A stretch of DNA of 64,000 nucleotides from NCBI GenBank assembly GCA_003583745.1, contig QXPY01000011.1, positions 1-64,000 on the forward strand. The letters run 5' to 3'. The notes under the pieces were generated by a model. That model saw only the letters and a list, made by a program, of their open reading frames with translations, did not search any database and was not told the DNA's origin. The position numbers were made by a program, and so were the translations under genes. This document shows, piece by piece, positions 1 to 64,000 of the stretch. This DNA comes from Rhodocyclales bacterium GT-UBC. Lineage in GTDB: Bacteria; Pseudomonadota; Gammaproteobacteria; Burkholderiales; Rhodocyclaceae. Numbering within the stretch: the first letter of the stretch is position 1; every line of letters starts with the position of its first letter.

Positions 1-60
1 TCATACAGCCAAACCTATCGATCAGTTTCCTTGCTTTTTGGGGGAGTCCATATACGAGAT

Positions 61-67
61 GTTAGGC
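61..67 (-). repeat. attC core box of a site running off the left edge
   Basis: GTTAGGC on the plus strand (GCCTAAC on the minus strand) directly overlaps the stop codon of the first cassette gene, as the R'' box of an attC site should. The rest of the site would lie at 1-60 and beyond; no clear stem is visible in those 60 bases, so the site may be long or degenerate. Confidence 0.5.
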
Positions 68-664
68 ATCGGCAGCACGCCTCTCAATAGCGCTCCAAGC
101 GTGAAGCGAAAAGCGATTGCTCTCTCTTGACTTCAAGAGCCGCTGGGCAAGAGCAATGTCCATTGTGGCAATGTATTCCGCCATGAAGGCAATCGTTCGC
201 TCCGCTCGCCATCCGCGACATTGCTCCGCTGTAGAAACGTAATCCTCGAACGCACGCGCCCGGAGCTCAGCATCTTCGGCAACGGCACCAAGGAGAGAAT
301 TGAGGGCGTGGAGCCGACGAAGCCCATGGGATTCCGTTGATGCTCGTGACAGCAGTTCCTCCAATTCAGCGCCTGCTCTACTTCTATCGATCTTCACCAG
401 AATCCGAAGTGGCCAGGCTGCGACACTAACCACTCTATTCGGCTCTTCTTGTTCGCGTGCAGCCGAGAATGATTCGGTAAGTATGGATAGGGCCGTCGAT
501 CGGGATTTCGTCGCATCGGCAACGGATGCTAGCGCTTGGCAGCGATACCATGGATGGTTGATCGCGTGGGCTACGCTGTACGCCTTGTCAGGACTCTCTG
601 GCAAGAGGCGATCAGTTGCTGCGCGGCCCCCTACGTCTTCCGGTCGAATGTCATCGATCCACAT
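62..664 (-). CDS. Cassette gene: hypothetical helical protein
   Basis: A 200-residue protein starting a few bases inside the cassette boundary (attC core at 671-677), with its stop codon within the next attC core, which is the typical tight packing of an integron cassette. The sequence is mostly alpha-helical, rich in Ala, Glu, Arg and Leu, with repeated helix pairs reminiscent of TPR/HEAT-like repeats (for example around residues 35-60 and 95-140). There is no signal peptide and no membrane segment, so it is probably cytoplasmic. I do not recognise the family. Codon choice is less GC-biased than the core genes of the window, consistent with mobility. Confidence 0.7.
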   Translation of the reverse strand: MWIDDIRPEDVGGRAATDRLLPESPDKAYSVAHAINHPWYRCQALASVADATKSRSTALSILTESFSAAREQEEPNRVVSVAAWPLRILVKIDRSRAGAELEELLSRASTESHGLRRLHALNSLLGAVAEDAELRARAFEDYVSTAEQCRGWRAERTIAFMAEYIATMDIALAQRLLKSRESNRFSLHAWSAIERRAADA

Positions 665-670
665 TTCGAT

Positions 671-742
671 GCCTAACGTGCTAGCTCAGCCGACGGCAAA
701 AAGCGCAGCTTTTTGACGGTCGGCTGGAGCGGATTGTTGGGC
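671..742 (-). repeat. attC site (72 bp)
   Basis: On the minus strand it begins GCCCAAC and ends GTTAGGC, with a long imperfect stem built on GCCGACCGTCAAAAAGC and GCTTTTTGCCGTCGGC. It separates the 200-aa cassette gene from the lipoprotein cassette and is nearly identical to the site at 1760-1831. Confidence 0.85.
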
Positions 743-752
743 GGCGTTGGAC

Positions 753-1145
753 TCAGTATTTGCATGGAGTGAGGGAACGGTACTCGGCTGGCGAAATGGA
801 AACCCACTCGATTTGGCTCTTCTCTGGTGACAGAGTGGGTACAAGTTTGGTTTGAACGTTGTAGAAGCCTGGTTTAGCCACGATTTCGGCCGACTTGTAG
901 CCCTGCGCAGTGACCGCGAAAGTTAAGGGTAAGGCAGCAGCAACGTGCATGCTGAAGCAACCATTCGAGTCTGTTGTGCTGTTCGTTCCATATAGCGCGA
1001 CGTTAGCGTTGGCCACAGGTAGGCCATCTGAATTCAAGACTGCACCGACAAGCGATGTTGCGGGATGGCAAGGAACAAATGCGCAGCAGCCCGTTAGGGC
1101 GATGCACATGGCTGCCGGAATGAAAAGTGAAAAGAGTGACCGCAT
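753..1145 (-). CDS. Cassette gene: small lipoprotein with carboxypeptidase-regulatory-like fold
   Basis: A 130-residue protein. The N-terminus is a lipoprotein signal: charged start, hydrophobic stretch, then ALTGC with the lipidation Cys at about residue 20. The mature part contains GAVLNSDGLPVANANVALYG followed by TDSNGCF, a pattern typical of carboxypeptidase-regulatory-like or transthyretin-like beta-sandwich domains. It is thus probably an envelope-anchored small beta-domain. Ligand and role are unknown. It starts just after the attC at 1156-1251 in cassette order and ends just before the attC at 671-742. Exported products are frequent among cassettes of chromosomal integrons. Confidence 0.75.
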   Translation of the reverse strand: MRSLFSLFIPAAMCIALTGCCAFVPCHPATSLVGAVLNSDGLPVANANVALYGTNSTTDSNGCFSMHVAAALPLTFAVTAQGYKSAEIVAKPGFYNVQTKLVPTLSPEKSQIEWVSISPAEYRSLTPCKY

Positions 1146-1155
1146 TTTCTATGAC

Positions 1156-1251
1156 GCCCAACGTTTGAGTTCAGGGGCCGCCGGAGCGCGAAGCGCGGAG
1201 GGAACCGGCAAGCGCAGCTTGCCGGCGGTCCCCTGGAACGAGAGGTTAGGG
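1156..1251 (-). repeat. attC site (about 96 bp, longer type)
   Basis: Minus-strand boxes CCCTAAC (1251-1245) and GTTGGGC (1162-1156) flank a long inverted repeat based on GGGGCCGCCGG and CCGGCGGTCCCC, with an inner AAGCGCAGCTT-like stem. It is longer and different in sequence from the other sites, so this cassette came from a different attC family. The stop codon of the 168-aa gene lies inside the first core box. Confidence 0.75.
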
Positions 1252-1752
1252 CTCGGATGGACCATTGCGCTTGGGCCTAACGACGCAGAAAGATGAGAAA
1301 AGCATATAGTAAAGCGAAAACCCGAATGCCCCACTAAGCAACGTGGAAAGAAGGAATGCGGGACTCTCTGTACCCAACCAGGACCAAACAGCAGCTTTGA
1401 TTCCGAGTTCAACTACGGTCCAGACGGCGATGACAAACACCACGAGGCTTGAGGAATTGGACTCAAGCGCCGCATGGCAATGGGGACACGGGAATTCACC
1501 TTTCACTTTCCACGGAGAGAGAACCGTGGAGCAATGGGGGCAAGACTGCCTTTCATGCTTCACCACAGAGGCAGCGTTCTCGACGGGCGGGTGGCAGGCT
1601 TCGCAAATGGGCTCAGGGGAAAGCACGGCGAAATGATGTAGGCAGAGAAGGCGGCCGCAGTGCCTGCACTTGCCGCCCTCGGCCGGCAGAATGGAAGCGC
1701 CGCAGGCTTCACAGTGGAACGGAGCCGTAACACCCTTTGCAAGGGGGGGCAC
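1246..1752 (-). CDS. Cassette gene: zinc-ribbon membrane protein
   Basis: A 168-residue ORF if the GTG eight bases after the cassette boundary is the start; no ribosome site is visible and the exact start is uncertain. The N-terminal half has five CxxC-type knuckles (CEAC, CRHC, CEACH, CPHC, CPHCH), so probably two or more zinc ribbons. The C-terminal part has two hydrophobic segments (about residues 103-123 and 132-155). This suggests a cytoplasmic zinc domain tethered to the inner membrane. I do not recognise a named family. A run of seven G bases lies just after the start codon, opposite the CCC-CCC-type codons. It sits between attC sites 1760-1831 and 1156-1251. Confidence 0.65.
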   Translation of the reverse strand: MPPLAKGVTAPFHCEACGASILPAEGGKCRHCGRLLCLHHFAVLSPEPICEACHPPVENAASVVKHERQSCPHCSTVLSPWKVKGEFPCPHCHAALESNSSSLVVFVIAVWTVVELGIKAAVWSWLGTESPAFLLSTLLSGAFGFSLYYMLFSSFCVVRPKRNGPSEP

Positions 1753-1759
1753 TTGAGAG

Positions 1760-1831
1760 CCCTAACGTGAAAGCTCAGCCGACGGCAAAAAGCGCAGCTT
1801 TTTGACGGTCGGCTGGAGCGGGATGTTAGGC
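1760..1831 (-). repeat. attC site (72 bp)
   Basis: Minus-strand boxes GCCTAAC (1831-1825) and GTTAGGG (1766-1760) with the same stem as the 671-742 site. The last core base deviates from the GTTRRRY consensus, which is tolerated in attC sites. Confidence 0.85.
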
Positions 1832-1847
1832 AAACTGGTTCGATTCA

Positions 1848-2117
1848 TCATTCGTTGCGCTTTGCCCGTAGCGCGTAGAAATAAATAACCCAGACGATTA
1901 GACCAGGAATACCCAGCGAAATAAGCCACCCCAAGAACGGGCGCTCTGATGCAAGAGCCCATTGGCCGTGACGACTTTCAATACAAATTCCGTCTCGGAC
2001 AGCACCACCATCGTCAAGACAGCTATCAATCTCCATAAGCGCAAAAAACTGACGAGAAATCCATACAAATAGGACAAACAAGATCAGGCGGATGAAAGCC
2101 TTGGTATGACTGCTCAT
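1848..2117 (-). CDS. Cassette gene: small two-helix membrane protein
   Basis: An 89-residue protein with a hydrophobic segment at about residues 9-27, a short loop containing two Cys (DSCLDDGGAVRDGICIES) that could form a disulfide in the periplasm, and a second hydrophobic segment at about 62-82 followed by a basic tail. Both ends are predicted cytoplasmic by the positive-inside rule. The start codon lies seven bases from the attC core at 2125-2131. Small membrane proteins of this kind are common cassette cargo. No family recognised. Confidence 0.65.
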   Translation of the reverse strand: MSSHTKAFIRLILFVLFVWISRQFFALMEIDSCLDDGGAVRDGICIESRHGQWALASERPFLGWLISLGIPGLIVWVIYFYALRAKRNE

Positions 2118-2124
2118 GAGTAGC

Positions 2125-2196
2125 GCCTAACGTTGAAGCTCACCGGACGGCGGGCAGCGCAGCTGGCCGACGGTCCGGTGGAGCGGATTGTTGGGC
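2125..2196 (-). repeat. attC site (72 bp)
   Basis: Minus-strand boxes GCCCAAC (2196-2190) and GTTAGGC (2131-2125) around a stem built on CCACCGGACCGTCGGCC and its partner near CACCGGACGGCGGGC. Same length class as the other two short sites but with diverged stem sequence. Confidence 0.85.
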
Positions 2197-2214
2197 GTAG
2201 TGCCGCACATTGCT

Positions 2215-2559
2215 TTAGCCATTGTTGCCCTGAATACGCTCAAGTGCTTGGACGGCTGCCAACACCTCCATTGCCGCGGCTTTAACAGTAGGCTCATGGG
2301 CACGCTTTGCCTCCCACTCAATGAGGCCCCGGCCGAAATTGGCCAGAACTCCTTGCAACCTTGAACAGAGTTGGTGAATTGGCTCTGATTTCTTGCTTGG
2401 GGGAAGTGTCTCAGCTGCCTTGGAGGCTGCCGTAAGCAAAATGCAAAGTTGCTCAGCGACCTCGGGAGTCAAAGCTAGCGAAGGAATTGGATTGCCCGGA
2501 ATGGTTACAACTGAGCAACCATCGTGCTCATAGATGACCATAGGAGTAGGGGTTTCCAT
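2215..2559 (-). CDS. Cassette gene: hypothetical protein
   Basis: A 114-residue protein starting METPTPM at 2559; a longer reading to 2601 would cross the attC core and is unlikely. It is the first cassette of the array in reading order. The N-terminus has a short beta-rich stretch (MVIYEHDGCSVVTIPG) and the rest is predicted helical (about residues 30-110) with an acidic/basic pattern. No signal peptide, membrane segment or known motif. Function unknown. Confidence 0.65.
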   Translation of the reverse strand: METPTPMVIYEHDGCSVVTIPGNPIPSLALTPEVAEQLCILLTAASKAAETLPPSKKSEPIHQLCSRLQGVLANFGRGLIEWEAKRAHEPTVKAAAMEVLAAVQALERIQGNNG

Positions 2560-2565
2560 TAAGAC

Positions 2566-2590
2566 GCCCAACGTGAAGTAGACGTCATAG
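2566..2590 (-). repeat. Half attC site at the right end of the array
   Basis: GTTGGGC (minus strand, 2572-2566) is preceded by CTACTTCAC, which resembles the L' half of the other sites (for example CTTTCAC before the core). No matching left half is found further right. This suggests the array was truncated here, or that this is a degenerate attI-like end. Confidence 0.5.
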
Positions 2591-2667
2591 TAAAAATCCA
2601 AATCCAGGCATTAATAGCCAAATGTGGACACTTGTTTCCAATATTGGATATCGGCAATTTTCCATAT

Positions 2668-3030
2668 CTAGACATTCGCCACGATCCGCTTTTCCAGGCC
2701 CAGCGTCTTGGCCGCTTTCAGCGGGAGTTGCCAGAGTTTGCGTTCTGGATGCCATTCGCCGCCGGCTTCCTTGACGCGTTGGCGAAGTTCGGTTTCGCCG
2801 TAGGCGACGCGTAGCCAGACGGTTTTTGCCGGCTTTTTCGGGCGGTCGTCGACGATCAGTTCAACCGTGGTCAGGCGGCGATCAAGGCGCGTGTCGAGGC
2901 GGTAGCGGACGCAGACCAGGGCATCACCGTATCGTTCGAGGAGGCGCTTGGTGCCGGGGGCGCCGGGCCGGAGCCGCTTGATGGTAGCGGTTCCGGCGGC
3001 ATTGCTTTTAGAGGTGGTGCTGGCGGGCAT
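2668..3030 (-). CDS. Conserved hypothetical protein
   Basis: A 120-residue basic protein. The N-terminal 25 residues are Ser/Thr/Ala/Lys-rich and probably disordered; the body has KRLLERYGDALVCVRYRLD and, near the C-terminus, EWHPERKLWQLPLKAAKTLGL, a W-x-P-x-x-K-x-W-x-L/F-P pattern that reminds one of HARP-type small nucleic-acid-binding domains, but the match is weak and only an impression. It lies between the cassette array and the macroglobulin gene, on the same strand as both. Codon use is GC-rich like the chromosome, so it is not counted as a cassette. Confidence 0.6.
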   Translation of the reverse strand: MPASTTSKSNAAGTATIKRLRPGAPGTKRLLERYGDALVCVRYRLDTRLDRRLTTVELIVDDRPKKPAKTVWLRVAYGETELRQRVKEAGGEWHPERKLWQLPLKAAKTLGLEKRIVANV

Positions 3031-3090
3031 CGTCTGCGGTGAAGGAGAGGAATGCTCAGCTTAATTGACATGGGAATATGGCTCAAGCAT

Positions 3091-6000
3091 TTATTCGCCC
3101 ACCGTTACCCTCCCATTCGGTACCTCCCCAAATACATCCGGCGCGTACATCGCTTCGACCCGCGTCGGCGGTAGCGCGAAGTTGCCGGCGTTGTTGAGTC
3201 TCAGGGTGTAGTCGATGGTGAAGCGGCCCTTGGGCAGCATGGCGTAGTAGGCGCGGAAGGCGCTGAAGCTGCGTTCGACGTAGGTCGGCCACATGCCGCG
3301 GCCTTCGCGGTTTTCGCCCAGGCTGGCGATGGCCGAATCGCGGCCGTCGCCGTCGCCCATGATGCGGGCACCGGCCGGGATGTGGTCGGTGAGGGCAACC
3401 CAGCTCATGTCGTTGTCGGCATCGACGGTCAGGGTGACGCGCCAGAGGTCGCCGCGGCTGATCTTGCCGGGCGTCTTTTCCTGCAGCGGCGTGACCTTGC
3501 GGCTGATGCGGTAGCCCATGGCGCGCGGCGGGCCGTCGGGGATGGCGGCGAGCAGCTGGATGTTGGCCCAGGGTTTGCCGCTGCCTTCGTGGCTGATCGC
3601 CAGCTTGTCGTCCTTGCCCGGCGTCGCCGGCCAGGGCAGGCTGAGCGGGGCGGGGGCGTCGTTGCCGGCCTTCTTCCAGTCCAGTTCGGCCCGGGCCTTG
3701 GCGAAGCTGGCGGTCGTGGTGCCGGCCACCGGCTCGCGTTCGAACTTTTGCGCAAAGCGGTCCAGCGTCACCCGCGCCCAGGCGTTGGCGGTGGTGGTCA
3801 GCCAGCGGCCGCGCACCTGGCGTTCGAGGGCACCCTGCATCAGGCGCGGCAGGTCGTCCTTCCAGTCCGCTTCGTCGAGCATGGCTTCGATCAGGCGGAA
3901 GGCGTTGGCGTCGGCGTTGAGCATCATCCACCACCAGTAATCCTCGCGTTCGGTGGTGAAGATCAGCCGGCTGCCGGCGTAGCTCAGGCGGTTGCGCAGT
4001 TCCTGCCGGGCTTCGGCCAGCTTCTTGTCGCGTTGCGGCAGATCTTCCAGGCGGCGGGTAATCAGTGTCCAGTCGATCAGCGAGGCGGTGGACAGGCGCA
4101 GCGGGTCGATGTCGAGCGCGGCGGCGGCGCGGGTCGGCTTGCTGCCCTGGCGGGTCAGCGCTTCGAGCGCGTTGAGCCGGCGTTGCAGCAGCACGTCGTT
4201 ACCGGCGAAAGCCGGTGCCCATTCGCCGGTCTTGAGGCGGCCTTCGACATAGGCGGTGAGGCCGCCAATCATGCGCTGGCGGCTGTCTTCGGGAATGCTG
4301 AAGCCGGCCAGCGTGACCAGGTCGAGCAGGTAGGCGGTGAGCGTGGCGCTGCCGCCGCTGCCCGGGAAGTAGCTGGCCAGCCCGTTGTTGTCGAGGTAGC
4401 CGGGCAGGGTGTCGGCAATGGCTTGCCAGCGTTTTTCGTCATGCAGGCCGACGGCGATGGAGGTCTTCTGCTCCAGGCAGCCGAAGGGGTAGTCCTCGAA
4501 GAAGCGCTTGAGGCCGGGCGGCACGGCGGCGAGCTTGGGCGACAGGCTGATTTCCAGCCCACCCTTGCCGGGCAGCGCGCCGGCCGGCAGCGTCACCGGC
4601 ACGTCGAACTTGCCGGCGATGCGGCTGAAGGTGGCCTGTTGCACGGTGACCGGCACGGCGGGGGCGATCTGCTGCGTGATGCGCAGCGTGTCCTGGCCGT
4701 TGCCACCTTCTTCGCGGGCGGCGAATTCCCACTCCTGGCTGGCGACGCCTTCGGCGGCCTTGAGCGGCCAGCTCAGTTCGCCGGCGCCTTCCGGAGCCAG
4801 CGTCAGCTTTTGCGGGGCGAGCGTTGTCGCGCCGCTCTTGCCACTGATGTTGACCACCATCTGGCGGGCGGTGCCGTTGCGCAGGGTGAGCATGGCCTTG
4901 AAGCTGTCGCCTTCGCGGACCAGCGGCGGCAGGCCGGAGATGATCTGCAGGTCCTGCCTGGTCTTCACTTTGGTGCTGCCGGTGCCGAACAGGCCGGCGC
5001 CGGCGGTGGCGATGCCGACCAGCTTGAACTCGGTCAGCGAGTCGTTCATCGTCAGCTTGAGCGTGGCGCTGCCACCGGCGTCGAGCACAACGCGCGGCTG
5101 CCACTTGAGCAGGGTGTCGAACAGTTCGCGGGCCGGGGCGCGGCCGCCACCACCACCGGGCGGCAGGGCCTTCTTGCCGAAGTGGCGCTTGCCGATGACC
5201 ATCGACTGCGCGGTGGCGGTTTCGACCTGGTAGCCGCGCGTTTGCAGCAGGGCGTCGAGCAGGTTCCAGCTGTCGTTCGGGCGCAGTTCGAGCAGTGCCT
5301 GGTCGACGGCGGCGAAGGCGACCTCGGTGCCGGCCGGGGCCGGCTTGCCGTCCGGCGTCGTGACCTTGATCCGGACGGTGGCTTCTTCGCGCGGCCGGTA
5401 ATCGCTCTTGTCGCTGCTGATGTCGACCTTGAGCTTGAAGCCGTCGGTACCGACGGCAATTTCGCCGAGGCCCAGGCGGTAGGCCGGTTTGGCCAGGTCG
5501 ACCATGGCGGTCGGCTGTTCCGGGTTCCACCATTCCTTGAACCAGCTCATTGGTTCGCGCCAGCCCCACTGGAAGAAGCTGTACCACTTGAGCGGTTCGA
5601 CGCGGCCGCGCACGGCCAGTACCGAGACGAAGACGTTCGGCCCCCACTCGGCCTTGACCGGGATTTCGACCGTCGGCTTGAAGCGCGACAGCGGCTGGAC
5701 GAAGGTGTCGATGATGCCGCCGGCTTCCACCGAAATCAGCGCGGTGGCTTCGCGGAAGGGCGTGCGCACCTGGAAGCGGGCGGTGTCGCCGGGGGCGTAG
5801 TTCTTCTTTTCCGGGATAACGTCGATACGGTCCTGGTTGCCGGCGGTGAACCACAGGTCGCCGGCGCCGGTAATCCAGTAACTGGTGCTGGAACGGGCCG
5901 TGTTGCCCTGGCCGTCGTTGGCTTCGGCGAGCAGGTAGATGGCGCCCGATTCGCCGATCTTCGGATGGCAGAGCAAGAGGCCGCGGCTGTCGGTGGTACC

Positions 6001-8781
6001 GCCGCAGATTTCGCCGAGATCCTTGTATTCCTGCGTGTTCTCGTAAGCGTAGAAGCCGCCGACGATACGCCGGCGATGGCTGTAGTCGATCCGGCGCTTG
6101 GCCTTGACGCTGACTGCCTGGCCCGGCAGCGGCTTGCCGTTGCTGTCGAGGACGACGACTTCGATGCGGTTCTGGCTCTCGGTGGCCGCCCAGTCGGCGA
6201 CGCGGATGCCGACGGTGACGGCGGCCGGCCACAGTTCGACGCGGCCGTGAATGGTCTGGATTTCGCCGTTCGGGTCGGCAAAGCTCATTTCGGCATAGAC
6301 CTCGCTCGGGCCTTTCGGCTTGCCGGGCAGCACGATGTCGAGCTTGCCGGCACCGGCCTGGTCGAGCTTGATGGCTTGTTTGTCGAGGATCAGCGTTTCT
6401 TCGACGCGATTGTTGGCTTCGACCTTGAAGGCCGTCATCGCCGCATCGTCGAAATCGATATGGAAGTTGTAGCGCTCGTAGTTCTTGTATTCCGGCCAAC
6501 GCGGGCGCAGGGTCGCCGAGACCTTGACCTCGGTGTTTTTCGCGGCGCCGCCGTTGAGGAAGGACAGACCGAGTGCCAGCGGTACCTTGCCCGGTGCCAC
6601 CTGGCGGGCCGGCACGCCCTGCACGCTGCCGGTATAGACCGGTAGCCGGAAGTCGCCGACGCGGAATTCGCCGCTATAGACTTCGCCCTGTTTGCCGCCG
6701 ACCAGCACCACTTCGTAAGTGCCGAGCTTGGCGGATTCCGGCACTTTCCAGCTGTTGGTGGCCGAACCCTGGGCATCCCAGCTGATCGGTTGGGTGAATT
6801 CGGTGCCGCTGGCGCTGTGGCGGATGATCAGCTTGCCCGGCAGCGTCGCCGGGTCGGGGAAGGCGAAGCCCTTGCTGCCGCGGTTGCGCGCGATGTGCTT
6901 GAAGGAAACGGTCTGGCCGATGCGGAACAGCGAACGGTCGAGAATGCTGTGGATCTTGAATTCGCCCGTGTCGCTCCAGGTTTCGACGCCGAAACGCCAG
7001 GGCTCGATGCCTTCGTTCCAGTCCGAGCGCACGAAGCTGTAGTCGCCGTTCAGGCGGGCGCTGGCGAACAGGAAACCGTTGCTGTCGCGTACCGCCCGGT
7101 CGATGACGGCGCGGCCGAGGCTGTCGGTCTTGCCTTGCCAGAGCAGGACGCCCTTGCTGTTGGAAACGCGGACTTCGGCATCGGCCACCGGCTTGCCGGA
7201 GTCGAGCGCGGTAACCCAGACCAGGCCGTTGTCGCTGCCGGTCTTCAAATGCACCGCCATGTTGGTGACCAGGGCGGCGGCGCGAACGTACATCGGCTTG
7301 GGCGTGGCGAGCAGGGCGGTGCCGAGCAACTGGCTTTCGATTTCGACGATGTGATAGCCGGGTTTGGCGAGCGGGATGCCGACCACCTCGAATTCGCTGC
7401 TGCTGCCCGGCTTGGGCAGTTCCTGCCGGGTGACGCCGGGACGCTTGGCGAGGAAGGAGAGTTCGCGGCCGTAGTAGGGGTCGACGAAGTCCATCATTTG
7501 GCCATCGACCTTCATCTTGACGTCGCGGGTTTGCTGCTCGAACTTTTCCAGGGCCAGCATGGCAGCGATGACGTCGCCGTCCTCGGTCAGGCGTTGTTCG
7601 CTGAAGCGGTGGCTACCGGGCAGGGCCAGGCGGCTGGTTTTCAGGCTGGTTTCGACATTGCGCAGGGTAACCGGCAGCACGCCGCCTTCCTTCAGTTCGA
7701 CGATGCCGAAATTGCCGGGAAACTTGGCCAGCGGCGGCAAACCGCCGGTGCGGGTCTTGAGCGGGAAGCTGGCGGCGTTGGCCAGGCTGCGTCCGGTGTC
7801 GTCCTTGAGACCGGCGGGGATTTCCAGCGTCAGTTCGGCATTCTGCGGCAGCGGGCCGAGGAAGGTGACGGACTGGAAGGTGGCTTCCTGGTTGCTGCTG
7901 TCCTTGTTCGGGTCCTTGGCGGTGCGCGTGCCTTCCGGGGTGATCAGGCGGAATTTGCCGATCAGCTTGGCGTCGAAGGGGGCGTTGAAGTTGAGGCTCA
8001 GACTGGAGAGCGGCGAGCAGGGGGCGCCGGCCTTTTCGCGCTCGCAATTGAGCGTTGCCGTGAAGGGTTCGCGCACCTTGTAGATGAAGCTCTCTTCCTT
8101 CTCGCTGCCCGTGCCGTTGGCCGACTGGATGCCCTTGCCCCAGACCAGCTTGACCTTGCTGTTGACGGGCAGGCGTTCGGCGCAACTGACCACGAGCGGC
8201 GCGCTGCCCATGCCGCCCACCTGCTGCAGTACGGCGTTGCGGATATCCTGGCCGACCGGACGGGCCGGAATGCGCTGGCCGACGCCGTCGGCTTCGCACC
8301 AGAGGTTGCTTTCCAACGACTTCGGGTTGAGCGCGCCGCCGCCATTGATCACGAAGGCCTGGTCTTCCTCGATGATGTCGCCCGGTGTCGGTCGAATGCG
8401 CCAGGGGCGCGGCGCGGCGCCAAAGAACTCGAAACGCTTGTTGCCGCTCAAGGCTTCGCCGGAGAGCGTGTCGAGGCCGTTGCGCAAGGTGAAGACGCAA
8501 CGCTCGCCAGGTTGCAGGGCACGCTGCATCTGCCATATCCAGGTCCGGGCATCGCTCCATCGCCCTTCGCCGCCAATCCCGGCGCACTCGATGGTGAAGG
8601 GAGCGGCAGCCCCGGCTTCGCCCAGCTTGACCATGTCGGCCGTGAAGCGGACGCTGACCCGGGTCTGATCGGCGATCTTGCCTTGCGGCTGGAACTGCTG
8701 GACCGAGGCGGCCTGGACGGACGTTGCGGCGAAGAACAGTGCGGCGACGGCGACGGGGAAAATGGACTTGTTCAATGGCAT
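3091..8781 (-). CDS. Bacterial alpha-2-macroglobulin (YfhM/type I-like)
   Basis: A 1896-residue protein from the ATG that is followed by a clean Sec signal peptide (hydrophobic core PVAVAALFFAAT, cleavage after VQA). The upstream-extended reading to 8877 lacks a leader and is rejected. The thioester motif CLEQ lies at about residue 1434 in YPFGCLEQK, where family members form the covalent protease trap; the preceding MG-type beta domains and the alpha-helical TED region follow the usual order, with a C-terminal domain rich in beta strands. In E. coli the homologue is a periplasmic lipoprotein encoded beside pbpC and inhibits proteases attacking a breached envelope. Here no lipobox Cys follows the signal peptide and no penicillin-binding protein is adjacent. 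It is longer than the about 1650 residues of E. coli YfhM. Confidence 0.9.
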   Translation of the reverse strand: MPLNKSIFPVAVAALFFAATSVQAASVQQFQPQGKIADQTRVSVRFTADMVKLGEAGAAAPFTIECAGIGGEGRWSDARTWIWQMQRALQPGERCVFTLRNGLDTLSGEALSGNKRFEFFGAAPRPWRIRPTPGDIIEEDQAFVINGGGALNPKSLESNLWCEADGVGQRIPARPVGQDIRNAVLQQVGGMGSAPLVVSCAERLPVNSKVKLVWGKGIQSANGTGSEKEESFIYKVREPFTATLNCEREKAGAPCSPLSSLSLNFNAPFDAKLIGKFRLITPEGTRTAKDPNKDSSNQEATFQSVTFLGPLPQNAELTLEIPAGLKDDTGRSLANAASFPLKTRTGGLPPLAKFPGNFGIVELKEGGVLPVTLRNVETSLKTSRLALPGSHRFSEQRLTEDGDVIAAMLALEKFEQQTRDVKMKVDGQMMDFVDPYYGRELSFLAKRPGVTRQELPKPGSSSEFEVVGIPLAKPGYHIVEIESQLLGTALLATPKPMYVRAAALVTNMAVHLKTGSDNGLVWVTALDSGKPVADAEVRVSNSKGVLLWQGKTDSLGRAVIDRAVRDSNGFLFASARLNGDYSFVRSDWNEGIEPWRFGVETWSDTGEFKIHSILDRSLFRIGQTVSFKHIARNRGSKGFAFPDPATLPGKLIIRHSASGTEFTQPISWDAQGSATNSWKVPESAKLGTYEVVLVGGKQGEVYSGEFRVGDFRLPVYTGSVQGVPARQVAPGKVPLALGLSFLNGGAAKNTEVKVSATLRPRWPEYKNYERYNFHIDFDDAAMTAFKVEANNRVEETLILDKQAIKLDQAGAGKLDIVLPGKPKGPSEVYAEMSFADPNGEIQTIHGRVELWPAAVTVGIRVADWAATESQNRIEVVVLDSNGKPLPGQAVSVKAKRRIDYSHRRRIVGGFYAYENTQEYKDLGEICGGTTDSRGLLLCHPKIGESGAIYLLAEANDGQGNTARSSTSYWITGAGDLWFTAGNQDRIDVIPEKKNYAPGDTARFQVRTPFREATALISVEAGGIIDTFVQPLSRFKPTVEIPVKAEWGPNVFVSVLAVRGRVEPLKWYSFFQWGWREPMSWFKEWWNPEQPTAMVDLAKPAYRLGLGEIAVGTDGFKLKVDISSDKSDYRPREEATVRIKVTTPDGKPAPAGTEVAFAAVDQALLELRPNDSWNLLDALLQTRGYQVETATAQSMVIGKRHFGKKALPPGGGGGRAPARELFDTLLKWQPRVVLDAGGSATLKLTMNDSLTEFKLVGIATAGAGLFGTGSTKVKTRQDLQIISGLPPLVREGDSFKAMLTLRNGTARQMVVNISGKSGATTLAPQKLTLAPEGAGELSWPLKAAEGVASQEWEFAAREEGGNGQDTLRITQQIAPAVPVTVQQATFSRIAGKFDVPVTLPAGALPGKGGLEISLSPKLAAVPPGLKRFFEDYPFGCLEQKTSIAVGLHDEKRWQAIADTLPGYLDNNGLASYFPGSGGSATLTAYLLDLVTLAGFSIPEDSRQRMIGGLTAYVEGRLKTGEWAPAFAGNDVLLQRRLNALEALTRQGSKPTRAAAALDIDPLRLSTASLIDWTLITRRLEDLPQRDKKLAEARQELRNRLSYAGSRLIFTTEREDYWWWMMLNADANAFRLIEAMLDEADWKDDLPRLMQGALERQVRGRWLTTTANAWARVTLDRFAQKFEREPVAGTTTASFAKARAELDWKKAGNDAPAPLSLPWPATPGKDDKLAISHEGSGKPWANIQLLAAIPDGPPRAMGYRISRKVTPLQEKTPGKISRGDLWRVTLTVDADNDMSWVALTDHIPAGARIMGDGDGRDSAIASLGENREGRGMWPTYVERSFSAFRAYYAMLPKGRFTIDYTLRLNNAGNFALPPTRVEAMYAPDVFGEVPNGRVTVGE

Positions 8782-8954
8782 GGCGTTTCGACGATTAGCG
8801 GTGGCTTTCCGAGGGGGGCCGAGTTGGCGGTCAGGGGCGTATTCTCCCATGCGATCGGCATTTGGTGAGTGTGCCATAGAAGGGCGCGAAATCGACAGCG
8901 TCGGCGACCCCGGCTATGCTCCCGCCTTTATGGGAAGATTTGGGGAATTTCAGG

Positions 8955-9278
8955 ATGGGACAAGCAAAGCAGCGCGGCACGCAGGCGCAACGTGTCGCTC
9001 AGGCGCAAGCCAAAATCGAGGCCGGGCGTCCGGAAAAACTGGTGTGTAACGGGTGCGGTGCCGACGTGACGACGATCAATCCGGTCAGTACGCGCGGCTT
9101 GCGTGGCCTGGAATCGATCTGGGTCGGCCAGTGCGAATGCGGCCAGACCACCTTTGCCGCCAAGGGCGATCCCAAGGCCGTCGAGGCTTTCTTTTTCGCG
9201 CTCAGCGAGAATACCGAGCTGACCCTGGGCAGCCAAAGCAAGGACGGCGAACAGCACGCCCAGCTCGACCTGAAATAA
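8955..9278 (+). CDS. Small Cys-containing conserved protein
   Basis: 107 residues from the ATG at 8955, transcribed away from the macroglobulin gene. After a Gln/Ala-rich, probably helical N-terminus (about 25 residues) comes CNGCG and later GQCECG, a CxxC...CxC set that may bind zinc. The remainder is mixed alpha/beta without recognisable family features. An in-frame ATG at 8916 is possible but would sit in the divergent promoter region. It converges on the DUF4124 gene, with only 15 bases between stop codons. Confidence 0.65.
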   Translation: MGQAKQRGTQAQRVAQAQAKIEAGRPEKLVCNGCGADVTTINPVSTRGLRGLESIWVGQCECGQTTFAAKGDPKAVEAFFFALSENTELTLGSQSKDGEQHAQLDLK

Positions 9279-9296
9279 GCGGCGCGTTCCCGCTTA
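9276..9296. terminator. Shared hairpin between converging genes
   Basis: TAAGCGG, seven-base loop, CCGCTTA. The TAA stop codons of both converging genes form the outer bases of the stem. There is no T-run on either strand, so it is a weak bidirectional terminator candidate. Confidence 0.45.
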
Positions 9297-9986
9297 CTTC
9301 AGACAGTTCCTGTTGTTGGGCGGACATACCGCGATGTTGTTGGCCGGCGGCTGCGGCGGTGCCGGCTTGGTTTCGGGCCGGGTATAGGGATGCGCCAGCG
9401 GGTGTGCGTAGCGCGCCTCGCATTCGTTGACCCGGCGGCTTTTCTCGGCTGCCGAAACATTGCTGCGTTCAACGTTCTGGATGCAGGTGCCGAGCGGCGT
9501 TCCACTGTTGCTGTTGTAGACGGGAACCGGTACCGGCACGTAGGTCGGCGATGGCGCGCCGTTGTTGCGACAGGCGGCTTCCATCTGTTCGCGCTGCATC
9601 GGCGGCAGAGCCTGGCGGTCGAGTTCGCGCAGGCATTCCTCGACGCGGTCGCCCGAGTTGCCGGTCACCGTGATCGACGGACGCGGCGCTGCCGCCTGAC
9701 CTTCGCGTTCGGCGTTGGCCGCATTTTCGGCGCGCTGGGCCGCTTCGCGCTTCTCGACATAACTGCGCATGCGCTCGACCTCGCGTTCGGCGCGCTGCCG
9801 GTCAGCCTCCGAAACCCGTTCTTCCGGTAGCGCCCTGATCGTATTGGCTCCGCTCGGACAGGGCTTGTTGGAGATTTCGACCTGGCCGTCTGCATTACGG
9901 CATTTGTAGATCTGGGCGCTGGCCGGTGCGCTAAGGAGGGCGAAGGGCAGGGCGAGCAGGGCGAGGTCGGAAATCCTGAGCGTCAT
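9294..9986 (-). CDS. DUF4124-domain secreted protein
   Basis: 230 residues from the ATG at 9986, chosen because GAAAGA lies just upstream; an ATG six codons earlier has no ribosome site. The signal peptide ends ALLSAPASA. Directly after it comes IYKCRNADGQVEISNKPC, the hallmark of the DUF4124 domain found in many betaproteobacterial envelope proteins. The middle (about residues 50-110) is a charged Arg/Glu/Ala coiled-coil-like helix, followed by a region with four further Cys residues and a Pro-rich tail. Function of the domain is not established. It is a single-gene unit downstream of the CNNM gene on the same strand, with about 50 bases between. Confidence 0.8.
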   Translation of the reverse strand: MTLRISDLALLALPFALLSAPASAQIYKCRNADGQVEISNKPCPSGANTIRALPEERVSEADRQRAEREVERMRSYVEKREAAQRAENAANAEREGQAAAPRPSITVTGNSGDRVEECLRELDRQALPPMQREQMEAACRNNGAPSPTYVPVPVPVYNSNSGTPLGTCIQNVERSNVSAAEKSRRVNECEARYAHPLAHPYTRPETKPAPPQPPANNIAVCPPNNRNCLK

Positions 9987-10034
9987 GATGCTGTCTTTCG
10001 GCATGGGTTGAACGTTGGCTTTAACTTTAGAGTG

Positions 10035-11345
10035 CTATTGGTCGGCCGACAATGCCCGCGGGGTTTGCCGGGTGACCAGCAACTGGTCGATCTTGTGGTT
10101 GTCGATGTCGACGACTTCGAACTTGAAGCCGGCATGAACAACGTGGTCGGTCAGGCGCGGCACCTTGCGCAGCACGTACATCAGGAAGCCGGCAATCGTC
10201 TCGTACTGGTCGTCGTCGGGGAAAGGCTCGATGTCGAGGGCGCGCTCCAGGTCGCCGACCGGGGTCAGGCCATCGACCAGCCAGGAGTCGGCGTCGCGCT
10301 GGATGATCTGTTCCTCGGCCGGGGCGACCAGGGAATTGCCCATCAGCGTGCTGGTCACGTCGTTGAGCGTGATCAGCCCGACGATCAGCCCATATTCGTT
10401 GGTGATCAGCGCGAAATCCTCGCGCATGCTCTTGAACTGCTCGATGATCTCGGCCAGCGTCAGCGATTCGGGCAGGACCAGCACGTTGTGCAGCAGGCCG
10501 TCGAAATGCAGTGACAGCGGCTTGCCGTTGAGCAGGAAGCCGAGAATGTCTTTCGAATCGACATAACCGACGACCCGGTCGATGCCGCCGTTGCAGACCG
10601 GGAACTTTGCGTGCGGCTGGGCGCTGATCGTTGCCCGGATGACTTCCTCGCTGGCGTGCTGCTCCAGCCAGACGATGCTTTCGCGCGGCGTCATGGTCGA
10701 GGGGGCGGTCAGCACTTCGAGTTCGAAGACGTTCTCGATCAGTTGCTGTTCCTGGCGGGCTACCACCCCGGCTTCGGCACCGGCATTGGCCAGCGCGACG
10801 ATGTCTTCCGGCGTGACGTCCTCGGGACGAATATTGGGCAGGCCGAGCGCCGCCATGACCCGGTTGGCGATGCCGTTGAACGCCCAGATCAGCGGCGTCA
10901 GCACCTTGAGGCAGAGCCGCATCGGCCCGGCGATGCGCAGCGCGATGGCTTCCGGTGCGACGATGGCGATGCGCTTGGGAATCAGGTCGGCGAGCAGGAT
11001 GAAAACCCCGGTGACCGCGATGAAGGAGGTGACGGAGCCGAGCAGTTCAGCCGGTTCGGGGGACACCAGCGAAGCGAACAGGTGTGAAAAGGCCGGTGCG
11101 TAGGCGCCTTCGCCAAGCACGCCGGCCAGGATGGCAACGGCGTTGAGGCCGATCTGCACCGCCGTGAAGAAATGGCCGGGCTGGGCCTGCAGGCGCAGGA
11201 CCCGTCCGGCCCGCTCTTCGCCTTCTTCGAGCAGTTGTTCCAGCTTGAGTTTGCGGGCGGCGGCGAGCGAGATTTCGGCGATGGCGAAAAAGGCGCTGGC
11301 AGCGATTAGCAGCAGGATGATCAGGGTGTTTTCGAGGAGGCCCAT
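10035..11345 (-). CDS. CNNM/CBS-domain membrane protein (hemolysin family, YtfL-like)
   Basis: 436 residues from the ATG beginning MGLLENTLIILLL; the 23 extra N-terminal codons of the open frame lack hydrophobic or ribosome-site support. The first about 190 residues are a DUF21/CNNM transmembrane domain with three or four membrane helices. Residues about 205-330 carry paired CBS domains (for example ITNEYGLIVGLITLNDV), and the C-terminal 90 residues form a CorC_HlyC domain (DPDQYETIAGFLMYVLRKVP-like segment). E. coli YtfL/PaeA, a close family relative, is implicated in polyamine efflux, and other relatives in Mg/Co handling; which applies here cannot be read from sequence. Confidence 0.88.
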   Translation of the reverse strand: MGLLENTLIILLLIAASAFFAIAEISLAAARKLKLEQLLEEGEERAGRVLRLQAQPGHFFTAVQIGLNAVAILAGVLGEGAYAPAFSHLFASLVSPEPAELLGSVTSFIAVTGVFILLADLIPKRIAIVAPEAIALRIAGPMRLCLKVLTPLIWAFNGIANRVMAALGLPNIRPEDVTPEDIVALANAGAEAGVVARQEQQLIENVFELEVLTAPSTMTPRESIVWLEQHASEEVIRATISAQPHAKFPVCNGGIDRVVGYVDSKDILGFLLNGKPLSLHFDGLLHNVLVLPESLTLAEIIEQFKSMREDFALITNEYGLIVGLITLNDVTSTLMGNSLVAPAEEQIIQRDADSWLVDGLTPVGDLERALDIEPFPDDDQYETIAGFLMYVLRKVPRLTDHVVHAGFKFEVVDIDNHKIDQLLVTRQTPRALSADQ

Positions 11346-11447
11346 GCTTGTGGTCCGTGGCCCGGCATGCCGGGCGGATGCCCTGACTTTAGCCGGGGCG
11401 GGCCATTCAGGCAATCCGCCAGCGGCCGGCGGGGCTTCCGGAAACGG

Positions 11448-11858
11448 CTATTCCGGGCGGGCGAGAAAGATCCAGAGGACGCCGATCACCACCATGCCGC
11501 TCAAGGTCAGGCTCGACCAGGTGAAGCACCAGGCGGCCATCAGCGTGGTTTCGAGCCAATGTTCGGCGAGGGCGCCGCTGCCGAAGGCGAGCAGGGTGAG
11601 GACCAGCCAGCGCCAGAAGTAGACCGGCAGGTGGCGGCGCATGCGGCGGTTGTGCTGCCAGGCGGCATGGCGTTCGAACAGGTTGCGCGCCTTGTTCAGG
11701 TCGGCGAACAGCCAGTCGAAGAAAATGAAGCGATAGAGGAGTGTGGCAAAGGAGATGTCGACCGGCAGGGCAACGGCCTCAGGTGGCGCTCCCCGGGTGG
11801 CGGAATGGCGGTCGCGCATGGTAGTCCCCTCCGGCAAAGTCTTGTCTTCGTCAGACAA
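11448..11858 (-). CDS. Small inner-membrane protein of unknown function
   Basis: 136 residues. After a hydrophilic 35-residue start there is a segment ATLLYRFIFFDWLFADL, a basic stretch (RHAAWQHNRRMRRHLP), and two membrane helices (about 83-103 and 110-132). The DUF-like pattern of basic connector between helices suggests a cytoplasmic loop. It ends about 100 bases from the CNNM gene on the same strand and may be co-transcribed with it. An alternative ATG lies at residue 14. Family not recognised. Confidence 0.65.
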   Translation of the reverse strand: MSDEDKTLPEGTTMRDRHSATRGAPPEAVALPVDISFATLLYRFIFFDWLFADLNKARNLFERHAAWQHNRRMRRHLPVYFWRWLVLTLLAFGSGALAEHWLETTLMAAWCFTWSSLTLSGMVVIGVLWIFLARPE

Positions 11859-11925
11859 CGTCGATCAGGGAAGAATTCAGTTTTGCCCTCGATCGGGCGG
11901 TCGCTGCCGATGTTGAGCTAAATCA

Positions 11926-11965
11926 ATACAAAAAATCAAGTAATGTATTAAATTTTGTATCATTA
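11926..11965. promoter_or_regulatory. Probable PaaX-type operator in the paaX promoter region
   Basis: ATACAAAAAAT, 20 bp, GTATCATTA. The same 11-mer and 9-mer occur 21 bp apart at 26800-26840 before the diiron oxygenase gene. TATCAT inside the right half could be a -10 element directed at paaX. The 260 bases around it (11859-12120) are clearly AT-rich and hold no gene. Confidence 0.65.
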
Positions 11966-12120
11966 ATTGAGTTGTCGCTTGATAAATGCGCTCGAATGGG
12001 CGTCGGTAATCAATTCACTCGGATTAAAATGATACTTGGCAAAGCCTGTGCGGCCTTTGTCGGATTTCTCCGGCCCGGGTTCGGCCGGCTACCTTCAATA
12101 TTGAGCAGAATGCGCATCCC

Positions 12121-13068
12121 GTGAGCAACAGCATCCAAAACCGTCTCGATGAGTTCCGCCAGCAACGTCGCGTACAGGCCGGCTCGTTGATCATTTCCGT
12201 CTTTGGCGATGCCATTCTGCCGCGCGGCGGCCGGATCTGGCTGGGCAGCCTGATCCGCCTGCTCGAGCCGCTCGAGTTGAACGAGCGCCTGGTGCGAACC
12301 TCGGTCTTCCGACTGGTCAAGGACGAATGGCTGCGTACCGAGACCATCGGACGGCGTGCCGATTATGTCCTGACTGCTTCCGGTAGGCGGCGTTTCGAAG
12401 AGGCTTCGCGCCACATCTACGCTTCGCACGCCCCGCTTTGGGACCGGCGCTGGCGCTTGATCCTGGTGGTCGGCGAAATCGAGGCGAAGGCGCGCGAGCA
12501 ATTGCGCCAGGCCTTGTTCTGGCAGGGCTTCGGGGCGCTGGGCGCGGATTGCTTCGTGCATCCGGGGGCGGAGTTGTCGAGCGTGATGGACGCACTGATC
12601 GCCGAAGGCCTGTCCGACGTACTCGGTGCCTTGCTGCCGCTGTTTGCGGCCGATGCCCGTTCGGCGCTGTCGGCCAACGATGCCGACCTGGTGCGCCGGG
12701 CCTGGAATCTCAATTTACTGGGCGAGGCCTATGGCGAATTCGTCCACACCTACCAGCCGATTCTCAACGACCTGCAACGCGATCAACTGATCGAGGTCAG
12801 CGAGCAGGACGCCTTCCTGCTGCGCACCCTGCTGATCCACGATTATCGTCGCCTGCTGCTGCGCGACCCGGAATTGCCGGAAGTGCTGCTCCCTGCCGAT
12901 TGGCCGGGGCAGCAGGCGCGCCTGCTCTGCAAGGAACTCTACAAACGGCTGGATACGCTGTCGGCGCGCCATCTCGACAAACTGCTGTGCCTGGCCGATG
13001 GTTCGGTGCCGGCCGAAGACCCGGCTTTCGCCGAGCGCTTTTCCCAGCACGACCCGCTGCGCATCTAG
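12121..13068 (+). CDS. paaX: PaaX family transcriptional repressor
   Basis: 315 residues from a GTG start. It shows the PaaX layout: an N-terminal winged helix (SLIISVFGDAILPRGGRIWLGSLIRLLEPLELNERLVRTSVFRL then WLRTETIGRRADY, very close to E. coli PaaX), a central domain (WDRRWRLILVVGEI, WQGFGALGADCFVHP) and a C-terminal segment with LLIHDYRRLLLRDPELPEVLLPADWPG. In other bacteria PaaX represses paa genes and phenylacetyl-CoA releases it. The cluster it should control lies on the far side of paaY and the IclR gene. The shared operator upstream of it and in the paaN/oxygenase promoter region suggests autoregulation plus control of the pathway. The GTG start lacks a strong ribosome site, so the precise start is less sure than the gene. 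Confidence 0.93.
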   Translation: MSNSIQNRLDEFRQQRRVQAGSLIISVFGDAILPRGGRIWLGSLIRLLEPLELNERLVRTSVFRLVKDEWLRTETIGRRADYVLTASGRRRFEEASRHIYASHAPLWDRRWRLILVVGEIEAKAREQLRQALFWQGFGALGADCFVHPGAELSSVMDALIAEGLSDVLGALLPLFAADARSALSANDADLVRRAWNLNLLGEAYGEFVHTYQPILNDLQRDQLIEVSEQDAFLLRTLLIHDYRRLLLRDPELPEVLLPADWPGQQARLLCKELYKRLDTLSARHLDKLLCLADGSVPAEDPAFAERFSQHDPLRI

Positions 13069-13087
13069 CGGCGGGCCGCCGGGTGGT

Positions 13088-13423
13088 TCAGCTTGCGGGG
13101 TTGTGCACCGCGCTCAGACGCTCCGAAACGTATTCGGCCCGCGCGGTCGAATTGTTTTCCTGCCCGTTGGCGGCGCACCAGGCGGCGAATTCCTCGGGCA
13201 CGATCTTGTACTCCAGCGCCATGACACCGGAGCGCTGGAACTGGCGACGTGCCGCCACGGCCATGGCCTTCCATTCGGCGAAGCTGGCCTCGAAACAGTC
13301 GGGATCGACCGCGGTGGCCTTGACCTGGGCCCAGGTTTCCTCGGTGTACCAGGTGACGCCGACAACCATCGACTGGCTACGTTTCTTGGCTTTCAGGCTT
13401 TGATAGAGCGTGGGTTTGCGCAT
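13088..13423 (-). CDS. Conserved hypothetical protein
   Basis: 111 residues, converging on paaX with about 20 bases between the stop codons. No signal peptide or membrane segment. The central part (TWYTEETWAQVKATAVDPDCFEASFAEW) is helical and Trp-rich; the family is not recognised beyond being a small soluble protein with GC-rich chromosomal codon use. No functional inference is made from its position between paaX and paaY, since it is on the opposite strand to paaX and separated from paaY by about 130 bases. Confidence 0.6.
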   Translation of the reverse strand: MRKPTLYQSLKAKKRSQSMVVGVTWYTEETWAQVKATAVDPDCFEASFAEWKAMAVAARRQFQRSGVMALEYKIVPEEFAAWCAANGQENNSTARAEYVSERLSAVHNPAS

Positions 13424-13557
13424 GTTGGACGGGTGGGGCTGAAAAGGCTGCAGCGGTGGAGGGCGGCGGTCGGAAGGCGAGCGCCGGCGGCCCGGTCATT
13501 ATGCACCGCAGTTTGTGCCGATTTCGCCGCTCGGCGGCGAATTTCCGACCCGCCGGC

Positions 13558-14175
13558 CTAGTTGCCGCGATTCTTCAGTTCGGTCAGTGGCACGACGTCC
13601 GGCATCATGATGCGCTTGCGGTCGGCCTCGATGGCGGTGAGCGGGCTCGTTTCGACCATGGTCGCCAGGCAGCGCCGGGTCAGTTCCTGGTAGGTGCGGG
13701 TACCGTCAACCTTCCAGGCCATTTCTTCCTCGCTCAAGGCGCGGATCACCTTGGCCGGCACCCCGGCCGCCAGCGAGCGGGCGGGAATCTCGACGCTGGC
13801 CTTGACGAAGGCGGAGGCGGCGACGATGCTCGATTCGCCGATCACCGCGTTGTCCATGATCACCGCGTTCATGCCGATCAGCGCATTTTTCCCGATGCGG
13901 CAGCCGTGCAGCACGGCGCCGTGGCCAATGTGGCCGTTTTCCTCGACCACGGTGTCGGTGCCGGGAAAGCCGTGCATGACGCAGGTGTCCTGCAGGTTGG
14001 CACCGGCCTCCAGGATCAGGCGACCGAAATCGCCGCGCAGGCTGGCACAGGGGCCGATATAGCAGCCCGGCCCGACGATCACGTCACCGATCAGCACGGC
14101 ACTGGGATGGACATAGGCGGTCGGATCGACCACCGGCACGATACCGTCGATGGCATAAACGCGAAGGGAGGACAT
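13558..14175 (-). CDS. paaY: PaaY, left-handed beta-helix thioesterase
   Basis: 205 residues. The hexapeptide-repeat beta-helix of the gamma-carbonic-anhydrase superfamily is visible ([35 protein letters not shown], then [17 protein letters not shown] and [18 protein letters not shown]), with the metal-ligand His residues in the HG and GHIGHG turns. The C-terminal helix about residues 150-205 is typical of PaaY rather than of CaiE or generic YrdA proteins. In E. coli PaaY hydrolyses dead-end CoA thioesters formed from phenylacetyl-CoA epoxide and thereby rescues CoA. It is divergent from the IclR gene, sharing a short promoter region of about 70 bases. Confidence 0.92.
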
Positions 14176-14196
14176 GGGCAGGCTCTTTCAAGTAGT

Positions 14197-14240
14197 GTTG
14201 TGCTGTATTATAGAATCAGTTGTGAATAACAGAATTCAAG
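14197..14240. promoter_or_regulatory. Direct repeats between paaY and the IclR gene
   Basis: GTTGTG occurs at 14197 and 14219, and AGAATC/AGAATTC at 14212 and 14231, giving two imperfect direct repeats of about 20 bp. TGTATTATAGAAT within them could serve as a -10 region for the IclR gene. Placement just upstream of a regulator gene suggests an autoregulatory operator. Confidence 0.45.
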
Positions 14241-14248
14241 GGGTGGCC

Positions 14249-15046
14249 ATGAACGATGAATTGGAAGGCAAGCACGGCGTCCAGTCGCTGGAGATCGGGA
14301 TGAGCATCCTGCGCGCCATGGTCGATGGGCAGCGTTCGATGATGCTCAAGGAAATTGCCGCCAAGGCCGGCATGCCGGCCTCGAAGGCGCATCGCTACCT
14401 GGTCAGCCTGATCCGCGCCGGGCTGGTCGACCAGGACCCGATGACTTCGCGCTACGACCTCGGCACCTTCGCCCTCAACATCGGCCTGGTCGCCCTCGAC
14501 CGCCTCGACCGCGTCCGTCTCGGCCTCAATGCCATTGCCGAGATGCGCGACGAGATCAACCAGACCACGGCGCTGGCCGTCTGGGCCGAGCAGGGGCCGG
14601 TCATCGTGCGCTGGGAGCGGCCGCGCCGCCCGATCACCGTCAATGTCATCACCGGGACGGCACTCGAACTGCTGGCCTCCGCCACCGGCCGAGTCTTTGC
14701 CGCGTGGATGCCGAAAAAGACGGTGGCGCCGCTGCTCGCCCGGGAGCTCAAAGCGCCGGACCTGCCGCCCGACCTGCGTACGCGGGCCGATGTCGAAGTC
14801 CTGCTGGCCAAGGTGCGGGCCGACGGCTACGCCACCACCGACGGCTACCACAAGGTGCCCGGCGTCGAGGCGGTGGCGGCGCCGGTGTTCAACTTCAAGA
14901 ACGAGATTACCATGGCCGTGCTGATCGTCGGCGTGCAGGGCATGTTCGACACCAGCCCGGATGGCAAGGTGGTGGCCTGCCTGAAGCGCACGGCCGAGAG
15001 CCTGTCCCTGCGCCTTGGTTGCCACGGCGAACCGAAGCAGCCTTGA
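14249..15046 (+). CDS. IclR-family transcriptional regulator
   Basis: 265 residues from the ATG at 14249, which has AAGGGG seven bases upstream; the longer frame from 14174 would overlap the paaY start. The N-terminal winged helix (QSLEIGMSILRAMVDGQRSM, MLKEIAAKAGMPASKAHRYLVSLIRAG) is followed by the IclR effector domain (YDLGTFALNIGLVAL, TALAVWAEQGPVIVRWERP, and GYATTDGYHKVPGVEAVAAPVFN). IclR proteins of this type often regulate aromatic acid uptake or catabolism. It diverges from paaY and faces the transporter/catabolic block, so a second layer of pathway control is plausible. The ligand cannot be read from sequence. Confidence 0.9.
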   Translation: MNDELEGKHGVQSLEIGMSILRAMVDGQRSMMLKEIAAKAGMPASKAHRYLVSLIRAGLVDQDPMTSRYDLGTFALNIGLVALDRLDRVRLGLNAIAEMRDEINQTTALAVWAEQGPVIVRWERPRRPITVNVITGTALELLASATGRVFAAWMPKKTVAPLLARELKAPDLPPDLRTRADVEVLLAKVRADGYATTDGYHKVPGVEAVAAPVFNFKNEITMAVLIVGVQGMFDTSPDGKVVACLKRTAESLSLRLGCHGEPKQP

Positions 15047-15142
15047 GGTGCGCCGGGCGGCGGTGCAGCGTCGATGCGTGCATGCCGCCGGCGATCCGGT
15101 TAAAGTGCCTGCCTTTTTGAATCGTACTGGCAGGAATTGAAC

Positions 15143-15325
15143 ATGAAACAGGCAAAGCGTCGCTATCGTTACCCGGCTCTCGAAATGGCACCGGAAGTGC
15201 AATCCACCGTCGATGCCGAGATCGAGGCCCAGGGCTACAGCACCCATGCTCCGGCGATGGCTGCCTGGTCGGCCTGGCTGAAGCGTTCGATTGCTTTCGA
15301 GCGCAAGCAGGCCACCGGCCGCTGA
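15143..15325 (+). CDS. Small basic conserved protein
   Basis: 60 residues from the ATG at 15143 with CAGGAA upstream. The sequence is MKQAKRRYRYPALEMAPEVQ at the start, then an Ala/Trp-containing helix (STHAPAMAAWSAWLKRS) and a basic end. It is soluble, with no metal-binding or known DNA-binding motif. It converges on the substrate-binding protein gene. Likely a real short gene because of the ribosome site and chromosomal codon use; function unknown. Confidence 0.6.
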   Translation: MKQAKRRYRYPALEMAPEVQSTVDAEIEAQGYSTHAPAMAAWSAWLKRSIAFERKQATGR

Positions 15326-15371
15326 GCGACCGGGCCGCAGCCGGGGCGTGACGGCCGCCCAGAACCTGGCC

Positions 15372-16499
15372 TTACTGGACGAACTGTCCATTGCCGCGAA
15401 TCATCGACAGGTCGATAAAGCTTGATCCGACATGCCGGCCGTTGCGGTAGTCCACGATGAAATCGCCCAGGTCGAGGTGCTGCATGCCTTCCAGGGCGCT
15501 GATCAAGCCGCTGCGGGTGAGGTTCTTGCCGGCGCGGCGCAGGCCTTCGACCATGACGCGCCCGGCGATGTAGCCTTCGAGCGAGGCGTAGTGGGCATCT
15601 TCCGGCTTGCCGCCGAGCGCTTCGCGATACTGGCGGACGACGCGGTACTTGCTGCTCCACGGCGAAGGCACGACCTGGGCGATGACGATGCCGGCGGCGT
15701 CGGTTTTCAGGTCGCCGACCAACTGCGCGGCGCTGATTGCCGAAATGCCGATGAATTGCGGTCGCACGCCGTGCTTGATGGTTTCGCCGATCACCGCCGT
15801 CGATACCTTGCCGGCGGTAGCCAGGATGACCGAGGCCGGGCGTAGCCGGGCCAGTGTCTGGGCACTGGCGGCGGCCGATTCGGCCAGGTTGCCGGGGGCG
15901 ACGGCAAGCGTCGCCAGCGGCTTGAGCTTGAAGTCGGCCATCGCCTTCTCGAAGCCTTTCAAGCCGGCTTTGCCGAAATTGTCGTCCTGGTAAACGATGG
16001 CGATGTCCTTGATACCCAGCGTCGCCTGGTGTTCGACGATCTTGCGCATTTCGTCGTCGTAGGAGGCGCGCAGGTGGAAGAGTACCGGGCTGACCTTGCC
16101 GCGCAGGCTTTCGGCTCCGGTGTAGGGCGCGATAAAAGGCGTGTGGCTCTTTTCGGCCAGCGGCAGCGCGGCCAGCGTCGAGCCGGTGCCGGCATAGCCG
16201 AGCAGCGCGAAGACCTGCTTGTCCTCGATCAGCTGCCGGGTGTTTTCCTCGGCGCGGGCCGGGGTGTAGGCGTCGTCGAGGGTGACGAGTTCGATCTTGC
16301 GGCCGTTGATGCCGCCCTTCTGGTTGACCTGGTCGAGATAGAGGCGGATGCCTTTGCTGTACTGCACGCCGTTTTCGGCCAGCGGTCCGCTCAGGGGCAC
16401 AGACTGGCCGAGCAGGATGCGTTCGTCGCTGACTCCGGTCTCGGCCTGGGCGCAGCCCAGCAAGCCGAGGCCGAGGAGCAGTGCGGTGATGGTTTTCAT
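15372..16499 (-). CDS. ABC transporter periplasmic binding protein (type I, LivJ-like)
   Basis: 375 residues from MKTITALLLGLGLLGC; cleavage may occur after AQA, or LLGC may be a non-canonical lipobox. The mature part begins VSDERILLGQSVPLSGPLAENG, then RIELVTLDDAYTPARAEENTRQLIED and FIAPYTGAESLRGKV, the normal layout of branched-chain amino acid/aromatic acid binding proteins (Peripla_BP_6). It differs clearly from the second binding protein at 18236-19381. The cognate membrane subunits are LivHMGF at 29160-33062. In paa regions such proteins usually bind aryl acids, but specificity is not readable here. Confidence 0.88.
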   Translation of the reverse strand: MKTITALLLGLGLLGCAQAETGVSDERILLGQSVPLSGPLAENGVQYSKGIRLYLDQVNQKGGINGRKIELVTLDDAYTPARAEENTRQLIEDKQVFALLGYAGTGSTLAALPLAEKSHTPFIAPYTGAESLRGKVSPVLFHLRASYDDEMRKIVEHQATLGIKDIAIVYQDDNFGKAGLKGFEKAMADFKLKPLATLAVAPGNLAESAAASAQTLARLRPASVILATAGKVSTAVIGETIKHGVRPQFIGISAISAAQLVGDLKTDAAGIVIAQVVPSPWSSKYRVVRQYREALGGKPEDAHYASLEGYIAGRVMVEGLRRAGKNLTRSGLISALEGMQHLDLGDFIVDYRNGRHVGSSFIDLSMIRGNGQFVQ

Positions 16500-16548
16500 G
16501 CGGTCTCCGGGAGTTTTTCGTGTTGTCGGGGGCGACTGTTCAGCGCAT

Positions 16549-17331
16549 TCAGGCCAGCCAGGCCGGCGGCCGCTTGTCGAGGAAGGCGGCGATGCCGTCC
16601 TTCGCTTCGTCGGTGGCACGTTGGCGGGCGATCCGTTGGGCGGTTTCCTCGCTGATCGCGGCGTCGATGGCTTGTCCATGCACGGCCGCGATCAGCTCCT
16701 TGGCTGCCTGCTGGGCGAGCGGCCCGCCTTGCAGCAGGGCGTCGGCCAGGCGGCCGACTGCGGCATCGAGTTGCTCGGCCTCGACCACTTCGCCGACCAG
16801 GCCGATGGCCAGGGCGCGTTCGGCACCGATCCGTTCGCCGCTCTGGAAGTAGCGCAGCGCATGGCGCGGCCCGATGGCACGCAGCACGTAGGGGCTGATC
16901 GCCGAGGGAATGATGCCGAATTTGACCTCGGAGGTTGAAAAGCTGGCATCGCGGCTGGCAATCGCCATGTCGCAGGCCGCCGTCAGGCCGGTGCCGCCGC
17001 CCAGCGCGGCGCCCTGGACGCGGGCGATGGTCGGCTTGCTCATCTCGGCCAGCCGGCGCAGCATGCCGGCGAATTTGCGGGCGTCCTCGACATTCTGCGC
17101 ATGGCTGAACTGGGCGGCGCGCTTCATCCAGTTGAGGTCGGCGCCGGCCGAGAAATGCTTGCCGCGGCCGCCGAGGACGACGATGCGGATGCCCGGGTCG
17201 GCATCGAGTTCATCGCAGGCAGCGGCCAGTTCGGCGATCAACTGCTCGTCGAAGGCATTGAAGACGGCCGGGCGGTTCATCCAGATGGTGGCGATGCGGC
17301 CGGCGCGTTCGATTTCGAGTGTCTGGTACAT
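16549..17331 (-). CDS. Enoyl-CoA hydratase/isomerase (crotonase), second pathway copy
   Basis: 260 residues starting MYQTLEIERAGRIATIWMNRP. Crotonase landmarks: oxyanion-hole AGADLNWMKRAAQ after VLGGRGKHF, the second oxyanion segment ARVQGAALGGGTGL, and a C-terminal KRPPAWL tail. The sequence is closest in style to methylglutaconyl-CoA hydratase-type members rather than to PaaF or PaaG, both of which are present separately. It is eight bases downstream of the paaF gene on the same strand, so it is probably co-transcribed. It might supply the oxepin-CoA or enoyl hydratase step that a PaaZ fusion covers in E. coli, but that is speculation. Confidence 0.85.
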   Translation of the reverse strand: MYQTLEIERAGRIATIWMNRPAVFNAFDEQLIAELAAACDELDADPGIRIVVLGGRGKHFSAGADLNWMKRAAQFSHAQNVEDARKFAGMLRRLAEMSKPTIARVQGAALGGGTGLTAACDMAIASRDASFSTSEVKFGIIPSAISPYVLRAIGPRHALRYFQSGERIGAERALAIGLVGEVVEAEQLDAAVGRLADALLQGGPLAQQAAKELIAAVHGQAIDAAISEETAQRIARQRATDEAKDGIAAFLDKRPPAWLA

Positions 17332-17339
17332 GGCCGGCC

Positions 17340-18113
17340 TCAGCGGTGCTTGAAGACCGGTTTGCGCTTCTCGACGAAGGCGGCCATGCCTTCCTTCTGG
17401 TCTTCGACGGTGAAGGCGGCGTGGAAGACGCGGCGCTCGAAGAGCAGGCCTTCGTTGAGCGACGACTCGAAGGCGCGATTCACCGATTCCTTGATCATCA
17501 TCACCACCGGCAAGGAGTAGCCGGCAATGGTCTGGGCCGCCTTCAGCGTTTCTTCCATCAGTTGTTCGGCCGGAATGACGCGGGCGACCAGGCCGGCTTT
17601 TTCGGCCTCGGCGGCATCCATCATGCGGGCGGTCAGGCAGAGATCCATTGCCTTGGCCTTGCCGACGGCGCGCGGCAGGCGCTGCGTACCGCCGGCGCCG
17701 GGCAGGGTGCCGAGGCGGATTTCCGGCTGGCCGAACTTGGCGCTGTCGGCGGCGAAGATCAAGTCGCACATCATCGCCATCTCGCAGCCGCCGCCCAGCG
17801 CAAAGCCCGCCACGGCCGCGATCACCGGCTTGCGGGTGGTCTTGAGGCGCTCCCAGTTGCGGGTGATGAAGTCCGTCTTGTAGGCGTGCATGTAGTCGAA
17901 ATCCTTCATGAAGCCGATATCGGCGCCGGCGGCGAAGGCTTTTTCGTTGCCGGTGAGGACGATGCAGCCGATGTTCTCATCGGCTTCGAAGGCGTCGATG
18001 GCGGCGGCGATGCCGTCGACGACGTCGTTGTTCAGTGCATTCATCGCTTCCGGGCGGTTGATGCGGATCAGGCCGACGCGGCCGAGGGTCTCTGTCAGGA
18101 CGAGTTGGGTCAT
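17340..18113 (-). CDS. paaF: PaaF-type 2,3-dehydroadipyl-CoA hydratase
   Basis: 257 residues. Crotonase fold with NALNNDVVDGI at the start, the oxyanion-hole segment EKAFAAGADIGFMKD, AAVAGFALGGGCEMAMMCD and both catalytic Glu residues in GGGCE and PEIRLGTLPGAGGTQR, the pair typical of true hydratases. Compared with E. coli PaaF (255 residues) the length matches. In the pathway it hydrates 2,3-dehydroadipyl-CoA to 3-hydroxyadipyl-CoA, preceding PaaH. It lies between the other crotonase and the LivK-type binding protein gene on the same strand. Assignment to PaaF versus a generic short-chain enoyl hydratase rests on context. Confidence 0.85.
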   Translation of the reverse strand: MTQLVLTETLGRVGLIRINRPEAMNALNNDVVDGIAAAIDAFEADENIGCIVLTGNEKAFAAGADIGFMKDFDYMHAYKTDFITRNWERLKTTRKPVIAAVAGFALGGGCEMAMMCDLIFAADSAKFGQPEIRLGTLPGAGGTQRLPRAVGKAKAMDLCLTARMMDAAEAEKAGLVARVIPAEQLMEETLKAAQTIAGYSLPVVMMIKESVNRAFESSLNEGLLFERRVFHAAFTVEDQKEGMAAFVEKRKPVFKHR

Positions 18114-18235
18114 TTTTATTCTCCAAAAAAGAGGCCGCCGGGTTTGACCCCGTGCGGCCCAAAGTGCAGTGTTCCTGGGGGAAGGCTCACTGCGAGCGTG
18201 GGGTTCGCCGGCGAAGGTGAGCCTGCCCGGTTGGC

Positions 18236-19381
18236 TTACTGGACCAGCGACCAGTCGCCGTTCTTGATTTCCAGCATCTTGAAAGCGGAGAGGTCGAGGC
18301 CCATGTGGTCGGTGGCCGACATGTTCACGATGCCGCCGGTGCCGATGTAGCCCTTGGTGGCTTCGAGGGCGTCGCGCACCTTGGCCTTGTCGGTGCTGCC
18401 GGCCCGCTTGATGGCATCGACGGCGAGCATCAGGCCGTCGTAGGCGTGACCGCCGAAGGTCGAGACGTCGGTCTTCCACTTTTCCTCGAAGGCCTTGGCG
18501 TAGCCGACGGCGACGGCCTTCTGCGGGTCCTTGGCATCGAGCTTGTTGGCGACCAGCAGCGCAGCGGCCGGCAGGCGGGCGCCTTCGGCGGCGGGACCGG
18601 CGAGCTTGATGAACTCTTCCGAAGCGACGCCGTGGGCGTGGTAGAGCGGCAGCGTGATGCCCAGTTGCTTGTAGTTCTTGGTGGCAATCGCCGGGCCCTG
18701 GCCGAGACCGAAGATGAACACTGCCTGGACGCCCGGCGTGCCCTTGATCTTGGTCAGCTGCGGACTCATGTCGGTATCCTTCGGGCCATAGGTTTCGCTG
18801 GCCACCAGGGTCATGCCGTACTTGGCGGCGACGCCCTCGGTTTCCTTCTTGCCGGACTGGCCGAAGCCGGAGGTTTCGGAGAGCAACGCCACCTTGCTGA
18901 TGCCGCGTTTCTTCATGTCCTCGAAGACCTTCTCGGCCGCCATGCGGTCGGTGTGCGGGGTCTTGAAGACGAACTTCTTGACCGGTTCGACGATGACCAC
19001 GGCGCCGGCCAGCGAGATGAAGGGCAGGCCGGCCTTTTCGACCAGCGGCGCGACCGACATCGTGGCGCCGGTGGTGGTGCCGCCGACCAGCACGTCCACC
19101 TTGTCGTCCTCGATCAGGCGCTTGGCGAAGCCATTGGCCTTGTTGGCATCGCTGCCGTCGTCGTAATGCACCAGTTGCAGCGGCCGGCCGAGTACGCCGC
19201 CCTTCTTGTTGATGTCGTCGACGTACATCTGCAGCGTCTTCAGTTCCGGGTCGCCGAGGAAGGCGGCCGGGCCGGTGACGGAAAGGATCGAGCCGATCTT
19301 GATCGGTTCGGCCGCCTGGGCGGTCAAGGCGCCAAGGGCCAGGGCGGCACCGGCAACCAGGGTTTTCAGCGTGTGTTTCAT
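18236..19381 (-). CDS. ABC transporter periplasmic binding protein (LivK-like)
   Basis: 381 residues with a clear Sec signal peptide ending AAALALGALTAQA. The mature chain starts AEPIKIGSILSVTGPAAFLGDPELKTLQMYVDDIN and contains GGVLGRPLQLVHYDDGSDANKAN, the standard type I periplasmic binding fold. It lies between paaJ and paaF, so it is expressed with the catabolic enzymes and probably delivers the aryl acid to the LivHMGF permease encoded divergently. Together with the protein at 15372-16499 there are two different binding proteins for one set of membrane components, suggesting dual substrates or a high- and low-affinity pair. Confidence 0.9.
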   Translation of the reverse strand: MKHTLKTLVAGAALALGALTAQAAEPIKIGSILSVTGPAAFLGDPELKTLQMYVDDINKKGGVLGRPLQLVHYDDGSDANKANGFAKRLIEDDKVDVLVGGTTTGATMSVAPLVEKAGLPFISLAGAVVIVEPVKKFVFKTPHTDRMAAEKVFEDMKKRGISKVALLSETSGFGQSGKKETEGVAAKYGMTLVASETYGPKDTDMSPQLTKIKGTPGVQAVFIFGLGQGPAIATKNYKQLGITLPLYHAHGVASEEFIKLAGPAAEGARLPAAALLVANKLDAKDPQKAVAVGYAKAFEEKWKTDVSTFGGHAYDGLMLAVDAIKRAGSTDKAKVRDALEATKGYIGTGGIVNMSATDHMGLDLSAFKMLEIKNGDWSLVQ

Positions 19382-19432
19382 GGGTTTGTCTCCTCCATGG
19401 GGTTGTTATCTGTTACTGCGATGAAACCTGCT

Positions 19433-20638
19433 TCAGACGCGCTCGATCACCATCGCGATGCCTTGCCCGACACCGATGCACATGGTGCACAGGGCATAGC
19501 GGCCGCCACGGCGCTTGAGTTCATAGGCGGCGGTCGTCACCAGCCGGGCCCCGCTCATGCCGAGCGGATGGCCGAGCGCGATGGCGCCGCCGTTGGGATT
19601 CACTTGCGCCGCATCGTCGGCCAGGCCGAGATCGCGCAGCACAGCCAGCGCCTGGGCGGCGAAGGCTTCGTTGAGTTCGATGACATCCATGTCGGCCAGC
19701 GTCAGGCCGGTCTGGGCCAGCACCTTGCGTACCGCCGGAGCGGGGCCGAAACCCATGATGCGCGGTGCAACGCCGGCCGTCGCCATGCCGACGACGCGGG
19801 CCAGCGGCTTGAGGCCGTACTGGCCGGCAGCGGCTTCCGAGGCGATGAGCAGGGCGCAGGCACCGTCGTTGACGCCGGAGGCATTGCCGGCAGTGACGCT
19901 GAGTTCGGGGCCGTTTACACCCTTGAGCCTGGCCAGTTGTTCCAGCGTGGTTTCCGGGCGCGGATGTTCGTCGGTATCGACGATTTTCGGGTCGCCCTTT
20001 TTCTGCGGAATGACGACCGGCACCAGTTCGTCGGCGAAACGGCCGGCGGCGTGGGCCGCACCCCAGCGCTGCTGCGAACGCACGGCAAAGGCATCCTGGT
20101 CGGCGCGATCGATGTTGAAGTCGGCCGCCACGTTGTCCGCCGTCTGCGGCATCGAGTGGGTTTCGTAGAGCTTCTTCATCGCCGGATTGACGAAGCGCCA
20201 GCCGATGGTGGTGTCGAAGATCGCCGCCTGACGGGAGAAGGCGGATTCCGCCTTGCCCATCACGAAGGGGGCGCGCGACATGCTCTCGACGCCACCGGCG
20301 ATCATCAAGCGGGTTTCGCCGGCCTTGATCGAACGGGCGGCCAAGCCGACCGCATCCATGCCGGAACCGCACAGGCGGTTGACCGTGGTGCCCGGCACTT
20401 CGATCGGTAGCCCGGCGAGCAGGCCGGACATGCGGGCGACGTTGCGGTTGTCTTCGCCGGCCTGGTTGGCGCAGCCGTAGATGATGTCGTCGACGGCCGT
20501 CCAGTCGACCTGCGGATTGCGTTCCATCAGGGCCTTGAGCGGGATGGCGCCGAGGTCGTCGGCGCGCACGCCGGCCAGGGCGCCGCCGTAGCGGCCGATC
20601 GGGGTGCGGATGGCGTCGCAGATGAAGGCCTGGGTCAT
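19433..20638 (-). CDS. paaJ: PaaJ beta-ketoadipyl-CoA thiolase
   Basis: 401 residues, the usual length. Thiolase signatures: the acylation Cys in [18 protein letters not shown], the segment [19 protein letters not shown] containing the catalytic His, and the second Cys in [13 protein letters not shown]. Residues around 60-110 and the C-terminal [11 protein letters not shown] fit the PcaF/PaaJ subfamily. It cleaves 3-oxoadipyl-CoA, and in the phenylacetate pathway also 2,3-didehydro-3-oxosuberyl-CoA, to acetyl-CoA products. Its start codon overlaps the stop of a 20-codon leader ORF. It lies downstream of paaK in the minus-strand catabolic operon. Confidence 0.93.
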
Positions 20639-20698
20639 GCGCGCACCTCCAGCCGGGCGCCGCGCGGGGCGGCGATCAAGTTGAGTGTGAAGGTCATC
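20636..20698 (-). CDS. 20-codon leader ORF coupled to paaJ
   Basis: ATG at 20698, preceded by GAGGAGAGAAC, encodes [20 protein letters not shown] and stops in an ATGA overlap with the paaJ start. The strong ribosome site belongs to this ORF and none is seen for paaJ itself, so paaJ is probably translated by coupling. It could be a leader peptide or the relic of a deleted gene's N-terminus. Confidence 0.5.
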
Positions 20699-20707
20699 GT
20701 TCTCTCC

Positions 20708-22033
20708 TCACAGCTGCTTCGGACGCTCGTCCAGCACGCGGCGGGCCTTGCCGGTCAGCGTGCGGGGGATCGAGTCGTGTTCCATCACGGTGATCTTGGT
20801 CGAGATGCCGATGATGGTCTTGATGCGGTGCTGCAGGGCCTTGGCGATGGCCTGGATTTCCGGCGGATTGAGCTTGCCGGAAAACTCGTGCTGCAGTTCG
20901 CAGCGCACTTCGACATTGTCGAGATGGCCGTCGCGGGTGAGCAGGATCTGGTAGGTGCCGGCCAGATGCGGGTCGCGCAGGATCTGTTCCTCGATCTGGG
21001 TGGGGAAGACGTTCACGCCGCGGACGATCAGCATGTCATCCGAACGACCGGTGATCTTGCCGATGCGGCGGAAGGCGCGGGCGGTCGGCGGCAGCAGCCG
21101 GGTCAGGTCGCGGGTGCGGTAGCGGATGACCGGGAAGGCTTCCTTGGTCAGCGAGGTGAACACCAGTTCGCCCTCGGCGCCGTCTGGCAGCACTTCGCCG
21201 GTTTCCGGGTCGATGATCTCGGGGTAGAAGTGGTCTTCCCAGATCACCGGGCCGTCCTTGGTCTCGATGCATTCGCAGGCGACGCCCGGCCCCATGACTT
21301 CGGTCAGGCCGTAGATGTCGACGGCGTCGATGCCGAGCTTGCGCTCGATCTCGGCGCGCATGCCTTCGCCCCACGGCTCGGCACCGAAAATGCCGACCTT
21401 GAGCGGGATCTGGTCGGGCGTGATGCCCTGGCGCTCGAATTCCTCGGCGATCACCAGCGAGTAGGAGGGGGTGACCATGATGATCTCGGGCTTGAAGTCC
21501 ATGATCTGCTGCACCTGTTTCTCGGTCTGGCCGCCCGACATCGGCACCACGACGCAGCCCAGGCGCTCGGCGCCGTAATGGGCGCCGAGGCCACCGGTGA
21601 ACATGCCGTAGCCGTAGGCGACATGGACCATGTCCCCGGCCCGGCCGCCGGCGGCGCGGATCGAGCGGGCGACGACCTGGGCCCAGTTGTCGAGATCGTT
21701 CTTGGTATAGCCGACCACCACCGATTTGCCGGTCGTGCCGGAGGAGGCATGCAGTCGCGACAGCTTTTCGCGCGGCACGGCGAACAGCCCGAAGGGGTAG
21801 TTGTCGCGCAGGTCGCTCTTGGTCATGAACGGGAACTTGGCCAGATCGGCCAGGCTCTGCAGTTCGTCCGGATGGACGCCCTTTTCCTGGCATTTGCGAC
21901 GGTAGGGCTCGACGTTGTCGTAGGTATGGCGGACGGACCATTTCAGGCGTTCGAGCTGCAGCGCGGAAATTTCCTCGCGGCTGGCCGTTTCGATGGGCTC
22001 AAGGTCGCCGGGTTGGGGGTTTCTTGCGGTCAT
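20708..22033 (-). CDS. paaK: Phenylacetate-CoA ligase
   Basis: 441 residues. Adenylate-forming enzyme with the P-loop-like A3 motif SSGTTGKSVVVGYT at about residue 95, GAEPWGEGMR, the A5 motif DIYGLTEVMGPGV, and the A7/A8 region YRTRDLTRLLP ... GRSDDMLIVRGVNVFPTQIE, with a small C-terminal domain ending GKARRVLDERPKQL that carries the catalytic Lys. These are diagnostic of PaaK. It converts phenylacetate (or a substituted arylacetate), ATP and CoA to the aryl-CoA that enters the pathway. Neighbours paaI and paaJ are on the same strand with short spacers. Confidence 0.95.
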   Translation of the reverse strand: MTARNPQPGDLEPIETASREEISALQLERLKWSVRHTYDNVEPYRRKCQEKGVHPDELQSLADLAKFPFMTKSDLRDNYPFGLFAVPREKLSRLHASSGTTGKSVVVGYTKNDLDNWAQVVARSIRAAGGRAGDMVHVAYGYGMFTGGLGAHYGAERLGCVVVPMSGGQTEKQVQQIMDFKPEIIMVTPSYSLVIAEEFERQGITPDQIPLKVGIFGAEPWGEGMRAEIERKLGIDAVDIYGLTEVMGPGVACECIETKDGPVIWEDHFYPEIIDPETGEVLPDGAEGELVFTSLTKEAFPVIRYRTRDLTRLLPPTARAFRRIGKITGRSDDMLIVRGVNVFPTQIEEQILRDPHLAGTYQILLTRDGHLDNVEVRCELQHEFSGKLNPPEIQAIAKALQHRIKTIIGISTKITVMEHDSIPRTLTGKARRVLDERPKQL

Positions 22034-22063
22034 GAGTGTCTCCTCTGTTTTATGGGTGTCGGC

Positions 22064-22534
22064 TCAGTCGGCCTGTTGCAGGCCGGCAATCACTTCGCCG
22101 CTGATGCGATAGCTCTTGCCGCGGAACAGGGCGATGGTCCTGCCGCTGGCCGAGCGTACCGTGACATCGTAGACGCCGGTACGGCCGGATTGCGATTGTT
22201 CTATTGCTTCGGCTTCCAGCGTTTCGCCTTCCTTGCCCGGGGCGAGGAAGTCGATATGGCAGGCCGAGGCGACGGTGTTCTTGTTGTAACTGTTGCAGGC
22301 GTAGGCAAAAGCGGTATCGGCCAGGCTGAAGATCATGCCGCCGTGGCAGATGTGGTGGCCATTGACCATGTCCGGGCGGACCGCCATGGAAAGCCGGGCG
22401 TAGCCGGGGCGGACGGCGTCGATGCGCAGGCCGAGGGCCTGGGCGGCGCGGTCGCGCGTCCACATGGCGGCGGCGGTGGCTTCGGCCAGGGATTGCGCCG
22501 CTTCCGGCGTCGGCTTCGGGTGGGATTCAGTCAT
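22064..22534 (-). CDS. paaI: PaaI hotdog thioesterase
   Basis: 156 residues from the ATG at 22534, which has AAGGAA eight bases upstream and overlaps the paaH stop region by eight bases; the ATG six codons earlier is less likely. Hotdog fold with HICHGGMIFSLADTAFAYACNSYN, where the Asp is the catalytic residue of PaaI enzymes, and GRTGVYDVTV. In E. coli PaaI hydrolyses ring-hydroxylated phenylacetyl-CoA and relieves CoA traps. It is embedded in the operon between paaH and paaK, matching its usual position in many paa clusters. Confidence 0.93.
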   Translation of the reverse strand: MTESHPKPTPEAAQSLAEATAAAMWTRDRAAQALGLRIDAVRPGYARLSMAVRPDMVNGHHICHGGMIFSLADTAFAYACNSYNKNTVASACHIDFLAPGKEGETLEAEAIEQSQSGRTGVYDVTVRSASGRTIALFRGKSYRISGEVIAGLQQAD

Positions 22535-24056
22535 GGATGTTCCTTCCGGCAAAGACGGCGCGCTGGATCAGCGGCGAGATGCGGTAACGGTCCTCGCCGT
22601 AGCTGGCGCCGAGGTTGGCCAGCACGTCGCGGATGCGGGCGACGCCGACACGGTCGGCCCAGGCCAGCGGGCCGCAGGGGTAATTGACGCCGAGGCGCAT
22701 CGCCGAGTCGGCGCCGCTTTCCGAGCAGACGCCCTGGTTCACCGCGTCGGCCGCTTCGTTGGCGAGCATGGCAACGGTGCGCATGACGGCCAGGCCGGGG
22801 ATGTCGAGAAAGCGCGAGACGGCGAAGCCGGCTGCCTGCAGCAGGCCGACGGCCGCGGCGACGGCGGCCGGTTCGCACTGTTCGGCGGCGGCGACGGCCA
22901 ACCGACTGGCCTTGTTGTAGTCGAGCGCCAGGTCGATCAGCACGGTATTGGCGATGCCGCTGTCGAAGGCGCGTTGCGTGGCGCTGCGGCCGTCGGTGAC
23001 GTAGAGCACGGCGCGGCCGATTTCGGCGATCCGGCCATCGCTGTCCGGGGCGCGGCTGAAGCTGAGGCGGGCCGCTTCCAGCCGGTCGGTCAGGGCTTCG
23101 ACGACGGCCGATTCGCCGTACAGCGTGATGCGTCCGGCCGCGGTCTGCTGGGCTTCGTTTTGCGCCGCCGGGCGAACGGCGCCGTCGCGGTAGTCGTAGA
23201 AGCCGCGGCCGCTCTTCTTGCCGTAGTAGCCGGCATCGACCAGTTCCTGCTGGATCAGCGAGGGCAGGAAGCGCTGGTCGTTGTTGAAGGCGCGCCAGAC
23301 CGAGCTGGTCACGGCGAAATTGACATCGTTGCCGATCATGTCCATCAGCTCGAACGGCCCCATGCGGAAGCCGCCGGCCTCGCGCATCACGGCGTCGATG
23401 GTGGCGTAGTCGGCGGCACCTTCCTGGGCCAGGCGCAGGGCCTCGGCATAGTAGGGGCGGGCGACGCGATTGACGATGAAACCGGGGGTCGATTTGGCAT
23501 GCACCGGCGTCTTGCCCCAGGCGCTCGCCGTGGCGAACAGGGTGGCGGCAACGTCGGGGGCAGTGGCCAGGCCGGAGACGATCTCGACCAGGGCCATCAG
23601 CGGCGCCGGGTTGAAGAAATGCAGGCCGGCCAGGCGCTCGGGATGCTGGAGCGCGGCACCGATGGCGGTGACCGAGATCGACGAGGTATTGGTGCCGAAA
23701 ATGCAGTCGGGGCCGACGATGCTTTCCAGTTCGGCATAGAGCTGCTGCTTGGCGTCGAGCTTCTCGACAATGGCTTCGACGACCAGCGCGCAATCGGCCA
23801 GCTCGCTCAGTTGTTCGACGGCGCACAGGCGCTGGCTGGCCGCTTCGGCCTCAAGGCTGCTGAGCTTGCCTTTTTCGGCCAGGCGGGCGAACTGGGCGCG
23901 GATGCCGGCAACGGCCTGGGCGGCGGCACCCGGCCGGTTGTCGAGCAGCTTGACCGGATGCCCGGCTGCGGCCGCTACCTGGGCGATACCGGCGCCCATC
24001 GCGCCGGTGCCGACCACGGCGACAACCGCCTGTTGGGGAAGGGGGGACTGGCTCAC
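22527..24056 (-). CDS. paaH: PaaH 3-hydroxyadipyl-CoA dehydrogenase
   Basis: 509 residues from a GTG start with GGAGAG nine bases upstream. The N-terminal Rossmann motif GTGAMGAGIAQVAA opens the NAD-binding domain, with NTSSISVTAI and HFFNPAPLMALVEIV as family landmarks; a second 3HCDH domain copy follows, as in the two-module PaaC/PaaH enzymes, where GMGFRMGPFELMDMIG-like segments occur (here EAGGFRMGPFELMDMIGNDV). It oxidises 3-hydroxyadipyl-CoA to 3-oxoadipyl-CoA. Overlap of eight bases with paaI and a five-base gap after paaG indicate one transcript. Confidence 0.93.
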   Translation of the reverse strand: MSQSPLPQQAVVAVVGTGAMGAGIAQVAAAAGHPVKLLDNRPGAAAQAVAGIRAQFARLAEKGKLSSLEAEAASQRLCAVEQLSELADCALVVEAIVEKLDAKQQLYAELESIVGPDCIFGTNTSSISVTAIGAALQHPERLAGLHFFNPAPLMALVEIVSGLATAPDVAATLFATASAWGKTPVHAKSTPGFIVNRVARPYYAEALRLAQEGAADYATIDAVMREAGGFRMGPFELMDMIGNDVNFAVTSSVWRAFNNDQRFLPSLIQQELVDAGYYGKKSGRGFYDYRDGAVRPAAQNEAQQTAAGRITLYGESAVVEALTDRLEAARLSFSRAPDSDGRIAEIGRAVLYVTDGRSATQRAFDSGIANTVLIDLALDYNKASRLAVAAAEQCEPAAVAAAVGLLQAAGFAVSRFLDIPGLAVMRTVAMLANEAADAVNQGVCSESGADSAMRLGVNYPCGPLAWADRVGVARIRDVLANLGASYGEDRYRISPLIQRAVFAGRNIHD

Positions 24057-24060
24057 GCGT

Positions 24061-24855
24061 TCACTCTCCGGTGAATTTCGGCGCGCGTTTTTCCATGAAG
24101 GCCTTGACGCCCTCGGCGTAGTCGGGCGACCAGCCGAGTTCGCGCATGAAGCTGCCTTCGAAGGAAAGTTGTTGTTCCAGCGTATGGCCGGGGGCGGCGT
24201 GCATCGCCTGACGGGTGCGGACCAGTGCCTTGGTCGGCGCAGCGGCCAGTTGCGCGGCAAGCGCATCGACGCGGGCGGCGAACTCGGCATCGGCGACGCA
24301 TTCCCAGATCAGGCCCCAGGCAGCGGCCTTTTCGGCCGGCAGCTTGTCGGCGAGCAGGGCGAGGCCCATGGCGCGGGCCATGCCGACCCGTTGCGGCAGG
24401 AACCAGGTGCCGCCGGTATCGGGAATCAGGCCGATCTTGGAAAAAGCTTGCAGGAAGGACGCCGACTGGGTGGCGAGGCACAGGTCGCAGGCCAGCGCCA
24501 CCGAGGCGCCGGCGCCGGCGGCAATGCCATTGACCGCAGCGATGGTCGGTACGCGCAGGTTCTGCAGGCGCAGGATCAGCGGCTTGTAGTTGGCTTCGAC
24601 GACATTACCGATGTCCGGCATCTTGCCGTCGACCATCGCCATGTCCGGATCGGCCAGGTCCTGGCCGGCGCTGAAGGCGCGGCCGGCGCCGGTCAGCACC
24701 AGGACGCGGATCGACTTGTCGGACTGGATACGGTCGAGTGCGGTGCGCAACTCGGCATGCATGGCGCCAGTGAAGCTGTTCAGCTTGTCGGGGCGGTTCA
24801 GCGTCAGGCGGGCGACGCCGCCTTCGACGGTGAAGAGAATATTTTCAAAGTTCAT
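24061..24855 (-). CDS. paaG: PaaG ring-1,2-epoxyphenylacetyl-CoA isomerase
   Basis: 264 residues, matching E. coli PaaG (262) in length and sequence: LNRPDKLNSFTGAMHAEL, the oxyanion segment GAGRAFSAGQDLADPD, AAVNGIAAGAGASVALACD, FSKIGLIPDTGGTWFLPQ with the catalytic Asp, and the end KRAPKFTGE. In the known pathway it turns the ring epoxide of phenylacetyl-CoA into oxepin-CoA. Its presence is important here: it implies that an epoxide is made although PaaABCDE is not in the window. It lies between paaN and paaH with gaps of 9 and 4 bases. Confidence 0.94.
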   Translation of the reverse strand: MNFENILFTVEGGVARLTLNRPDKLNSFTGAMHAELRTALDRIQSDKSIRVLVLTGAGRAFSAGQDLADPDMAMVDGKMPDIGNVVEANYKPLILRLQNLRVPTIAAVNGIAAGAGASVALACDLCLATQSASFLQAFSKIGLIPDTGGTWFLPQRVGMARAMGLALLADKLPAEKAAAWGLIWECVADAEFAARVDALAAQLAAAPTKALVRTRQAMHAAPGHTLEQQLSFEGSFMRELGWSPDYAEGVKAFMEKRAPKFTGE

Positions 24856-24864
24856 GGCGCAAGC

Positions 24865-26541
24865 TCAGACGTGATAGCGGCGTTGGACGACGACGAAACG
24901 GTTGGCGACGAAGGCGGCGTCGGCGTAGGAGGCGTTGGCCGCCGGGTTGCCGCCGGTGCCGTGGTAGTCGGAATAGGCCGCCGACTGGTTCACGAAGACG
25001 CCGCCGGTCAGGTTGATCGACAGCGCGACCTTGGAACGCAGGGTGGCGCTGGTCATCGCATCGATCACTTCCGGCTTGGTCGAGTAGATGCCGGCGGTGA
25101 GCGCACCGTGGGTGGCGATGATGCGTTCGGAGAGGGCGATGGCGGCAGCGGTGTCGGCGACCTTGACGATGAAGCTGATCGGCCCGAAGCGTTCTTCCAT
25201 GTAGGCATGCTCGTCGGCGGCATCGCAGGCGAGCAGGATCGGCGTCCGCACCGCGGCCTTGGGGAATTCCGGGTTGTCGAGGGCGGTCGAGGCGAGGATG
25301 ACGCGGCCGAGCGTGCCGCTGTTGGCCATCTCGATGCGCTTCAGGGTGTCGGCGGACTGCACGGCGCCGAGTACGGCGAGCGCCACTTCCGGTTTCGACA
25401 GGAAGCCGGAAACTGCCTTGGCGAGATCGGCGCAGACTTCGTCGTAGGACTTGTGGCCGTCTTCGGTGTCGATGCCGCCGGCCGGGACGAAGATGGCCTG
25501 CGAGGTGGTGCACATCTGGCCGGAGTAGAGCGACAGCGTGAAGGCCAGGTTGCGCAGCATCGGCTTGTAGGCCTCGGTCGAGTCGATGACGATGTTGTTG
25601 ACGCCGGCCAGCTCGGCATAGACGCGAGCCTGCCGGCAGTGGTCGATCAGCCATTGGCCGAAGACGTTGCCGCCGGTGAAGTCGATCGACTTGACCGCCG
25701 GGTGGGTGACCAACTTTTGCGTCGCGCTGCGGTCGGCGACGCAGAGGGTGACCAGGTTGGGATCGATGCCGTTTTCGGCAAGCACGGCGCGGATGGTGCG
25801 CACGGTGATGGCGGCCGGCAGGATGGCGTTGCTGTGCGGCTTGACGATGACGGCATTGCCGGTGGACAGCGCGGCGAACAGGCCGGGATAGGTGTTCCAG
25901 GTCGGGAAGGTGCCGCAGCCGACGACGACGCCGACGCCGTGGCCGACGATTTCAAAATGCTTCTTCATGACCAGTGACGGGTTCTTGCCCTGCGGCTTGT
26001 CCCAGACCGTTTCGGCCGGCACGAAGCTTTGTTCGCGCCAGGCATAGGCGACGGCTTCCAGCCCGCGGTCCTGGGCGTGCGGGGCGCCGGCCTGGAAGGC
26101 CATCATCCAGCCCTGGCCGGTGGTCATCATCACGGCGTGGGCGATTTCGAAGCTTTGCTTGTTCAGGCGATCGAGGATTTCCAGGCAGATGCCGGTGCGC
26201 CCGGCGGCGCCGGCTTTTTGCCAGCCGACCATGGCGGCCTGGCCGGCGGCGATCAGGGCTTCGTGATCGCAGACCGGGTAGCGCACGCCGAGGTCGATGC
26301 CATAAGGAGATTGTTCACCGCCGACCCAGCCGGCATCGCCGGCCAGCTGGCCGGGCTGCTCCAGCGCGAAGGCCTTGCCGAGGTGGGCTTCGAAAGCCTG
26401 CTTGCCGTCATCGGCGGCGCTTTCGCCATAGGTCTTCGGACTCGGCATTTCATTGTAGGCGGACCAGTAGCCACGGGTTTGGATGGCGTTCATTGCGCCG
26501 TCCAGCGTGGCGCGGTGTTTCTCCAGCAGGGGGTGGGACAT
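24865..26541 (-). CDS. paaN: PaaN-type aldehyde dehydrogenase
   Basis: 558 residues from the ATG at 26541 with an ideal AAGGAGATAAGG before it. It starts MSHPLLEKHRATLDGAMNAI and contains the aldehyde dehydrogenase catalytic Cys in SGQMCTTSQAIFVPAGG and the general-base Glu in YAELAGVNNIVI; nucleotide-fold segments include VGHGVGVVVGCGTFPTWN. The length and sequence fit the phenylacetate protein PaaN group (about 550 residues) rather than PaaZ (about 680), since the C-terminal MaoC-type hydratase domain of PaaZ is missing. It probably oxidises the ring-opened semialdehyde. It is the first gene of the minus-strand catabolic operon. Confidence 0.92.
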   Translation of the reverse strand: MSHPLLEKHRATLDGAMNAIQTRGYWSAYNEMPSPKTYGESAADDGKQAFEAHLGKAFALEQPGQLAGDAGWVGGEQSPYGIDLGVRYPVCDHEALIAAGQAAMVGWQKAGAAGRTGICLEILDRLNKQSFEIAHAVMMTTGQGWMMAFQAGAPHAQDRGLEAVAYAWREQSFVPAETVWDKPQGKNPSLVMKKHFEIVGHGVGVVVGCGTFPTWNTYPGLFAALSTGNAVIVKPHSNAILPAAITVRTIRAVLAENGIDPNLVTLCVADRSATQKLVTHPAVKSIDFTGGNVFGQWLIDHCRQARVYAELAGVNNIVIDSTEAYKPMLRNLAFTLSLYSGQMCTTSQAIFVPAGGIDTEDGHKSYDEVCADLAKAVSGFLSKPEVALAVLGAVQSADTLKRIEMANSGTLGRVILASTALDNPEFPKAAVRTPILLACDAADEHAYMEERFGPISFIVKVADTAAAIALSERIIATHGALTAGIYSTKPEVIDAMTSATLRSKVALSINLTGGVFVNQSAAYSDYHGTGGNPAANASYADAAFVANRFVVVQRRYHV

Positions 26542-26601
26542 CCTTATCTCCTTGTCGGTTTTTCTTGAGACGTATGCACGTGCTGCATCGATCTGCATAC
26601 A

Positions 26602-26641
26602 CGATACGAATTATGTTTTTAAAAGTCAAACAAAAGTATCG
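26602..26641. promoter_or_regulatory. Operator plus promoter for paaN (minus strand)
   Basis: On the minus strand GATAC, 28 bp, GTATC; TTGACT followed by 17 bp and TATCGT fits a sigma70 promoter nested in it, the -10 overlapping the downstream half site. The layout mirrors the second copy at 26799-26836. The surrounding gap 26542-26911 is 370 bp, very AT-rich, with no gene. Confidence 0.65.
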
Positions 26642-26797
26642 TAAAAAAATTCAATTTTAGACGTTATGTTTAGCGAAACAAGTTACGGTGTTTTATTTTT
26701 TCTGTTGAAAAACAAGTAAATATGATTTTTTGGCTGGCTGGTTGTTGGTGCGTGTTTCGAAATGAGAAATTTGTTCCGAAAAAATTCTCAGTCAATG

Positions 26798-26840
26798 CGA
26801 TACAAAAAATGTTGACAGTAGGTGTTGTAACGTATCATTA
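26798..26840. promoter_or_regulatory. Operator plus promoter for the diiron oxygenase operon
   Basis: GATAC, 28 bp, GTATC on the plus strand, with TTGACA at 26812-26817 between the halves and TATCAT at 26833-26838 overlapping the right half (15-bp spacer, short but usable with activator or alternative -10 placement). ATACAAAAAAT and GTATCATTA are also present before paaX. Confidence 0.65.
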
Positions 26841-26911
26841 TTCGATCAACGTCATCCGGGCGACCGGGTGAGGTGACAACCTGACGAAGCATTCCCACCC
26901 GAGGAGGAGAT

Positions 26912-27940
26912 ATGGCAAGCAACAAGGAACGTTTTTCTGACAAGATGGAATTCCCGCCGGCGATCGAGCAACCGAACGTCTATCCGCTGTCCTGGAACAG
27001 CAAGACCAAGAAACTGCAGGAAGTCTGGGAAGCCGCCCGTCGCGAGGACTGGGACCCGGAGAAGTTGCCCTGGGATACGCTGGACGTCGATAGCTACACC
27101 TGGGAAGAGCGCGAATCCATCGCTTACTGGTGGAGCCTGCTGTCGGTGTTCGATGCCTCGGCCCCGCCGGTTTTCGCCGAAGCCCTGATCAAGACCTATG
27201 AAGTGCATGAGGAAGATCCGGTCCGCAAGTGCTTCTTCTCGGTCACCCGCGACGAGCAGAACCACGAAATCATGTGCGGCCTGGCCATCACCAAGCTGCT
27301 CAATCATCCGGACCCGATCACCTACCAGCCGAAGACCGAGCTCGGCAAGCGCCTGCAGAAGAACGTGCAGTGGCTGTACTTCAACGGTGCCCGCTACTGG
27401 AACGGCTACAAGCAGGCCGTGCCGAAATACGACCTGGCGGTGCTGTTCAGCTCCTTCCTGATGGGCGAGATCGCTGCCGCGACGATCTTCAAGCAGATGT
27501 ACGACAACTCCCGCGAAGCCGTCTTCAAGGAAGGCTTCAAGAACATCGGCCGCGATGAAGGCCGCCACATGGCGATCTGCATGGCGGTGATGGAGCGTGA
27601 CTATCCGGGTCTCAAGGAAGAAACCAAGGCGGTGGTTACCAAGCAGATCCGCGCCGGCTACCTGTTCCTGTCCGCCGTGCTGTTCGAGCCGCCGATGGAA
27701 TTCTGGGACCTGCCGGATGACTTCATCGCCAACCAGCGTGAGGCCGAGGAAGTCGCCCGCGGTGCCGGCTTCGGCATCCCGAGCTACGAGGCCAAGCTGG
27801 AAAACTGGAAGAACGCGATGATCAACCTGAAGGGCGTGCTGGACCGCTACAACATTCCGTTCCCGGCCATTCCGGAGGTCGGCATCACCGGCCAGGAAGT
27901 CAGCGACGTCGATCTGGACGACATCATCCCGGTCTTCTGA
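26912..27940 (+). CDS. Single-subunit ferritin-like diiron oxygenase, candidate ring epoxidase
   Basis: 342 residues after a strong GAGGAGGAG ribosome site. The four-helix diiron set is complete in the order seen in R2/monooxygenase proteins: Glu90 (FAEALIK), E115-x-x-H118 (RDEQNHEIM), Glu186 (LMGEIAAATIF) and E216-x-x-H219 (RDEGRHMAI). It does not resemble PaaA, BoxB or AurF in the motifs I can compare, and there is no signal peptide. The next gene is a matching reductase, and both are divergent from paaN under a shared operator type. PaaG and PaaN need an epoxide-forming oxygenase, and PaaABCDE is not in the window, so I infer an aryl-acetyl-CoA epoxidase or ring hydroxylase. Substrate and reaction are unproven. 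Confidence 0.8.
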   Translation: MASNKERFSDKMEFPPAIEQPNVYPLSWNSKTKKLQEVWEAARREDWDPEKLPWDTLDVDSYTWEERESIAYWWSLLSVFDASAPPVFAEALIKTYEVHEEDPVRKCFFSVTRDEQNHEIMCGLAITKLLNHPDPITYQPKTELGKRLQKNVQWLYFNGARYWNGYKQAVPKYDLAVLFSSFLMGEIAAATIFKQMYDNSREAVFKEGFKNIGRDEGRHMAICMAVMERDYPGLKEETKAVVTKQIRAGYLFLSAVLFEPPMEFWDLPDDFIANQREAEEVARGAGFGIPSYEAKLENWKNAMINLKGVLDRYNIPFPAIPEVGITGQEVSDVDLDDIIPVF

Positions 27941-28040
27941 TCCGGGTCAGCAATTTGCAGTGATTGCTTCGGCCGGCGCTCCGCAAGGGACGCCGGCCTT
28001 GCCGCAACAGAGACACATTAAAACAGAGAGGAAGACAACA

Positions 28041-29090
28041 ATGGCTCGCATCATCATGCAACCCTCCGGCAAGTCGGTCGATTGCGCCTACGGCGACACC
28101 GTGCTGATGGCCCTGGAAAAGGCCGGCTACGCACTCCCCAACAACTGCCGCGCCGGTGCCTGCGGCGAATGCAAGGTCAAGGTCACGTCCGGCCAGTTCG
28201 ACCAGGGCATGGTGCTCGACATGGCCCTGTCGCAGGACGAGCGCAAACAGGGCTTCGGCCTGATGTGCATGGCCAAGCCGATTTCGGAAGAGATCACCAT
28301 CGAGTGGGGCACCGAAGATGCGAAGCCGAAACTGTTTCCGCCCCGCGAGGACGCCTTGTTCGTCGTCATCGACAAGAAGCGGATTGCCGCCCGTGTCGTC
28401 GAGCTGCGCTTGCGCCCGGTCGGCCAGCCGATCCGCTACTGGCCCGGCCAGTACGTGACGCTGGGCAACCCGCGGGCCGACGTGCCGGCCCGCGCCTATT
28501 CGATTTCCAACGCACCGCGCCCGGATGGCGAGCTGGTGCTGCAGGTGGCGCGCGCCGAAGGCGGCGTGACCAGCAACTGGGTGCATGATCAGTTGAATGT
28601 CGGTGACAGCGTCAAGCTGTCCGGCGCTTACGGTACCTTCATCGGCGACCCCTCGGTCGATACGCCGGTGCTTTGCCTGGCCGCCGGTACCGGCCTGGCA
28701 CCCGTTCTGGCACTGGCCGAAGCCGCCTTGCGCCGGGGCTTCAAGAAGCCGGTGACGATGGTCTTCTCGGCGCGGACCAAGGACGACGTCTATAGCCAGG
28801 GGATGATGGCCTGGTGGCGCACCAAGCATCGCAATTTCGACTACAAGGTGACGCTCACCCGCGAGCAGCAGGAAGGCTTCCTGCATGGCCGGATCGATGT
28901 CGTGCTGCCGCAGCTGTTCAAAGACTTGTCGAAGCACACGATCTTTGCCGCCGGCAGCCCGGAGTTCGTCGATACCTGCGTCGCCGCCGTCAAGCAGTTG
29001 GGGGCGCTGGACGAGCTGATCCATACCGAGGGCTTTTTCGCCCAGCAGGAACCGGTGGTGGCCGACGAGGCGCATCTGCTGGCCAAGTAG
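28041..29090 (+). CDS. [2Fe-2S]/FAD oxygenase reductase
   Basis: 349 residues from the ATG preceded by GAGAGGAAG. Residues 1-95 are a plant-type ferredoxin with Cys36, Cys41, Cys44 (NNCRAGACGECK) and Cys76 (LMCMA). Then a ferredoxin-NADP-reductase module: FAD-binding RAYSISNAP at about residue 153 and the NAD(P) segment CLAAGTGLAPVLAL at about 213. The ferredoxin domain is N-terminal, as in soluble methane or toluene/phenol monooxygenase reductases, whereas PaaE carries it at the C-terminus. It should deliver electrons from NAD(P)H to the diiron protein encoded 100 bases upstream on the same transcript. Confidence 0.9.
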   Translation: MARIIMQPSGKSVDCAYGDTVLMALEKAGYALPNNCRAGACGECKVKVTSGQFDQGMVLDMALSQDERKQGFGLMCMAKPISEEITIEWGTEDAKPKLFPPREDALFVVIDKKRIAARVVELRLRPVGQPIRYWPGQYVTLGNPRADVPARAYSISNAPRPDGELVLQVARAEGGVTSNWVHDQLNVGDSVKLSGAYGTFIGDPSVDTPVLCLAAGTGLAPVLALAEAALRRGFKKPVTMVFSARTKDDVYSQGMMAWWRTKHRNFDYKVTLTREQQEGFLHGRIDVVLPQLFKDLSKHTIFAAGSPEFVDTCVAAVKQLGALDELIHTEGFFAQQEPVVADEAHLLAK

Positions 29091-29127
29091 GCGGCGCAGC
29101 CCGATAAAAACAATGGACGGAGACGAT

Positions 29128-29166
29128 ATGTACAACGATTACGCGGCAGGGGGCGAGCCATGCTAG
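29128..29166 (+). CDS. 12-codon leader ORF coupled to livH
   Basis: ATG at 29128 with GGAG upstream encodes MYNDYAAGGEPC and stops inside the livH start (CCATGCTAG). Like the leader before paaJ, it places a good start upstream of a gene with little ribosome site of its own. It may simply be chance. Confidence 0.35.
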   Translation: MYNDYAAGGEPC

Positions 29167-30035
29167 CCCAGTTCCTGCAATTCCTCTTTTCCGGCATCAC
29201 GGTCGGTGCCACCTATGCGCTGGCCGCGCTCGGCTTCACGCTGATCTACAACGCCAGCAACGTGATCAACTTCGCCCAGGGCGAATTCATCATGCTCGGC
29301 GGCATGCTGGCGGTGGTGTTCACCCAGTCCGGCCTGCCCTTGCCGGCGGCCCTGGCGCTGGCCATCGTGATTCCCGCCATGGTCGGCGTGGTCATCGAAA
29401 AGCTGGCCATCGAGCCGGTCAAGGGCGCCGAAACGGTGACCCTGATCATCATCACCATCGGTGCCTCGCTGGTCATCCGCGGCCTGACCGCCGTCTTTCT
29501 CGGCAAGGGCACGCACGGCCTGCCGGCCTTTTCGGGCGAGACGCCGATCGAGATCCTGGGTGCGACGCTGCTGCCGCAAAGCCTGTGGGTGCTTGGCGTC
29601 ACCGCGCTGGTCGTCGTCGCGCTGTGGTATTTCTTCAATCGCACCCTGCACGGCAAGGCCATGCTGGCGACTTCCTACAATCGGCTGGCGGCCGAACTGG
29701 TCGGCATCAATACCTCGTGGGTGCTGTTCATGAGCTTCGCGATGTCGGCGGCGCTCGGTGCGCTGGGCGGCATCCTGCTGACACCGATCACCATGACCTC
29801 CTACGACGTCGGGATCATGCTCGGTCTCAAGGGCTTCGTCGCCGCCGTGCTCGGCGGGCTGGGCAACGGCCTCGGCGCCGTGGTCGGCGGCTTGCTGGTC
29901 GGCATCCTGGAAGCGATGGGGGCGGGCTACATTTCGTCGGCCTACAAGGATGCGATTCCCTTCGTGCTCATCCTGTTCATCCTCTTCTTCATGCCGCGCG
30001 GCCTGTTCGGCGGCAAATCGACGGATCGGGTCTGA
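29160..30035 (+). CDS. livH: Branched-chain-type ABC permease LivH
   Basis: 291 residues with about eight hydrophobic segments. Family landmarks are GATYALAALGFTLIYNASNVINFAQGEFIMLGGM at the start, and the ABC-interaction loop ending in LGGILLTPITMTSYDVGIMLGLKGFVAAVLGGLGNGLGAVVGG. It forms the inner-membrane channel with LivM. The gene follows the oxygenase reductase on the same strand and precedes livM by one base. In combination with two periplasmic binding proteins of the cluster it probably imports an aryl acid rather than amino acids, by context only. Confidence 0.92.
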   Translation: MLAQFLQFLFSGITVGATYALAALGFTLIYNASNVINFAQGEFIMLGGMLAVVFTQSGLPLPAALALAIVIPAMVGVVIEKLAIEPVKGAETVTLIIITIGASLVIRGLTAVFLGKGTHGLPAFSGETPIEILGATLLPQSLWVLGVTALVVVALWYFFNRTLHGKAMLATSYNRLAAELVGINTSWVLFMSFAMSAALGALGGILLTPITMTSYDVGIMLGLKGFVAAVLGGLGNGLGAVVGGLLVGILEAMGAGYISSAYKDAIPFVLILFILFFMPRGLFGGKSTDRV

Positions 30036-30036
30036 C

Positions 30037-30969
30037 ATGCAAAAGAACGTCTACAAGGGCCTCTATCTGGTCATCGCCATCCTGCTGGTGCTGCCTTTCG
30101 TGCTGCCCAACAGTTTTTATCTCGATCTGGCCATCCGCATGGCGATCAATGCCGTGATCGTCCTCGGCCTGAATCTGCTGATCGGCTTTGCCGGCCAGAT
30201 CAGCCTCGGCCATGCCGGCTTCCTCGGTATCGGGGCCTATGCCTCGGCGGTGCTGCCGACGCATTTCGGCTGGCATCCGCTGCTCGCCATGGCAGCGGGG
30301 GCGGTCGCCACCGGCATCCTGGCGGCGCTGGTGGCCCGGCCGATCTTCAAGCTCAAAGGCAACTACCTGGCGATGGCAACGCTTGGCCTTGGCATCATCA
30401 TCAGCATCGCCCTGCGCAACGAGGCGCAATGGACGGGCGGGCCGGACGGCATGCCGGTGCCGGCGATGGGCCTGTTCGGCTTCGAGCTGAGCAACGACAA
30501 GCAGTGGTACTGGGTGGTGGCCTTGCTGCTCTCGGTGTCGGTCTGGGCCTCGCTGAACCTGATCGACTCGCCTTTCGGCCGCGCCTTGCGGGCGCTGCAT
30601 GGCTCGGAAGTCGCCTCGCAGGTAGTCGGTGTCGATGTCGTGCGCTACAAGGTGGCGATCTTCGTCATGTCGGCCGTCTTCGCCAGCCTGATGGGCAGCG
30701 TCACGGCGCATTACGTCGGCTTCGTCAGCCCCAATTTCGCCGACTTCTTCCATTCCATCGAACTGGTCACCATGGTGGTGATCGGCGGCATGGCATCGGT
30801 CTACGGCTCGCTGGTCGGGGCCGTGCTGCTCACCGCGCTGCCGCAGGCGCTGGCCACCTTCGAAGGTTGGGAAACGGTGGTCTTCGGCAGCATCCTGATG
30901 CTGTCGATGATCTTCATGCCCAAGGGCCTGGTGCCGACGCTGGCGGCGAAATTCGGGAAGGAGGGCTGA
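30037..30969 (+). CDS. livM: Branched-chain-type ABC permease LivM
   Basis: 310 residues from MQKNVYKGLYL; the start one base after the livH stop agrees with the operon layout. Hydrophobic segments throughout, with LGLNLLIGFAGQISLGHAGFLGIGAYASAVL and the conserved coupling loop LRALHGSEVASQVVGVDVVRYKVAIFVMSAVFASLMGSV. Length is normal for LivM. It pairs with LivH; livG starts two bases after its stop codon. Confidence 0.92.
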   Translation: MQKNVYKGLYLVIAILLVLPFVLPNSFYLDLAIRMAINAVIVLGLNLLIGFAGQISLGHAGFLGIGAYASAVLPTHFGWHPLLAMAAGAVATGILAALVARPIFKLKGNYLAMATLGLGIIISIALRNEAQWTGGPDGMPVPAMGLFGFELSNDKQWYWVVALLLSVSVWASLNLIDSPFGRALRALHGSEVASQVVGVDVVRYKVAIFVMSAVFASLMGSVTAHYVGFVSPNFADFFHSIELVTMVVIGGMASVYGSLVGAVLLTALPQALATFEGWETVVFGSILMLSMIFMPKGLVPTLAAKFGKEG

Positions 30970-30971
30970 GC

Positions 30972-31733
30972 ATGGCACTGCTTGAAGTCAAGGATCTGTC
31001 CATCCATTTCGGCGGCGTCAAGGCCGTACAGAACGTCGGTTTCAACATCGATGCCGGCATCGTCTATTCGGTAATCGGCCCCAACGGCGCCGGCAAGACG
31101 ACCCTGTTCAACCTGATCACCGGCGTCTACAAGCCAACGACGGGCGAGATCCGCCTCGATGGCGAGGTGATCCACGGCAAGTCGCCCAACGAGCTGGCCC
31201 GGCGCGGCGTCGCCCGCACCTTCCAGAACCTGCAGATCTGCATGAACATGAGCGCCGTCGAGAATGTGATGGTCGGCGCCCACCTGCGGCTGGACCGCAA
31301 CCTGGTCAAGGCGGCGCTGCGTTTCCCCGGTCTCAAGAAGCGCGATGCCGAATTGCGCCGGGAAGCCGCCGAGCTGATGGATTTCGTCGGCCTCGGCCAG
31401 TATGTCGAGGCGCGCGCCGATGCGATGTCCTACGGCGCGCTGAAACGCCTGGAGATCGCCCGTGCCCTGGCCATGAAGCCGCGCCTGCTGTTTCTCGACG
31501 AGCCGGCGGCCGGCCTCAACCCCAAGGAAACCATCGAAGTCGATCATCTGGTGCGCAAGGTGGCCGATGCCGGCATCACCGTCGTGCTGGTCGAGCACGA
31601 CATGAAGATGGTGATGAATCTGTCGGACCGCATCCTGGTGCTCGATTACGGCAAGAAGCTGACCGAGGGGACAGGGGAGGAGATCCGCAAGAATCCCGAC
31701 GTGATCGCCGCCTATCTGGGCGCACACGCATAA
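30972..31733 (+). CDS. livG: ABC ATPase LivG
   Basis: 253 residues. Walker A GPNGAGKTTLFNLITG at about residue 36, signature-like MSYGALKRLEIARAL (an altered LSGGQ, as is common in LivG), Walker B LLFLDEPAAGLN and the H-loop VEHDMKMVM. It forms the ATPase dimer with the LivF domain encoded next. Gene order livH-livM-livG-livF is the standard one. Nothing unusual in length or start. Confidence 0.93.
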   Translation: MALLEVKDLSIHFGGVKAVQNVGFNIDAGIVYSVIGPNGAGKTTLFNLITGVYKPTTGEIRLDGEVIHGKSPNELARRGVARTFQNLQICMNMSAVENVMVGAHLRLDRNLVKAALRFPGLKKRDAELRREAAELMDFVGLGQYVEARADAMSYGALKRLEIARALAMKPRLLFLDEPAAGLNPKETIEVDHLVRKVADAGITVVLVEHDMKMVMNLSDRILVLDYGKKLTEGTGEEIRKNPDVIAAYLGAHA

Positions 31734-31745
31734 CGAGGGGGCAAC

Positions 31746-33062
<1,317 letters not shown>

Positions 33063-33093
33063 GGAAACGGGGCGGAGCGGTTGGCCGGTGGAA

Positions 33094-33124
33094 ACGGGCG
33101 CTTTTTACGGCGCCCGTTTTTTCT
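33094..33124 (+). terminator. Rho-independent terminator of the oxygenase-liv operon
   Basis: ACGGGCGC, eight-base loop, GCGCCCGT followed by a T-rich run (TTTTTTCTT). It lies 31 bases after the livF stop. Confidence 0.9.
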
Positions 33125-33329
33125 TGCGGGGGATTTAGCGGAGGGCGGTTGTTCGGCCGAAGCGGCCGTTGGCCAATCTCAGCAAATCAGGCGGCAATGT
33201 ATCGGCTACCTGCCGCTGGTCGGGAATCGACATCGTACGTCCGCTTCCCGACCTAGCGAACTAACACTCACGTCCCTTAGCGGTCGATCATGCAGGCAAA
33301 AATTTCTTACTTATTAAAGGACAATCAAA
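33125..33329. other. Intergenic stretch, nothing recognised
   Basis: About 200 bases between the terminator and the ariB stop codon. Base composition shifts from GC-rich to AT-rich near 33290, which marks the right edge of the transferred island rather than a gene. No tRNA or clear att repeat found. Confidence 0.5.
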
Positions 33330-34244
33330 CTATGCTTTGGCGGTAGCCTCAACAGCCTTTAATGCTTCTCTCAAGTAATCGAAGTCTGGAATATGGACAA
33401 AATCTTGGATTGTCGAATATGTCGAGTTTTTTGTTACCCCCCCCCTTAGCTGATAAAGACATGGGGCTGCATTATCGAGCTCACACATACGGCATTGTTT
33501 AATTGCGCTCCCCTTGCATTTTTTGACAAGACCTTCAATCTCCACGAACATTTCTTCCACGAATGCTGTTAATAACCATTTTCCTTTGACAAACTTACGC
33601 ATTGACTCCACGCTTGAGGAAATATTATGAACAACTGCAAAGATGTCGAGATCGTGTTTTCTAGCCTGAAGCTTAGATACGGTATTGGCATCTTTTCGCC
33701 TGCCTATATTTGAAGAATATCCGATTATGGACTGATAAGTTGGATCGACAGCATTTTTCAATGCATCAAGCGAAAAATAATATGCATCAAATAATCTACG
33801 GCCAATTTCGATATAAATCGAATCAATATCTATTTCATCCAATACCGATATTCGTGTGAGCTGATCGATAGTAGGCTTGATCGTGAATTTTGAAACGAAG
33901 TGACTTTCAATTGAATAATAGCTCAAGCTAAAAATCGATGGTGAATTTGGTATTTCATTTCGATAGAATCGAGCATCCCGATCAATGATTCCCATCATGA
34001 ATTGCTCAACTAATTTTCCCGCAGGTAGGTTTAGCGCCTCAACAATCTGCATTGCCTCAATAACACCATCATTCCCCCCTGCAAGCCCCTCAATCATATC
34101 AACAGCATAAATTTCGCAAATGGTATTTGCAGATTTTGCAATTGCTTCGTATATGTGAATATCGTCCACTCCCTCAACAATAATATAGGGGGTTTTTGAC
34201 ATTATTGCGAGATTAAGAATCTCGTCTATCTCATATTTGTTCAT
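33330..34244 (-). CDS. ariB: AriB-like DUF4435 effector of a PARIS-type defence pair
   Basis: 304 residues. The N-terminal region has IIVEGVDDIHIYEAIA (about residues 21-36) and MMGIIDRDARFY (about 88-99), the Glu and DxD Toprim-like pattern of DUF4435 proteins. The rest is helical and lysine-rich with two Cys pairs (KKCKGSAIKQCRMCELDNAAPC). In PARIS systems AriB is held inactive by the AriA ATPase and released upon phage trigger to cleave a host tRNA. Overlap with ariA by four bases supports a two-gene operon. AT-rich codon use differs sharply from the neighbours, indicating acquisition by transfer. A nine-G tract near residue 268 could shift the frame. Identity by fold pattern and gene pair, not by database search. 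Confidence 0.7.
   Translation of the reverse strand: MNKYEIDEILNLAIMSKTPYIIVEGVDDIHIYEAIAKSANTICEIYAVDMIEGLAGGNDGVIEAMQIVEALNLPAGKLVEQFMMGIIDRDARFYRNEIPNSPSIFSLSYYSIESHFVSKFTIKPTIDQLTRISVLDEIDIDSIYIEIGRRLFDAYYFSLDALKNAVDPTYQSIIGYSSNIGRRKDANTVSKLQARKHDLDIFAVVHNISSSVESMRKFVKGKWLLTAFVEEMFVEIEGLVKKCKGSAIKQCRMCELDNAAPCLYQLRGGVTKNSTYSTIQDFVHIPDFDYLREALKAVEATAKA
33437..33445 (-). repeat. Poly-G tract (9 G) within ariB
   Basis: Nine consecutive C on the plus strand, G9 in the coding strand, lie in an otherwise AT-rich gene and encode the Gly-Gly in LRGGVTK. Addition or loss of one base would replace the last roughly 35 residues of AriB. Confidence 0.9.
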
Positions 34245-35578
34245 TGCTCACCTTTGATTACTTTGAGTTCTGACAAATATGACGGATTTCGCTTTGCAAG
34301 CACGGGGCTGTGTGATGCCACAATGATTTGCGTGTTAGGAGCTAAATTGTGAAGCAGCCCCATTAACTCTCGCTGCCATTTGATGTTTAGGGAAATTTCA
34401 GGCTCGTCAATAACCAAAAAGTTTCGTTGGCGACCTTGAAATAAAACAAGTGTCAGAAAGGTGAGAATATGTCGTTCGCCACTAGATAAATCACTAACGG
34501 GCAATTCCCGGCCATCAACCTCAATAAATACTTTGTCGTCTAGTATCTTTAACGATTTTTCGTCGATGAGATAGCTATTGAATTTTTCAGCCAATAGATT
34601 AACAGAACTCAATAATAGTTTTTCAAGTCTAAGTTCCCCCATCATGTTCCACAAAAGCGCCCTAAGGAGGCCTTTATCAAAAATCGCGTCATAACTTGAT
34701 TCGCTATCAAGTTCTTTTAATTTTGAAATAATAAGATTCTTAAAGTCATTTTTCGAGTTGTCGCTTAGGGCTTCGACAAGCCGCAGCCGGCTACTCTTGA
34801 GGGTGGAAATAAAATCCTCTCTTGAAACCTTTAGCTCATTATTGGCTTCATTTGAAATTGCGAACGAAAGAGTATTAAAAAGTGCGTCTTGAATTTGCTT
34901 GGTTGCTATCTCACGAGCGAAACGATAGTGTTCCAATAGTATTTGCTCAACATTCTCAAGCTTTATGTTTTGCAAGTTCACGTGGGCACTATCAAATCGC
35001 AGTTCTGAACGCTTTGATCTATTGCTATTAACTTGCCATGTACGAATATAACGAGACATATCTTCAGCCAATTCGTGCATACTAGAATTTCTCAGCCCAG
35101 GAACGGATTGAACGCGGTCGCGAATACGCGAGGTTAAGAAATAATTCAAAATAACATCTGGCTCAATTCGTGATTGCTGAGTTGCGACTCCTCGTTCGAC
35201 ACCAAGCGATAGCGATTTTGTTTTTACTAGTGACGAGGCTTCAAATTGTGACCAGTTATATTGGCCATCAATCTTTTCAACAATAACCTTCCCGTCAAGA
35301 TTTTCAGCAGTAACTTCTTCGTGGACTAATTCACCATCGTCGTCAAATATTTGGTGAATTTCGTCATAGATAAATTCGCATTCAATTTTCTGAACGGAGA
35401 TTGCATCAAGGTATGAGCTATCTTGTGAAAGGAAAGCATTTATGGCTCTAAGATACGTTGTTTTCCCAGATCCGTTATCGCCAAATATGACGGTAACCAA
35501 TTCATCGGAAAATTTAACTATGGCAGTGTGTTTATAAGTCCTAAAGCCCTCGAACGTTAGTTTTTTCAGCTTAATCAT
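34241..35578 (-). CDS. ariA: AriA-like SMC/ABC-type ATPase of a PARIS-type defence pair
   Basis: 445 residues. Walker A GDNGSGKTTYLRAIN at about residue 33, signature-like LSSGERHILTFLTLVLF at about 377, Walker B NFLVIDEPEISLN and a D-loop/His region QIIVASHSPVLAK. The middle is coiled-coil and helical. This AAA15/OLD-like ATPase without a C-terminal Toprim domain, followed directly by a DUF4435 gene, is the PARIS AriA/AriB arrangement. Typical AriA is a little longer than 445 residues but in range. Codon use is AT-rich. The start has no obvious ribosome site beyond AT-rich sequence. Confidence 0.72.
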   Translation of the reverse strand: MIKLKKLTFEGFRTYKHTAIVKFSDELVTVIFGDNGSGKTTYLRAINAFLSQDSSYLDAISVQKIECEFIYDEIHQIFDDDGELVHEEVTAENLDGKVIVEKIDGQYNWSQFEASSLVKTKSLSLGVERGVATQQSRIEPDVILNYFLTSRIRDRVQSVPGLRNSSMHELAEDMSRYIRTWQVNSNRSKRSELRFDSAHVNLQNIKLENVEQILLEHYRFAREIATKQIQDALFNTLSFAISNEANNELKVSREDFISTLKSSRLRLVEALSDNSKNDFKNLIISKLKELDSESSYDAIFDKGLLRALLWNMMGELRLEKLLLSSVNLLAEKFNSYLIDEKSLKILDDKVFIEVDGRELPVSDLSSGERHILTFLTLVLFQGRQRNFLVIDEPEISLNIKWQRELMGLLHNLAPNTQIIVASHSPVLAKRNPSYLSELKVIKGEQ

Positions 35579-36231
35579 TACAAGCCCACCTCAAAAAATA
35601 GAAGAACCCACTGCGCATCCCACGCATTGGTTTTTTTAGATAAACAAATTGAATTTTTGACCATGCATTATGCATTTTTGTTGCTGCCTTGGCTAGCCGT
35701 TAGATTCTTATAGCGGATCACATGGGTGCAAAGTGTGAGCAGCGAAATTACAAACAGCGCTTCAAATTCATCTGGCTTGAAAATTTCACTGGCTGTATTT
35801 GAACGGCTGCAATGGAATGTGCACCTGTCGCTCAATCAACTCGCACCCAACGACTGCGAAGGCCGACAAGCACTAATTCGCTATCAAGCAGCTTTCAGAC
35901 TTCTCCAATCGTAGAGCCAATTTTGAAGCGGACGTAGAAGCGAGGGCCTCCTCAAGTTCAAGCTCGCTATTCGGTTGTTCAAAACAGTGACGTTTCGTGT
36001 ATTAGCGACAATGAATTCTGATTTAAAACAATAATCCTCGCGGTATGCCATTGCACCCGTCGCCATTTGACGACAAACGTCACTTTTAAATGGCTTCGGT
36101 TTGTTTTCCAAGTATCTGATTTTTATACAATTCGTTCTTTTGGCATCTGTCTTGCATTGATTTTGGCTTGGTGACGGCTTTGGGCCGTTACTGCAGTAAA
36201 AATGCTATTCAAGTGTCTGAAAGAAATGAAA
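35579..36231. other. Gene-poor AT-rich stretch upstream of ariA
   Basis: 650 bases. It presumably holds the ariA promoter (minus strand) and the promoter of the glycine-zipper gene (plus strand). A short palindrome ATGCATTATGCAT lies near 35673. Small ORFs on both strands (35726-35914 plus, 35884-36111 minus) show no ribosome site, family motif or convincing codon bias and are not called as genes; they may be remnants of a mobile element. Confidence 0.5.
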
Positions 36232-36780
36232 ATGGATAAATCAATGATCAAGGGTGTCGCTATCGGTGCGGTCGCGATGGTGGCGATCAGTGCCAGTGGT
36301 GTTACCGGCTACAAGATGTTGTCTGAGCCCAAGTCAGCCGAAGTTCTGGCGGTTGAGGAAATCAAGGAAAAGGTCAGGATTCCCCGTGAGGATTGCAGGG
36401 ATGTCCAGGTGCAGAGGAGGGCACCGGTTCAGGATCAGAATCGAATTGCCGGTACGGTGATCGGCGGTCTCCTCGGTGGCGTGGTGGGCAACCAGATAGG
36501 CCATGGCAAAGGCAACACGCTGGCGACGGTTGCCGGTGCGGCAGCTGGCGGCTATGCAGGAAATACCGTGCAGAAGACGATGCAGGATCGGGACACGGTC
36601 GCGTCGGTCGAACATCGATGTCGAACCGTTTATGAAACCTCCGACAAAGTTTCCGGCTACGAGGTGACCTATCGTCTCGCAGGCAAGGAGGGGCGAGTTC
36701 GCATGGGCCACGACCCGGGCAAGGCGATTCCCGTCAAGGATGGCAAGCTGGTTCTTGAATCACCAACAGCGGTGAATTAG
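36232..36780 (+). CDS. Glycine-zipper 2TM envelope protein
   Basis: About 182 residues from the ATG at 36232; in-frame ATGs at 36202, 36226 and 36244 leave the start uncertain. A hydrophobic N-terminal segment (KGVAIGAVAMVAISASGVTGYK) may be an uncleaved anchor. Then a Gly-rich double zipper: GTVIGGLLGGVVGNQIGHGKGN and TVAGAAAGGYAGNTVQ (roughly residues 73-112), the hallmark of the Gly-zipper_2/SlyB-like family. A beta-rich C-terminal half (CRTVYETSDKVSGYEVTYRLAGKEGRVRM) follows. Function is generally envelope integrity; no specific role can be given. The gene stands alone between the defence island and the LysR gene. Confidence 0.82.
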   Translation: MDKSMIKGVAIGAVAMVAISASGVTGYKMLSEPKSAEVLAVEEIKEKVRIPREDCRDVQVQRRAPVQDQNRIAGTVIGGLLGGVVGNQIGHGKGNTLATVAGAAAGGYAGNTVQKTMQDRDTVASVEHRCRTVYETSDKVSGYEVTYRLAGKEGRVRMGHDPGKAIPVKDGKLVLESPTAVN

Positions 36781-36845
36781 CCAGCTCTTGGTTAGGTGGA
36801 ATCCTCACCAATTCACCACTAACCAGCAGTTCGGGCAGACCACGA

Positions 36846-37748
36846 CTATCCGCCCAGTACAGCATTTCCGCGTAGCTGCTCAACCAGCACATCGACCAGC
36901 GCGCGGACCTTGCCTGACGCCTGCTTGCCTTCGAGATGGATGATGTGGACAGGGAGCGCTGGCGGCTCATAGTCGGGGAATATTCGAACAAGTCGCCCCG
37001 CTGCCAGATGGTCGGCAGCCTGATAGGACATCAGACGCGTTATACCAAAACCCATTAATGCTGCCTCAATGGCCGCTGCGTTGTTGCTTACGGTCAGGCG
37101 CGGTTGGACCTTTACGCTGATTTGTTGTCTGGCGTTGCCCAGGCGCCATTCCAAGCCCGGAGAGACAGGACTGGCCGAGATGATCGTCTGTGCTGTCAGA
37201 TGCTTAGGCTCATTCAGTTCCGGGCACTCGGCTAGATAGTCAGGGGAGGCGCAAATGATGCGCCTGACCGAACCAACCGGGATGGCTCGCATGGTCGAGT
37301 CAGGCAATTCGCCAATACGGACACCGACGTCGATGCCTTCTTCCAGAAGATTGACGGCTCTGTCGAGAAAAACTGCATTGACGGAAACATCGGGGTAGCG
37401 CCTCAGGAACTCAACGATGCCCGGCATGACATGCATGCTGCCAAACAGCACCGGCGCCGTAACAGCCAGGTGTCCCCGTGGCGCCGCATGTACTCCTGCC
37501 GCTGCTTCGTCAGCCTCGTCCGCCTGGGCCAGGATGCTTCGGGCGCTCTCGAGGTAACGCTGGCCGGCGTTTGTGGTGCGGACAAAACGCGTCGTGCGGG
37601 TCAAGAGCTTGATGCCAAGATGAGCCTCCAGTGCCGCAATAGTCCGCGTTACGGCTGGCGGCGACATATTTAGGCGCCGAGCGGCGGCAGCGAAACCTTC
37701 TTCTTCGGCCACCGCAACGAAAACACTCATCGAATGAAGTCTGTCCAT
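36846..37748 (-). CDS. LysR-family transcriptional regulator
   Basis: 300 residues. The N-terminal helix-turn-helix (MDRLHSMSVFVAVAEEEGFAAAARRLNMSPPAVTRTIAALEAHLGIKLLTRTTRFVRTTNAGQRYLESAR is the usual DNA-binding segment, residues 1-70) is followed by the LysR substrate-binding domain. It is divergent from the AhpD-like cluster with only about 125 bases between the starts, the standard arrangement for a LysR activator and its target. Inducer unknown. Confidence 0.9.
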   Translation of the reverse strand: MDRLHSMSVFVAVAEEEGFAAAARRLNMSPPAVTRTIAALEAHLGIKLLTRTTRFVRTTNAGQRYLESARSILAQADEADEAAAGVHAAPRGHLAVTAPVLFGSMHVMPGIVEFLRRYPDVSVNAVFLDRAVNLLEEGIDVGVRIGELPDSTMRAIPVGSVRRIICASPDYLAECPELNEPKHLTAQTIISASPVSPGLEWRLGNARQQISVKVQPRLTVSNNAAAIEAALMGFGITRLMSYQAADHLAAGRLVRIFPDYEPPALPVHIIHLEGKQASGKVRALVDVLVEQLRGNAVLGG

Positions 37749-37874
37749 TTTTCTATTCCACTAATCGGAATAATTAATTGCATTCAATGGATATTCTTCT
37801 ATTTATCGAAGGCGATCAAGATGCGTTTCATCCGCAGCGCAATCCGCGCCGCGATTGACCCAAGGAGAACTTCC

Positions 37875-38417
37875 ATGTCGCGCATCACCATTCCGCAAGC
37901 CGATCAAACGCCTTCCGCCTCGTTGCCGCTACTCGAAGCCGTCAATCGCCAACTGGGTGTCGTACCGAATCTGATGAAAGTGGTGGGCAACAGTCCGGCC
38001 GCACTCGAGGGCTATCTGAGCTTGAATGGTGCTCTGGGCAAAAGCACCGTCGGCGCCAAGACCAGCGAGCGAATTGCTTTGGCGGTAGCAGAGCTGAACG
38101 GCTGCGGCTATTGCCTGTCGGCCCATAGCTATCTCGGCAGCAATCTGGCCAAACTTGATGCGGCGGAACTCGACGCCAATCGCCATGGAAGCTCAAGTGA
38201 TCCAAAGGCTGCAGCGGCCCTTCGCTTTGCGACGCAGATTGTCGGGACACGTGGGCACGTCCCTGATGTGGAATTGGCTGCAATCAAGGCGGCCGGCTAC
38301 AGCGAGGCTGAGATCATCGAAATCGTTCTGCTGGTGGCCCTCAACACCCTGACCAACTATGTCAATAACGTGGCCCAGACCGATATCGACTTCCCTGAGG
38401 TCAAGCCTTTCAAGTAA
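37875..38417 (+). CDS. AhpD-like/carboxymuconolactone decarboxylase family protein
   Basis: 180 residues from the ATG at 37875, which has AAGGAGAA upstream; the longer frame from 37734 overlaps the LysR start and is rejected. The redox motif ExxxxCxxCxxxH is present as AELNGCGYCLSAHSYL (Cys about residues 76 and 79), the signature of AhpD-type peroxidase-like members rather than of decarboxylases. Helical throughout. It is the first gene of a three-gene set with a flavin-binding protein and a DUF1348 protein, suggesting a small oxidative-stress or detoxification unit controlled by the neighbouring LysR. Confidence 0.88.
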   Translation: MSRITIPQADQTPSASLPLLEAVNRQLGVVPNLMKVVGNSPAALEGYLSLNGALGKSTVGAKTSERIALAVAELNGCGYCLSAHSYLGSNLAKLDAAELDANRHGSSSDPKAAAALRFATQIVGTRGHVPDVELAAIKAAGYSEAEIIEIVLLVALNTLTNYVNNVAQTDIDFPEVKPFK

Positions 38418-38446
38418 GCCAATACAATTTCGAGGAGCGGATAGCC

Positions 38447-39064
38447 ATGACCCAAGGACGCAGAATCGCCAGCGATGTCGCTTTCACGCCTAGCGTCAAG
38501 GCCATCCAATCCCGAAAGGGATCGCGTAGTACCTATGCGCGAATGGAAAGCCAGGGGGACTGGGCGACAGTGATAACCCAAGAACTTGCCGAGTTCGTGT
38601 CGCAGCAGACAAGCGTGTTTTTGGCTACGGCCAACGCCCAAGGCCAACCCTACATCCAGCATCGTGGCGGACCGCCCGGCTTCTTGCAGGTGCTCGATGA
38701 ACACACGATTGGCTTCGCCGATTTCAACGGCAACCGGCAGTACATCAGCAGCGGGAATCTGGCTGAAAACCCCAAGGCACATTTGTTCCTGATCGACTAT
38801 GCGACGCGGCAACGCATCAAACTGTGGGGAACCGCCCGCGTAATTGAGGATGACGAGGAACTGATTGCCCGTCTGATGCCGGCCAACTACAGGGCCAAAA
38901 GCGAGCAGGCCATGCTCTTTTCCGTAGAGGCTTGGGACGCCAATTGTCCGCAACATATTCCGCAACGCCTCGAAGCTGGCGACGTGGCCAAGGCGCTACA
39001 AAGACGTGACCAGCAGATTGCTGAACTCGAAGCCGAAATCCGGCGACTAAAAGCCAATCAATAA
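38447..39064 (+). CDS. Pyridoxamine-5'-phosphate-oxidase-like FMN-binding protein
   Basis: 205 residues. A split-barrel FMN fold is suggested by [46 protein letters not shown] and [13 protein letters not shown] charged coiled-coil tail ([19 protein letters not shown]) ends it. The family includes general FMN-dependent reductases/nitroreductases with wide substrate range. It follows the AhpD-like gene by about 30 bases and precedes DUF1348 by about 10, so they form an operon. Confidence 0.85.
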
Positions 39065-39074
39065 GGAAACCCCA

Positions 39075-39542
39075 ATGGAAACCAAACCACCCCTGCCACC
39101 ATTCACCGCTGAATCCGCCGCCCACAAGGTACGACTGGCTGAAGACGTATGGAACAGCCGTGACCCGGATCGTGTCGTACAGGTCTATACCGAGGATACG
39201 CGCTGGCGGAACCGGGCTGAATTCCCTGTCGGTCGCGAGCAGGTCCGGCAATTCCTGGTGAGAAAGTGGGAAAGGGAAATCGACTATCGACTGATCAAGG
39301 AGCTATGGGCCTTTACGGACAATCGTATCGCAGTGCGCTTCGCCTACGAGTTCCACGATGATGCGGGACAATGGTTTCGCGCCTATGGCAACGAAAATTG
39401 GGAATTCAACGAGTCCGGTTTCATGATGCGCAGATTCGCCAGCATCAACGATTTGCCAATTGATGCATCAGAACGAAAATTCTTCTGGCCACTCGGTCGT
39501 CGTCCGGATGACCATCCATCGCTGAGTGCGCTTGATTTGTAA
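39075..39542 (+). CDS. DUF1348 (NTF2-like) protein
   Basis: 155 residues, full length for DUF1348. The cone-like NTF2 fold is suggested by [33 protein letters not shown] and [37 protein letters not shown]. Family function is not established; structural relatives are small-molecule-binding or isomerase-type proteins. It is the last gene of the LysR-controlled set and ends about 110 bases before a strong terminator. Confidence 0.85.
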
Positions 39543-39653
39543 GCATCACCAATGCAAAAAGGTAACGGTCAATAATCGTCGTTGAGAATCTGAAAGGTTC
39601 AACGGCCGGTCTGAAATCAGACCTGCCATGTTGTAGGAAAAGCTCAAATCTAT

Positions 39654-39684
39654 AAAAAACGGAACCCGCGGGTTCCGTTTTTTG
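39654..39684. terminator. Bidirectional terminator
   Basis: AAAAAACGGAACCC, two-base centre, GGGTTCCGTTTTTT: a symmetrical hairpin with A/T runs on both sides between the converging DUF1348 and cysN genes. Confidence 0.92.
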
Positions 39685-39699
39685 TCGGGCCGGTTTGGC

Positions 39700-40971
39700 T
39701 TAGAGGATCATCCCGGCGCCGACCGTGTTGTTGTTGCTTTCATCGATGATGATGAAGGCGCCGGTGCCGCGGTTTTCCGTGTAGGGGTCGGCGAACAGCG
39801 GCTGGGCCAGTTTGAAGGTGACCTGGGCGATGTCGTTCATGGCCAGTTTTTCGGCCGGGACCTTTTCCAGCGTGTTCACATCCAGGCGATGGTCGATGGC
39901 GGCCAGCTTGGCTTTCGAGTCGCGCGTGGTGTGGCGGATCAGGTAGGTGCGGGCGCGGTCCATCGGGGTTTCCGACATCCAGCAGACGGTGGCTTCGATC
40001 TGCTTGACGGCGGCCGGCACTTCGCTGGATTTGACGATCATGTCGCCGCGCGAGGTGTCGATCTCGTCGGCGAGCAGGATGGTGACCGACTGTTCGGTGA
40101 CGGCTTCCGGAATGTCGACGCCGCCGATCTGGATGGCCTTGACGGTGGAGGAGAGGCCGTTCGGCAGCACGGTGACGGCATCGCCGACCTTCAGCGAACC
40201 GGCTTCGACGCGGCCCATGAAGCCGCGGTAGTCGTGCAGCTCCGGGTTGGCCGAATCCTGCGGGCGGCAGACGTACTGCACCGGGAAGCGGAATTTCTCG
40301 GTGTGCTCGGTGTGGGCACCCGGGGTTTCTTCGAGGATTTCGAGCAGGGTCGGGCCGTCGTACCAGTTCAGGCTGTCGCCACGATCGACGATCATGTCGC
40401 CGTTCAGTGCCGAGAGCGGGATGAAGCGGACGTCCTCGATGCCCAGCTTGCCGGCGATTTCGAGGTAGTCGGCCTTGATCTTCTCGTAGACTTCCTGCGA
40501 GTAATCGACCAGGTCCATCTTGTTGATCGCCACCAGCAGGTGCGGGATACCGACCAGCGAAGCCAGCTTGGAGTGGCGGCGGGTCTGGGTCAGGATGCCT
40601 TTGCGCGCATCGATCAGGATGATGGCGAGATTGGCGGTCGAGGCGGCGGTGACCATGTTGCGGGTGTACTGCTCGTGGCCCGGTGCATCGGCAATGATGT
40701 ATTTGCGGGTGCCGGTCGAGAAGTAACGGTAAGCCACGTCGATGGTGATGCCCTGTTCGCGCTCGGCCTGCAGGCCGTCGGTGAGCAGGGAGAGGTCGAC
40801 GGCGCCGAGGCCGCGCTTTTCCGAGGTCTTGGCGATGGCCGACAGGGTGTCGGCGAGGATGGTCTTGGTGTCGAACAGCAGGCGGCCGATCAGCGTGCTC
40901 TTGCCGTCGTCGACGCTGCCGCAGGTCAGGAAGCGCAGCAGGCCGCGATCTTCAACTTGATGGGCGCTCAT
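39700..40971 (-). CDS. cysN: Sulfate adenylyltransferase subunit 1
   Basis: 423 residues. EF-Tu-like GTPase: G1 GSVDDGKSTLIGRLLFDTK, G3 DAPGHEQYTRNMVTAAS, G4 NKMDLVDY, then beta-barrel domains. A C-terminal CysC (APS kinase) fusion is absent. With CysD it forms ATP sulfurylase, making APS from sulfate and ATP, in assimilatory sulfate reduction. The start and the cysD stop share one base (TGATG), so the two are translationally coupled. Alternative upstream starts are not possible within cysD. Confidence 0.95.
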   Translation of the reverse strand: MSAHQVEDRGLLRFLTCGSVDDGKSTLIGRLLFDTKTILADTLSAIAKTSEKRGLGAVDLSLLTDGLQAEREQGITIDVAYRYFSTGTRKYIIADAPGHEQYTRNMVTAASTANLAIILIDARKGILTQTRRHSKLASLVGIPHLLVAINKMDLVDYSQEVYEKIKADYLEIAGKLGIEDVRFIPLSALNGDMIVDRGDSLNWYDGPTLLEILEETPGAHTEHTEKFRFPVQYVCRPQDSANPELHDYRGFMGRVEAGSLKVGDAVTVLPNGLSSTVKAIQIGGVDIPEAVTEQSVTILLADEIDTSRGDMIVKSSEVPAAVKQIEATVCWMSETPMDRARTYLIRHTTRDSKAKLAAIDHRLDVNTLEKVPAEKLAMNDIAQVTFKLAQPLFADPYTENRGTGAFIIIDESNNNTVGAGMIL

Positions 40972-41909
40972 CAGAAGTAACCCTCTTTCTTGCGTTGTTC
41001 CATGGAGGCTTCGCTGGTCTGGTCGTCCAGACGGGTGGCGCCGCGCTCGGTGATGGTGGTGGTGGCGGTTTCGAGAACGATTTTCTCGACATTGTCGGCG
41101 TCGGACTCGACCGGGGCGGTGCAGGAGATGTCGCCGACGGTACGGAAGCGCACCAGTTTGTCGATGATTTCCTCGCCGGCCTTCGGCAGGTTGGTCAGCT
41201 CGCCGTTCACCAGCGGCACATTGACCGGCACGATGGCGCCCTGGCGGATGACCACCGGACGGGTGTGGGCGAAGTAGATCGACGGCAGTTCCAGCTTTTC
41301 ACGCTCGATGTATTGCCAGACGTCCATTTCCGTCCAGTTCGAGATCGGGAAGGCGCGGATGTTCTCGCCCTTGTGGCTGCGGGCGTTGTACAGGCTCCAC
41401 AGTTCCGGGCGCTGGTTCTTCGGGTCCCACTGGCCGAACTCGTCGCGGAAGCTGAAGATGCGTTCCTTGGCGCGGGCCTTTTCCTCATCGCGACGGGCGC
41501 CGCCGATGCAGGCGTCGAAGCCGAATTCCTCGATGGCTTCGAGCAAGGTCACCGATTGGTGCTTGTTGCGCGATTCGCCTTCGTGCTTCAACACGACCGT
41601 GCCGCGCTTCATCGAATCCTCAACCGAGCGGACGATCAGGCGTTCGCCCAGTTCGGCGGCACGCTTGTCGCGGAAGGCAACGACTTCCTGGTAGTTGTGG
41701 CCGGTGTCGATGTGCATCAGCGGGAAGGGGAACTTGCCCGGGCGGAATGCCTTTTCGGCGATGCGCAGCATGCAGATCGAGTCCTTGCCGCCGGAGAAGA
41801 GCAGGACCGGGTTGGAACACTGGCCGGCCACTTCGCGCATGATGTGGATGGCTTCGGCCTCGAGCCAGTCGAGGTGACTGAGCGTGGATGGGGTAGGGCG
41901 TTGGGTCAT
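40971..41909 (-). CDS. cysD: Sulfate adenylyltransferase subunit 2
   Basis: 312 residues. PP-loop pyrophosphatase motif LLFSGGKDSICMLRIA at about residue 39, GGARRDEEKARAKERIFSFRD, and MDVWQYIEREKLELPSIYFAHTR match the CysD family. It supplies the catalytic site of ATP sulfurylase with CysN as activating GTPase. The 200 bases upstream include an AT-rich region that may hold the CysB-controlled promoter, though no CysB box could be assigned with confidence. Confidence 0.95.
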   Translation of the reverse strand: MTQRPTPSTLSHLDWLEAEAIHIMREVAGQCSNPVLLFSGGKDSICMLRIAEKAFRPGKFPFPLMHIDTGHNYQEVVAFRDKRAAELGERLIVRSVEDSMKRGTVVLKHEGESRNKHQSVTLLEAIEEFGFDACIGGARRDEEKARAKERIFSFRDEFGQWDPKNQRPELWSLYNARSHKGENIRAFPISNWTEMDVWQYIEREKLELPSIYFAHTRPVVIRQGAIVPVNVPLVNGELTNLPKAGEEIIDKLVRFRTVGDISCTAPVESDADNVEKIVLETATTTITERGATRLDDQTSEASMEQRKKEGYF

Positions 41910-42108
41910 TGCTGGGTAATCCGCGGGGATTGTCGAATGGGCGCTATTGTAGCAAGGCCTTAATATTCAATTAAGAACAAGTGAGCATCTTGTTATTTCC
42001 TTTTGCTATAAAGTCATTTGTCGCTGAACGTTTGTCTTTTGCCCTTGTCATTCATCCGGCTGGTTTGGCGGCATCTGGCCGCCGACAGCCGTTTTTCGGG
42101 AGATAACA

Positions 42109-42624
42109 ATGAAACAAAAAATCGCTTGCTTGAGTCTCTTGGCCACCTGCCTGCTTGCTGCCTGCGCGACGACGCCGTCCGGACCTGCGGCCAGTGCGAC
42201 ATTGGCGGCACGCTCCGGCAGCACTGTCAGCGGTAGCGTTCAATTTGTCGAAGTGACCGGTGGCTTGCGGGTCGAGGGAAAACTGGCCGGACTGACGCCG
42301 GGCGAACATGGTTTCCATGTTCATGAGGCAGGCGATTGCTCGGCGCCCGACGCGAGCAGCGCCAAGGGGCATTTCAATCCGGCCGGCAAGTCACACGGCC
42401 ATCATGGCAGCACCGAACATCATGGCGGCGACATGCCGAATCTGGTGGCCAATGCTTCGGGTGAGGCGAATTACAGTTTCGAGTTGAAGGGCGTTGCCTT
42501 GAGTGGCCCGAATGGCGTGGTCGGGCGCAGTGTCGTGGTACATGCCGATCCGGATGACTACAAGTCGCAGCCGGCGGGCAATTCCGGCAAGCGTGTGGCT
42601 TGCGGTGTCATCACGTTGAACTGA
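42109..42624 (+). CDS. sodC: Cu/Zn superoxide dismutase, lipoprotein
   Basis: 171 residues. A lipoprotein signal ends LLATCLLAAC (lipobox LAAC, Cys at about residue 19), so it is anchored in the envelope and faces the periplasm. SodC motifs: GEHGFHVHEAGDCSAP, KGHFNPAGKSHGHHGSTEHHGGDMPN and VVVHADPDDY, containing the copper and zinc ligands, and a C-terminal GKRVACGVI with a Cys that can pair with the one in GDC. It converts superoxide to peroxide and oxygen. It is divergent from cysD and alone in its operon. Confidence 0.94.
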   Translation: MKQKIACLSLLATCLLAACATTPSGPAASATLAARSGSTVSGSVQFVEVTGGLRVEGKLAGLTPGEHGFHVHEAGDCSAPDASSAKGHFNPAGKSHGHHGSTEHHGGDMPNLVANASGEANYSFELKGVALSGPNGVVGRSVVVHADPDDYKSQPAGNSGKRVACGVITLN

Positions 42625-42641
42625 GACGCAGCATGCGTCTC
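42623..42641. terminator. Perfect hairpin after sodC
   Basis: GAGACGCA, three-base loop, TGCGTCTC, starting in the sodC stop codon. No T-run follows, so termination is probably weak or Rho-dependent. Confidence 0.5.
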
Positions 42642-42731
42642 GCCTGCTGAGGCGGAGGGCCCGGCCCGCATTTTCAGCGGGCTGAGTCCCTCGTCACGAC
42701 TGTCTGCTGCGGGTAGGGGGCGGCTCCCTTT

Positions 42732-42971
42732 TTAGTGCCGGACGTGTAGTTCGGCATTGAGCTCATCGGCCACTTCCGACCAGTCTGCGTCCTGCAGGAT
42801 GGCTTCGCGCAGGAAGCAGGCCTGGGCCGGGGTCCAGAAGGGGGCTTCGTGCAGTTGCATGCTCTCGGGCAGCGGTCGATGGCTGGCGATGAAGCGGTCG
42901 ATGGCCGCGTCGTCGTTTGGCTGGCCGAGTTGGGCAAAAAGCTGGTTCATGCTGTGCAGGTGCTTTTCCAT
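42732..42971 (-). CDS. DUF2789 family protein
   Basis: 79 residues, the usual length. MEKHLHSMNQLFAQLGQPNDDAAIDRFIASHRPLPESMQL and FWTPAQACFLREAILQDADWSEVADELNAEL match the DUF2789 pattern closely. The family is small and soluble, of unknown role, often transcribed alone. It converges with sodC. Confidence 0.85.
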   Translation of the reverse strand: MEKHLHSMNQLFAQLGQPNDDAAIDRFIASHRPLPESMQLHEAPFWTPAQACFLREAILQDADWSEVADELNAELHVRH

Positions 42972-43078
42972 GGTGTGCTCCCGTTTGGGCCGTCAGGCGT
43001 GGCGGCCATGTCGATTGGAGTACGGGCGAGGCGACGAGTTCTCTGGAAATAATAGCGCGCTGCCGGATTGGTCGGCGG

Positions 43079-46000
43079 CTACGGTAAAGGCGGGGCGGGC
43101 GGCGGCGTCTCCCGATCCAGCCATTCCCTGATTTTTTGATAGAGCAGTTCCGGTTCGGCCGGCTTGGCGACGAAATCGTTCATGCCCGCATTCAGGCAAC
43201 GTTCCCGGTCTTCGTTGAAGGCATTGGCGGTCATGGCGATGATGGCGATGCTTTTGCCGGCGGGAAGCTGGCGGATCTTGCGGGTTGCTTCCAGACCATC
43301 CATGCGCGGCATCTGCATGTCCATCAGAATCAGGCAGTAGGGACTATCGGCCCGGCCCGCGAAGCGCTCGACCGCCTGTACGCCGTCTTCGGCAATATCG
43401 ACGGACAAGCCGATATCTTCAAGCAGTTCGCGCGCCACCTCCTGATTGATTGGATCGTCCTCGACCAGCAACAGGCGACGGCCGGCGAATTTTTGCCGCA
43501 AACCATACGGATAGGCTTCCCGGCTGGCCGTTTCATCGGGTAAGGGAGGATGCGGCGGCGCCTTGTCGAGCACGGCCGTGAACCAGAAGGTGCTGCCGAC
43601 GCCGACTTGGCTGCTGACGCCGGTTTCGCCGCCCATCAGTTCCGCCAGTCGGCGTGTGATGGCCAGACCCAGGCCGGTACCGCCGAAGTTGCGGGTGGTT
43701 GAACCATCGGCTTGTTCGAAGGGCTTGAACAATTTGGGCTGGATTTCGGGCGCGATGCCGATGCCGGTGTCGCTGACCTCGAAGCGAACCCAGACCTGGC
43801 TGGCGGTTTCTTTCTCCTTGGCTGGACGCAGGACAACGTGGCCACGTTCGGTAAATTTCACGGCGTTGTTGGCCAGGTTGAGGAATGCCTGGGTCAGGCG
43901 GGTGGGGTCGCCGATCAGGTGACCGAGATCCTGTCCGTTTTCGACGCGTAGCTCGATGCCTTTTTCCTGAGCGACTTCGGTGAGCATCGAAGCGATGTTG
44001 TGGGCGAGGGCGCGCGGGTCGAGTTCGCGTGCTTCCAGTTCGAGTTTGCCGGCTTCGATTTTCGAGAAGTCGAGAATGTCGTTGATGATCGCCAACAGGT
44101 GGTTGCCCGCTTTCGAGATCTTGTTGAGGCGGTCGATGTGTTCCGGGTTGTCGATTTGCCGGGTGAGGATACGAGCCAGGCCGAGGATGGCATTCATCGG
44201 GGTGCGGATTTCGTGGCTCATGTTGGCCAGGAACTCCGATTTGGTGCGGGCCGCGACCTCGGCCGCCTCCTTGGCCCGACGCAGGATGTCGAGCGTCTGC
44301 CGTTCCGTGCTGATGTCCTCGATGACGGCGATGGCACCGCGCCAGGGCTTGTTGGGGTCGAGCAATTGGCCGCGCAGGCGGGCCCAGAACAGCGTGCCGT
44401 TCTTGCGGATCAGTTGCTGCTCGCGGGTATGAACCTCGCCGCGTGCCATCTGGGCATAGACCTCGTCGCCGCCCCTGCGGTAGCCTTCTTCATCGATATA
44501 CCAGAGCCGGGTCGACTGACCGTCGAACTCGCCGGGGTTGTAGCCGAAGATGCTTTCCAGCTTGCGATTGCAGCGCTGCATGATGCGATCGCGGATGAGC
44601 ACGATCCCGACGCTGGCCGAATTGAAGATGGCGCGTTGCTCGTCATTGGCGTTGCGTAGCTCGATTTCCAGCGTCTTGCGCTCGGTGATGTCGGTATGAG
44701 TGCCGACCGCTCGCGTTGGCCGACCGCGTTCGTCGCGGCTGACCGTCTTGCCGCGGCTGAGAATCCAGCGATAGACGCTGCTTGCCGTGCGCATCCGGAA
44801 TTCCAGTTCGTAGTGGCCGAACTGTTCGAGTTGTTCGTGCGCCTGTTTGAGGGTTTCGACCTGGTCGTCGGGATGCAGCAGATTGACCCAGCGGCTGTGC
44901 ACCGAATTGTCAAAATTGGCCGGGTTGTGGCCCAGCATCCGGAAATAGGCCGGCGTGCAGTAGCAGTCGCCGGTCTCGATGTTCCAGTCCCAGAGTCCGT
45001 CGGTCGAGGCATCCATGGCGAAAGAGAGCCGCTCCTCGCTTTGCCGAAGGCGGTCTTCCAGATGCCGGTATCCGGTCAGATCGGTAAAGGTGGTGAGCAA
45101 GCCGTCGCCAATCAGCCGGCCCCCAATCAGCATCGAGGCGGTCCGGCCATCCTTGCAGGTGACTTGATATTCGAATGCCTCGACGATGCCATCGTTTCGG
45201 CTGGCTTGCTCGACGGCGGCAAACCAGGTCTCCTTGACCCATTGCCGGTAGGTCGGATCCGGGTAAGCGCGTGGCCACCAAGCGTCGATGCTGGATAGTT
45301 CGTCGGCGCTGTAGCCAAATGCCTCGCGGAAGCGCTGATTGAAGAATTCGATCCGGTCTTCACGCAGGAAGACCATCGGAACCGGTGCCGCTTCGAACAA
45401 GTCGCGGATTTCACGGTCGTTTTCGGCGCTGATCGCCTGCTCGCGCGCTTCCGATAGCGCTTGCTCGGCCTTGAGGCGTTGCGTGATGTCGCGCGACAGC
45501 ACCAGGATACGCGCCAGTGAGCCGTGGCCGGCTTGTTTCAGCGTGGCCGAAAGTTCGAACCAGTGCGCTTCGCCATCTACCGTCAGTGTGATGATCCGTC
45601 CGTAGTCTGCCTTCCTGAGTGCCGCCGAGGATAGCGCCAGCATGATTTGTTCGGCGGCAAGCGGCGGCAAGACCTCATGTACGGTTTTGCCGAGCAGGGC
45701 TTCCTTCGGTGCGGCGAGCAAGCTTTCCTTGCTCGCGTAGACGTCAATGTAACGGCCTTCCTCGTCCAGTTCGAAAAGCAGGTCGGGAATCGCCTCCAGC
45801 GTCGCGGCAAGATCGGCGTGGGCCTTTTCGGCGGCGCTGCGTGATGCCTTCAACTCCTCGAGGGTTCGGTTGAGGGCACCGGTCTTCGCCGTCACCTGTC
45901 TTGCCAGCAGTCGATTCCACAAGAAAAGCAGGGTGCCGAGAGCGAGCAGGCTCAGCAAAACCACGCCGGCGTAGCGACCCCAGCTGTCATAGGCGATCGG

Positions 46001-46774
46001 CGTGCCCAGCCATTTCTTGCGCAGCGCGGCTTCTTCGTCGGCGCTGATCGCCGACATCCCCTTCTCGACCAGGTCCAGCATGGCCTGGTTGCCTTTGCGA
46101 ACAGCCCTGTGAAACTCGCCTTGGTACAACTCGAAGGCTTTGCGGAACATGCTTTCACTGTGCAAACGATACATGTAGTAGTGGGCGGGGTATTCGTCCA
46201 GGCAAAATACCTTGACCTCGCCTGCCATTGCGCCCTGGATCAACTCGGTATAGCTGGCGTAGTACTTGTGAGTCGTGATGCCTTCGTTCGCGAGTTCCTC
46301 GATGCAGGCATCACCCTGCATCAGGCCGACTTCGAAGCCTCGCAGTGTTTCGATACTGGAAATGCCGGAAATGCCGGCATGGTGATAGATCGCAACGGGC
46401 AACTTGGCGTAGGGCCGGGAAAAGTCGTAAAACGGTTCGCGTCCCGGGGTCTGGAAAATGGTTTCGATGACGTCGGCGCCGCCGCTGAGCATGGTTTTTT
46501 GCGCGTCGGCCCATTTCATGGCGACGAAATTAACCTTCACCCCGGTCTTCTTTTCCCATAGCTGCCAGTAGTCGATCAGATAGCCGGCTGCCGTCCCGTC
46601 GTCGAGGCGGAAGAGGAAAGGCGGGTAGTTGTCGTCGCCGACGACGGTGATCGTCTTGGGAGAAGTCGTGGGTGCCGGCTCGACTGCCTGCGCAGCATCC
46701 GGCCGCAGGCCACCAAGGATTGCACCAGCCAGCAAGCCGGAGAGGGCGATTCGGCGTAGCAGCAGACTGACCAT
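43079..46774 (-). CDS. Hybrid sensor histidine kinase with periplasmic solute-binding sensor
   Basis: 1231 residues from the ATG at 46774; the longer frame from 46939 starts within non-hydrophobic sequence and is not used. Signal peptide ([15 protein letters not shown]), periplasmic SBP_bac_3-type domain (about 40-265, starting [16 protein letters not shown]), one membrane helix (about 280-300), a coiled-coil, then about four PAS domains, HisKA with the H-box [22 protein letters not shown] (about 865-890), an ATPase domain ([23 protein letters not shown]) and a receiver with phospho-Asp in [14 protein letters not shown]. The sensor probably binds a small solute or amino acid. No Hpt or output regulator is adjacent. 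It is one of the largest kinases one would expect in a genome of this type. Confidence 0.92.
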
Positions 46775-47010
46775 GTCCCTTTCCGTTTTGTTCGAGCGCG
46801 GTGATGGACGCCTGCAAGCCGGGCGCCACAAGGAAGTTCGGATCAAATGATACGGCGAATCGGAGCTGGCGGGGCATGCCGCTGCCCTAAACGCAAATCG
46901 GGGGCGGCGATGTGCCCTGTATGCTTCGTTTGCCGTCAATGATTAGGGAGATATCCCCATCGCATCGGAGGGGCAGAGCCTTCGTCAAGGAGGACGGGCT
47001 GCCATCAAAG

Positions 47011-47055
47011 AAAATCGGCCTTTCGCCCCGGCGGGGGAAAGGCCGATTTATTTTA
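47011..47055. terminator. Strong terminator hairpin
   Basis: AAATCGGCCTTTC / GAAAGGCCGATTT with a GC-rich centre, T-run on both sides. It lies downstream of the Cys-rich protein gene on the minus strand. Confidence 0.88.
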
Positions 47056-47075
47056 CTGCGAGTAGCGCTTGGGGC

Positions 47076-47615
47076 TTATTTGACCTTGAATTGCTCGCGC
47101 AGGCAGGTCTTGTGATCAGGCCCCGTTTTGTCCTTGAAGGCCTCGCGAGCCTTTTGATGTTGTTCGCAACGTTGCGGATTGTTGGCCTTGCTGCAATCGA
47201 CCGGTGGCATTTTCTGCTGCATGCATTGGTGGAAATCTCGTCCGCTCTGGCCTTCGCAGGCTTTGGCCGCCGTCTTCCGCGCTTCACATTGCTGCGGATT
47301 GGCGGTTTTGCTGCAGTCAACATTTTGCCGTTGTTCCTGCATGCAATTGCGACGTTGGCCAGCTGGTGCGTCCTTGCAGGCTTCGCGTGCTTTTTGGTGG
47401 GCTTCCCGCATGGCGGTGCAAGCGGTCGGGTCCGGTGCTTTGCTGCAATCGCGCTGGCGATGCATCATGCGCCCGCCGGGGGCGCCTTGCATCATGCCGG
47501 GGCCGCTAGTCGGGGCGGCTTCGGTGGTCGTGGCGGGTGCATTCTGTGCGAAGGCAGGCAGTCCGAGCAGTGCAGCAATCAAACCGGTGGTGACGAGGAT
47601 GAGGCGGGATTTCAT
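47076..47615 (-). CDS. Secreted Cys-rich repeat protein
   Basis: 179 residues with a signal peptide ending LLGLPAFAQ. After a Gly/Met/Pro-rich linker, three repeats of about 38 residues follow: DCSKAPDPTACTAMREA..., DCSKTANPQQCEARKTA..., DCSKANNPQRCEQHQKA..., each with a C-x8-C followed by a C-x10-C (the last repeat with one Cys replaced by Phe, AREAFKD). This looks like disulfide-stapled helical hairpins exported to the periplasm. It could bind metal or act as a structural envelope protein. I do not recognise the family. It is the only gene on its transcript and ends at a strong terminator. Confidence 0.78.
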   Translation of the reverse strand: MKSRLILVTTGLIAALLGLPAFAQNAPATTTEAAPTSGPGMMQGAPGGRMMHRQRDCSKAPDPTACTAMREAHQKAREACKDAPAGQRRNCMQEQRQNVDCSKTANPQQCEARKTAAKACEGQSGRDFHQCMQQKMPPVDCSKANNPQRCEQHQKAREAFKDKTGPDHKTCLREQFKVK

Positions 47616-47748
47616 TTTTCTCTCCTTGCGATTGGGTACGAACCCATTCTAGAACGCCGAAAATGGCCGTTGCAGCGGAGTTGTAAATGAGTGCAAACAG
47701 AATGCGGCTGGCTTACAAAGCGTTACGTCTCGCGTTATATTGGCCCGC

Positions 47749-49536
47749 ATGAACAATAATGCTCAAGCACATGAACACCGTCTTTCCCTATCCGAAGTGC
47801 TAGGATTGATGGTCGATGATGGCCTGATAGAGCTCGCGCAGGCCGAGGCGTTGAAAAAGGAGCGGCGTTTGCACAGCGCCCGCGTTCATCCGCTGGTCGT
47901 CATCGCCGACCAGAAGTGGCGTTCGCAGAAAATGCCGGTGCGCTTGCTTTCACTTGAGGTTTTGACCGAATGGATGGCGGGCATCAGCGGTCTGGATTAC
48001 CTCCATATCGATCCGTTGAAAATCGACTTCACCGGTGTTGCCGACGTGATGTCGAGTGCCTATGCCGGCCGCTTCGGCATCCTGCCGGTACAGGTGACGA
48101 CGCGAGAGATCGTGATCGCCACGGCCGAACCCTTCCTGCGGGAATGGGAAGAGGAGCTGAAACCTATCCTGCGCAAGGAAATACGCAGGGTGATGGCCAA
48201 TCCGGAAGATATTTCGCGTTATCTGGTCGAGTTTTTCGCGCTCGCCAAGTCGGTCAAGAAGGCTGCCGCCAAAGGCGAGGTGACGGCTGGCCTGTCGAGC
48301 TTCGAGCAACTGGTCGAGTTGGGCAAGGGCAATCGCCAGTTCGATGCCAACGACCAGCATATCGTCCATATTGTCGATTGGTTGTGGCAATACGCCTTCG
48401 ATCAGCGCGCTTCAGACATCCATATCGAGCCGCGGCGCGATATCGGCATTGTCCGCTTCCGCATCGACGGGGTGCTGCATCAGGTGTACCAGATCCCGAT
48501 GACGGTGATGAACGCGATGACCAGTCGCATCAAGCTGCTCGGCCGGATGGACGTGATCGAGAAGCGGCGGCCGCAGGATGGTCGGGTCAAGACGCGGACG
48601 CCGGCAGGACAGGAGGTCGAGTTGCGTTTGTCCACGCTGCCGACGGCTTTCGGCGAAAAGCTGGTGATGCGCATTTTCGATCCGGAAGTGCTGGTCCGCG
48701 ATTTTCGCTCGCTGGGTTTCTCCGAAGACGACCAGACGCGCTGGCAGCAGATGACCCGTTCGCCGAACGGGATTGTCCTGGTCACCGGGCCGACCGGTTC
48801 AGGCAAAACGACGACCCTGTACACCACGCTCAAGCAACTGGCGACGCCGGAGGTTAACGTGTGCACCATCGAGGACCCGATCGAAATGGTCGAGTCCTCA
48901 TTCAACCAGATGCAGGTCCAGGGCAGTATCGATCTGGGCTTCTCGGACGGGGTGCGGGCCTTGATGCGGCAGGACCCCGACATCATCATGATTGGCGAAA
49001 TCCGTGACCTGGAAACTGCGGAAATGGCTGTTCAGGCAGCCCTGACCGGCCATTTGGTGCTGTCCACGTTGCACACCAACGATGCGCCTTCGGCCATTAC
49101 GCGCTTGCTCGATCTCGGCGTGCCGCCTTATCTGATCAACTCGACCCTGCTCGGTGTCATGGCGCAGCGACTGGTGCGTACGCTCTGTCCGCATTGCAAG
49201 AAAGCGACACCAATTACCGAGGAACAGCGGCTTGCCTGGCGGGCGCTGGTGGCCCCGTGGAAGTCGGGCGAGCCGGCGCAGATCTATCAGCCGGTCGGCT
49301 GCCTGGAGTGCCGGATGACCGGCTATATCGGCCGTGTCGGCATCTACGAAATCCTGCTCAATACGCCGGAGGTGCGCAAGCTGATCAAGCCGGCCATGGA
49401 GGTCGCCAAGGTGCGCGAGCAAGGCTACCGGGAAGGCATGCGGCCGTTGCGCATTTCGGGTGCCCTGAAGGTGGCGCAGGGAACGACTTCGCTGGAGGAA
49501 ATCATCAAGGTGGCACCGCCCATTGATGACATCTAA
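47749..49536 (+). CDS. GspE/PilB-family secretion ATPase
   Basis: 595 residues from MNNNAQAHEH. The N-terminal T2SSE_N-type domain (about 1-170) is followed by the ATPase core: GPTGSGKTTTLYTTL (Walker A, about residue 347), Asp box TIEDPIEM, Walker B RQDPDIIMIGEIRD, His box GHLVLSTLHTNDAPSAITRL, and a tetra-Cys zinc site (LCPHCKK and CLECRMTG). All catalytic elements are present, so it is probably active. No other type II secretion or pilus genes are near it, so its partner system is elsewhere and cannot be told apart between T2SS and T4P. Confidence 0.9.
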   Translation: MNNNAQAHEHRLSLSEVLGLMVDDGLIELAQAEALKKERRLHSARVHPLVVIADQKWRSQKMPVRLLSLEVLTEWMAGISGLDYLHIDPLKIDFTGVADVMSSAYAGRFGILPVQVTTREIVIATAEPFLREWEEELKPILRKEIRRVMANPEDISRYLVEFFALAKSVKKAAAKGEVTAGLSSFEQLVELGKGNRQFDANDQHIVHIVDWLWQYAFDQRASDIHIEPRRDIGIVRFRIDGVLHQVYQIPMTVMNAMTSRIKLLGRMDVIEKRRPQDGRVKTRTPAGQEVELRLSTLPTAFGEKLVMRIFDPEVLVRDFRSLGFSEDDQTRWQQMTRSPNGIVLVTGPTGSGKTTTLYTTLKQLATPEVNVCTIEDPIEMVESSFNQMQVQGSIDLGFSDGVRALMRQDPDIIMIGEIRDLETAEMAVQAALTGHLVLSTLHTNDAPSAITRLLDLGVPPYLINSTLLGVMAQRLVRTLCPHCKKATPITEEQRLAWRALVAPWKSGEPAQIYQPVGCLECRMTGYIGRVGIYEILLNTPEVRKLIKPAMEVAKVREQGYREGMRPLRISGALKVAQGTTSLEEIIKVAPPIDDI

Positions 49537-49616
49537 TTGAGCGCCATAGTTCTTTTGACGTAGTCAAGACGGTGTAATCTGACGATAATATGAGCCTTCG
49601 CAATTGAGGGGGCGTT

Positions 49617-50390
49617 ATGGCCGTCGAGTTGTATAACGATGGAAAGCACATCGTTCACGCGTTTTACGATCTGGTGGATGACTCGGTTGCCGGAGCCGTG
49701 CAGAGCAATCAGTTCCTGATTGCGGATCACGGTCACGGCGCACTGATCGATCCCGGCGGTAACATGACTTACGCCGGTCTGCTGATGGACATGCAGCAAT
49801 ATTTTTCATCGCGCGACCTCGACTACATCCTGGCTTCCCATCCCGATCCGGACATTATCGCTTCGGTCAACAAGTGGTTTGTCGCATCGCACTGCAAGGT
49901 GCTGATTTCCGATCTGTGGACGCGCTTCGTGCCCCACTTCACCAATGGTAAGGATATTTCCGGGCGCATTGTCGGGATCCCCGATCAGGGCATGTCGATC
50001 CCGCTCGGTGAGTGCCGCTTGCTGGCCTTGCCGGCGCATTTCATGCACTCGGAAGGGAACTTCCAGTTTTACGATCCGGTGGCCAAGATCCTGTTCTGCG
50101 GCGATCTTGGCGCTTCGCTGCTGCCGCATGAGCAGGCTGCCATGCCGGTGACCGATTTCGCCAAGCACGTGCGCAGCATGGAAGGCTTCCATCGGCGTTA
50201 TATCGTCTCGCGCAAGGTCTGCCGTTTCTGGGCGAACATGGTCCGGCAACTGGAGATCGATCAGATCGTGCCGCAGCACGGCGCCCGTTTCGTCGGCAAG
50301 GCTGCGGTTAACGACTTTATCGACTGGGTGGAAAAGCTCGAATGCGGCGTTGACCTGATGACCCAGGATCACTACCGGCTGCCGCGTTGA
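49617..50390 (+). CDS. MBL-fold diiron protein (ODP/flavodiiron-like, without flavodoxin)
   Basis: 257 residues. The metallo-beta-lactamase fold of the oxygen-binding diiron (ODP) group is suggested by SNQFLIADHGHGALIDPGGNM, LASHPDPDIIASVNKWF (the HxDxD part of the metal site), PAHFMHSEGNFQFYDPVAKILFCGDLG and PQHGARFVGK. A flavodoxin domain is absent. Related proteins are used as O2 sensors or as O2 reductases. It follows the GspE-type gene by about 80 bases on the same strand, perhaps co-transcribed, but the functional link is unclear. Confidence 0.8.
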   Translation: MAVELYNDGKHIVHAFYDLVDDSVAGAVQSNQFLIADHGHGALIDPGGNMTYAGLLMDMQQYFSSRDLDYILASHPDPDIIASVNKWFVASHCKVLISDLWTRFVPHFTNGKDISGRIVGIPDQGMSIPLGECRLLALPAHFMHSEGNFQFYDPVAKILFCGDLGASLLPHEQAAMPVTDFAKHVRSMEGFHRRYIVSRKVCRFWANMVRQLEIDQIVPQHGARFVGKAAVNDFIDWVEKLECGVDLMTQDHYRLPR

Positions 50391-50397
50391 GCGGCCA

Positions 50398-50829
50398 TCA
50401 AATCAGGCTGGCTTTGCGGCGTACTGCATCGACGTAGGCCAGCGCGTCCATCTGTCCGCCCTGGCGCTGGGCGCGCCAGATGGTCTCGCCCAGGCATTCG
50501 AGGAGAACGTGTTCGGCGTCATGCGCTTCCATCTTGTGGCGCAGCTGGTCGAAGGCGGCGCGTATTCCCGGTGGTTGGTCGATGCTGACCTGTTCGTGAA
50601 TGGCCAGGTGCAGCGATAGATGCAAAAAGGGGTTGGTCTGCCCGCCTTCCGGCGTCCATTCCTTTTCCAGGGCCGATTCGCTATCGGTCAGCAGATTGTG
50701 GTACTCCGGATGGCGGGCGGCTATATCGGCCGCCGCGACTTCGGCGCCAACGAGGGGCAGACGTTCCAGATGTTTCTTCCAGGCATCGCAGAAAAAACGG
50801 CGGACTTGCTCGCGTGAAGGATTAAACAT
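50398..50829 (-). CDS. DUF1841 family protein
   Basis: 143 residues from the ATG at 50829; a TTG four codons earlier is less likely. MFNPSREQVRRFFCDAWKKH and the helical NPFLHLSLHLAIHEQVSIDQPPGIRAAFDQL, with HDAEHVLLECLGETIWRAQRQG, match DUF1841. Soluble and helical, function unknown. Its start overlaps the end of the FIST gene by eight bases, so it is the last gene of the nth-FIST-DUF1841 transcript. Confidence 0.85.
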   Translation of the reverse strand: MFNPSREQVRRFFCDAWKKHLERLPLVGAEVAAADIAARHPEYHNLLTDSESALEKEWTPEGGQTNPFLHLSLHLAIHEQVSIDQPPGIRAAFDQLRHKMEAHDAEHVLLECLGETIWRAQRQGGQMDALAYVDAVRRKASLI

Positions 50830-51841
50830 GGGCGCTTTCAAAAAGTTGGGTGATCACGGAATTGTGAAAAAGGCGATTCCTGCCTCCGCAGGGCCCGATT
50901 TGGCCGCTGCCGTAGGCCCCGAGCAGTGGCGTGTCGGGGAAGCGTTGACGGAAAGCCTGCAGGTCGTGGTCGTCGTCGCCATAGAACAGCGGACCTCGAC
51001 CGATGCAGGAATACATCAAGGCGAACGCCGGTCGGCACGGTTGGCTCGTCGCGACCACGTCGTCGAGGGCGCGCCGCATGTCCTGTTCGGCAGCCAGAGG
51101 GTGGCGCAAGGCCCAGGTCAGGGCTTCGCCGGACTGGAAGCATTCGGCCAGGGTCAGCGAACCGTCGCCGTTTGCCGAGAGGATGGGTATGCCGGGTTCG
51201 CCCGGGTGACGCAGCGCCACGATCTGATGCAGAGGAAGTTGAGAACGCAATTCTGGCGGCAAACAGCGGCGCAGTTGTTCGACGGCGGTCTGACCGGCAA
51301 TCTGGCGGACATCGTAGGCGTTTGTCGTATCGATGCGCTGCGCTTCGCCCAATATCCGCAGACCCTGGGACAGCGCCAGGCGGCTGGTATAACCGGGCAG
51401 CGTGGCTTCGGCCTTGCCTTGTTCGATCAGGCGGCCATGACTCCATACCAGCCCATCGCTCTGCAACAAGCCGGCACGCTTGGTGCCGGTTTGCCAGTCG
51501 AAGGGCAAGGTGCCATGGTTGCAGAAAGAGAGCTGGGTCGAGTCGTTGGCGGGGCTGGCTGCCTGTTCGATGACCAGCGCTGCGGCTGCGGATTGTTCAA
51601 GTCGCCAGCCGCGTTCGGTGAACAATCCGTTCGTCGTGCCGCCGACAATCTGCAGGCAGCCGCTGACGCGAGCAGCGGCGAGCAGGGCCGCCTGGGCATG
51701 ACGCTTGAAATCGGCACTCAAAAACAGCACGACGCATCCGGCACGGCCAAGCTTGGCGCTAGCCAGCGCCTGAGCGACAGCAGCCTCGGCCAACTCAGCG
51801 TTTGGTTGGGGGCCAAAGGCCACACCGGTGGCCGCTTTCAT
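50822..51841 (-). CDS. FIST sensory-domain protein
   Basis: 339 residues from the ATG at 51841, which overlaps the nth stop codon (ATGA). Both halves of the FIST fold are visible: FIST_N (about 30-190, LGRAGCVVLFLSADF, GGTTNGLFTERGW) and FIST_C (about 210-330, RRALDDVVATSQPCRPAFALMYSCIGRG and LLGAYGSGQIGP). FIST proteins are putative small-ligand (amino acid) sensors, usually linked to kinases or GGDEF proteins; none is fused here. The coupling to nth is probably only positional. Confidence 0.88.
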   Translation of the reverse strand: MKAATGVAFGPQPNAELAEAAVAQALASAKLGRAGCVVLFLSADFKRHAQAALLAAARVSGCLQIVGGTTNGLFTERGWRLEQSAAAALVIEQAASPANDSTQLSFCNHGTLPFDWQTGTKRAGLLQSDGLVWSHGRLIEQGKAEATLPGYTSRLALSQGLRILGEAQRIDTTNAYDVRQIAGQTAVEQLRRCLPPELRSQLPLHQIVALRHPGEPGIPILSANGDGSLTLAECFQSGEALTWALRHPLAAEQDMRRALDDVVATSQPCRPAFALMYSCIGRGPLFYGDDDHDLQAFRQRFPDTPLLGAYGSGQIGPCGGRNRLFHNSVITQLFESAHV

Positions 51842-52470
51842 ACTGACTTGCCTTTGAAGCGGCAAAGATCGGCGACGACGCAGCGCGTGCACTCCGGTTT
51901 TCTTGCCTTGCAGACATATCGGCCGTGCAGGATCAGCCAGTGATGCGCATCCTTCTTGTACCGGTCCGGCGTTACGCGGAGCAGTTTTTGTTCGACATCG
52001 AGCACGCTTTTCCCCGGGGCAATTCCCGTCCGGTTGCCGAGTCGGAAAATATGGGTGTCGACCGCAATCGTCGGGTGACCGAAGGCCGTATTGAGTACCA
52101 CGTTGGCCGTTTTGCGACCGACGCCAGGCAACGCCTCCAGAGCGGCCCGGTCGTCGGGGACCTGTCCATCGTATTGACTGAGCAGGATACGGCAGGTCGC
52201 AATCACGTTCTTGGCCTTGGTCCGGTAGAGACCGATGGTCTTGATATATTCGCTCAACCCTTCTTCACCCAGTGCGGCAATGGCCGCCGCATCCGGCGCC
52301 GCCGGAAAAAGCAGGGCGGTCGCCTTGTTGACGCCGACGTCGGTGGCCTGGGCGGAAAGGATGACGGCGATCAGCAACTGGAACGGTGTGGCGTAATGCA
52401 ATTCCGTGGTCGGCGCCGGGTTGCTCTCGGCGAGGCGGGCATAGAAGGCTTCAATGTCGGCTTTTTTCAC
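51838..52470 (-). CDS. nth: Endonuclease III
   Basis: 210 residues from a GTG start, chosen since the homology to E. coli Nth begins at KKADIEAFYARL; the frame extends to 52530. The helix-hairpin-helix and catalytic Lys in EALPGVGRKTANVVLNTAFG, the catalytic Asp in AVDTHIFRLGNRTG and the 4Fe-4S cluster C-x6-C-x2-C-x5-C (CKARKPECTRCVVADLC) are complete. It removes oxidised pyrimidines and cuts abasic sites in base-excision repair. Divergent from the GGDEF gene. Confidence 0.95.
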   Translation of the reverse strand: MKKADIEAFYARLAESNPAPTTELHYATPFQLLIAVILSAQATDVGVNKATALLFPAAPDAAAIAALGEEGLSEYIKTIGLYRTKAKNVIATCRILLSQYDGQVPDDRAALEALPGVGRKTANVVLNTAFGHPTIAVDTHIFRLGNRTGIAPGKSVLDVEQKLLRVTPDRYKKDAHHWLILHGRYVCKARKPECTRCVVADLCRFKGKSV

Positions 52471-52560
52471 GGTTTGGGCTTCGGCAGGATTGTCACACCA
52501 GCCAGAATGATGGATATTGGACGAAAACAAATTTTAACCGACAGGGAAGGCAGGATTCCT

Positions 52561-53526
52561 GTGGCTCTAAACGACCCCGGCGATAATTTTGTTCTTTCCC
52601 AGATTGTCGAAGGCAATCCGGTGCCGACTATCGTGATCGATGCACAGCATCGCGTAACGCACTGGAATCAGGCCTGTGCCGTCCTGACCGGGGTGCCGGC
52701 TGGCGAGATGATCGGTAAGGCGGAGCAGTGGCGCGCCTTTTATCAGAAGCCACGTCCCATCATGGCGGATCTGATCGTCAGCGGGGCCCTGGAGCGTACG
52801 GTCGATAGCTACTATCACGGCAAGTTCCGGCGCTCGCCGCTGATTCCTGGCGCCTTCGAGGCTGAGGATTTCTTCCCGGCTTTCGGAGAAAACGGTTGCT
52901 GGTTGTATTTCCTCGCAGCGCCGGTTTTTGATATTGAGGGCCGTATTATCGGCGCCATCGAAACCTTGCAGGATGTCACCGAGCGCCATCGCGCCGAGAC
53001 GGCGTTGCGGGAAAGCGAGGAGCGTTACCGCCTGTTGAGCGTGACTGACTCACTGACCGGGTTGTTCAACCGGCGTCATTTGCACGAGCGCCTGCAGATC
53101 GAGGTCGACCGGTGCGAACGCTATGGTCGGCCGTTAGCCATTCTGGTACTCGATTGCGATAATTTCAAGGCGATCAACGATACGCGCGGCCATCTGGAAG
53201 GCGATCGAGTTCTGCAGCGGGTGGCCAGCCTGATTGGTGAGTCGCTGCGCAGCAGCGACAGTGCATTTCGCTATGGCGGCGAGGAATTCGTCGTCGTGAT
53301 GCCGGAAACCGATGGTCAGGCAGCGCGCCTGCTGGCCGAGCGTTTGCGTCAGAAGCTGGTGGATGCGGCTGCCCGGTGCAGCGAGACCGAGGTGCTCTGC
53401 ACGGCGAGCATGGGCGTTGCGGAATACCTGCTTGGCGAGGGCGAGAGTTCTTTGGTTAATCGGGCGGACAAGGCGAGCTATCAGGCCAAGGGCTTGGGCA
53501 AGAATTGTGTCGTGTTGGCTACTTGA
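52561..53526 (+). CDS. PAS-GGDEF diguanylate cyclase
   Basis: 321 residues from the GTG at 52561, which has AAGGCAGGA upstream; ATGs at 52507 and 52510 would add 18 residues and lack a ribosome site. A PAS domain (about 20-135) is followed by a GGDEF domain with DSLTGLFNRRHL and the active-site RYGGEEFVVVMPE. The GGEEF motif indicates an active cyclase making c-di-GMP; an RxxD inhibitory site is not evident where expected. It precedes the di-haem peroxidase gene by about 35 bases and may be co-transcribed with it and the GGDEF/EAL gene. Confidence 0.9.
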   Translation: MALNDPGDNFVLSQIVEGNPVPTIVIDAQHRVTHWNQACAVLTGVPAGEMIGKAEQWRAFYQKPRPIMADLIVSGALERTVDSYYHGKFRRSPLIPGAFEAEDFFPAFGENGCWLYFLAAPVFDIEGRIIGAIETLQDVTERHRAETALRESEERYRLLSVTDSLTGLFNRRHLHERLQIEVDRCERYGRPLAILVLDCDNFKAINDTRGHLEGDRVLQRVASLIGESLRSSDSAFRYGGEEFVVVMPETDGQAARLLAERLRQKLVDAAARCSETEVLCTASMGVAEYLLGEGESSLVNRADKASYQAKGLGKNCVVLAT

Positions 53527-53563
53527 AGCTTCGAGGCAGCCAAGGCGCGAATAGAAGATTGGG

Positions 53564-54610
53564 ATGAGCGAGTACAAGAAAGGGTTTTCCGGGGGGCGTC
53601 TGCCCTGGGTGTTGGCCTTGCTGGTGAGCATGGTGGCCGCGATCGTGCTCTGGCAGTGGTTGCCAAGCCGACATGTTGTTGCCGGCGCAAATTCACCTGG
53701 CATACCCGCCATGGTGGCGGATCCGGTGGAGCCAATCCTGCCCTTGCCCGATGTGCCTGGTTTGCCCCCGGAACGGGTGGCTTTGGGCGCATTGCTGTTT
53801 CAGGATCGACGGCTTTCGGCAAATCAGACTCTTTCCTGCGCTTCCTGTCACGATTTCACGCGGGGAGGGGCCGATGGGCAGCGCGTATCGACCGGGATCG
53901 GTGGTGCCCAAGGTACGATCAATGCGCCCAGCGTCTTCAACAGCAGCCTGAGTCTGGCGCAATTCTGGGATGGTCGGGCGCTCAGTCTGGAGGAGCAGGC
54001 CGCCGGGCCGATCCATAATCCTCTGGAAATGGGTAGCGACTGGAAGCAGGTATTGACCAGGCTGAGGCAGGACATCGATCTCGACAAGGCTTTCCGCCGG
54101 GCCTATCCGGATGGTTTGACGGCGAACAATGTGGCCCACGCCCTGGCGACTTACGAGCGGACGTTACTGACGCCGAATTCGCGTTTCGATCGTCATCTAA
54201 AGGGGGAGCAAGGCGTACTTTCAGCCGAAGAGCTGGAAGGGTACCGGCGTTTTCGCAGCCTGGGGTGCACCAGTTGCCATCAGGGCGCCTTGGTTGGCGG
54301 GAACATGTTCCAGAAGTTCGGCGTGTTGCGTGACTATTTTGCCGGACGAGCCGTTTCCGAGGCCGACCAGGGGCGTTACAACGTGACGCGCGATGAGGAA
54401 GATCGTCATGTCTTCAAGGTTCCCAGTCTCCGTAACGTGGCGCTGACCGCGCCGTATTTTCACGATGGGTCGGCGGCAACCCTGGCACAGGCTGTTTCGG
54501 TGATGGGGCGCTATCAGCTCGGGCGCGAACTCTCATCCGACGATGTCGCGCTCATCGTGGCTTTCCTGAAAACGCTGACCGGCGAATGGCAAGGAGTGGT
54601 GCTGCAATGA
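53564..54610 (+). CDS. Membrane-anchored di-haem cytochrome c peroxidase (MauG/CcpA family)
   Basis: 348 residues. An N-terminal membrane anchor (PWVLALLVSMVAAIVLWQW, about 14-32) is followed by two haem c motifs, C92-A-S-C95-H96 and C235-T-S-C238-H239, and family segments ERVALGALLFQDRRLS, NAPSVFNSSLSLAQFWDGRALSLEEQ and FKVPSLRNVALTAPYFHDGSAATL. It faces the periplasm and probably reduces peroxide or acts as a redox partner. It sits between two c-di-GMP genes and its stop overlaps the start of the next (ATGA), so peroxide handling and c-di-GMP signalling are encoded on one transcript. Confidence 0.92.
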   Translation: MSEYKKGFSGGRLPWVLALLVSMVAAIVLWQWLPSRHVVAGANSPGIPAMVADPVEPILPLPDVPGLPPERVALGALLFQDRRLSANQTLSCASCHDFTRGGADGQRVSTGIGGAQGTINAPSVFNSSLSLAQFWDGRALSLEEQAAGPIHNPLEMGSDWKQVLTRLRQDIDLDKAFRRAYPDGLTANNVAHALATYERTLLTPNSRFDRHLKGEQGVLSAEELEGYRRFRSLGCTSCHQGALVGGNMFQKFGVLRDYFAGRAVSEADQGRYNVTRDEEDRHVFKVPSLRNVALTAPYFHDGSAATLAQAVSVMGRYQLGRELSSDDVALIVAFLKTLTGEWQGVVLQ

Positions 54611-57180
54611 CCTGGCGACGGGGAAAAAAGTCGGGCTGGCTTAATCGTTGGGCCGGGCTGGTCATCGGCATCACGCTGCTGATCGGCTTGGTGACCTGGT
54701 TGTTCCTGCGGGCCGACGAGATCTCGCCGGAGAGCCATTACGCCTATACGCAGTCCTTGCGCCGTATAGAACAAGCGGATGTCGAGCTCAACGCTGCCGT
54801 GCTGGCGAGTTATGCCGACTTGTTGCACAACTACGATTCCGTGGCGCGCCATCTCCGCGAGATCCGCGAGGAGCGGAGTCATATATTGGAATTTCCCGGC
54901 TGGATGGTTGCTTCGCAACTCCCGGCCTTGCATGCCAAGCTCAACGAGCTGCTTGCCGCACAGCTGGACAAGGCCCGCCAGATCGATCGCTTTCAGCGCA
55001 GCAACTCGATTTTGCGCAATTCCGTGCATTACTTCCCGTTGGCAGCGGAGAACTATTTGCGTCGTGAAGGACACGCCGGTCATGCCGAGCTGGGTGAATT
55101 CATTCGCGCCGTCCTCAGTTTCGGCCAGGGGCCGGATCGCGAAGAGAACGACCGTCTGCGCCAGGCGCTGGCCGAGCTCGAGCGGCACTATCCCGAGGCC
55201 GGTCGTTCGCCCGAACTGGCCCTGCTGTTGCGCCACGCGGCAGTGATCGTGCAGCAACGTCCGGAAGTGGACCGCTTGATGCTGGCCATCATGCAGGCAC
55301 CCACTGCCTTGTTGCACGAAGAGCTGACGCGCCTTTACAGCGAGGGGTACGCCGAGTCGCTGAACCAGTCCGGGCATTACCGGCGACTCTTGTTCGGCGT
55401 GGCGATCCTGCTGGTGATCTACGTCATTTACGCGGTGATGCGGATCGACCGCGACCGGCGCAACTTGGCCGAGCGCCTGGAAGCACAGCGCCGTGCCGAG
55501 GCCCAGGTCAGGCTCTATGCACGGGTGTTTACCAGTGCTACCGAGGGGATGACGATTACCGACGGACAATCCCGCATTCTCGCGGTCAATCCGGCGTTCT
55601 GTCAGATTACCGGCTATAGCCAGGACGAGGTGGTTGGCCAGACGCCAGCCATTCTCAATTCCGGGCGACAAGGTCGCGATTTCTATCAGCAAATGTGGGC
55701 CGAGTTGTTGCGCAACGGTCAGTGGCATGGAGAAATCTGGAATCGTCGAAAGGATGGCGGCATCTATCCGGAATGGCTGTCGGTGACGGCAGTACGCGAT
55801 GAGCAGGGTGAGGTCAGCCATTACATCGGAGTGTTTGCCGATATATCCGAGCGCAAGCAGAGCGAGGCCCGGATCAACCATCTGGCCCACCACGATGCCT
55901 TGACCGGGCTGCCCAACCGACTGCTGCTCGAAGACCGCATCGCCCAGGCGATCATCAAGTCGCGACGGAGCAAGTTGCCTTCGGCAGTCGTTTTCATCGA
56001 TCTCGATCGCTTCAAAAACATCAACGACACGCTCGGTCACGAGGTGGGCGATAACCTGCTGATCCAGGCGGCCCAGCGGGGCAGCGCGGTATTGCGGGAA
56101 ACCGATACCCTGGCGCGCCTGGGCGGCGACGAATTCGTCGTCGTGCTGCCCGAACTGGAGCAGGTCCAGGACTCCATGCATGTCGCCCGCAAGATGCTTC
56201 AGGCGCTCGCCCAGCCTTATGCATTGGCCGGTCATGCGCTGACGGTGACCGGCAGCGCCGGCATCGCACTCTGCCCGGAGGATGGACAAACGGTTTCCGA
56301 ACTGTTGCGCAAGGCCGATACCGCGATGTATCGGGCCAAGGAGGAAGGGCGGAACACGGCGCGCTTCTACTCCGCCGACTTCAATCGGGCAACGCTGGGC
56401 GAACTGTTGCTCGAAAACGATTTGCGCGGCGCCTTGGAGCGTGGTGAATTGATGATGTATTACCAGCCCAAGGTCGATGCCGGCAGCGCGACCTTGATCG
56501 GTGCAGAAGCGCTGATGCGTTGGCAACACCCCGAACACGGCATGATCTCCCCGACGCGTTTCATTCCCTTGGCGGAAGAAAGCGGGCTGATCAGCATGCT
56601 GGGGGAATGGGCGATGGGCGTGGTATGCCAGCAGCAGCGGGTGTGGCTCGATGCGGGCCTGCAGGTGGTGCCGGTGGCGGTCAATGTTTCCGCCTACCAG
56701 TTCGCGCAGCAAGACGTGCCGCAACTGGTTGCCGAATTGCTGGCGCGCTACCGCCTGCCGCCGCAACTTCTTACCCTGGAACTCACCGAGTCGCTATTGA
56801 TGCGCAACGCGGCGCGGGCGGCGGAAATCCTGCATGAGTTACGGGCGATGGATATCGAAGTGGCCATCGACGACTTCGGTACCGGCTATTCGTCGCTGAG
56901 CTATCTCAATCGTTTCCCGCTGCGTTCCCTGAAAATCGATCGCTCCTTCGTTTGCGAGATTGGCGAGCAGGGCACGACGGTGAAGCTAGCTTCGGCAATG
57001 ATTGCCATGGCCCATGAGCTGGAACTATCGGTGATTGCCGAAGGCGTCGAAACTGAAGCCCAGCGGGATTACCTGAGGGCTCATGGTTGCGATCAGTTCC
57101 AGGGATTTCTTTTCGGCAAGCCGCAGCCCGCCGAAGAAATGGGACGCTTGCTGGCCCGGCGTATCGCAACGGGTGGGTGA
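54607..57180 (+). CDS. GGDEF-EAL protein with periplasmic DAHL-like sensor and PAS
   Basis: 857 residues from the ATG at 54607. Membrane helix about 20-37, a helical periplasmic region (about 50-265, DAHL-like), second helix about 268-287, PAS (about 305-420, with PAC end ITHY-like SHYIGVFADISERKQSEARI), GGDEF with intact GGDEFVVVLPE, and EAL with EALMRWQHPEHG, FGTGYSSLSYL and DDFGTG. Both active sites look intact, so the protein may make or break c-di-GMP. Overlap with the peroxidase gene suggests its sensor reports a redox or haem-linked signal. Confidence 0.9.
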   Translation: MTWRRGKKSGWLNRWAGLVIGITLLIGLVTWLFLRADEISPESHYAYTQSLRRIEQADVELNAAVLASYADLLHNYDSVARHLREIREERSHILEFPGWMVASQLPALHAKLNELLAAQLDKARQIDRFQRSNSILRNSVHYFPLAAENYLRREGHAGHAELGEFIRAVLSFGQGPDREENDRLRQALAELERHYPEAGRSPELALLLRHAAVIVQQRPEVDRLMLAIMQAPTALLHEELTRLYSEGYAESLNQSGHYRRLLFGVAILLVIYVIYAVMRIDRDRRNLAERLEAQRRAEAQVRLYARVFTSATEGMTITDGQSRILAVNPAFCQITGYSQDEVVGQTPAILNSGRQGRDFYQQMWAELLRNGQWHGEIWNRRKDGGIYPEWLSVTAVRDEQGEVSHYIGVFADISERKQSEARINHLAHHDALTGLPNRLLLEDRIAQAIIKSRRSKLPSAVVFIDLDRFKNINDTLGHEVGDNLLIQAAQRGSAVLRETDTLARLGGDEFVVVLPELEQVQDSMHVARKMLQALAQPYALAGHALTVTGSAGIALCPEDGQTVSELLRKADTAMYRAKEEGRNTARFYSADFNRATLGELLLENDLRGALERGELMMYYQPKVDAGSATLIGAEALMRWQHPEHGMISPTRFIPLAEESGLISMLGEWAMGVVCQQQRVWLDAGLQVVPVAVNVSAYQFAQQDVPQLVAELLARYRLPPQLLTLELTESLLMRNAARAAEILHELRAMDIEVAIDDFGTGYSSLSYLNRFPLRSLKIDRSFVCEIGEQGTTVKLASAMIAMAHELELSVIAEGVETEAQRDYLRAHGCDQFQGFLFGKPQPAEEMGRLLARRIATGG

Positions 57181-57197
57181 AAGCGGGAGAGTCTCGC

Positions 57198-57887
57198 CTA
57201 GTGGCAGCCGGCGGTGGCCACCGGAGCCGGTGGCTTGGTCTGGGCGCGCCTGGCGGCACGGGCTTCCATCCAGTTTTTCCAGGCGATCATGCAGCCGAGC
57301 AGGATGAATGCACCGGGGGGCAGTAGCGCCAGCAGGAAACCGGGATAGCTTTCCGGCAGCACCTGGATCGGGTGCAGGCTGGGGAAAACCATGTCGATAC
57401 CGCCAAACAGCGTGCCGTTGCCGAGCAATTCGCGCATGCCGCCGAGCAGGCCGAGCGTCCACAGCATGCCGACACCCATGAAGATGCCGTCCAAGGTCGA
57501 TTGCAGTGGCGGATTCTTGGCGGCAAAGGCCTCGACGCGCGCCAGGACGATGCAGTTGGTGACGATCAACGGGATGAAGATACCAAGCACCAGATAAAGG
57601 GCGTGCAAATTGGCGTTGAACAGCAGGTCGACGACAGTTACCAGGGCGGCGACGATCAGAATGAAGACCGGAATGCGGATTTCATGCGGGATCAGATTGC
57701 GCAGGCTGGCGATGGCAACCCCGGAAAGGGCCATGACCAGGATGGTGGCCAGGGAGAGCATGATGCCGTTGACCGCATTGGTGGTCACCGCCAGCAGCGG
57801 GCAGAGACCGAGAATCTGGACGATCGAGGTGTTCTGCTTCCAGATGCCGTTACCGGCGATGGTCTTGAATTCGTCGCGGGTGATCAT
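57198..57887 (-). CDS. rnfE: RnfE membrane subunit
   Basis: 229 residues, about six membrane helices with TNAVNGIMLSLATILVMALSG and FIPLIVTNCIVLARVEAFAAKN, matching RnfE/NqrD. It is a non-flavin membrane subunit of the Rnf ferredoxin:NAD oxidoreductase. Last of six genes, with an ATGA overlap with rnfG. A His in the short C-terminal tail is not otherwise notable. Confidence 0.94.
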   Translation of the reverse strand: MITRDEFKTIAGNGIWKQNTSIVQILGLCPLLAVTTNAVNGIMLSLATILVMALSGVAIASLRNLIPHEIRIPVFILIVAALVTVVDLLFNANLHALYLVLGIFIPLIVTNCIVLARVEAFAAKNPPLQSTLDGIFMGVGMLWTLGLLGGMRELLGNGTLFGGIDMVFPSLHPIQVLPESYPGFLLALLPPGAFILLGCMIAWKNWMEARAARRAQTKPPAPVATAGCH

Positions 57888-58546
57888 TGGCTAACTCCTT
57901 CGGCGAACAGGCGGTCGCGATTGGCTTCGGTCCATTTGACGGCTTTCAAGATGGCTTTCGTTACGGCGCGAGGAGTAACCGTGGCGCCAGCGTAGTAATC
58001 GATTTCGCCTCCGTCTTTCTTGACCTTCCATGCCTTGTCGGTCACTTCGGAAAGCCCCATGCCGTTGAATTGGGTGATCCACGGACGGGCCTTGTTCTTG
58101 TCCTTCTTGACCTCGACGTAGTCCCCGAGGCCAGGCGTTTCCTTGTGCTGGGTCACTCGCACACCGGCCACCTTGCCATCGGCACGCACGGCCATGATCA
58201 GGCGGATCTTGCCGGCGTAGCCATCCGGCGCCACGGCCTCGAAAATCAGGGCGGCCGGCTGTTTGTCGCGGCGGGCGCGGTATAAGGTCGAGGTTTCGCT
58301 CAAGCCGAGTTCTGGCGTGGCCGGCAAGGCCAGGCTGTCTTCGAGCAGGGCGTTGTCGTATTCGCTGCGCGGCAGCACTTCGTCCACGAGGCGCATTTTT
58401 TCTTCGGCGGCCGAGGCCTCGATCGACGGCTTGGTCCATTGATAGGCGCCGGAAAGCAGGCCGGTGAAAATGATCACGAAGACAAAGAGAATCCCGGCCG
58501 TACGCATGGCCATGTCGGGAGCGGAAAATTCCTTGGCGCCGCTCAT
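57884..58546 (-). CDS. rnfG: RnfG flavoprotein subunit
   Basis: 220 residues with one N-terminal membrane helix (about 17-36) and a soluble domain. The covalent FMN site is in the motif AGATVT (about residues 186-191), a variant of SGATxT seen in RnfG/NqrC. Overlaps rnfD and rnfE by four bases. Confidence 0.94.
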   Translation of the reverse strand: MSGAKEFSAPDMAMRTAGILFVFVIIFTGLLSGAYQWTKPSIEASAAEEKMRLVDEVLPRSEYDNALLEDSLALPATPELGLSETSTLYRARRDKQPAALIFEAVAPDGYAGKIRLIMAVRADGKVAGVRVTQHKETPGLGDYVEVKKDKNKARPWITQFNGMGLSEVTDKAWKVKKDGGEIDYYAGATVTPRAVTKAILKAVKWTEANRDRLFAEGVSQ

Positions 58547-59562
58547 GATTTGTCCTTCATCCCGAAGATGGGCGGCTGCGTCAGCAGGTCAATGACCGGT
58601 GCGCAGAGGTTCATCAACAATACGGCAAACGCCACGCCATCCGGATAACCGCCGAAGACGCGGATGATGTAGGCGAGCAGTCCGCAACCGGCACCGAAAA
58701 TCAGTTTGCCGCGCGGAGTCGTGCAGCCGGAAACCGGGTCGGTGGCGATAAAGAAGGCGCCCAACATGGCACCGCCGGAGAGCAGGTGGAACAGCGGGTT
58801 GGCGAACTGAGCCGGGTTGTACAGCCAGAGACTGCCGGAAATGGCCACCAGGGCGGCAACATAGGCGGTGGGTACGTGCCAGGTGATCAGCTTGCGTTGC
58901 CACATCCACAGGCCACCCAGCAAATAGCCGACGGCGACCCATTCCCAGCCGCGCCCGGCAAAATTGCCGTAGAGGTCCTGGTTGGCCAGCAGGTGGCTGA
59001 CTTCGACGTTGCCGTCAGCCAGCTTGAGTGCCGTTTTCATGGCGTCGAGCGGCGTGGCGCCGGAGAGGGCATCAACTCGCGGCATCAGGCCCAGAATGAC
59101 CTGCAGTTGGTCGCTGACCGACAATTGCAGGCCGACGCTCGGCCATTGCGACATCAGGGCCGGAAAGGCGACGATGCAGACGGCGAAGGCGATCATCGCC
59201 GGATTGAAGGGGTTCTGACCGAGACCGCCGTAGAGCTGCTTGGCGATGACGATGGCGAAGACCGTTCCGGTGACGACCAGCCACCATGGGGCCAGCGGCG
59301 GAAAGGTGAGGGCAATCAGCCAGGCGGAAACGATGGCCGAGCCATCGGTCAGGAACATTGCCAGCGGTTTGCCCTGCAGGCGCAACATCACGGCTTCGGC
59401 ACCGAGCGCGGCGAGGGAAGCGATGATCAGCTGAAACAGAATGGCCGGACCAACCAGCCAGGCATACGCAACAATGCCGGGGAGCAGGGCCAGGCAGACC
59501 TGGGCCATGACTTTGCTGACGCTGACGTCCTTGAGCAAATAAGGGGCGGGAGCAAACATCAT
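58543..59562 (-). CDS. rnfD: RnfD membrane flavoprotein subunit
   Basis: 339 residues, about nine membrane helices; covalent FMN-threonine motif SGATPLDAM with Thr170. Landmarks GQNPFNPAMIAFAVCIVAFP and GCTTPRGKLIFGAGCGLLAYIIRVFGGYPDGVAFAVLLMN match RnfD/NqrB. The start is one of two consecutive ATGs; the first overlaps rnfC by four bases. Confidence 0.94.
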   Translation of the reverse strand: MMFAPAPYLLKDVSVSKVMAQVCLALLPGIVAYAWLVGPAILFQLIIASLAALGAEAVMLRLQGKPLAMFLTDGSAIVSAWLIALTFPPLAPWWLVVTGTVFAIVIAKQLYGGLGQNPFNPAMIAFAVCIVAFPALMSQWPSVGLQLSVSDQLQVILGLMPRVDALSGATPLDAMKTALKLADGNVEVSHLLANQDLYGNFAGRGWEWVAVGYLLGGLWMWQRKLITWHVPTAYVAALVAISGSLWLYNPAQFANPLFHLLSGGAMLGAFFIATDPVSGCTTPRGKLIFGAGCGLLAYIIRVFGGYPDGVAFAVLLMNLCAPVIDLLTQPPIFGMKDKS

Positions 59563-61298
59563 TCGGTTTTCTCTTTGGCCGGGGCCGGAGTGGTGGCCTC
59601 GGTATCAGTGAGGTGGGCGGCGGCACGGCGGGCTTCGATTTCGGCGACCTCTTGTTGCATGGCGGCATCCTGCAACTCGGTGTTTCTCGGCTGGGCGGCG
59701 GCGCGCTGGGCCTTGGCCCGCGCCATGGCGGCTTCGATTGCTGCCTTTTTGGCATCCATGCCGGCATCAACCGGCACTGTCTGCTCGGTCGTCGGCGCCG
59801 GTGCGTCGGCGGGCGGGGCGTTTTCCGCCGCAGCCGCAGCGGCAGCTTCGGCAGCCTTTTTGGCGGCCTGAGCTGCCGCCGCCTTGGCCAGCTTTTCGGC
59901 CTTCTCGGCTTTTTCACGCTCTTCGCGCAGCTGCTTGAATTCGAAGCGCTCCTTGGCTGTGTCGGCGGCCTTTTTCTCGCGTTCGCGCGCCCAGATTTCG
60001 CTTTTCGCGAAACGGAAATAGGAAACGAGTGGAATGCGTGAGGGACAGACGAAGGAGCAGCAGCCGCATTCGATGCAATCGAAGATGTGGTATTCCTGAG
60101 TCTTGCCGAAATTTTTGGCGCGCGAGAACCAGTACATCTCGAAGGGTTGCAGTTCGTGCGGGCAGGCCTGGGCACAGGAGCCGCAGCGAATGCAGGGCAT
60201 TTCCGGCGCCTTGGGCGGGAACAGTTGTGCGGAATGGGCAATCAGGCAGTTGGTTGCCTTGACCACCGGGGCGTTCGCGTCGGGCACCAGGAAGCCCATC
60301 ATCGGGCCGCCCATGATGATGCCGTCGGTGTCGGGCTGCGGTTGCGCCAGCTGGAGAAGCTCGCCCATCGGAGTGCCGATCAGCACCTCGTAATTGCGTG
60401 GTGCCTGCACGTTGCCGGACAGTGTCACCAGCCGCGACACCACCGGCTCGCCGTGGGCGACGGCGCGCCAGGCCGTATAGGCCGTGGCGACGTTGAAGCA
60501 TTGCACGCCGAGATCGGTCGAGCGCTTGCTGGCCGGGACTTCCTTGCCGGTCAGGACGCGAATCAACTGTTTGGCGCCACCAGCCGGGTAGAGGGTCGGT
60601 ACCTGGATGACTTCGAAGGTCTCGCCAACGGCCTGGACGGCTGCGCGCATGGCGGCGGCCGCTTCCGGCTTGTTGTCCTCGATGCCGATCAGCACCTTCT
60701 TCGGTTGCAGCAAGTCGCGGAAGATGCCGACGCCGCGCACCACCTCTTCGGCGCGTTCGCGCATCAGCAGGTCGTCGCAGGTTATGAAAGGTTCGCACTC
60801 GGCGCCGTTGATGACCAGTTCGTCCATCGGCACCGTTTTCGAGGCGGTCAGCTTGCCGTGGGTCGGGAACACGGCGCCGCCCAGGCCGACCACGCCGGCC
60901 TGCTGCAGGCGTTCGCGCACTTCTTCCGGGCTCAGGGCGCTGTAATCCAGGGGCTGGCGGTCGATCCATTCGTCCCGGCCATCCGGCTCGATGACGACGC
61001 ACAGCGCGTCGAGACCCGACGGATGCGGCTGGACATGCATGGCCACTGCGCGCACGGTGCCCGAGGTCGGGGCGTGCACGGCGGCCGAGATCCAGCCGTC
61101 GGCTTCACCGATCAGCTGCCCCTTGAGTACCTTGTCGCCAGCCTGCACCACCGGGCGCGGCGTGCCGCCGATGCTCTGGTGCAGCGGCACGATCAGGCTC
61201 GAAGGGAGCGGCGCCTGGGCGATCGGCAAACCGACGGATTGCGTCTTGTTGGTTGGCGGTTTGACGCCGCCCTTGAATTTGAACAGGTTCATCAACAT
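59559..61298 (-). CDS. rnfC: RnfC subunit
   Basis: 579 residues from the ATG at 61298, which overlaps the rnfB stop by one base. NADH/FMN-binding core with GLGGAVFPTHGKL and GAECEPFITCDDLLM, and two 4Fe-4S clusters in CIRCGSCAQACP and CIECGCCSFVCPS. A long Ala/Lys/Glu-rich C-terminal extension (about residues 450-579) is coiled-coil-like and variable between species. Soluble, membrane-attached. Confidence 0.93.
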   Translation of the reverse strand: MLMNLFKFKGGVKPPTNKTQSVGLPIAQAPLPSSLIVPLHQSIGGTPRPVVQAGDKVLKGQLIGEADGWISAAVHAPTSGTVRAVAMHVQPHPSGLDALCVVIEPDGRDEWIDRQPLDYSALSPEEVRERLQQAGVVGLGGAVFPTHGKLTASKTVPMDELVINGAECEPFITCDDLLMRERAEEVVRGVGIFRDLLQPKKVLIGIEDNKPEAAAAMRAAVQAVGETFEVIQVPTLYPAGGAKQLIRVLTGKEVPASKRSTDLGVQCFNVATAYTAWRAVAHGEPVVSRLVTLSGNVQAPRNYEVLIGTPMGELLQLAQPQPDTDGIIMGGPMMGFLVPDANAPVVKATNCLIAHSAQLFPPKAPEMPCIRCGSCAQACPHELQPFEMYWFSRAKNFGKTQEYHIFDCIECGCCSFVCPSRIPLVSYFRFAKSEIWAREREKKAADTAKERFEFKQLREEREKAEKAEKLAKAAAAQAAKKAAEAAAAAAAENAPPADAPAPTTEQTVPVDAGMDAKKAAIEAAMARAKAQRAAAQPRNTELQDAAMQQEVAEIEARRAAAHLTDTEATTPAPAKEKTE

Positions 61299-61873
61299 CA
61301 AGCGGCCTCCTGGCTGGCCGCAGCCTGGCGTAGTTCAGGTCTGATCTCGACCACCGGATATTTCCATTTCCAGTTGTCGATGTTTTCACCGATCGTTTCC
61401 ATGCTGATGCATTCGACCGGACAAGGCGGCAGGCAGAGTTCGCAGCCGGTGCACAGGGCGGCGACGATGGTGTGCATCTGCTTGGCGGCGCCGACGATGG
61501 CATCGACCGGGCAGGCCTGGATGCACAGCGTGCAGCCGATGCAGGTGTTTTCGTCGATCAGTGCGACGGCCTTCGGCTTTTCCTCGGCATCGAGCGGCTT
61601 GACCTCGCGGCCGAGCAGGTCGGCCAGGCGTTGCACGCCTTCGCTGCCGCCCGGCGGACACTTGTTGATTTCCTCGCCGTTGGCGATGGCTTCGGCATAG
61701 GGTTTGCAGCCTGGGTAGCCGCATTGGCCGCACTGGGTCTGGGGCAGGATGGCCTCGATTTTTTCGACCAGCGGGTCGCCCTCGACCTTGAACTTGATCG
61801 AGGCGAAACCCAGCGCGGCACCGAGGACGATGGCGCCGAGGGCCATGATGGCAATGGCGAGCAGGATTTCCAT
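61298..61873 (-). CDS. rnfB: RnfB ferredoxin-type subunit
   Basis: 191 residues. One N-terminal membrane helix (about 3-23) then the Fe-S domain with the four-Cys motif [16 protein letters not shown], and two ferredoxin-type motifs [12 protein letters not shown] and [12 protein letters not shown]. Its start shares a base with the rnfA stop (TAATG). It accepts electrons from ferredoxin in the complex. Confidence 0.94.
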
Positions 61874-62457
61874 TATTGATACTTGTCCAGGCCGGCAAAG
61901 CCCATGAAGGCCAGGGCCATCAGGCCGGCAGTGACCATGGCGATGGCGACACCGCGAAAATGCACCGGCACGTCGGCCCCTTCGATACGTTCGCGAATGC
62001 CGGCGAAGAGAATCAATACCAGCGAGAAACCGACGGCGCTGCCGGCACCGAAGAGCAGCGAATCGACGAAGTTGTAGCCGTTCGAGACGTTGAGCAGCGG
62101 CACGCCGAGTACCGCGCAATTGGTGGTGATCAGCGGCAGGTAGATGCCCAGCGTTTGCTGCAGCGCCGGCGAGGTCTTGGCGATGACCATCTCGGTCAGT
62201 TGGACGATGGCGGCTATGGTGACGATAAAAGACAGCGTGCGCAGGTATTCGAGGCCGAACGGCATCAACAGGTAGTGGTCGATGATGAAGCTGGCGCCGG
62301 TCGCCATGGTCAGCACGAAGGTGGTTGCCGCGCCCATCCCGTAAGCCGTTTCCAGCTTCTTGGAGACACCCATGAAAGGGCATAGCCCGAGAATCTTCAC
62401 GAGCACGACGTTGTTCACCAGAACGGCGCCGACCAGGATGAAAAGATAGTGGCTCAT
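61873..62457 (-). CDS. rnfA: RnfA membrane subunit
   Basis: 194 residues from [32 protein letters not shown]; the frame extends five codons to a TTG at 62472, which is less likely. Six membrane helices with [12 protein letters not shown], typical RnfA/NqrE. First gene of rnfABCDGE, an ion-translocating ferredoxin:NAD oxidoreductase often supplying reduced ferredoxin for nitrogen fixation or reductive metabolism. rnfH is not seen here. The order A-B-C-D-G-E and tight overlaps are standard. Confidence 0.95.
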
Positions 62458-62529
62458 AGTTTGAATGGGCAAGATACAGGCATTATCCGGCCGCGCCGAG
62501 GTGCCGGCAACCGCGCCGCTGTCATGGTT

Positions 62530-63573
62530 TTAGGCAGTCTTTTTCAGCATGGTGGCGAGGGTTGCCGCCACTTCGCTGACCAGGTCCGGGCCGCGATAGA
62601 TGAAGCCGCTGTAGAACTGGACCAGGCTGGCCCCGGCACGAATCTTCTCGGCCGCGTCCTCGCCGCCCAGGATGCCGCCGACGCCGATGATCGGCAGTTC
62701 GCCGGCCAGCGCCGTGGCCAGCTTTTTCTGGACATCGGTCGATTTGCGGAATACCGGCGCGCCGGACAGACCACCCGTTTCCTGGCCATTCGGCAGATTT
62801 TCCACGCCGTCGCGCGACAAAGTGGTGTTGGTGGCGATGACGCCGTCGATGCGATGGCGGCGCAGCGCGTCGGCGATGGCGGTGATTTGCGTATCGTCGA
62901 GGTCGGGCGCGATCTTCAAGGCCATCGGCACGTATTTGCCGTGCTTGTCGGCCAGTTGTTCCTGGCGGGCCTTGAGTTGGGCGAGCAGGTCGTCGAGCGC
63001 GTCATCCTTTTGCAATTCGCGCAGGTTCTTGGTGTTGGGCGAGGAAATGTTGACCGCCACGTAGCTGGCGTCGCCGTACACTTTCTCCAGGCAGATCAGG
63101 TAGTCGTCGGCAGCCTTGTCGATCGGCGTCGTCGCGTTTTTGCCGATGTTGATGCCGAGGATGCCGCCCTTTTTCGGGAATTCCGCAGCCCGGACGTTCT
63201 CCAGCAGCTTGTCTACGCCGGCATTGTTGAAACCCATGCGGTTGATGATGCCCTGGGCGTCCGGCAGGCGGAACAGGCGCGGTTTCGGGTTGCCGTCCTG
63301 CGGTCGCGGCGTGATCGTGCCGATCTCCAGGAAACCGAAGCCCAGCCGGGCCAGGCCGTCGATGTAGTCGCCGTTCTTGTCCAGGCCGGCAGCCAGGCCG
63401 ACCGGGTTGGGGAACTTGAGACCCATGACTTCGACCGGGCAGGGAGCGACCGGTTTGGCGAGCAGACCGGCCAGGCCGCTGGCGTTGAGCAGGGAGATGC
63501 CGCTCATACCCAGGCCGTGTGCGGTTTCGGGGTCGAGGGCGAAGAAGAATTTGCGGATGAGTGGATATAGCAT
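62530..63573 (-). CDS. pyrD: Dihydroorotate dehydrogenase (quinone), class 2
   Basis: 347 residues from the ATG at 63573. The N-terminal membrane-associated helix region ([22 protein letters not shown]) is present, then the FMN barrel: [32 protein letters not shown] and a Ser-type catalytic loop ([17 protein letters not shown]-like class 2 context) and [28 protein letters not shown] near the end. It oxidises dihydroorotate to orotate with quinone as acceptor in pyrimidine synthesis. It follows the rnf operon on the same strand with about 70 bases to rnfA and is probably separately transcribed. Confidence 0.94.
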
Positions 63574-63773
63574 AACCTGGTATTTTACCGCATTGCAGCA
63601 CACTCCCGATGCCCGGCACCTCACGCTTCTTTATCAACCGATAAGAAACTTGGGTGGTGCTATTCATTCCGGGTATTTTCGGGGTGGCGTGGGAATTTGC
63701 ACAGTCGCCGCCGACAGTTTTGCTAGCATCGGCATGCTAAAAAACGATGCAGCCGCCGCCTTCCGGAAAGATC

Positions 63774-64000
63774 ATGAGTTCATTGACAGCCTTAATCAAC
63801 GCCATTCGTGCCGGCCAATTGGGCCAAGTCAGGGCCGAATTGGAAAAGCATGGAGCAATCGCTTGGACGGACGAACAGGGCGATGCAGCGCTGGCGATGG
63901 GGATAGCCTGTTTCCTCGGACATGGCGAGATCGTTCGGGAACTGGTCGCGCGCGGTGCGCCGGTCAATCACGCCGACAATCGTTTGCCGACCTCACCGCT
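63774..64000 (+). CDS. Ankyrin-repeat protein (partial, runs off the right edge)
   Basis: 75 residues visible from the ATG at 63774, with GGAAAG just upstream. SSLTALINAIRAGQLGQVRAEL and GDAALAMGIACFLGHGEIVRELVARGAPVNHADN show ankyrin repeat pattern (about one and a half repeats). A palindrome TAGCATCGGCATGCTA lies at 63724-63739 in its upstream region. Rest of the gene unknown. Confidence 0.75.
   Translation, partial: MSSLTALINAIRAGQLGQVRAELEKHGAIAWTDEQGDAALAMGIACFLGHGEIVRELVARGAPVNHADNRLPTSP

Follow-up and report, generated by a model that had tools for sequence, protein, structure and literature searches.

We describe a gene pair that probably encodes a ring epoxidase of two components, dependent on NAD(P)H and O2, which acts on an arylacetyl-CoA (phenylacetyl-CoA is the likeliest) and can replace the multisubunit enzyme PaaABCDE. 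The oxygen step that commits cells to the phenylacetate route, which many bacteria possess, is the epoxidation of the phenylacetyl-CoA ring, and to our knowledge PaaABCDE is the sole enzyme known for it. The pair, a putative diiron hydroxylase and a reductase, lies in a window of 64,000 nucleotides from Rhodocyclales bacterium GT-UBC. Judged by sequence it is a predicted counterpart of PaaABCDE with no detectable relation to PaaA, PaaC or BoxB; some lineages carry both enzymes and others the pair only. We infer its substrate and reaction from pathway logic.

The gene pair and its surroundings

Both open reading frames of the pair are present in the window as an earlier, sequence-only reading had described them. 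They are transcribed away from paaN, G, H, I, K, J, F and Y, and most of these paa genes were identified by NCBIfam equivalog models with cut-offs:

13558-14175, - strand: paaY (TIGR02287, 334 bits, above cut-off)
17340-18479, - strand: enoyl-CoA hydratase at the paaF position (PRK05862, 446 bits; homologous residues 125-379)
18111-18235: short SBP1-paaF junction, site of paaABCDE in the congener G223
18236-19381, - strand: periplasmic binding protein SBP1 (in G223, paaABCDE comes next)
19433-20638, - strand: paaJ/pcaF, 3-oxoadipyl-CoA thiolase (TIGR02430, 730 bits, above cut-off)
20708-22033, - strand: paaK, phenylacetate-CoA ligase (TIGR02155, 704 bits, above cut-off)
22064-22552, - strand: paaI, thioesterase (TIGR02286, 168 bits, above cut-off)
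22527-24290, - strand: paaH, 3-hydroxyacyl-CoA dehydrogenase (TIGR02279, 692 bits, above cut-off; homologous residues 87-587)
24061-24855, - strand: paaG, 1,2-epoxyphenylacetyl-CoA isomerase (TIGR02280, 373 bits, above cut-off)
24865-26598, - strand: paaN (PaaN_2, ring-opening aldehyde dehydrogenase; TIGR02288, 887 bits, above cut-off), divergent to the diiron gene
26599-26911: divergent promoter region with one sigma-70-like site per strand
26912-27940, + strand: diiron oxygenase (hydroxylase) component, 342 aa, all-helical and ferritin-like, proposed ligands D81, E115, H118, E186, E216 and H219
28044-29090, + strand: reductase, 348 aa, with N-terminal [2Fe-2S] ferredoxin, FAD and NAD domains (domain search)
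29160-33062, + strand: Liv-type ABC transporter genes LivH, LivM, LivG and LivF, 3' of the reductase

The cluster had been read as holding a full set of activating and downstream genes. This was borne out for PaaK, G, N, H, J, I and Y, all above their model cut-offs, but not for PaaX, which was found in none of the scanned ORFs, a subset of those in the window. An enoyl-CoA hydratase does occupy the paaF position, but it reaches only 269 bits with the PaaF model, below the cut-off of 371, and enoyl-CoA hydratase is its top model. The window thus places the pair with PaaK, G, N, H, J and the paaF-position gene, as PaaABCDE would be. In both Paraburkholderia loci PaaX, above its cut-off, follows the pair. 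The Liv-type transporter probably serves aromatic acid uptake, and many of the 80 loci collected have a similar set next to the pair, as do the loci L133 and L135. A LysR gene stands at 36846-37748. Two sigma-70-like sites were found in 26500-29300 where 0.7 would be expected, and no Rfam family reached its gathering score in 13000-34000.

In the proposed route PaaK would form the CoA ester, electrons would pass from NAD(P)H through FAD and the [2Fe-2S] cluster of the reductase to the diiron site, and the diiron protein would add one oxygen atom over ring C1-C2, giving the 1,2-epoxide. The oxepin would then arise from the epoxide by PaaG, and the rest of the route would be the work of PaaN, H, F and J.

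Diiron protein and reductase

By sequence the diiron protein has two ExxH motifs and two further candidate carboxylates, and weak Pfam matches and predicted helices suggest a ferritin-like fold. D81, E115, H118, E186, E216 and H219 are invariant across 116 alignment rows. Of the ligand set first proposed, E115, H118, E186, E216 and H219 are kept here as candidates. E90 was rejected: its position holds E in 107 of the 116 rows and R in the four rows of a 50%-identical subfamily (subfamily 2), with D81 kept in all, and it is probably not a metal ligand. An AlphaFold model is all helix (pLDDT 84.5, pTM 0.87) and locates the candidate ligand residues in four long helices. The protein would bind metal through these residues.

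Its best Pfam family is that of the AurF/CmlI arylamine N-oxygenases (PF11583), which 39 of 51 diiron members match at E<=0.001; the window protein scores 20.2 bits, under the gathering cut-off of 29.6. AurF has an extra histidine, a seventh ligand, before the second ExxH. Position 212, which corresponds to it by spacing alone, holds I in 113 of the 116 rows and V in the other three. The pair also differs from AurF/CmlI in its catabolic operon context. Ribonucleotide reductase R2 and R2-like proteins (PF00268) have the ligand pattern D...ExxH...E...ExxH with Asp first. The diiron protein shares this pattern, and 14 of the 51 members match PF00268 at E<=0.001, although overall similarity is very weak, the window protein gives no match at E<=1, and its partners are a catabolic reductase and paa genes.

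Comparison with PaaA and PaaC gave hhalign probabilities of 0.6 and 0.1, hence no profile similarity, in a test whose power is low since PaaA and PaaC themselves give only 9.4. With BoxB the value was 0.2, again no profile similarity, whereas PaaA and BoxB give 56. A Pfam search found no PF05138 match in the diiron protein at E<=1, and sequence and profile searches of the PDB returned nothing meaningful. A clear match to a characterised enzyme of another pathway, which had been considered, was found in none of Pfam, NCBIfam or the PDB sequences.

The likely start of the reductase is the ATG at 28044, the mechanical ORF beginning at 27960. Fer2 covers residues 6-79, with the FAD and NAD domains after it, and the cysteine pattern is CX4CX2CX31C beginning at Cys35. 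In PaaE the ferredoxin domain is C-terminal, and the PaaE model accordingly finds its best stretch in residues 129-342, the flavoprotein part only (132 bits of 421), so the opposite domain order first noticed is upheld. The reductase lies 3' of the diiron gene on the same strand in 79 of 80 loci, and the two are strictly linked. The label 'single-subunit' has to be dropped, the system having two components, hydroxylase and reductase.

The pair resembles PaaABCDE in pathway position, in its partners (PaaK, G, N/Z, H, F, J) and in combining a diiron hydroxylase with a ferredoxin-flavin reductase. It differs in having two genes instead of five, with no PaaB- or PaaD-like subunits recognised; a small coupling subunit was likewise not recognised in the window's cluster. 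BoxAB, the benzoyl-CoA 2,3-epoxidase, is a diiron protein with a reductase acting on an aryl-CoA. By analogy the pair would work alike, but it sits in a different gene cluster, and BoxB is not in the window's genome.

Absence of PaaA and PaaC from the genome

That paaABCDE might lie elsewhere in the genome had been foreseen as one objection. In the whole genome, reported to be 100% complete, neither the catalytic subunit PaaA nor the structural PaaC (both PF05138) gave a match at E<=1, nor did BoxB (TIGR03225) at E<=0.001. In the congener G223, paaABCDE lies between SBP1 and paaF; in the window these two genes almost touch (128 bp separate the matches, against 4221 bp in L103/G223). The short junction would fit a recent loss, and the cluster might then be a decaying remnant with the diiron gene unrelated to it. 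We consider such decay extremely unlikely: gene order around the pair is conserved across classes, and in two clades without PaaA/C median dN/dS is low for the diiron gene (0.045 and 0.042), PaaG (0.12 and 0.20) and PaaN (0.14 and 0.16), and low too for PaaK and PaaJ, with PaaH least constrained (0.21-0.25). PaaG and PaaN are thus under purifying selection despite the absence of PaaA/C. The bare junction alone is not diagnostic, because some carriers of both enzymes show it too (L031/L092 and L104, where SBP1 and paaF are adjacent and paaABCDE lies just past paaF).

Co-occurrence across genomes

Among 150 genomes of the window's family, 30 carry the pair, one of them (G292) as a contig-end fragment. 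PaaG is present in all 30, and PaaA/C is absent from 15 and present in 15. When only family genomes without a PF05138 match at E<=1e-10 are counted, PaaG occurs in 15/15 carriers versus 8/93 non-carriers. In an alphaproteobacterial order (225 genomes) PaaG is found in 11/11 carriers, PaaA/C being absent from ten of the 11. From 80 loci we hand-picked 39 carrier genomes, of which 19 lack PaaA/C (two, G020 and G033, have a weak hit in a BoxB-sized ORF) and 20 have it; PaaG lies within the stretch fetched around the pair, at most 10 kb per side, in 19/19 of the former versus 10/20 of the latter. The sample sets overlap partly, and Fisher values overstate significance because rows share ancestry.

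The expected occurrence of the pair together with paaG where paaA is missing is therefore seen in the family set and in the alphaproteobacterial order. The pair as an alternative to the multisubunit epoxidase agrees with the carriers that lack PaaA/C (15/30 and 10/11), but PaaABCDE is also retained in roughly half of the betaproteobacterial carriers, so that the pair counts as an alternative enzyme or a parallel one and does not always replace it. Where PaaA/C is also present (20/39 picked and 15/30 family carriers), another job of the pair is possible.

We also tried the rule that PaaG always comes with PaaABCDE or the pair, and rejected it: 8/63 PaaG-positive genomes in the family and 24/52 in the alphaproteobacterial order are without PaaA/C, a distant PF05138 protein and the pair. 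Hence PaaG alone is not proof of an epoxidase partner. A BoxB-sized weak PF05138 hit occurs in seven of the eight family genomes (all three checked are BoxB above cut-off), and in three of five inspected alphaproteobacterial cases PaaG has a BoxB relative no more than about 3 kb away.

The pair adjoins PaaABCDE in some loci with both enzymes (e.g. L050, L054, L067, L076 and L077). This would suit an auxiliary that supplies no epoxide itself but repairs an excess of it or strips its oxygen, removes O2 or peroxide, or hydroxylates a by-product. The suggestion has been made that BoxB deoxygenates epoxide (PMC5489048). Such a role is nevertheless very improbable, as 19/39, 15/30 and 10/11 carrier genomes have no PaaA/C as an epoxide source and still keep PaaG, which is under purifying selection in the two clades tested. 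In G478 and G480, both without PaaA/C, the pair is found away from the paa genes, beside an ABC transporter, which counts against the epoxidase reading.

Subfamily 2 and the question of substrate

In a quick tree built from 48 diiron proteins the state of having both enzymes or the pair only changes at least eight times, three changes being forced by starred branches. Subfamily 2 in Variovorax paradoxus VAI-C has PaaN, a PaaK-like ligase, a PaaG-like hydratase, a PaaZ-type MaoC protein and a reductase as neighbours. PaaN is found in one of two annotated Variovorax loci of this subfamily. In Variovorax the ligase is below the PaaK cut-off and an indolepyruvate:ferredoxin oxidoreductase is annotated. 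With subfamily 2 in another PaaK-like pathway, the diiron family may attack several aryl-CoAs. For a relative in Nonomuraea (L149) the queries used recognised neither reductase nor paa genes.

It might be, then, that the pair epoxidises another arylacetyl-CoA (e.g. hydroxy-, amino- or indole-acetyl-CoA), and that the paa-like genes serve that substrate and not phenylacetate. The different pathway of Variovorax points this way, as does the retention of PaaABCDE by half of the betaproteobacterial carriers. We think it unlikely, however, since the window's PaaK, PaaG, PaaI, PaaN and PaaH all exceed phenylacetate equivalog cut-offs, and since almost identical diiron proteins (94-98%) have the same genes for neighbours whether or not PaaABCDE is present, so that a change of substrate would need to leave the other enzymes unaffected.

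Discussion

A phenylacetyl-CoA epoxidase of two components thus appears the best reading of the pair. In open-licence PubMed Central papers we found no description of the enzyme, no biochemistry of the pair and no report of a carrier lacking PaaABCDE that grows aerobically on phenylacetate.

A wider hypothesis is possible, if somewhat doubtful. The pair might found a family of two-component aryl-CoA ring epoxidases that shows no detectable relation to PaaA, PaaC or BoxB and divides into two or more branches acting on different arylacetyl-CoAs. In bacteria with both enzymes it might serve as a low-oxygen isozyme under FNR/ANR-type regulators, and lineages that lack paaABCDE might have it as their only epoxidase. 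The low-oxygen idea derives from FNR-like boxes (at most one mismatch to the consensus) 5' of the diiron gene. They occur in 8/14 loci that have the pair apart from the paa genes and PaaA/C at another place, compared with 3/27 loci of genomes without PaaA/C and 9/160 other upstream regions, counts that come from related rows. The window has no such box, its best candidate showing three mismatches.

In a 2026 survey, ligases co-localised with PaaABCDE are kept and PaaA plus PaaC are recommended as robust markers of the route (PMC13186573). Such a marker rule would overlook carriers with the pair only, which include Azonexus hydrophilus, Castellaniella, Brachymonas denitrificans and Insolitispirillum. 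If our reading is true, these bacteria would have an unrecognised second start to phenylacetate breakdown. A two-gene enzyme should be easier than a five-gene one for work on mechanism and for engineering, and with the pair one could compare the paths by which two diiron proteins of separate origin would have reached the same reaction.

Results

A sequence-only reading had noted a paa gene set without PaaA and PaaC (PaaA/C below; the PF05138 subunits of the PaaABCDE epoxidase) and, beside it, a putative diiron protein with a ferredoxin-type reductase (the pair). The genes are arranged as follows:

26912–27940, plus strand: diiron gene
28044 (likely ATG) to 29090, directly downstream of the diiron gene: reductase gene
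After the reductase gene: Liv-type ABC transporter
Divergent to the pair: paaN, paaG, paaH, paaI, paaK, paaJ, a periplasmic binding protein, a hydratase in the paaF position, a second binding protein, paaY

Window ORFs exceeded the NCBIfam equivalog cut-offs for PaaN, PaaG, PaaH, PaaI, PaaK and PcaF, and also for PaaY. The lack of PaaA and PaaC was borne out genome-wide: neither was found in the window's whole genome, 47 contigs with a reported completeness of 100 and contamination of 0.22, at E ≤ 0.001 or at E ≤ 1, and BoxB was absent from it as well.

Adjoining paaY, a 391-residue ORF (14216–15391, minus strand) has no match in Pfam (E ≤ 0.001) or NCBIfam (E ≤ 1e-20); a relative of 36–58% identity occurs in 24 of the 80 loci fetched from other genomes. 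At 33330–35578 (minus strand) a DUF4435 protein (27 bits, at the cut-off) lies beside an ATPase weakly similar to PtuA-type defence ATPases, a possible anti-phage gene pair. The divergent promoter (26599–26911) carries repeated GATAC-type half sites (ACGATACGA, AGTATCGT, GCGATACAA, CGTATCATT), possibly regulator operators, and several 12-mers containing such half sites are common to 10–16 of 106 relatives.

A search of a large protein set gave 879 relatives of the diiron protein at E ≤ 0.001, the best 120 of them 76–97% identical, and its neighbours in the diiron tree place the organism close to Azonexus. A second search with a 74% relative as query included Bdellovibrio, Halobacteriovorax and Sulfurospirillum among its sources (78–79% to that query); among the names of the best 120 relatives in each search, none pointed to a tested function. 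AurF is the nearest Pfam family, with the window protein below its cut-off and 39 of 51 relatives matching at E ≤ 0.001. By the sequence features tested, the pair lies outside both the PaaABCDE and the BoxAB families. Profile comparison with PaaA, PaaC and BoxB gave probabilities of 0.6, 0.1 and 0.2, i.e. no similarity, from a shallow diiron profile (Neff 1.5); same-run controls gave 56 for PaaA against BoxB, 98 for PaaA against a lone PF05138 protein and only 9.4 for PaaA against PaaC. Because PaaA and PaaC share one Pfam family and score only 9.4, such a comparison has little power, and the diiron protein may still have a remote common origin with PaaA, PaaC or BoxB.

Across 116 aligned rows D81, E115, H118, E186, E216 and H219 are invariant. 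E90, earlier proposed as the first ligand, is not: position 90 is glutamate in 107 of the 116 rows and arginine in four rows of subfamily 2 (a diiron branch of about 50% identity), all of which keep D81. With D81 invariant and position 90 variable, the first putative metal ligand is more likely D81 than E90. The better AlphaFold model (51 rows; pLDDT 84.5, pTM 0.87) is nearly all helix and places D81, E115/H118, E186 and E216/H219 in four separate long helices, with lower confidence over residues 81–100 (block means 70 and 66).

The ferredoxin motif of the window reductase is CX4CX2CX31C, and CX4CX2CX25-35C is kept in all 87 extracted relatives, one cut-off copy (L105) excluded. A pattern scan of one-genome-per-species data gave 331 encoding stretches, the best 80 of which were taken as loci. 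The reductase follows the diiron gene on the same strand in 79 of them, with a median of 102 bases between the two matches; the single unpaired locus, L045, ends within the diiron gene. At least one paa gene lies in the fetched stretch at 67/80 loci and PaaG at 60/80. At 44 of the 52 loci of at least 19 kb a paa gene is present; the other eight (L039, L042, L053, L061, L065, L066, L073, L079) all come from genomes with PaaA/C elsewhere. In two of these, L039 and L042 (both Paraburkholderia), the pair is followed by the phenylacetate regulator PaaX (both 279 bits, cut-off 265). At L133 and L135, from alphaproteobacteria without PaaA/C (G478, G480), the pair lies away from paa genes beside a binding protein and LivHMGF, a transporter that may import phenylacetate.

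Among 150 genomes of the window's GTDB family, each at least 90% complete, we found 30 carriers of the diiron gene (G292 with only a contig-end fragment), 38 genomes with strong PaaA/C, 4 with distant PF05138 only and 63 with PaaG. Every carrier (30/30) has PaaG, and 29/30 have PaaN_2. The replicate, 225 genomes of the alphaproteobacterial order around Insolitispirillum, contains 11 carriers, of which 11 have PaaG and one has PaaA/C.

PaaG-positive genomes by oxygenase content
Family set (n = 63): PaaA/C only 22; diiron only 15; both 15; distant PF05138 only 3; neither 8
Alphaproteobacterial order (n = 52): PaaA/C only 9; diiron only 10; both 1; distant PF05138 only 8; neither 24

The diiron gene is thus seen with paaG where PaaA/C is absent in both sets. 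Fisher tests, with no correction for shared ancestry, gave 5.6e-13 for genomes lacking any PF05138 match and 3.1e-8 for genomes lacking strong PaaA/C. When 220 genomes were drawn evenly from the window's order, 6 were carriers. In 39 carriers chosen by hand, non-randomly, from the 80 loci, some of which recur in the family set, PaaA/C exceeded the cut-off in 20 and not in 19, two of the latter with a weak match in a BoxB-sized ORF.

Of the PaaG-positive genomes in the 'neither' class, 7 of 8 in the family set have a weak PF05138 match in a BoxB-sized ORF (480–550 residues), and BoxB was over cut-off in all three checked of those seven. Of five inspected among the 24 alphaproteobacterial ones, L140, L142 and L145 carry a 68–69% BoxB relative within about 3 kb of a PaaG-like gene, and at L141 and L146 no oxygenase was recognised by the queries used. 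The PaaG-like genes of the former three are 50–53% identical to the window's PaaG. The PaaG equivalog model seems to match box-route members too; with BoxB in these genomes, some PaaG matches may be box-route enzymes, which makes PaaG by itself an imperfect marker.

A third layout has a divergent PF05138 protein beside paaG (L112:8447–9890 in G264; L143:9847–11350 in G578; also G316 and G198); in L112 and L143 a flavodoxin gene adjoins paaN. Strong PaaA/C was not found in these four genomes. The L112 protein has 259 residues and scores 86 bits in Pfam, 70 of 280 bits with the PaaA model and 98 to PaaA in hhalign. It may be a further single-protein epoxidase that takes its electrons from flavodoxin.

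The congener G223 has the order binding protein (SBP1), paaA, B, C, D, E, paaF, its remaining cluster genes and the pair being ordered as in the window. The SBP1–paaF gap is 4221 bases in G223, 128 in the window and 55–185 in 14 other loci with both genes. In one of these, L031, paaA lies just past paaF, as in L104, so paaABCDE sits at more than one place. A quick tree of 48 diiron proteins calls for at least 8 changes of state (both enzymes or diiron only), 3 of them forced by starred branches. Simple Nei-Gojobori counts showed that the pathway is under purifying selection in two clades of five genomes without PaaA/C.

Median dN/dS (Castellaniella clade, dS near saturation; Azonexus clade; six genomes with both enzymes)
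PaaG: 0.124; 0.197; 0.151
PaaN: 0.138; 0.161; 0.130
PaaH: 0.213; 0.252; 0.134
Diiron: 0.045; 0.042; 0.073

Discussion

The diiron-pair finding is real, and the idea that the pair is an alternative to the multisubunit epoxidase is well supported by comparative evidence. The pair very probably works like PaaABCDE and BoxAB. As to why some genomes keep both enzymes, we scanned upstream regions for an FNR-type palindrome. Among loci whose pair is remote from the paa genes and whose genome encodes PaaA/C elsewhere, a box with at most one mismatch precedes the diiron gene in 8 of 14. The count is 11 of 40 loci when the genome has both enzymes and 3 of 27 when it lacks PaaA/C. Other upstream regions, drawn from 13 of the loci, show such a box in 9 of 160 cases, at least one of which is a diiron-gene box read from its divergent neighbour. 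In the full set of 106 upstream regions 14 carry it, against about 2% in mononucleotide shuffles. The 8 box-bearing loci come from Achromobacter and a Pseudothauera-like group, two lineages only; perfect boxes occur in Marinospirillum (L076) and G271 (L105), both outside the set of 14. That the pair might be an oxygen-limited isozyme where both enzymes are kept is a lead, not proof.

A 2026 survey of the phenylacetate route regards PaaA and PaaC as robust markers (PMC13186573). The GapMind paper fills an oxepin-CoA hydrolase gap in Paraburkholderia bryophila, where the oxygenase is paaABCDE, and its main text lacks the terms 'diiron', 'AurF' and 'epoxidase' (PMC9007349). A systems study of Aromatoleum covers the epoxide route together with two paa clusters, its sole 'diiron' being a BoxB reference (PMC9765128), and a passage of the Dechloromonas aromatica genome paper speaks, giving no detail there, of a 'ubiquitous phenylacetic acid catabolic cluster' (PMC2907700).

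A search of plasmid records returned Vitreoscilla pVF1, three Variovorax replicons and one Nonomuraea record. On pVF1 the diiron relative is 80% identical and the pair lies near paaZ, with paaB–E in the same stretch; the other four records hold relatives of 49–53%. Near that of the actinobacterium Nonomuraea gerenzanensis (L149, 49%) the queries used recognised no reductase or paa genes. Neighbourhoods were read in two annotated Variovorax replicons of the three. In Variovorax paradoxus VAI-C the pair is preceded by a MaoC protein resembling the C-terminal part of PaaZ, a PaaG-like hydratase (149 bits), a thiolase and its OB-fold partner, PaaN (625 bits), a PaaK-like ligase (283 bits) and a CoA transferase; PaaN exceeds its cut-off, the hydratase and the ligase do not. 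Behind the pair come an ABC transporter, an FAD-binding oxidase and a member of the indolepyruvate ferredoxin oxidoreductase family. Variovorax RA8 is similar, but without PaaN in the stretch. The locus resembles a parallel CoA-dependent pathway for a different arylacetate, and this context supports aryl-CoA ring oxygenation as the common job of the diiron family.
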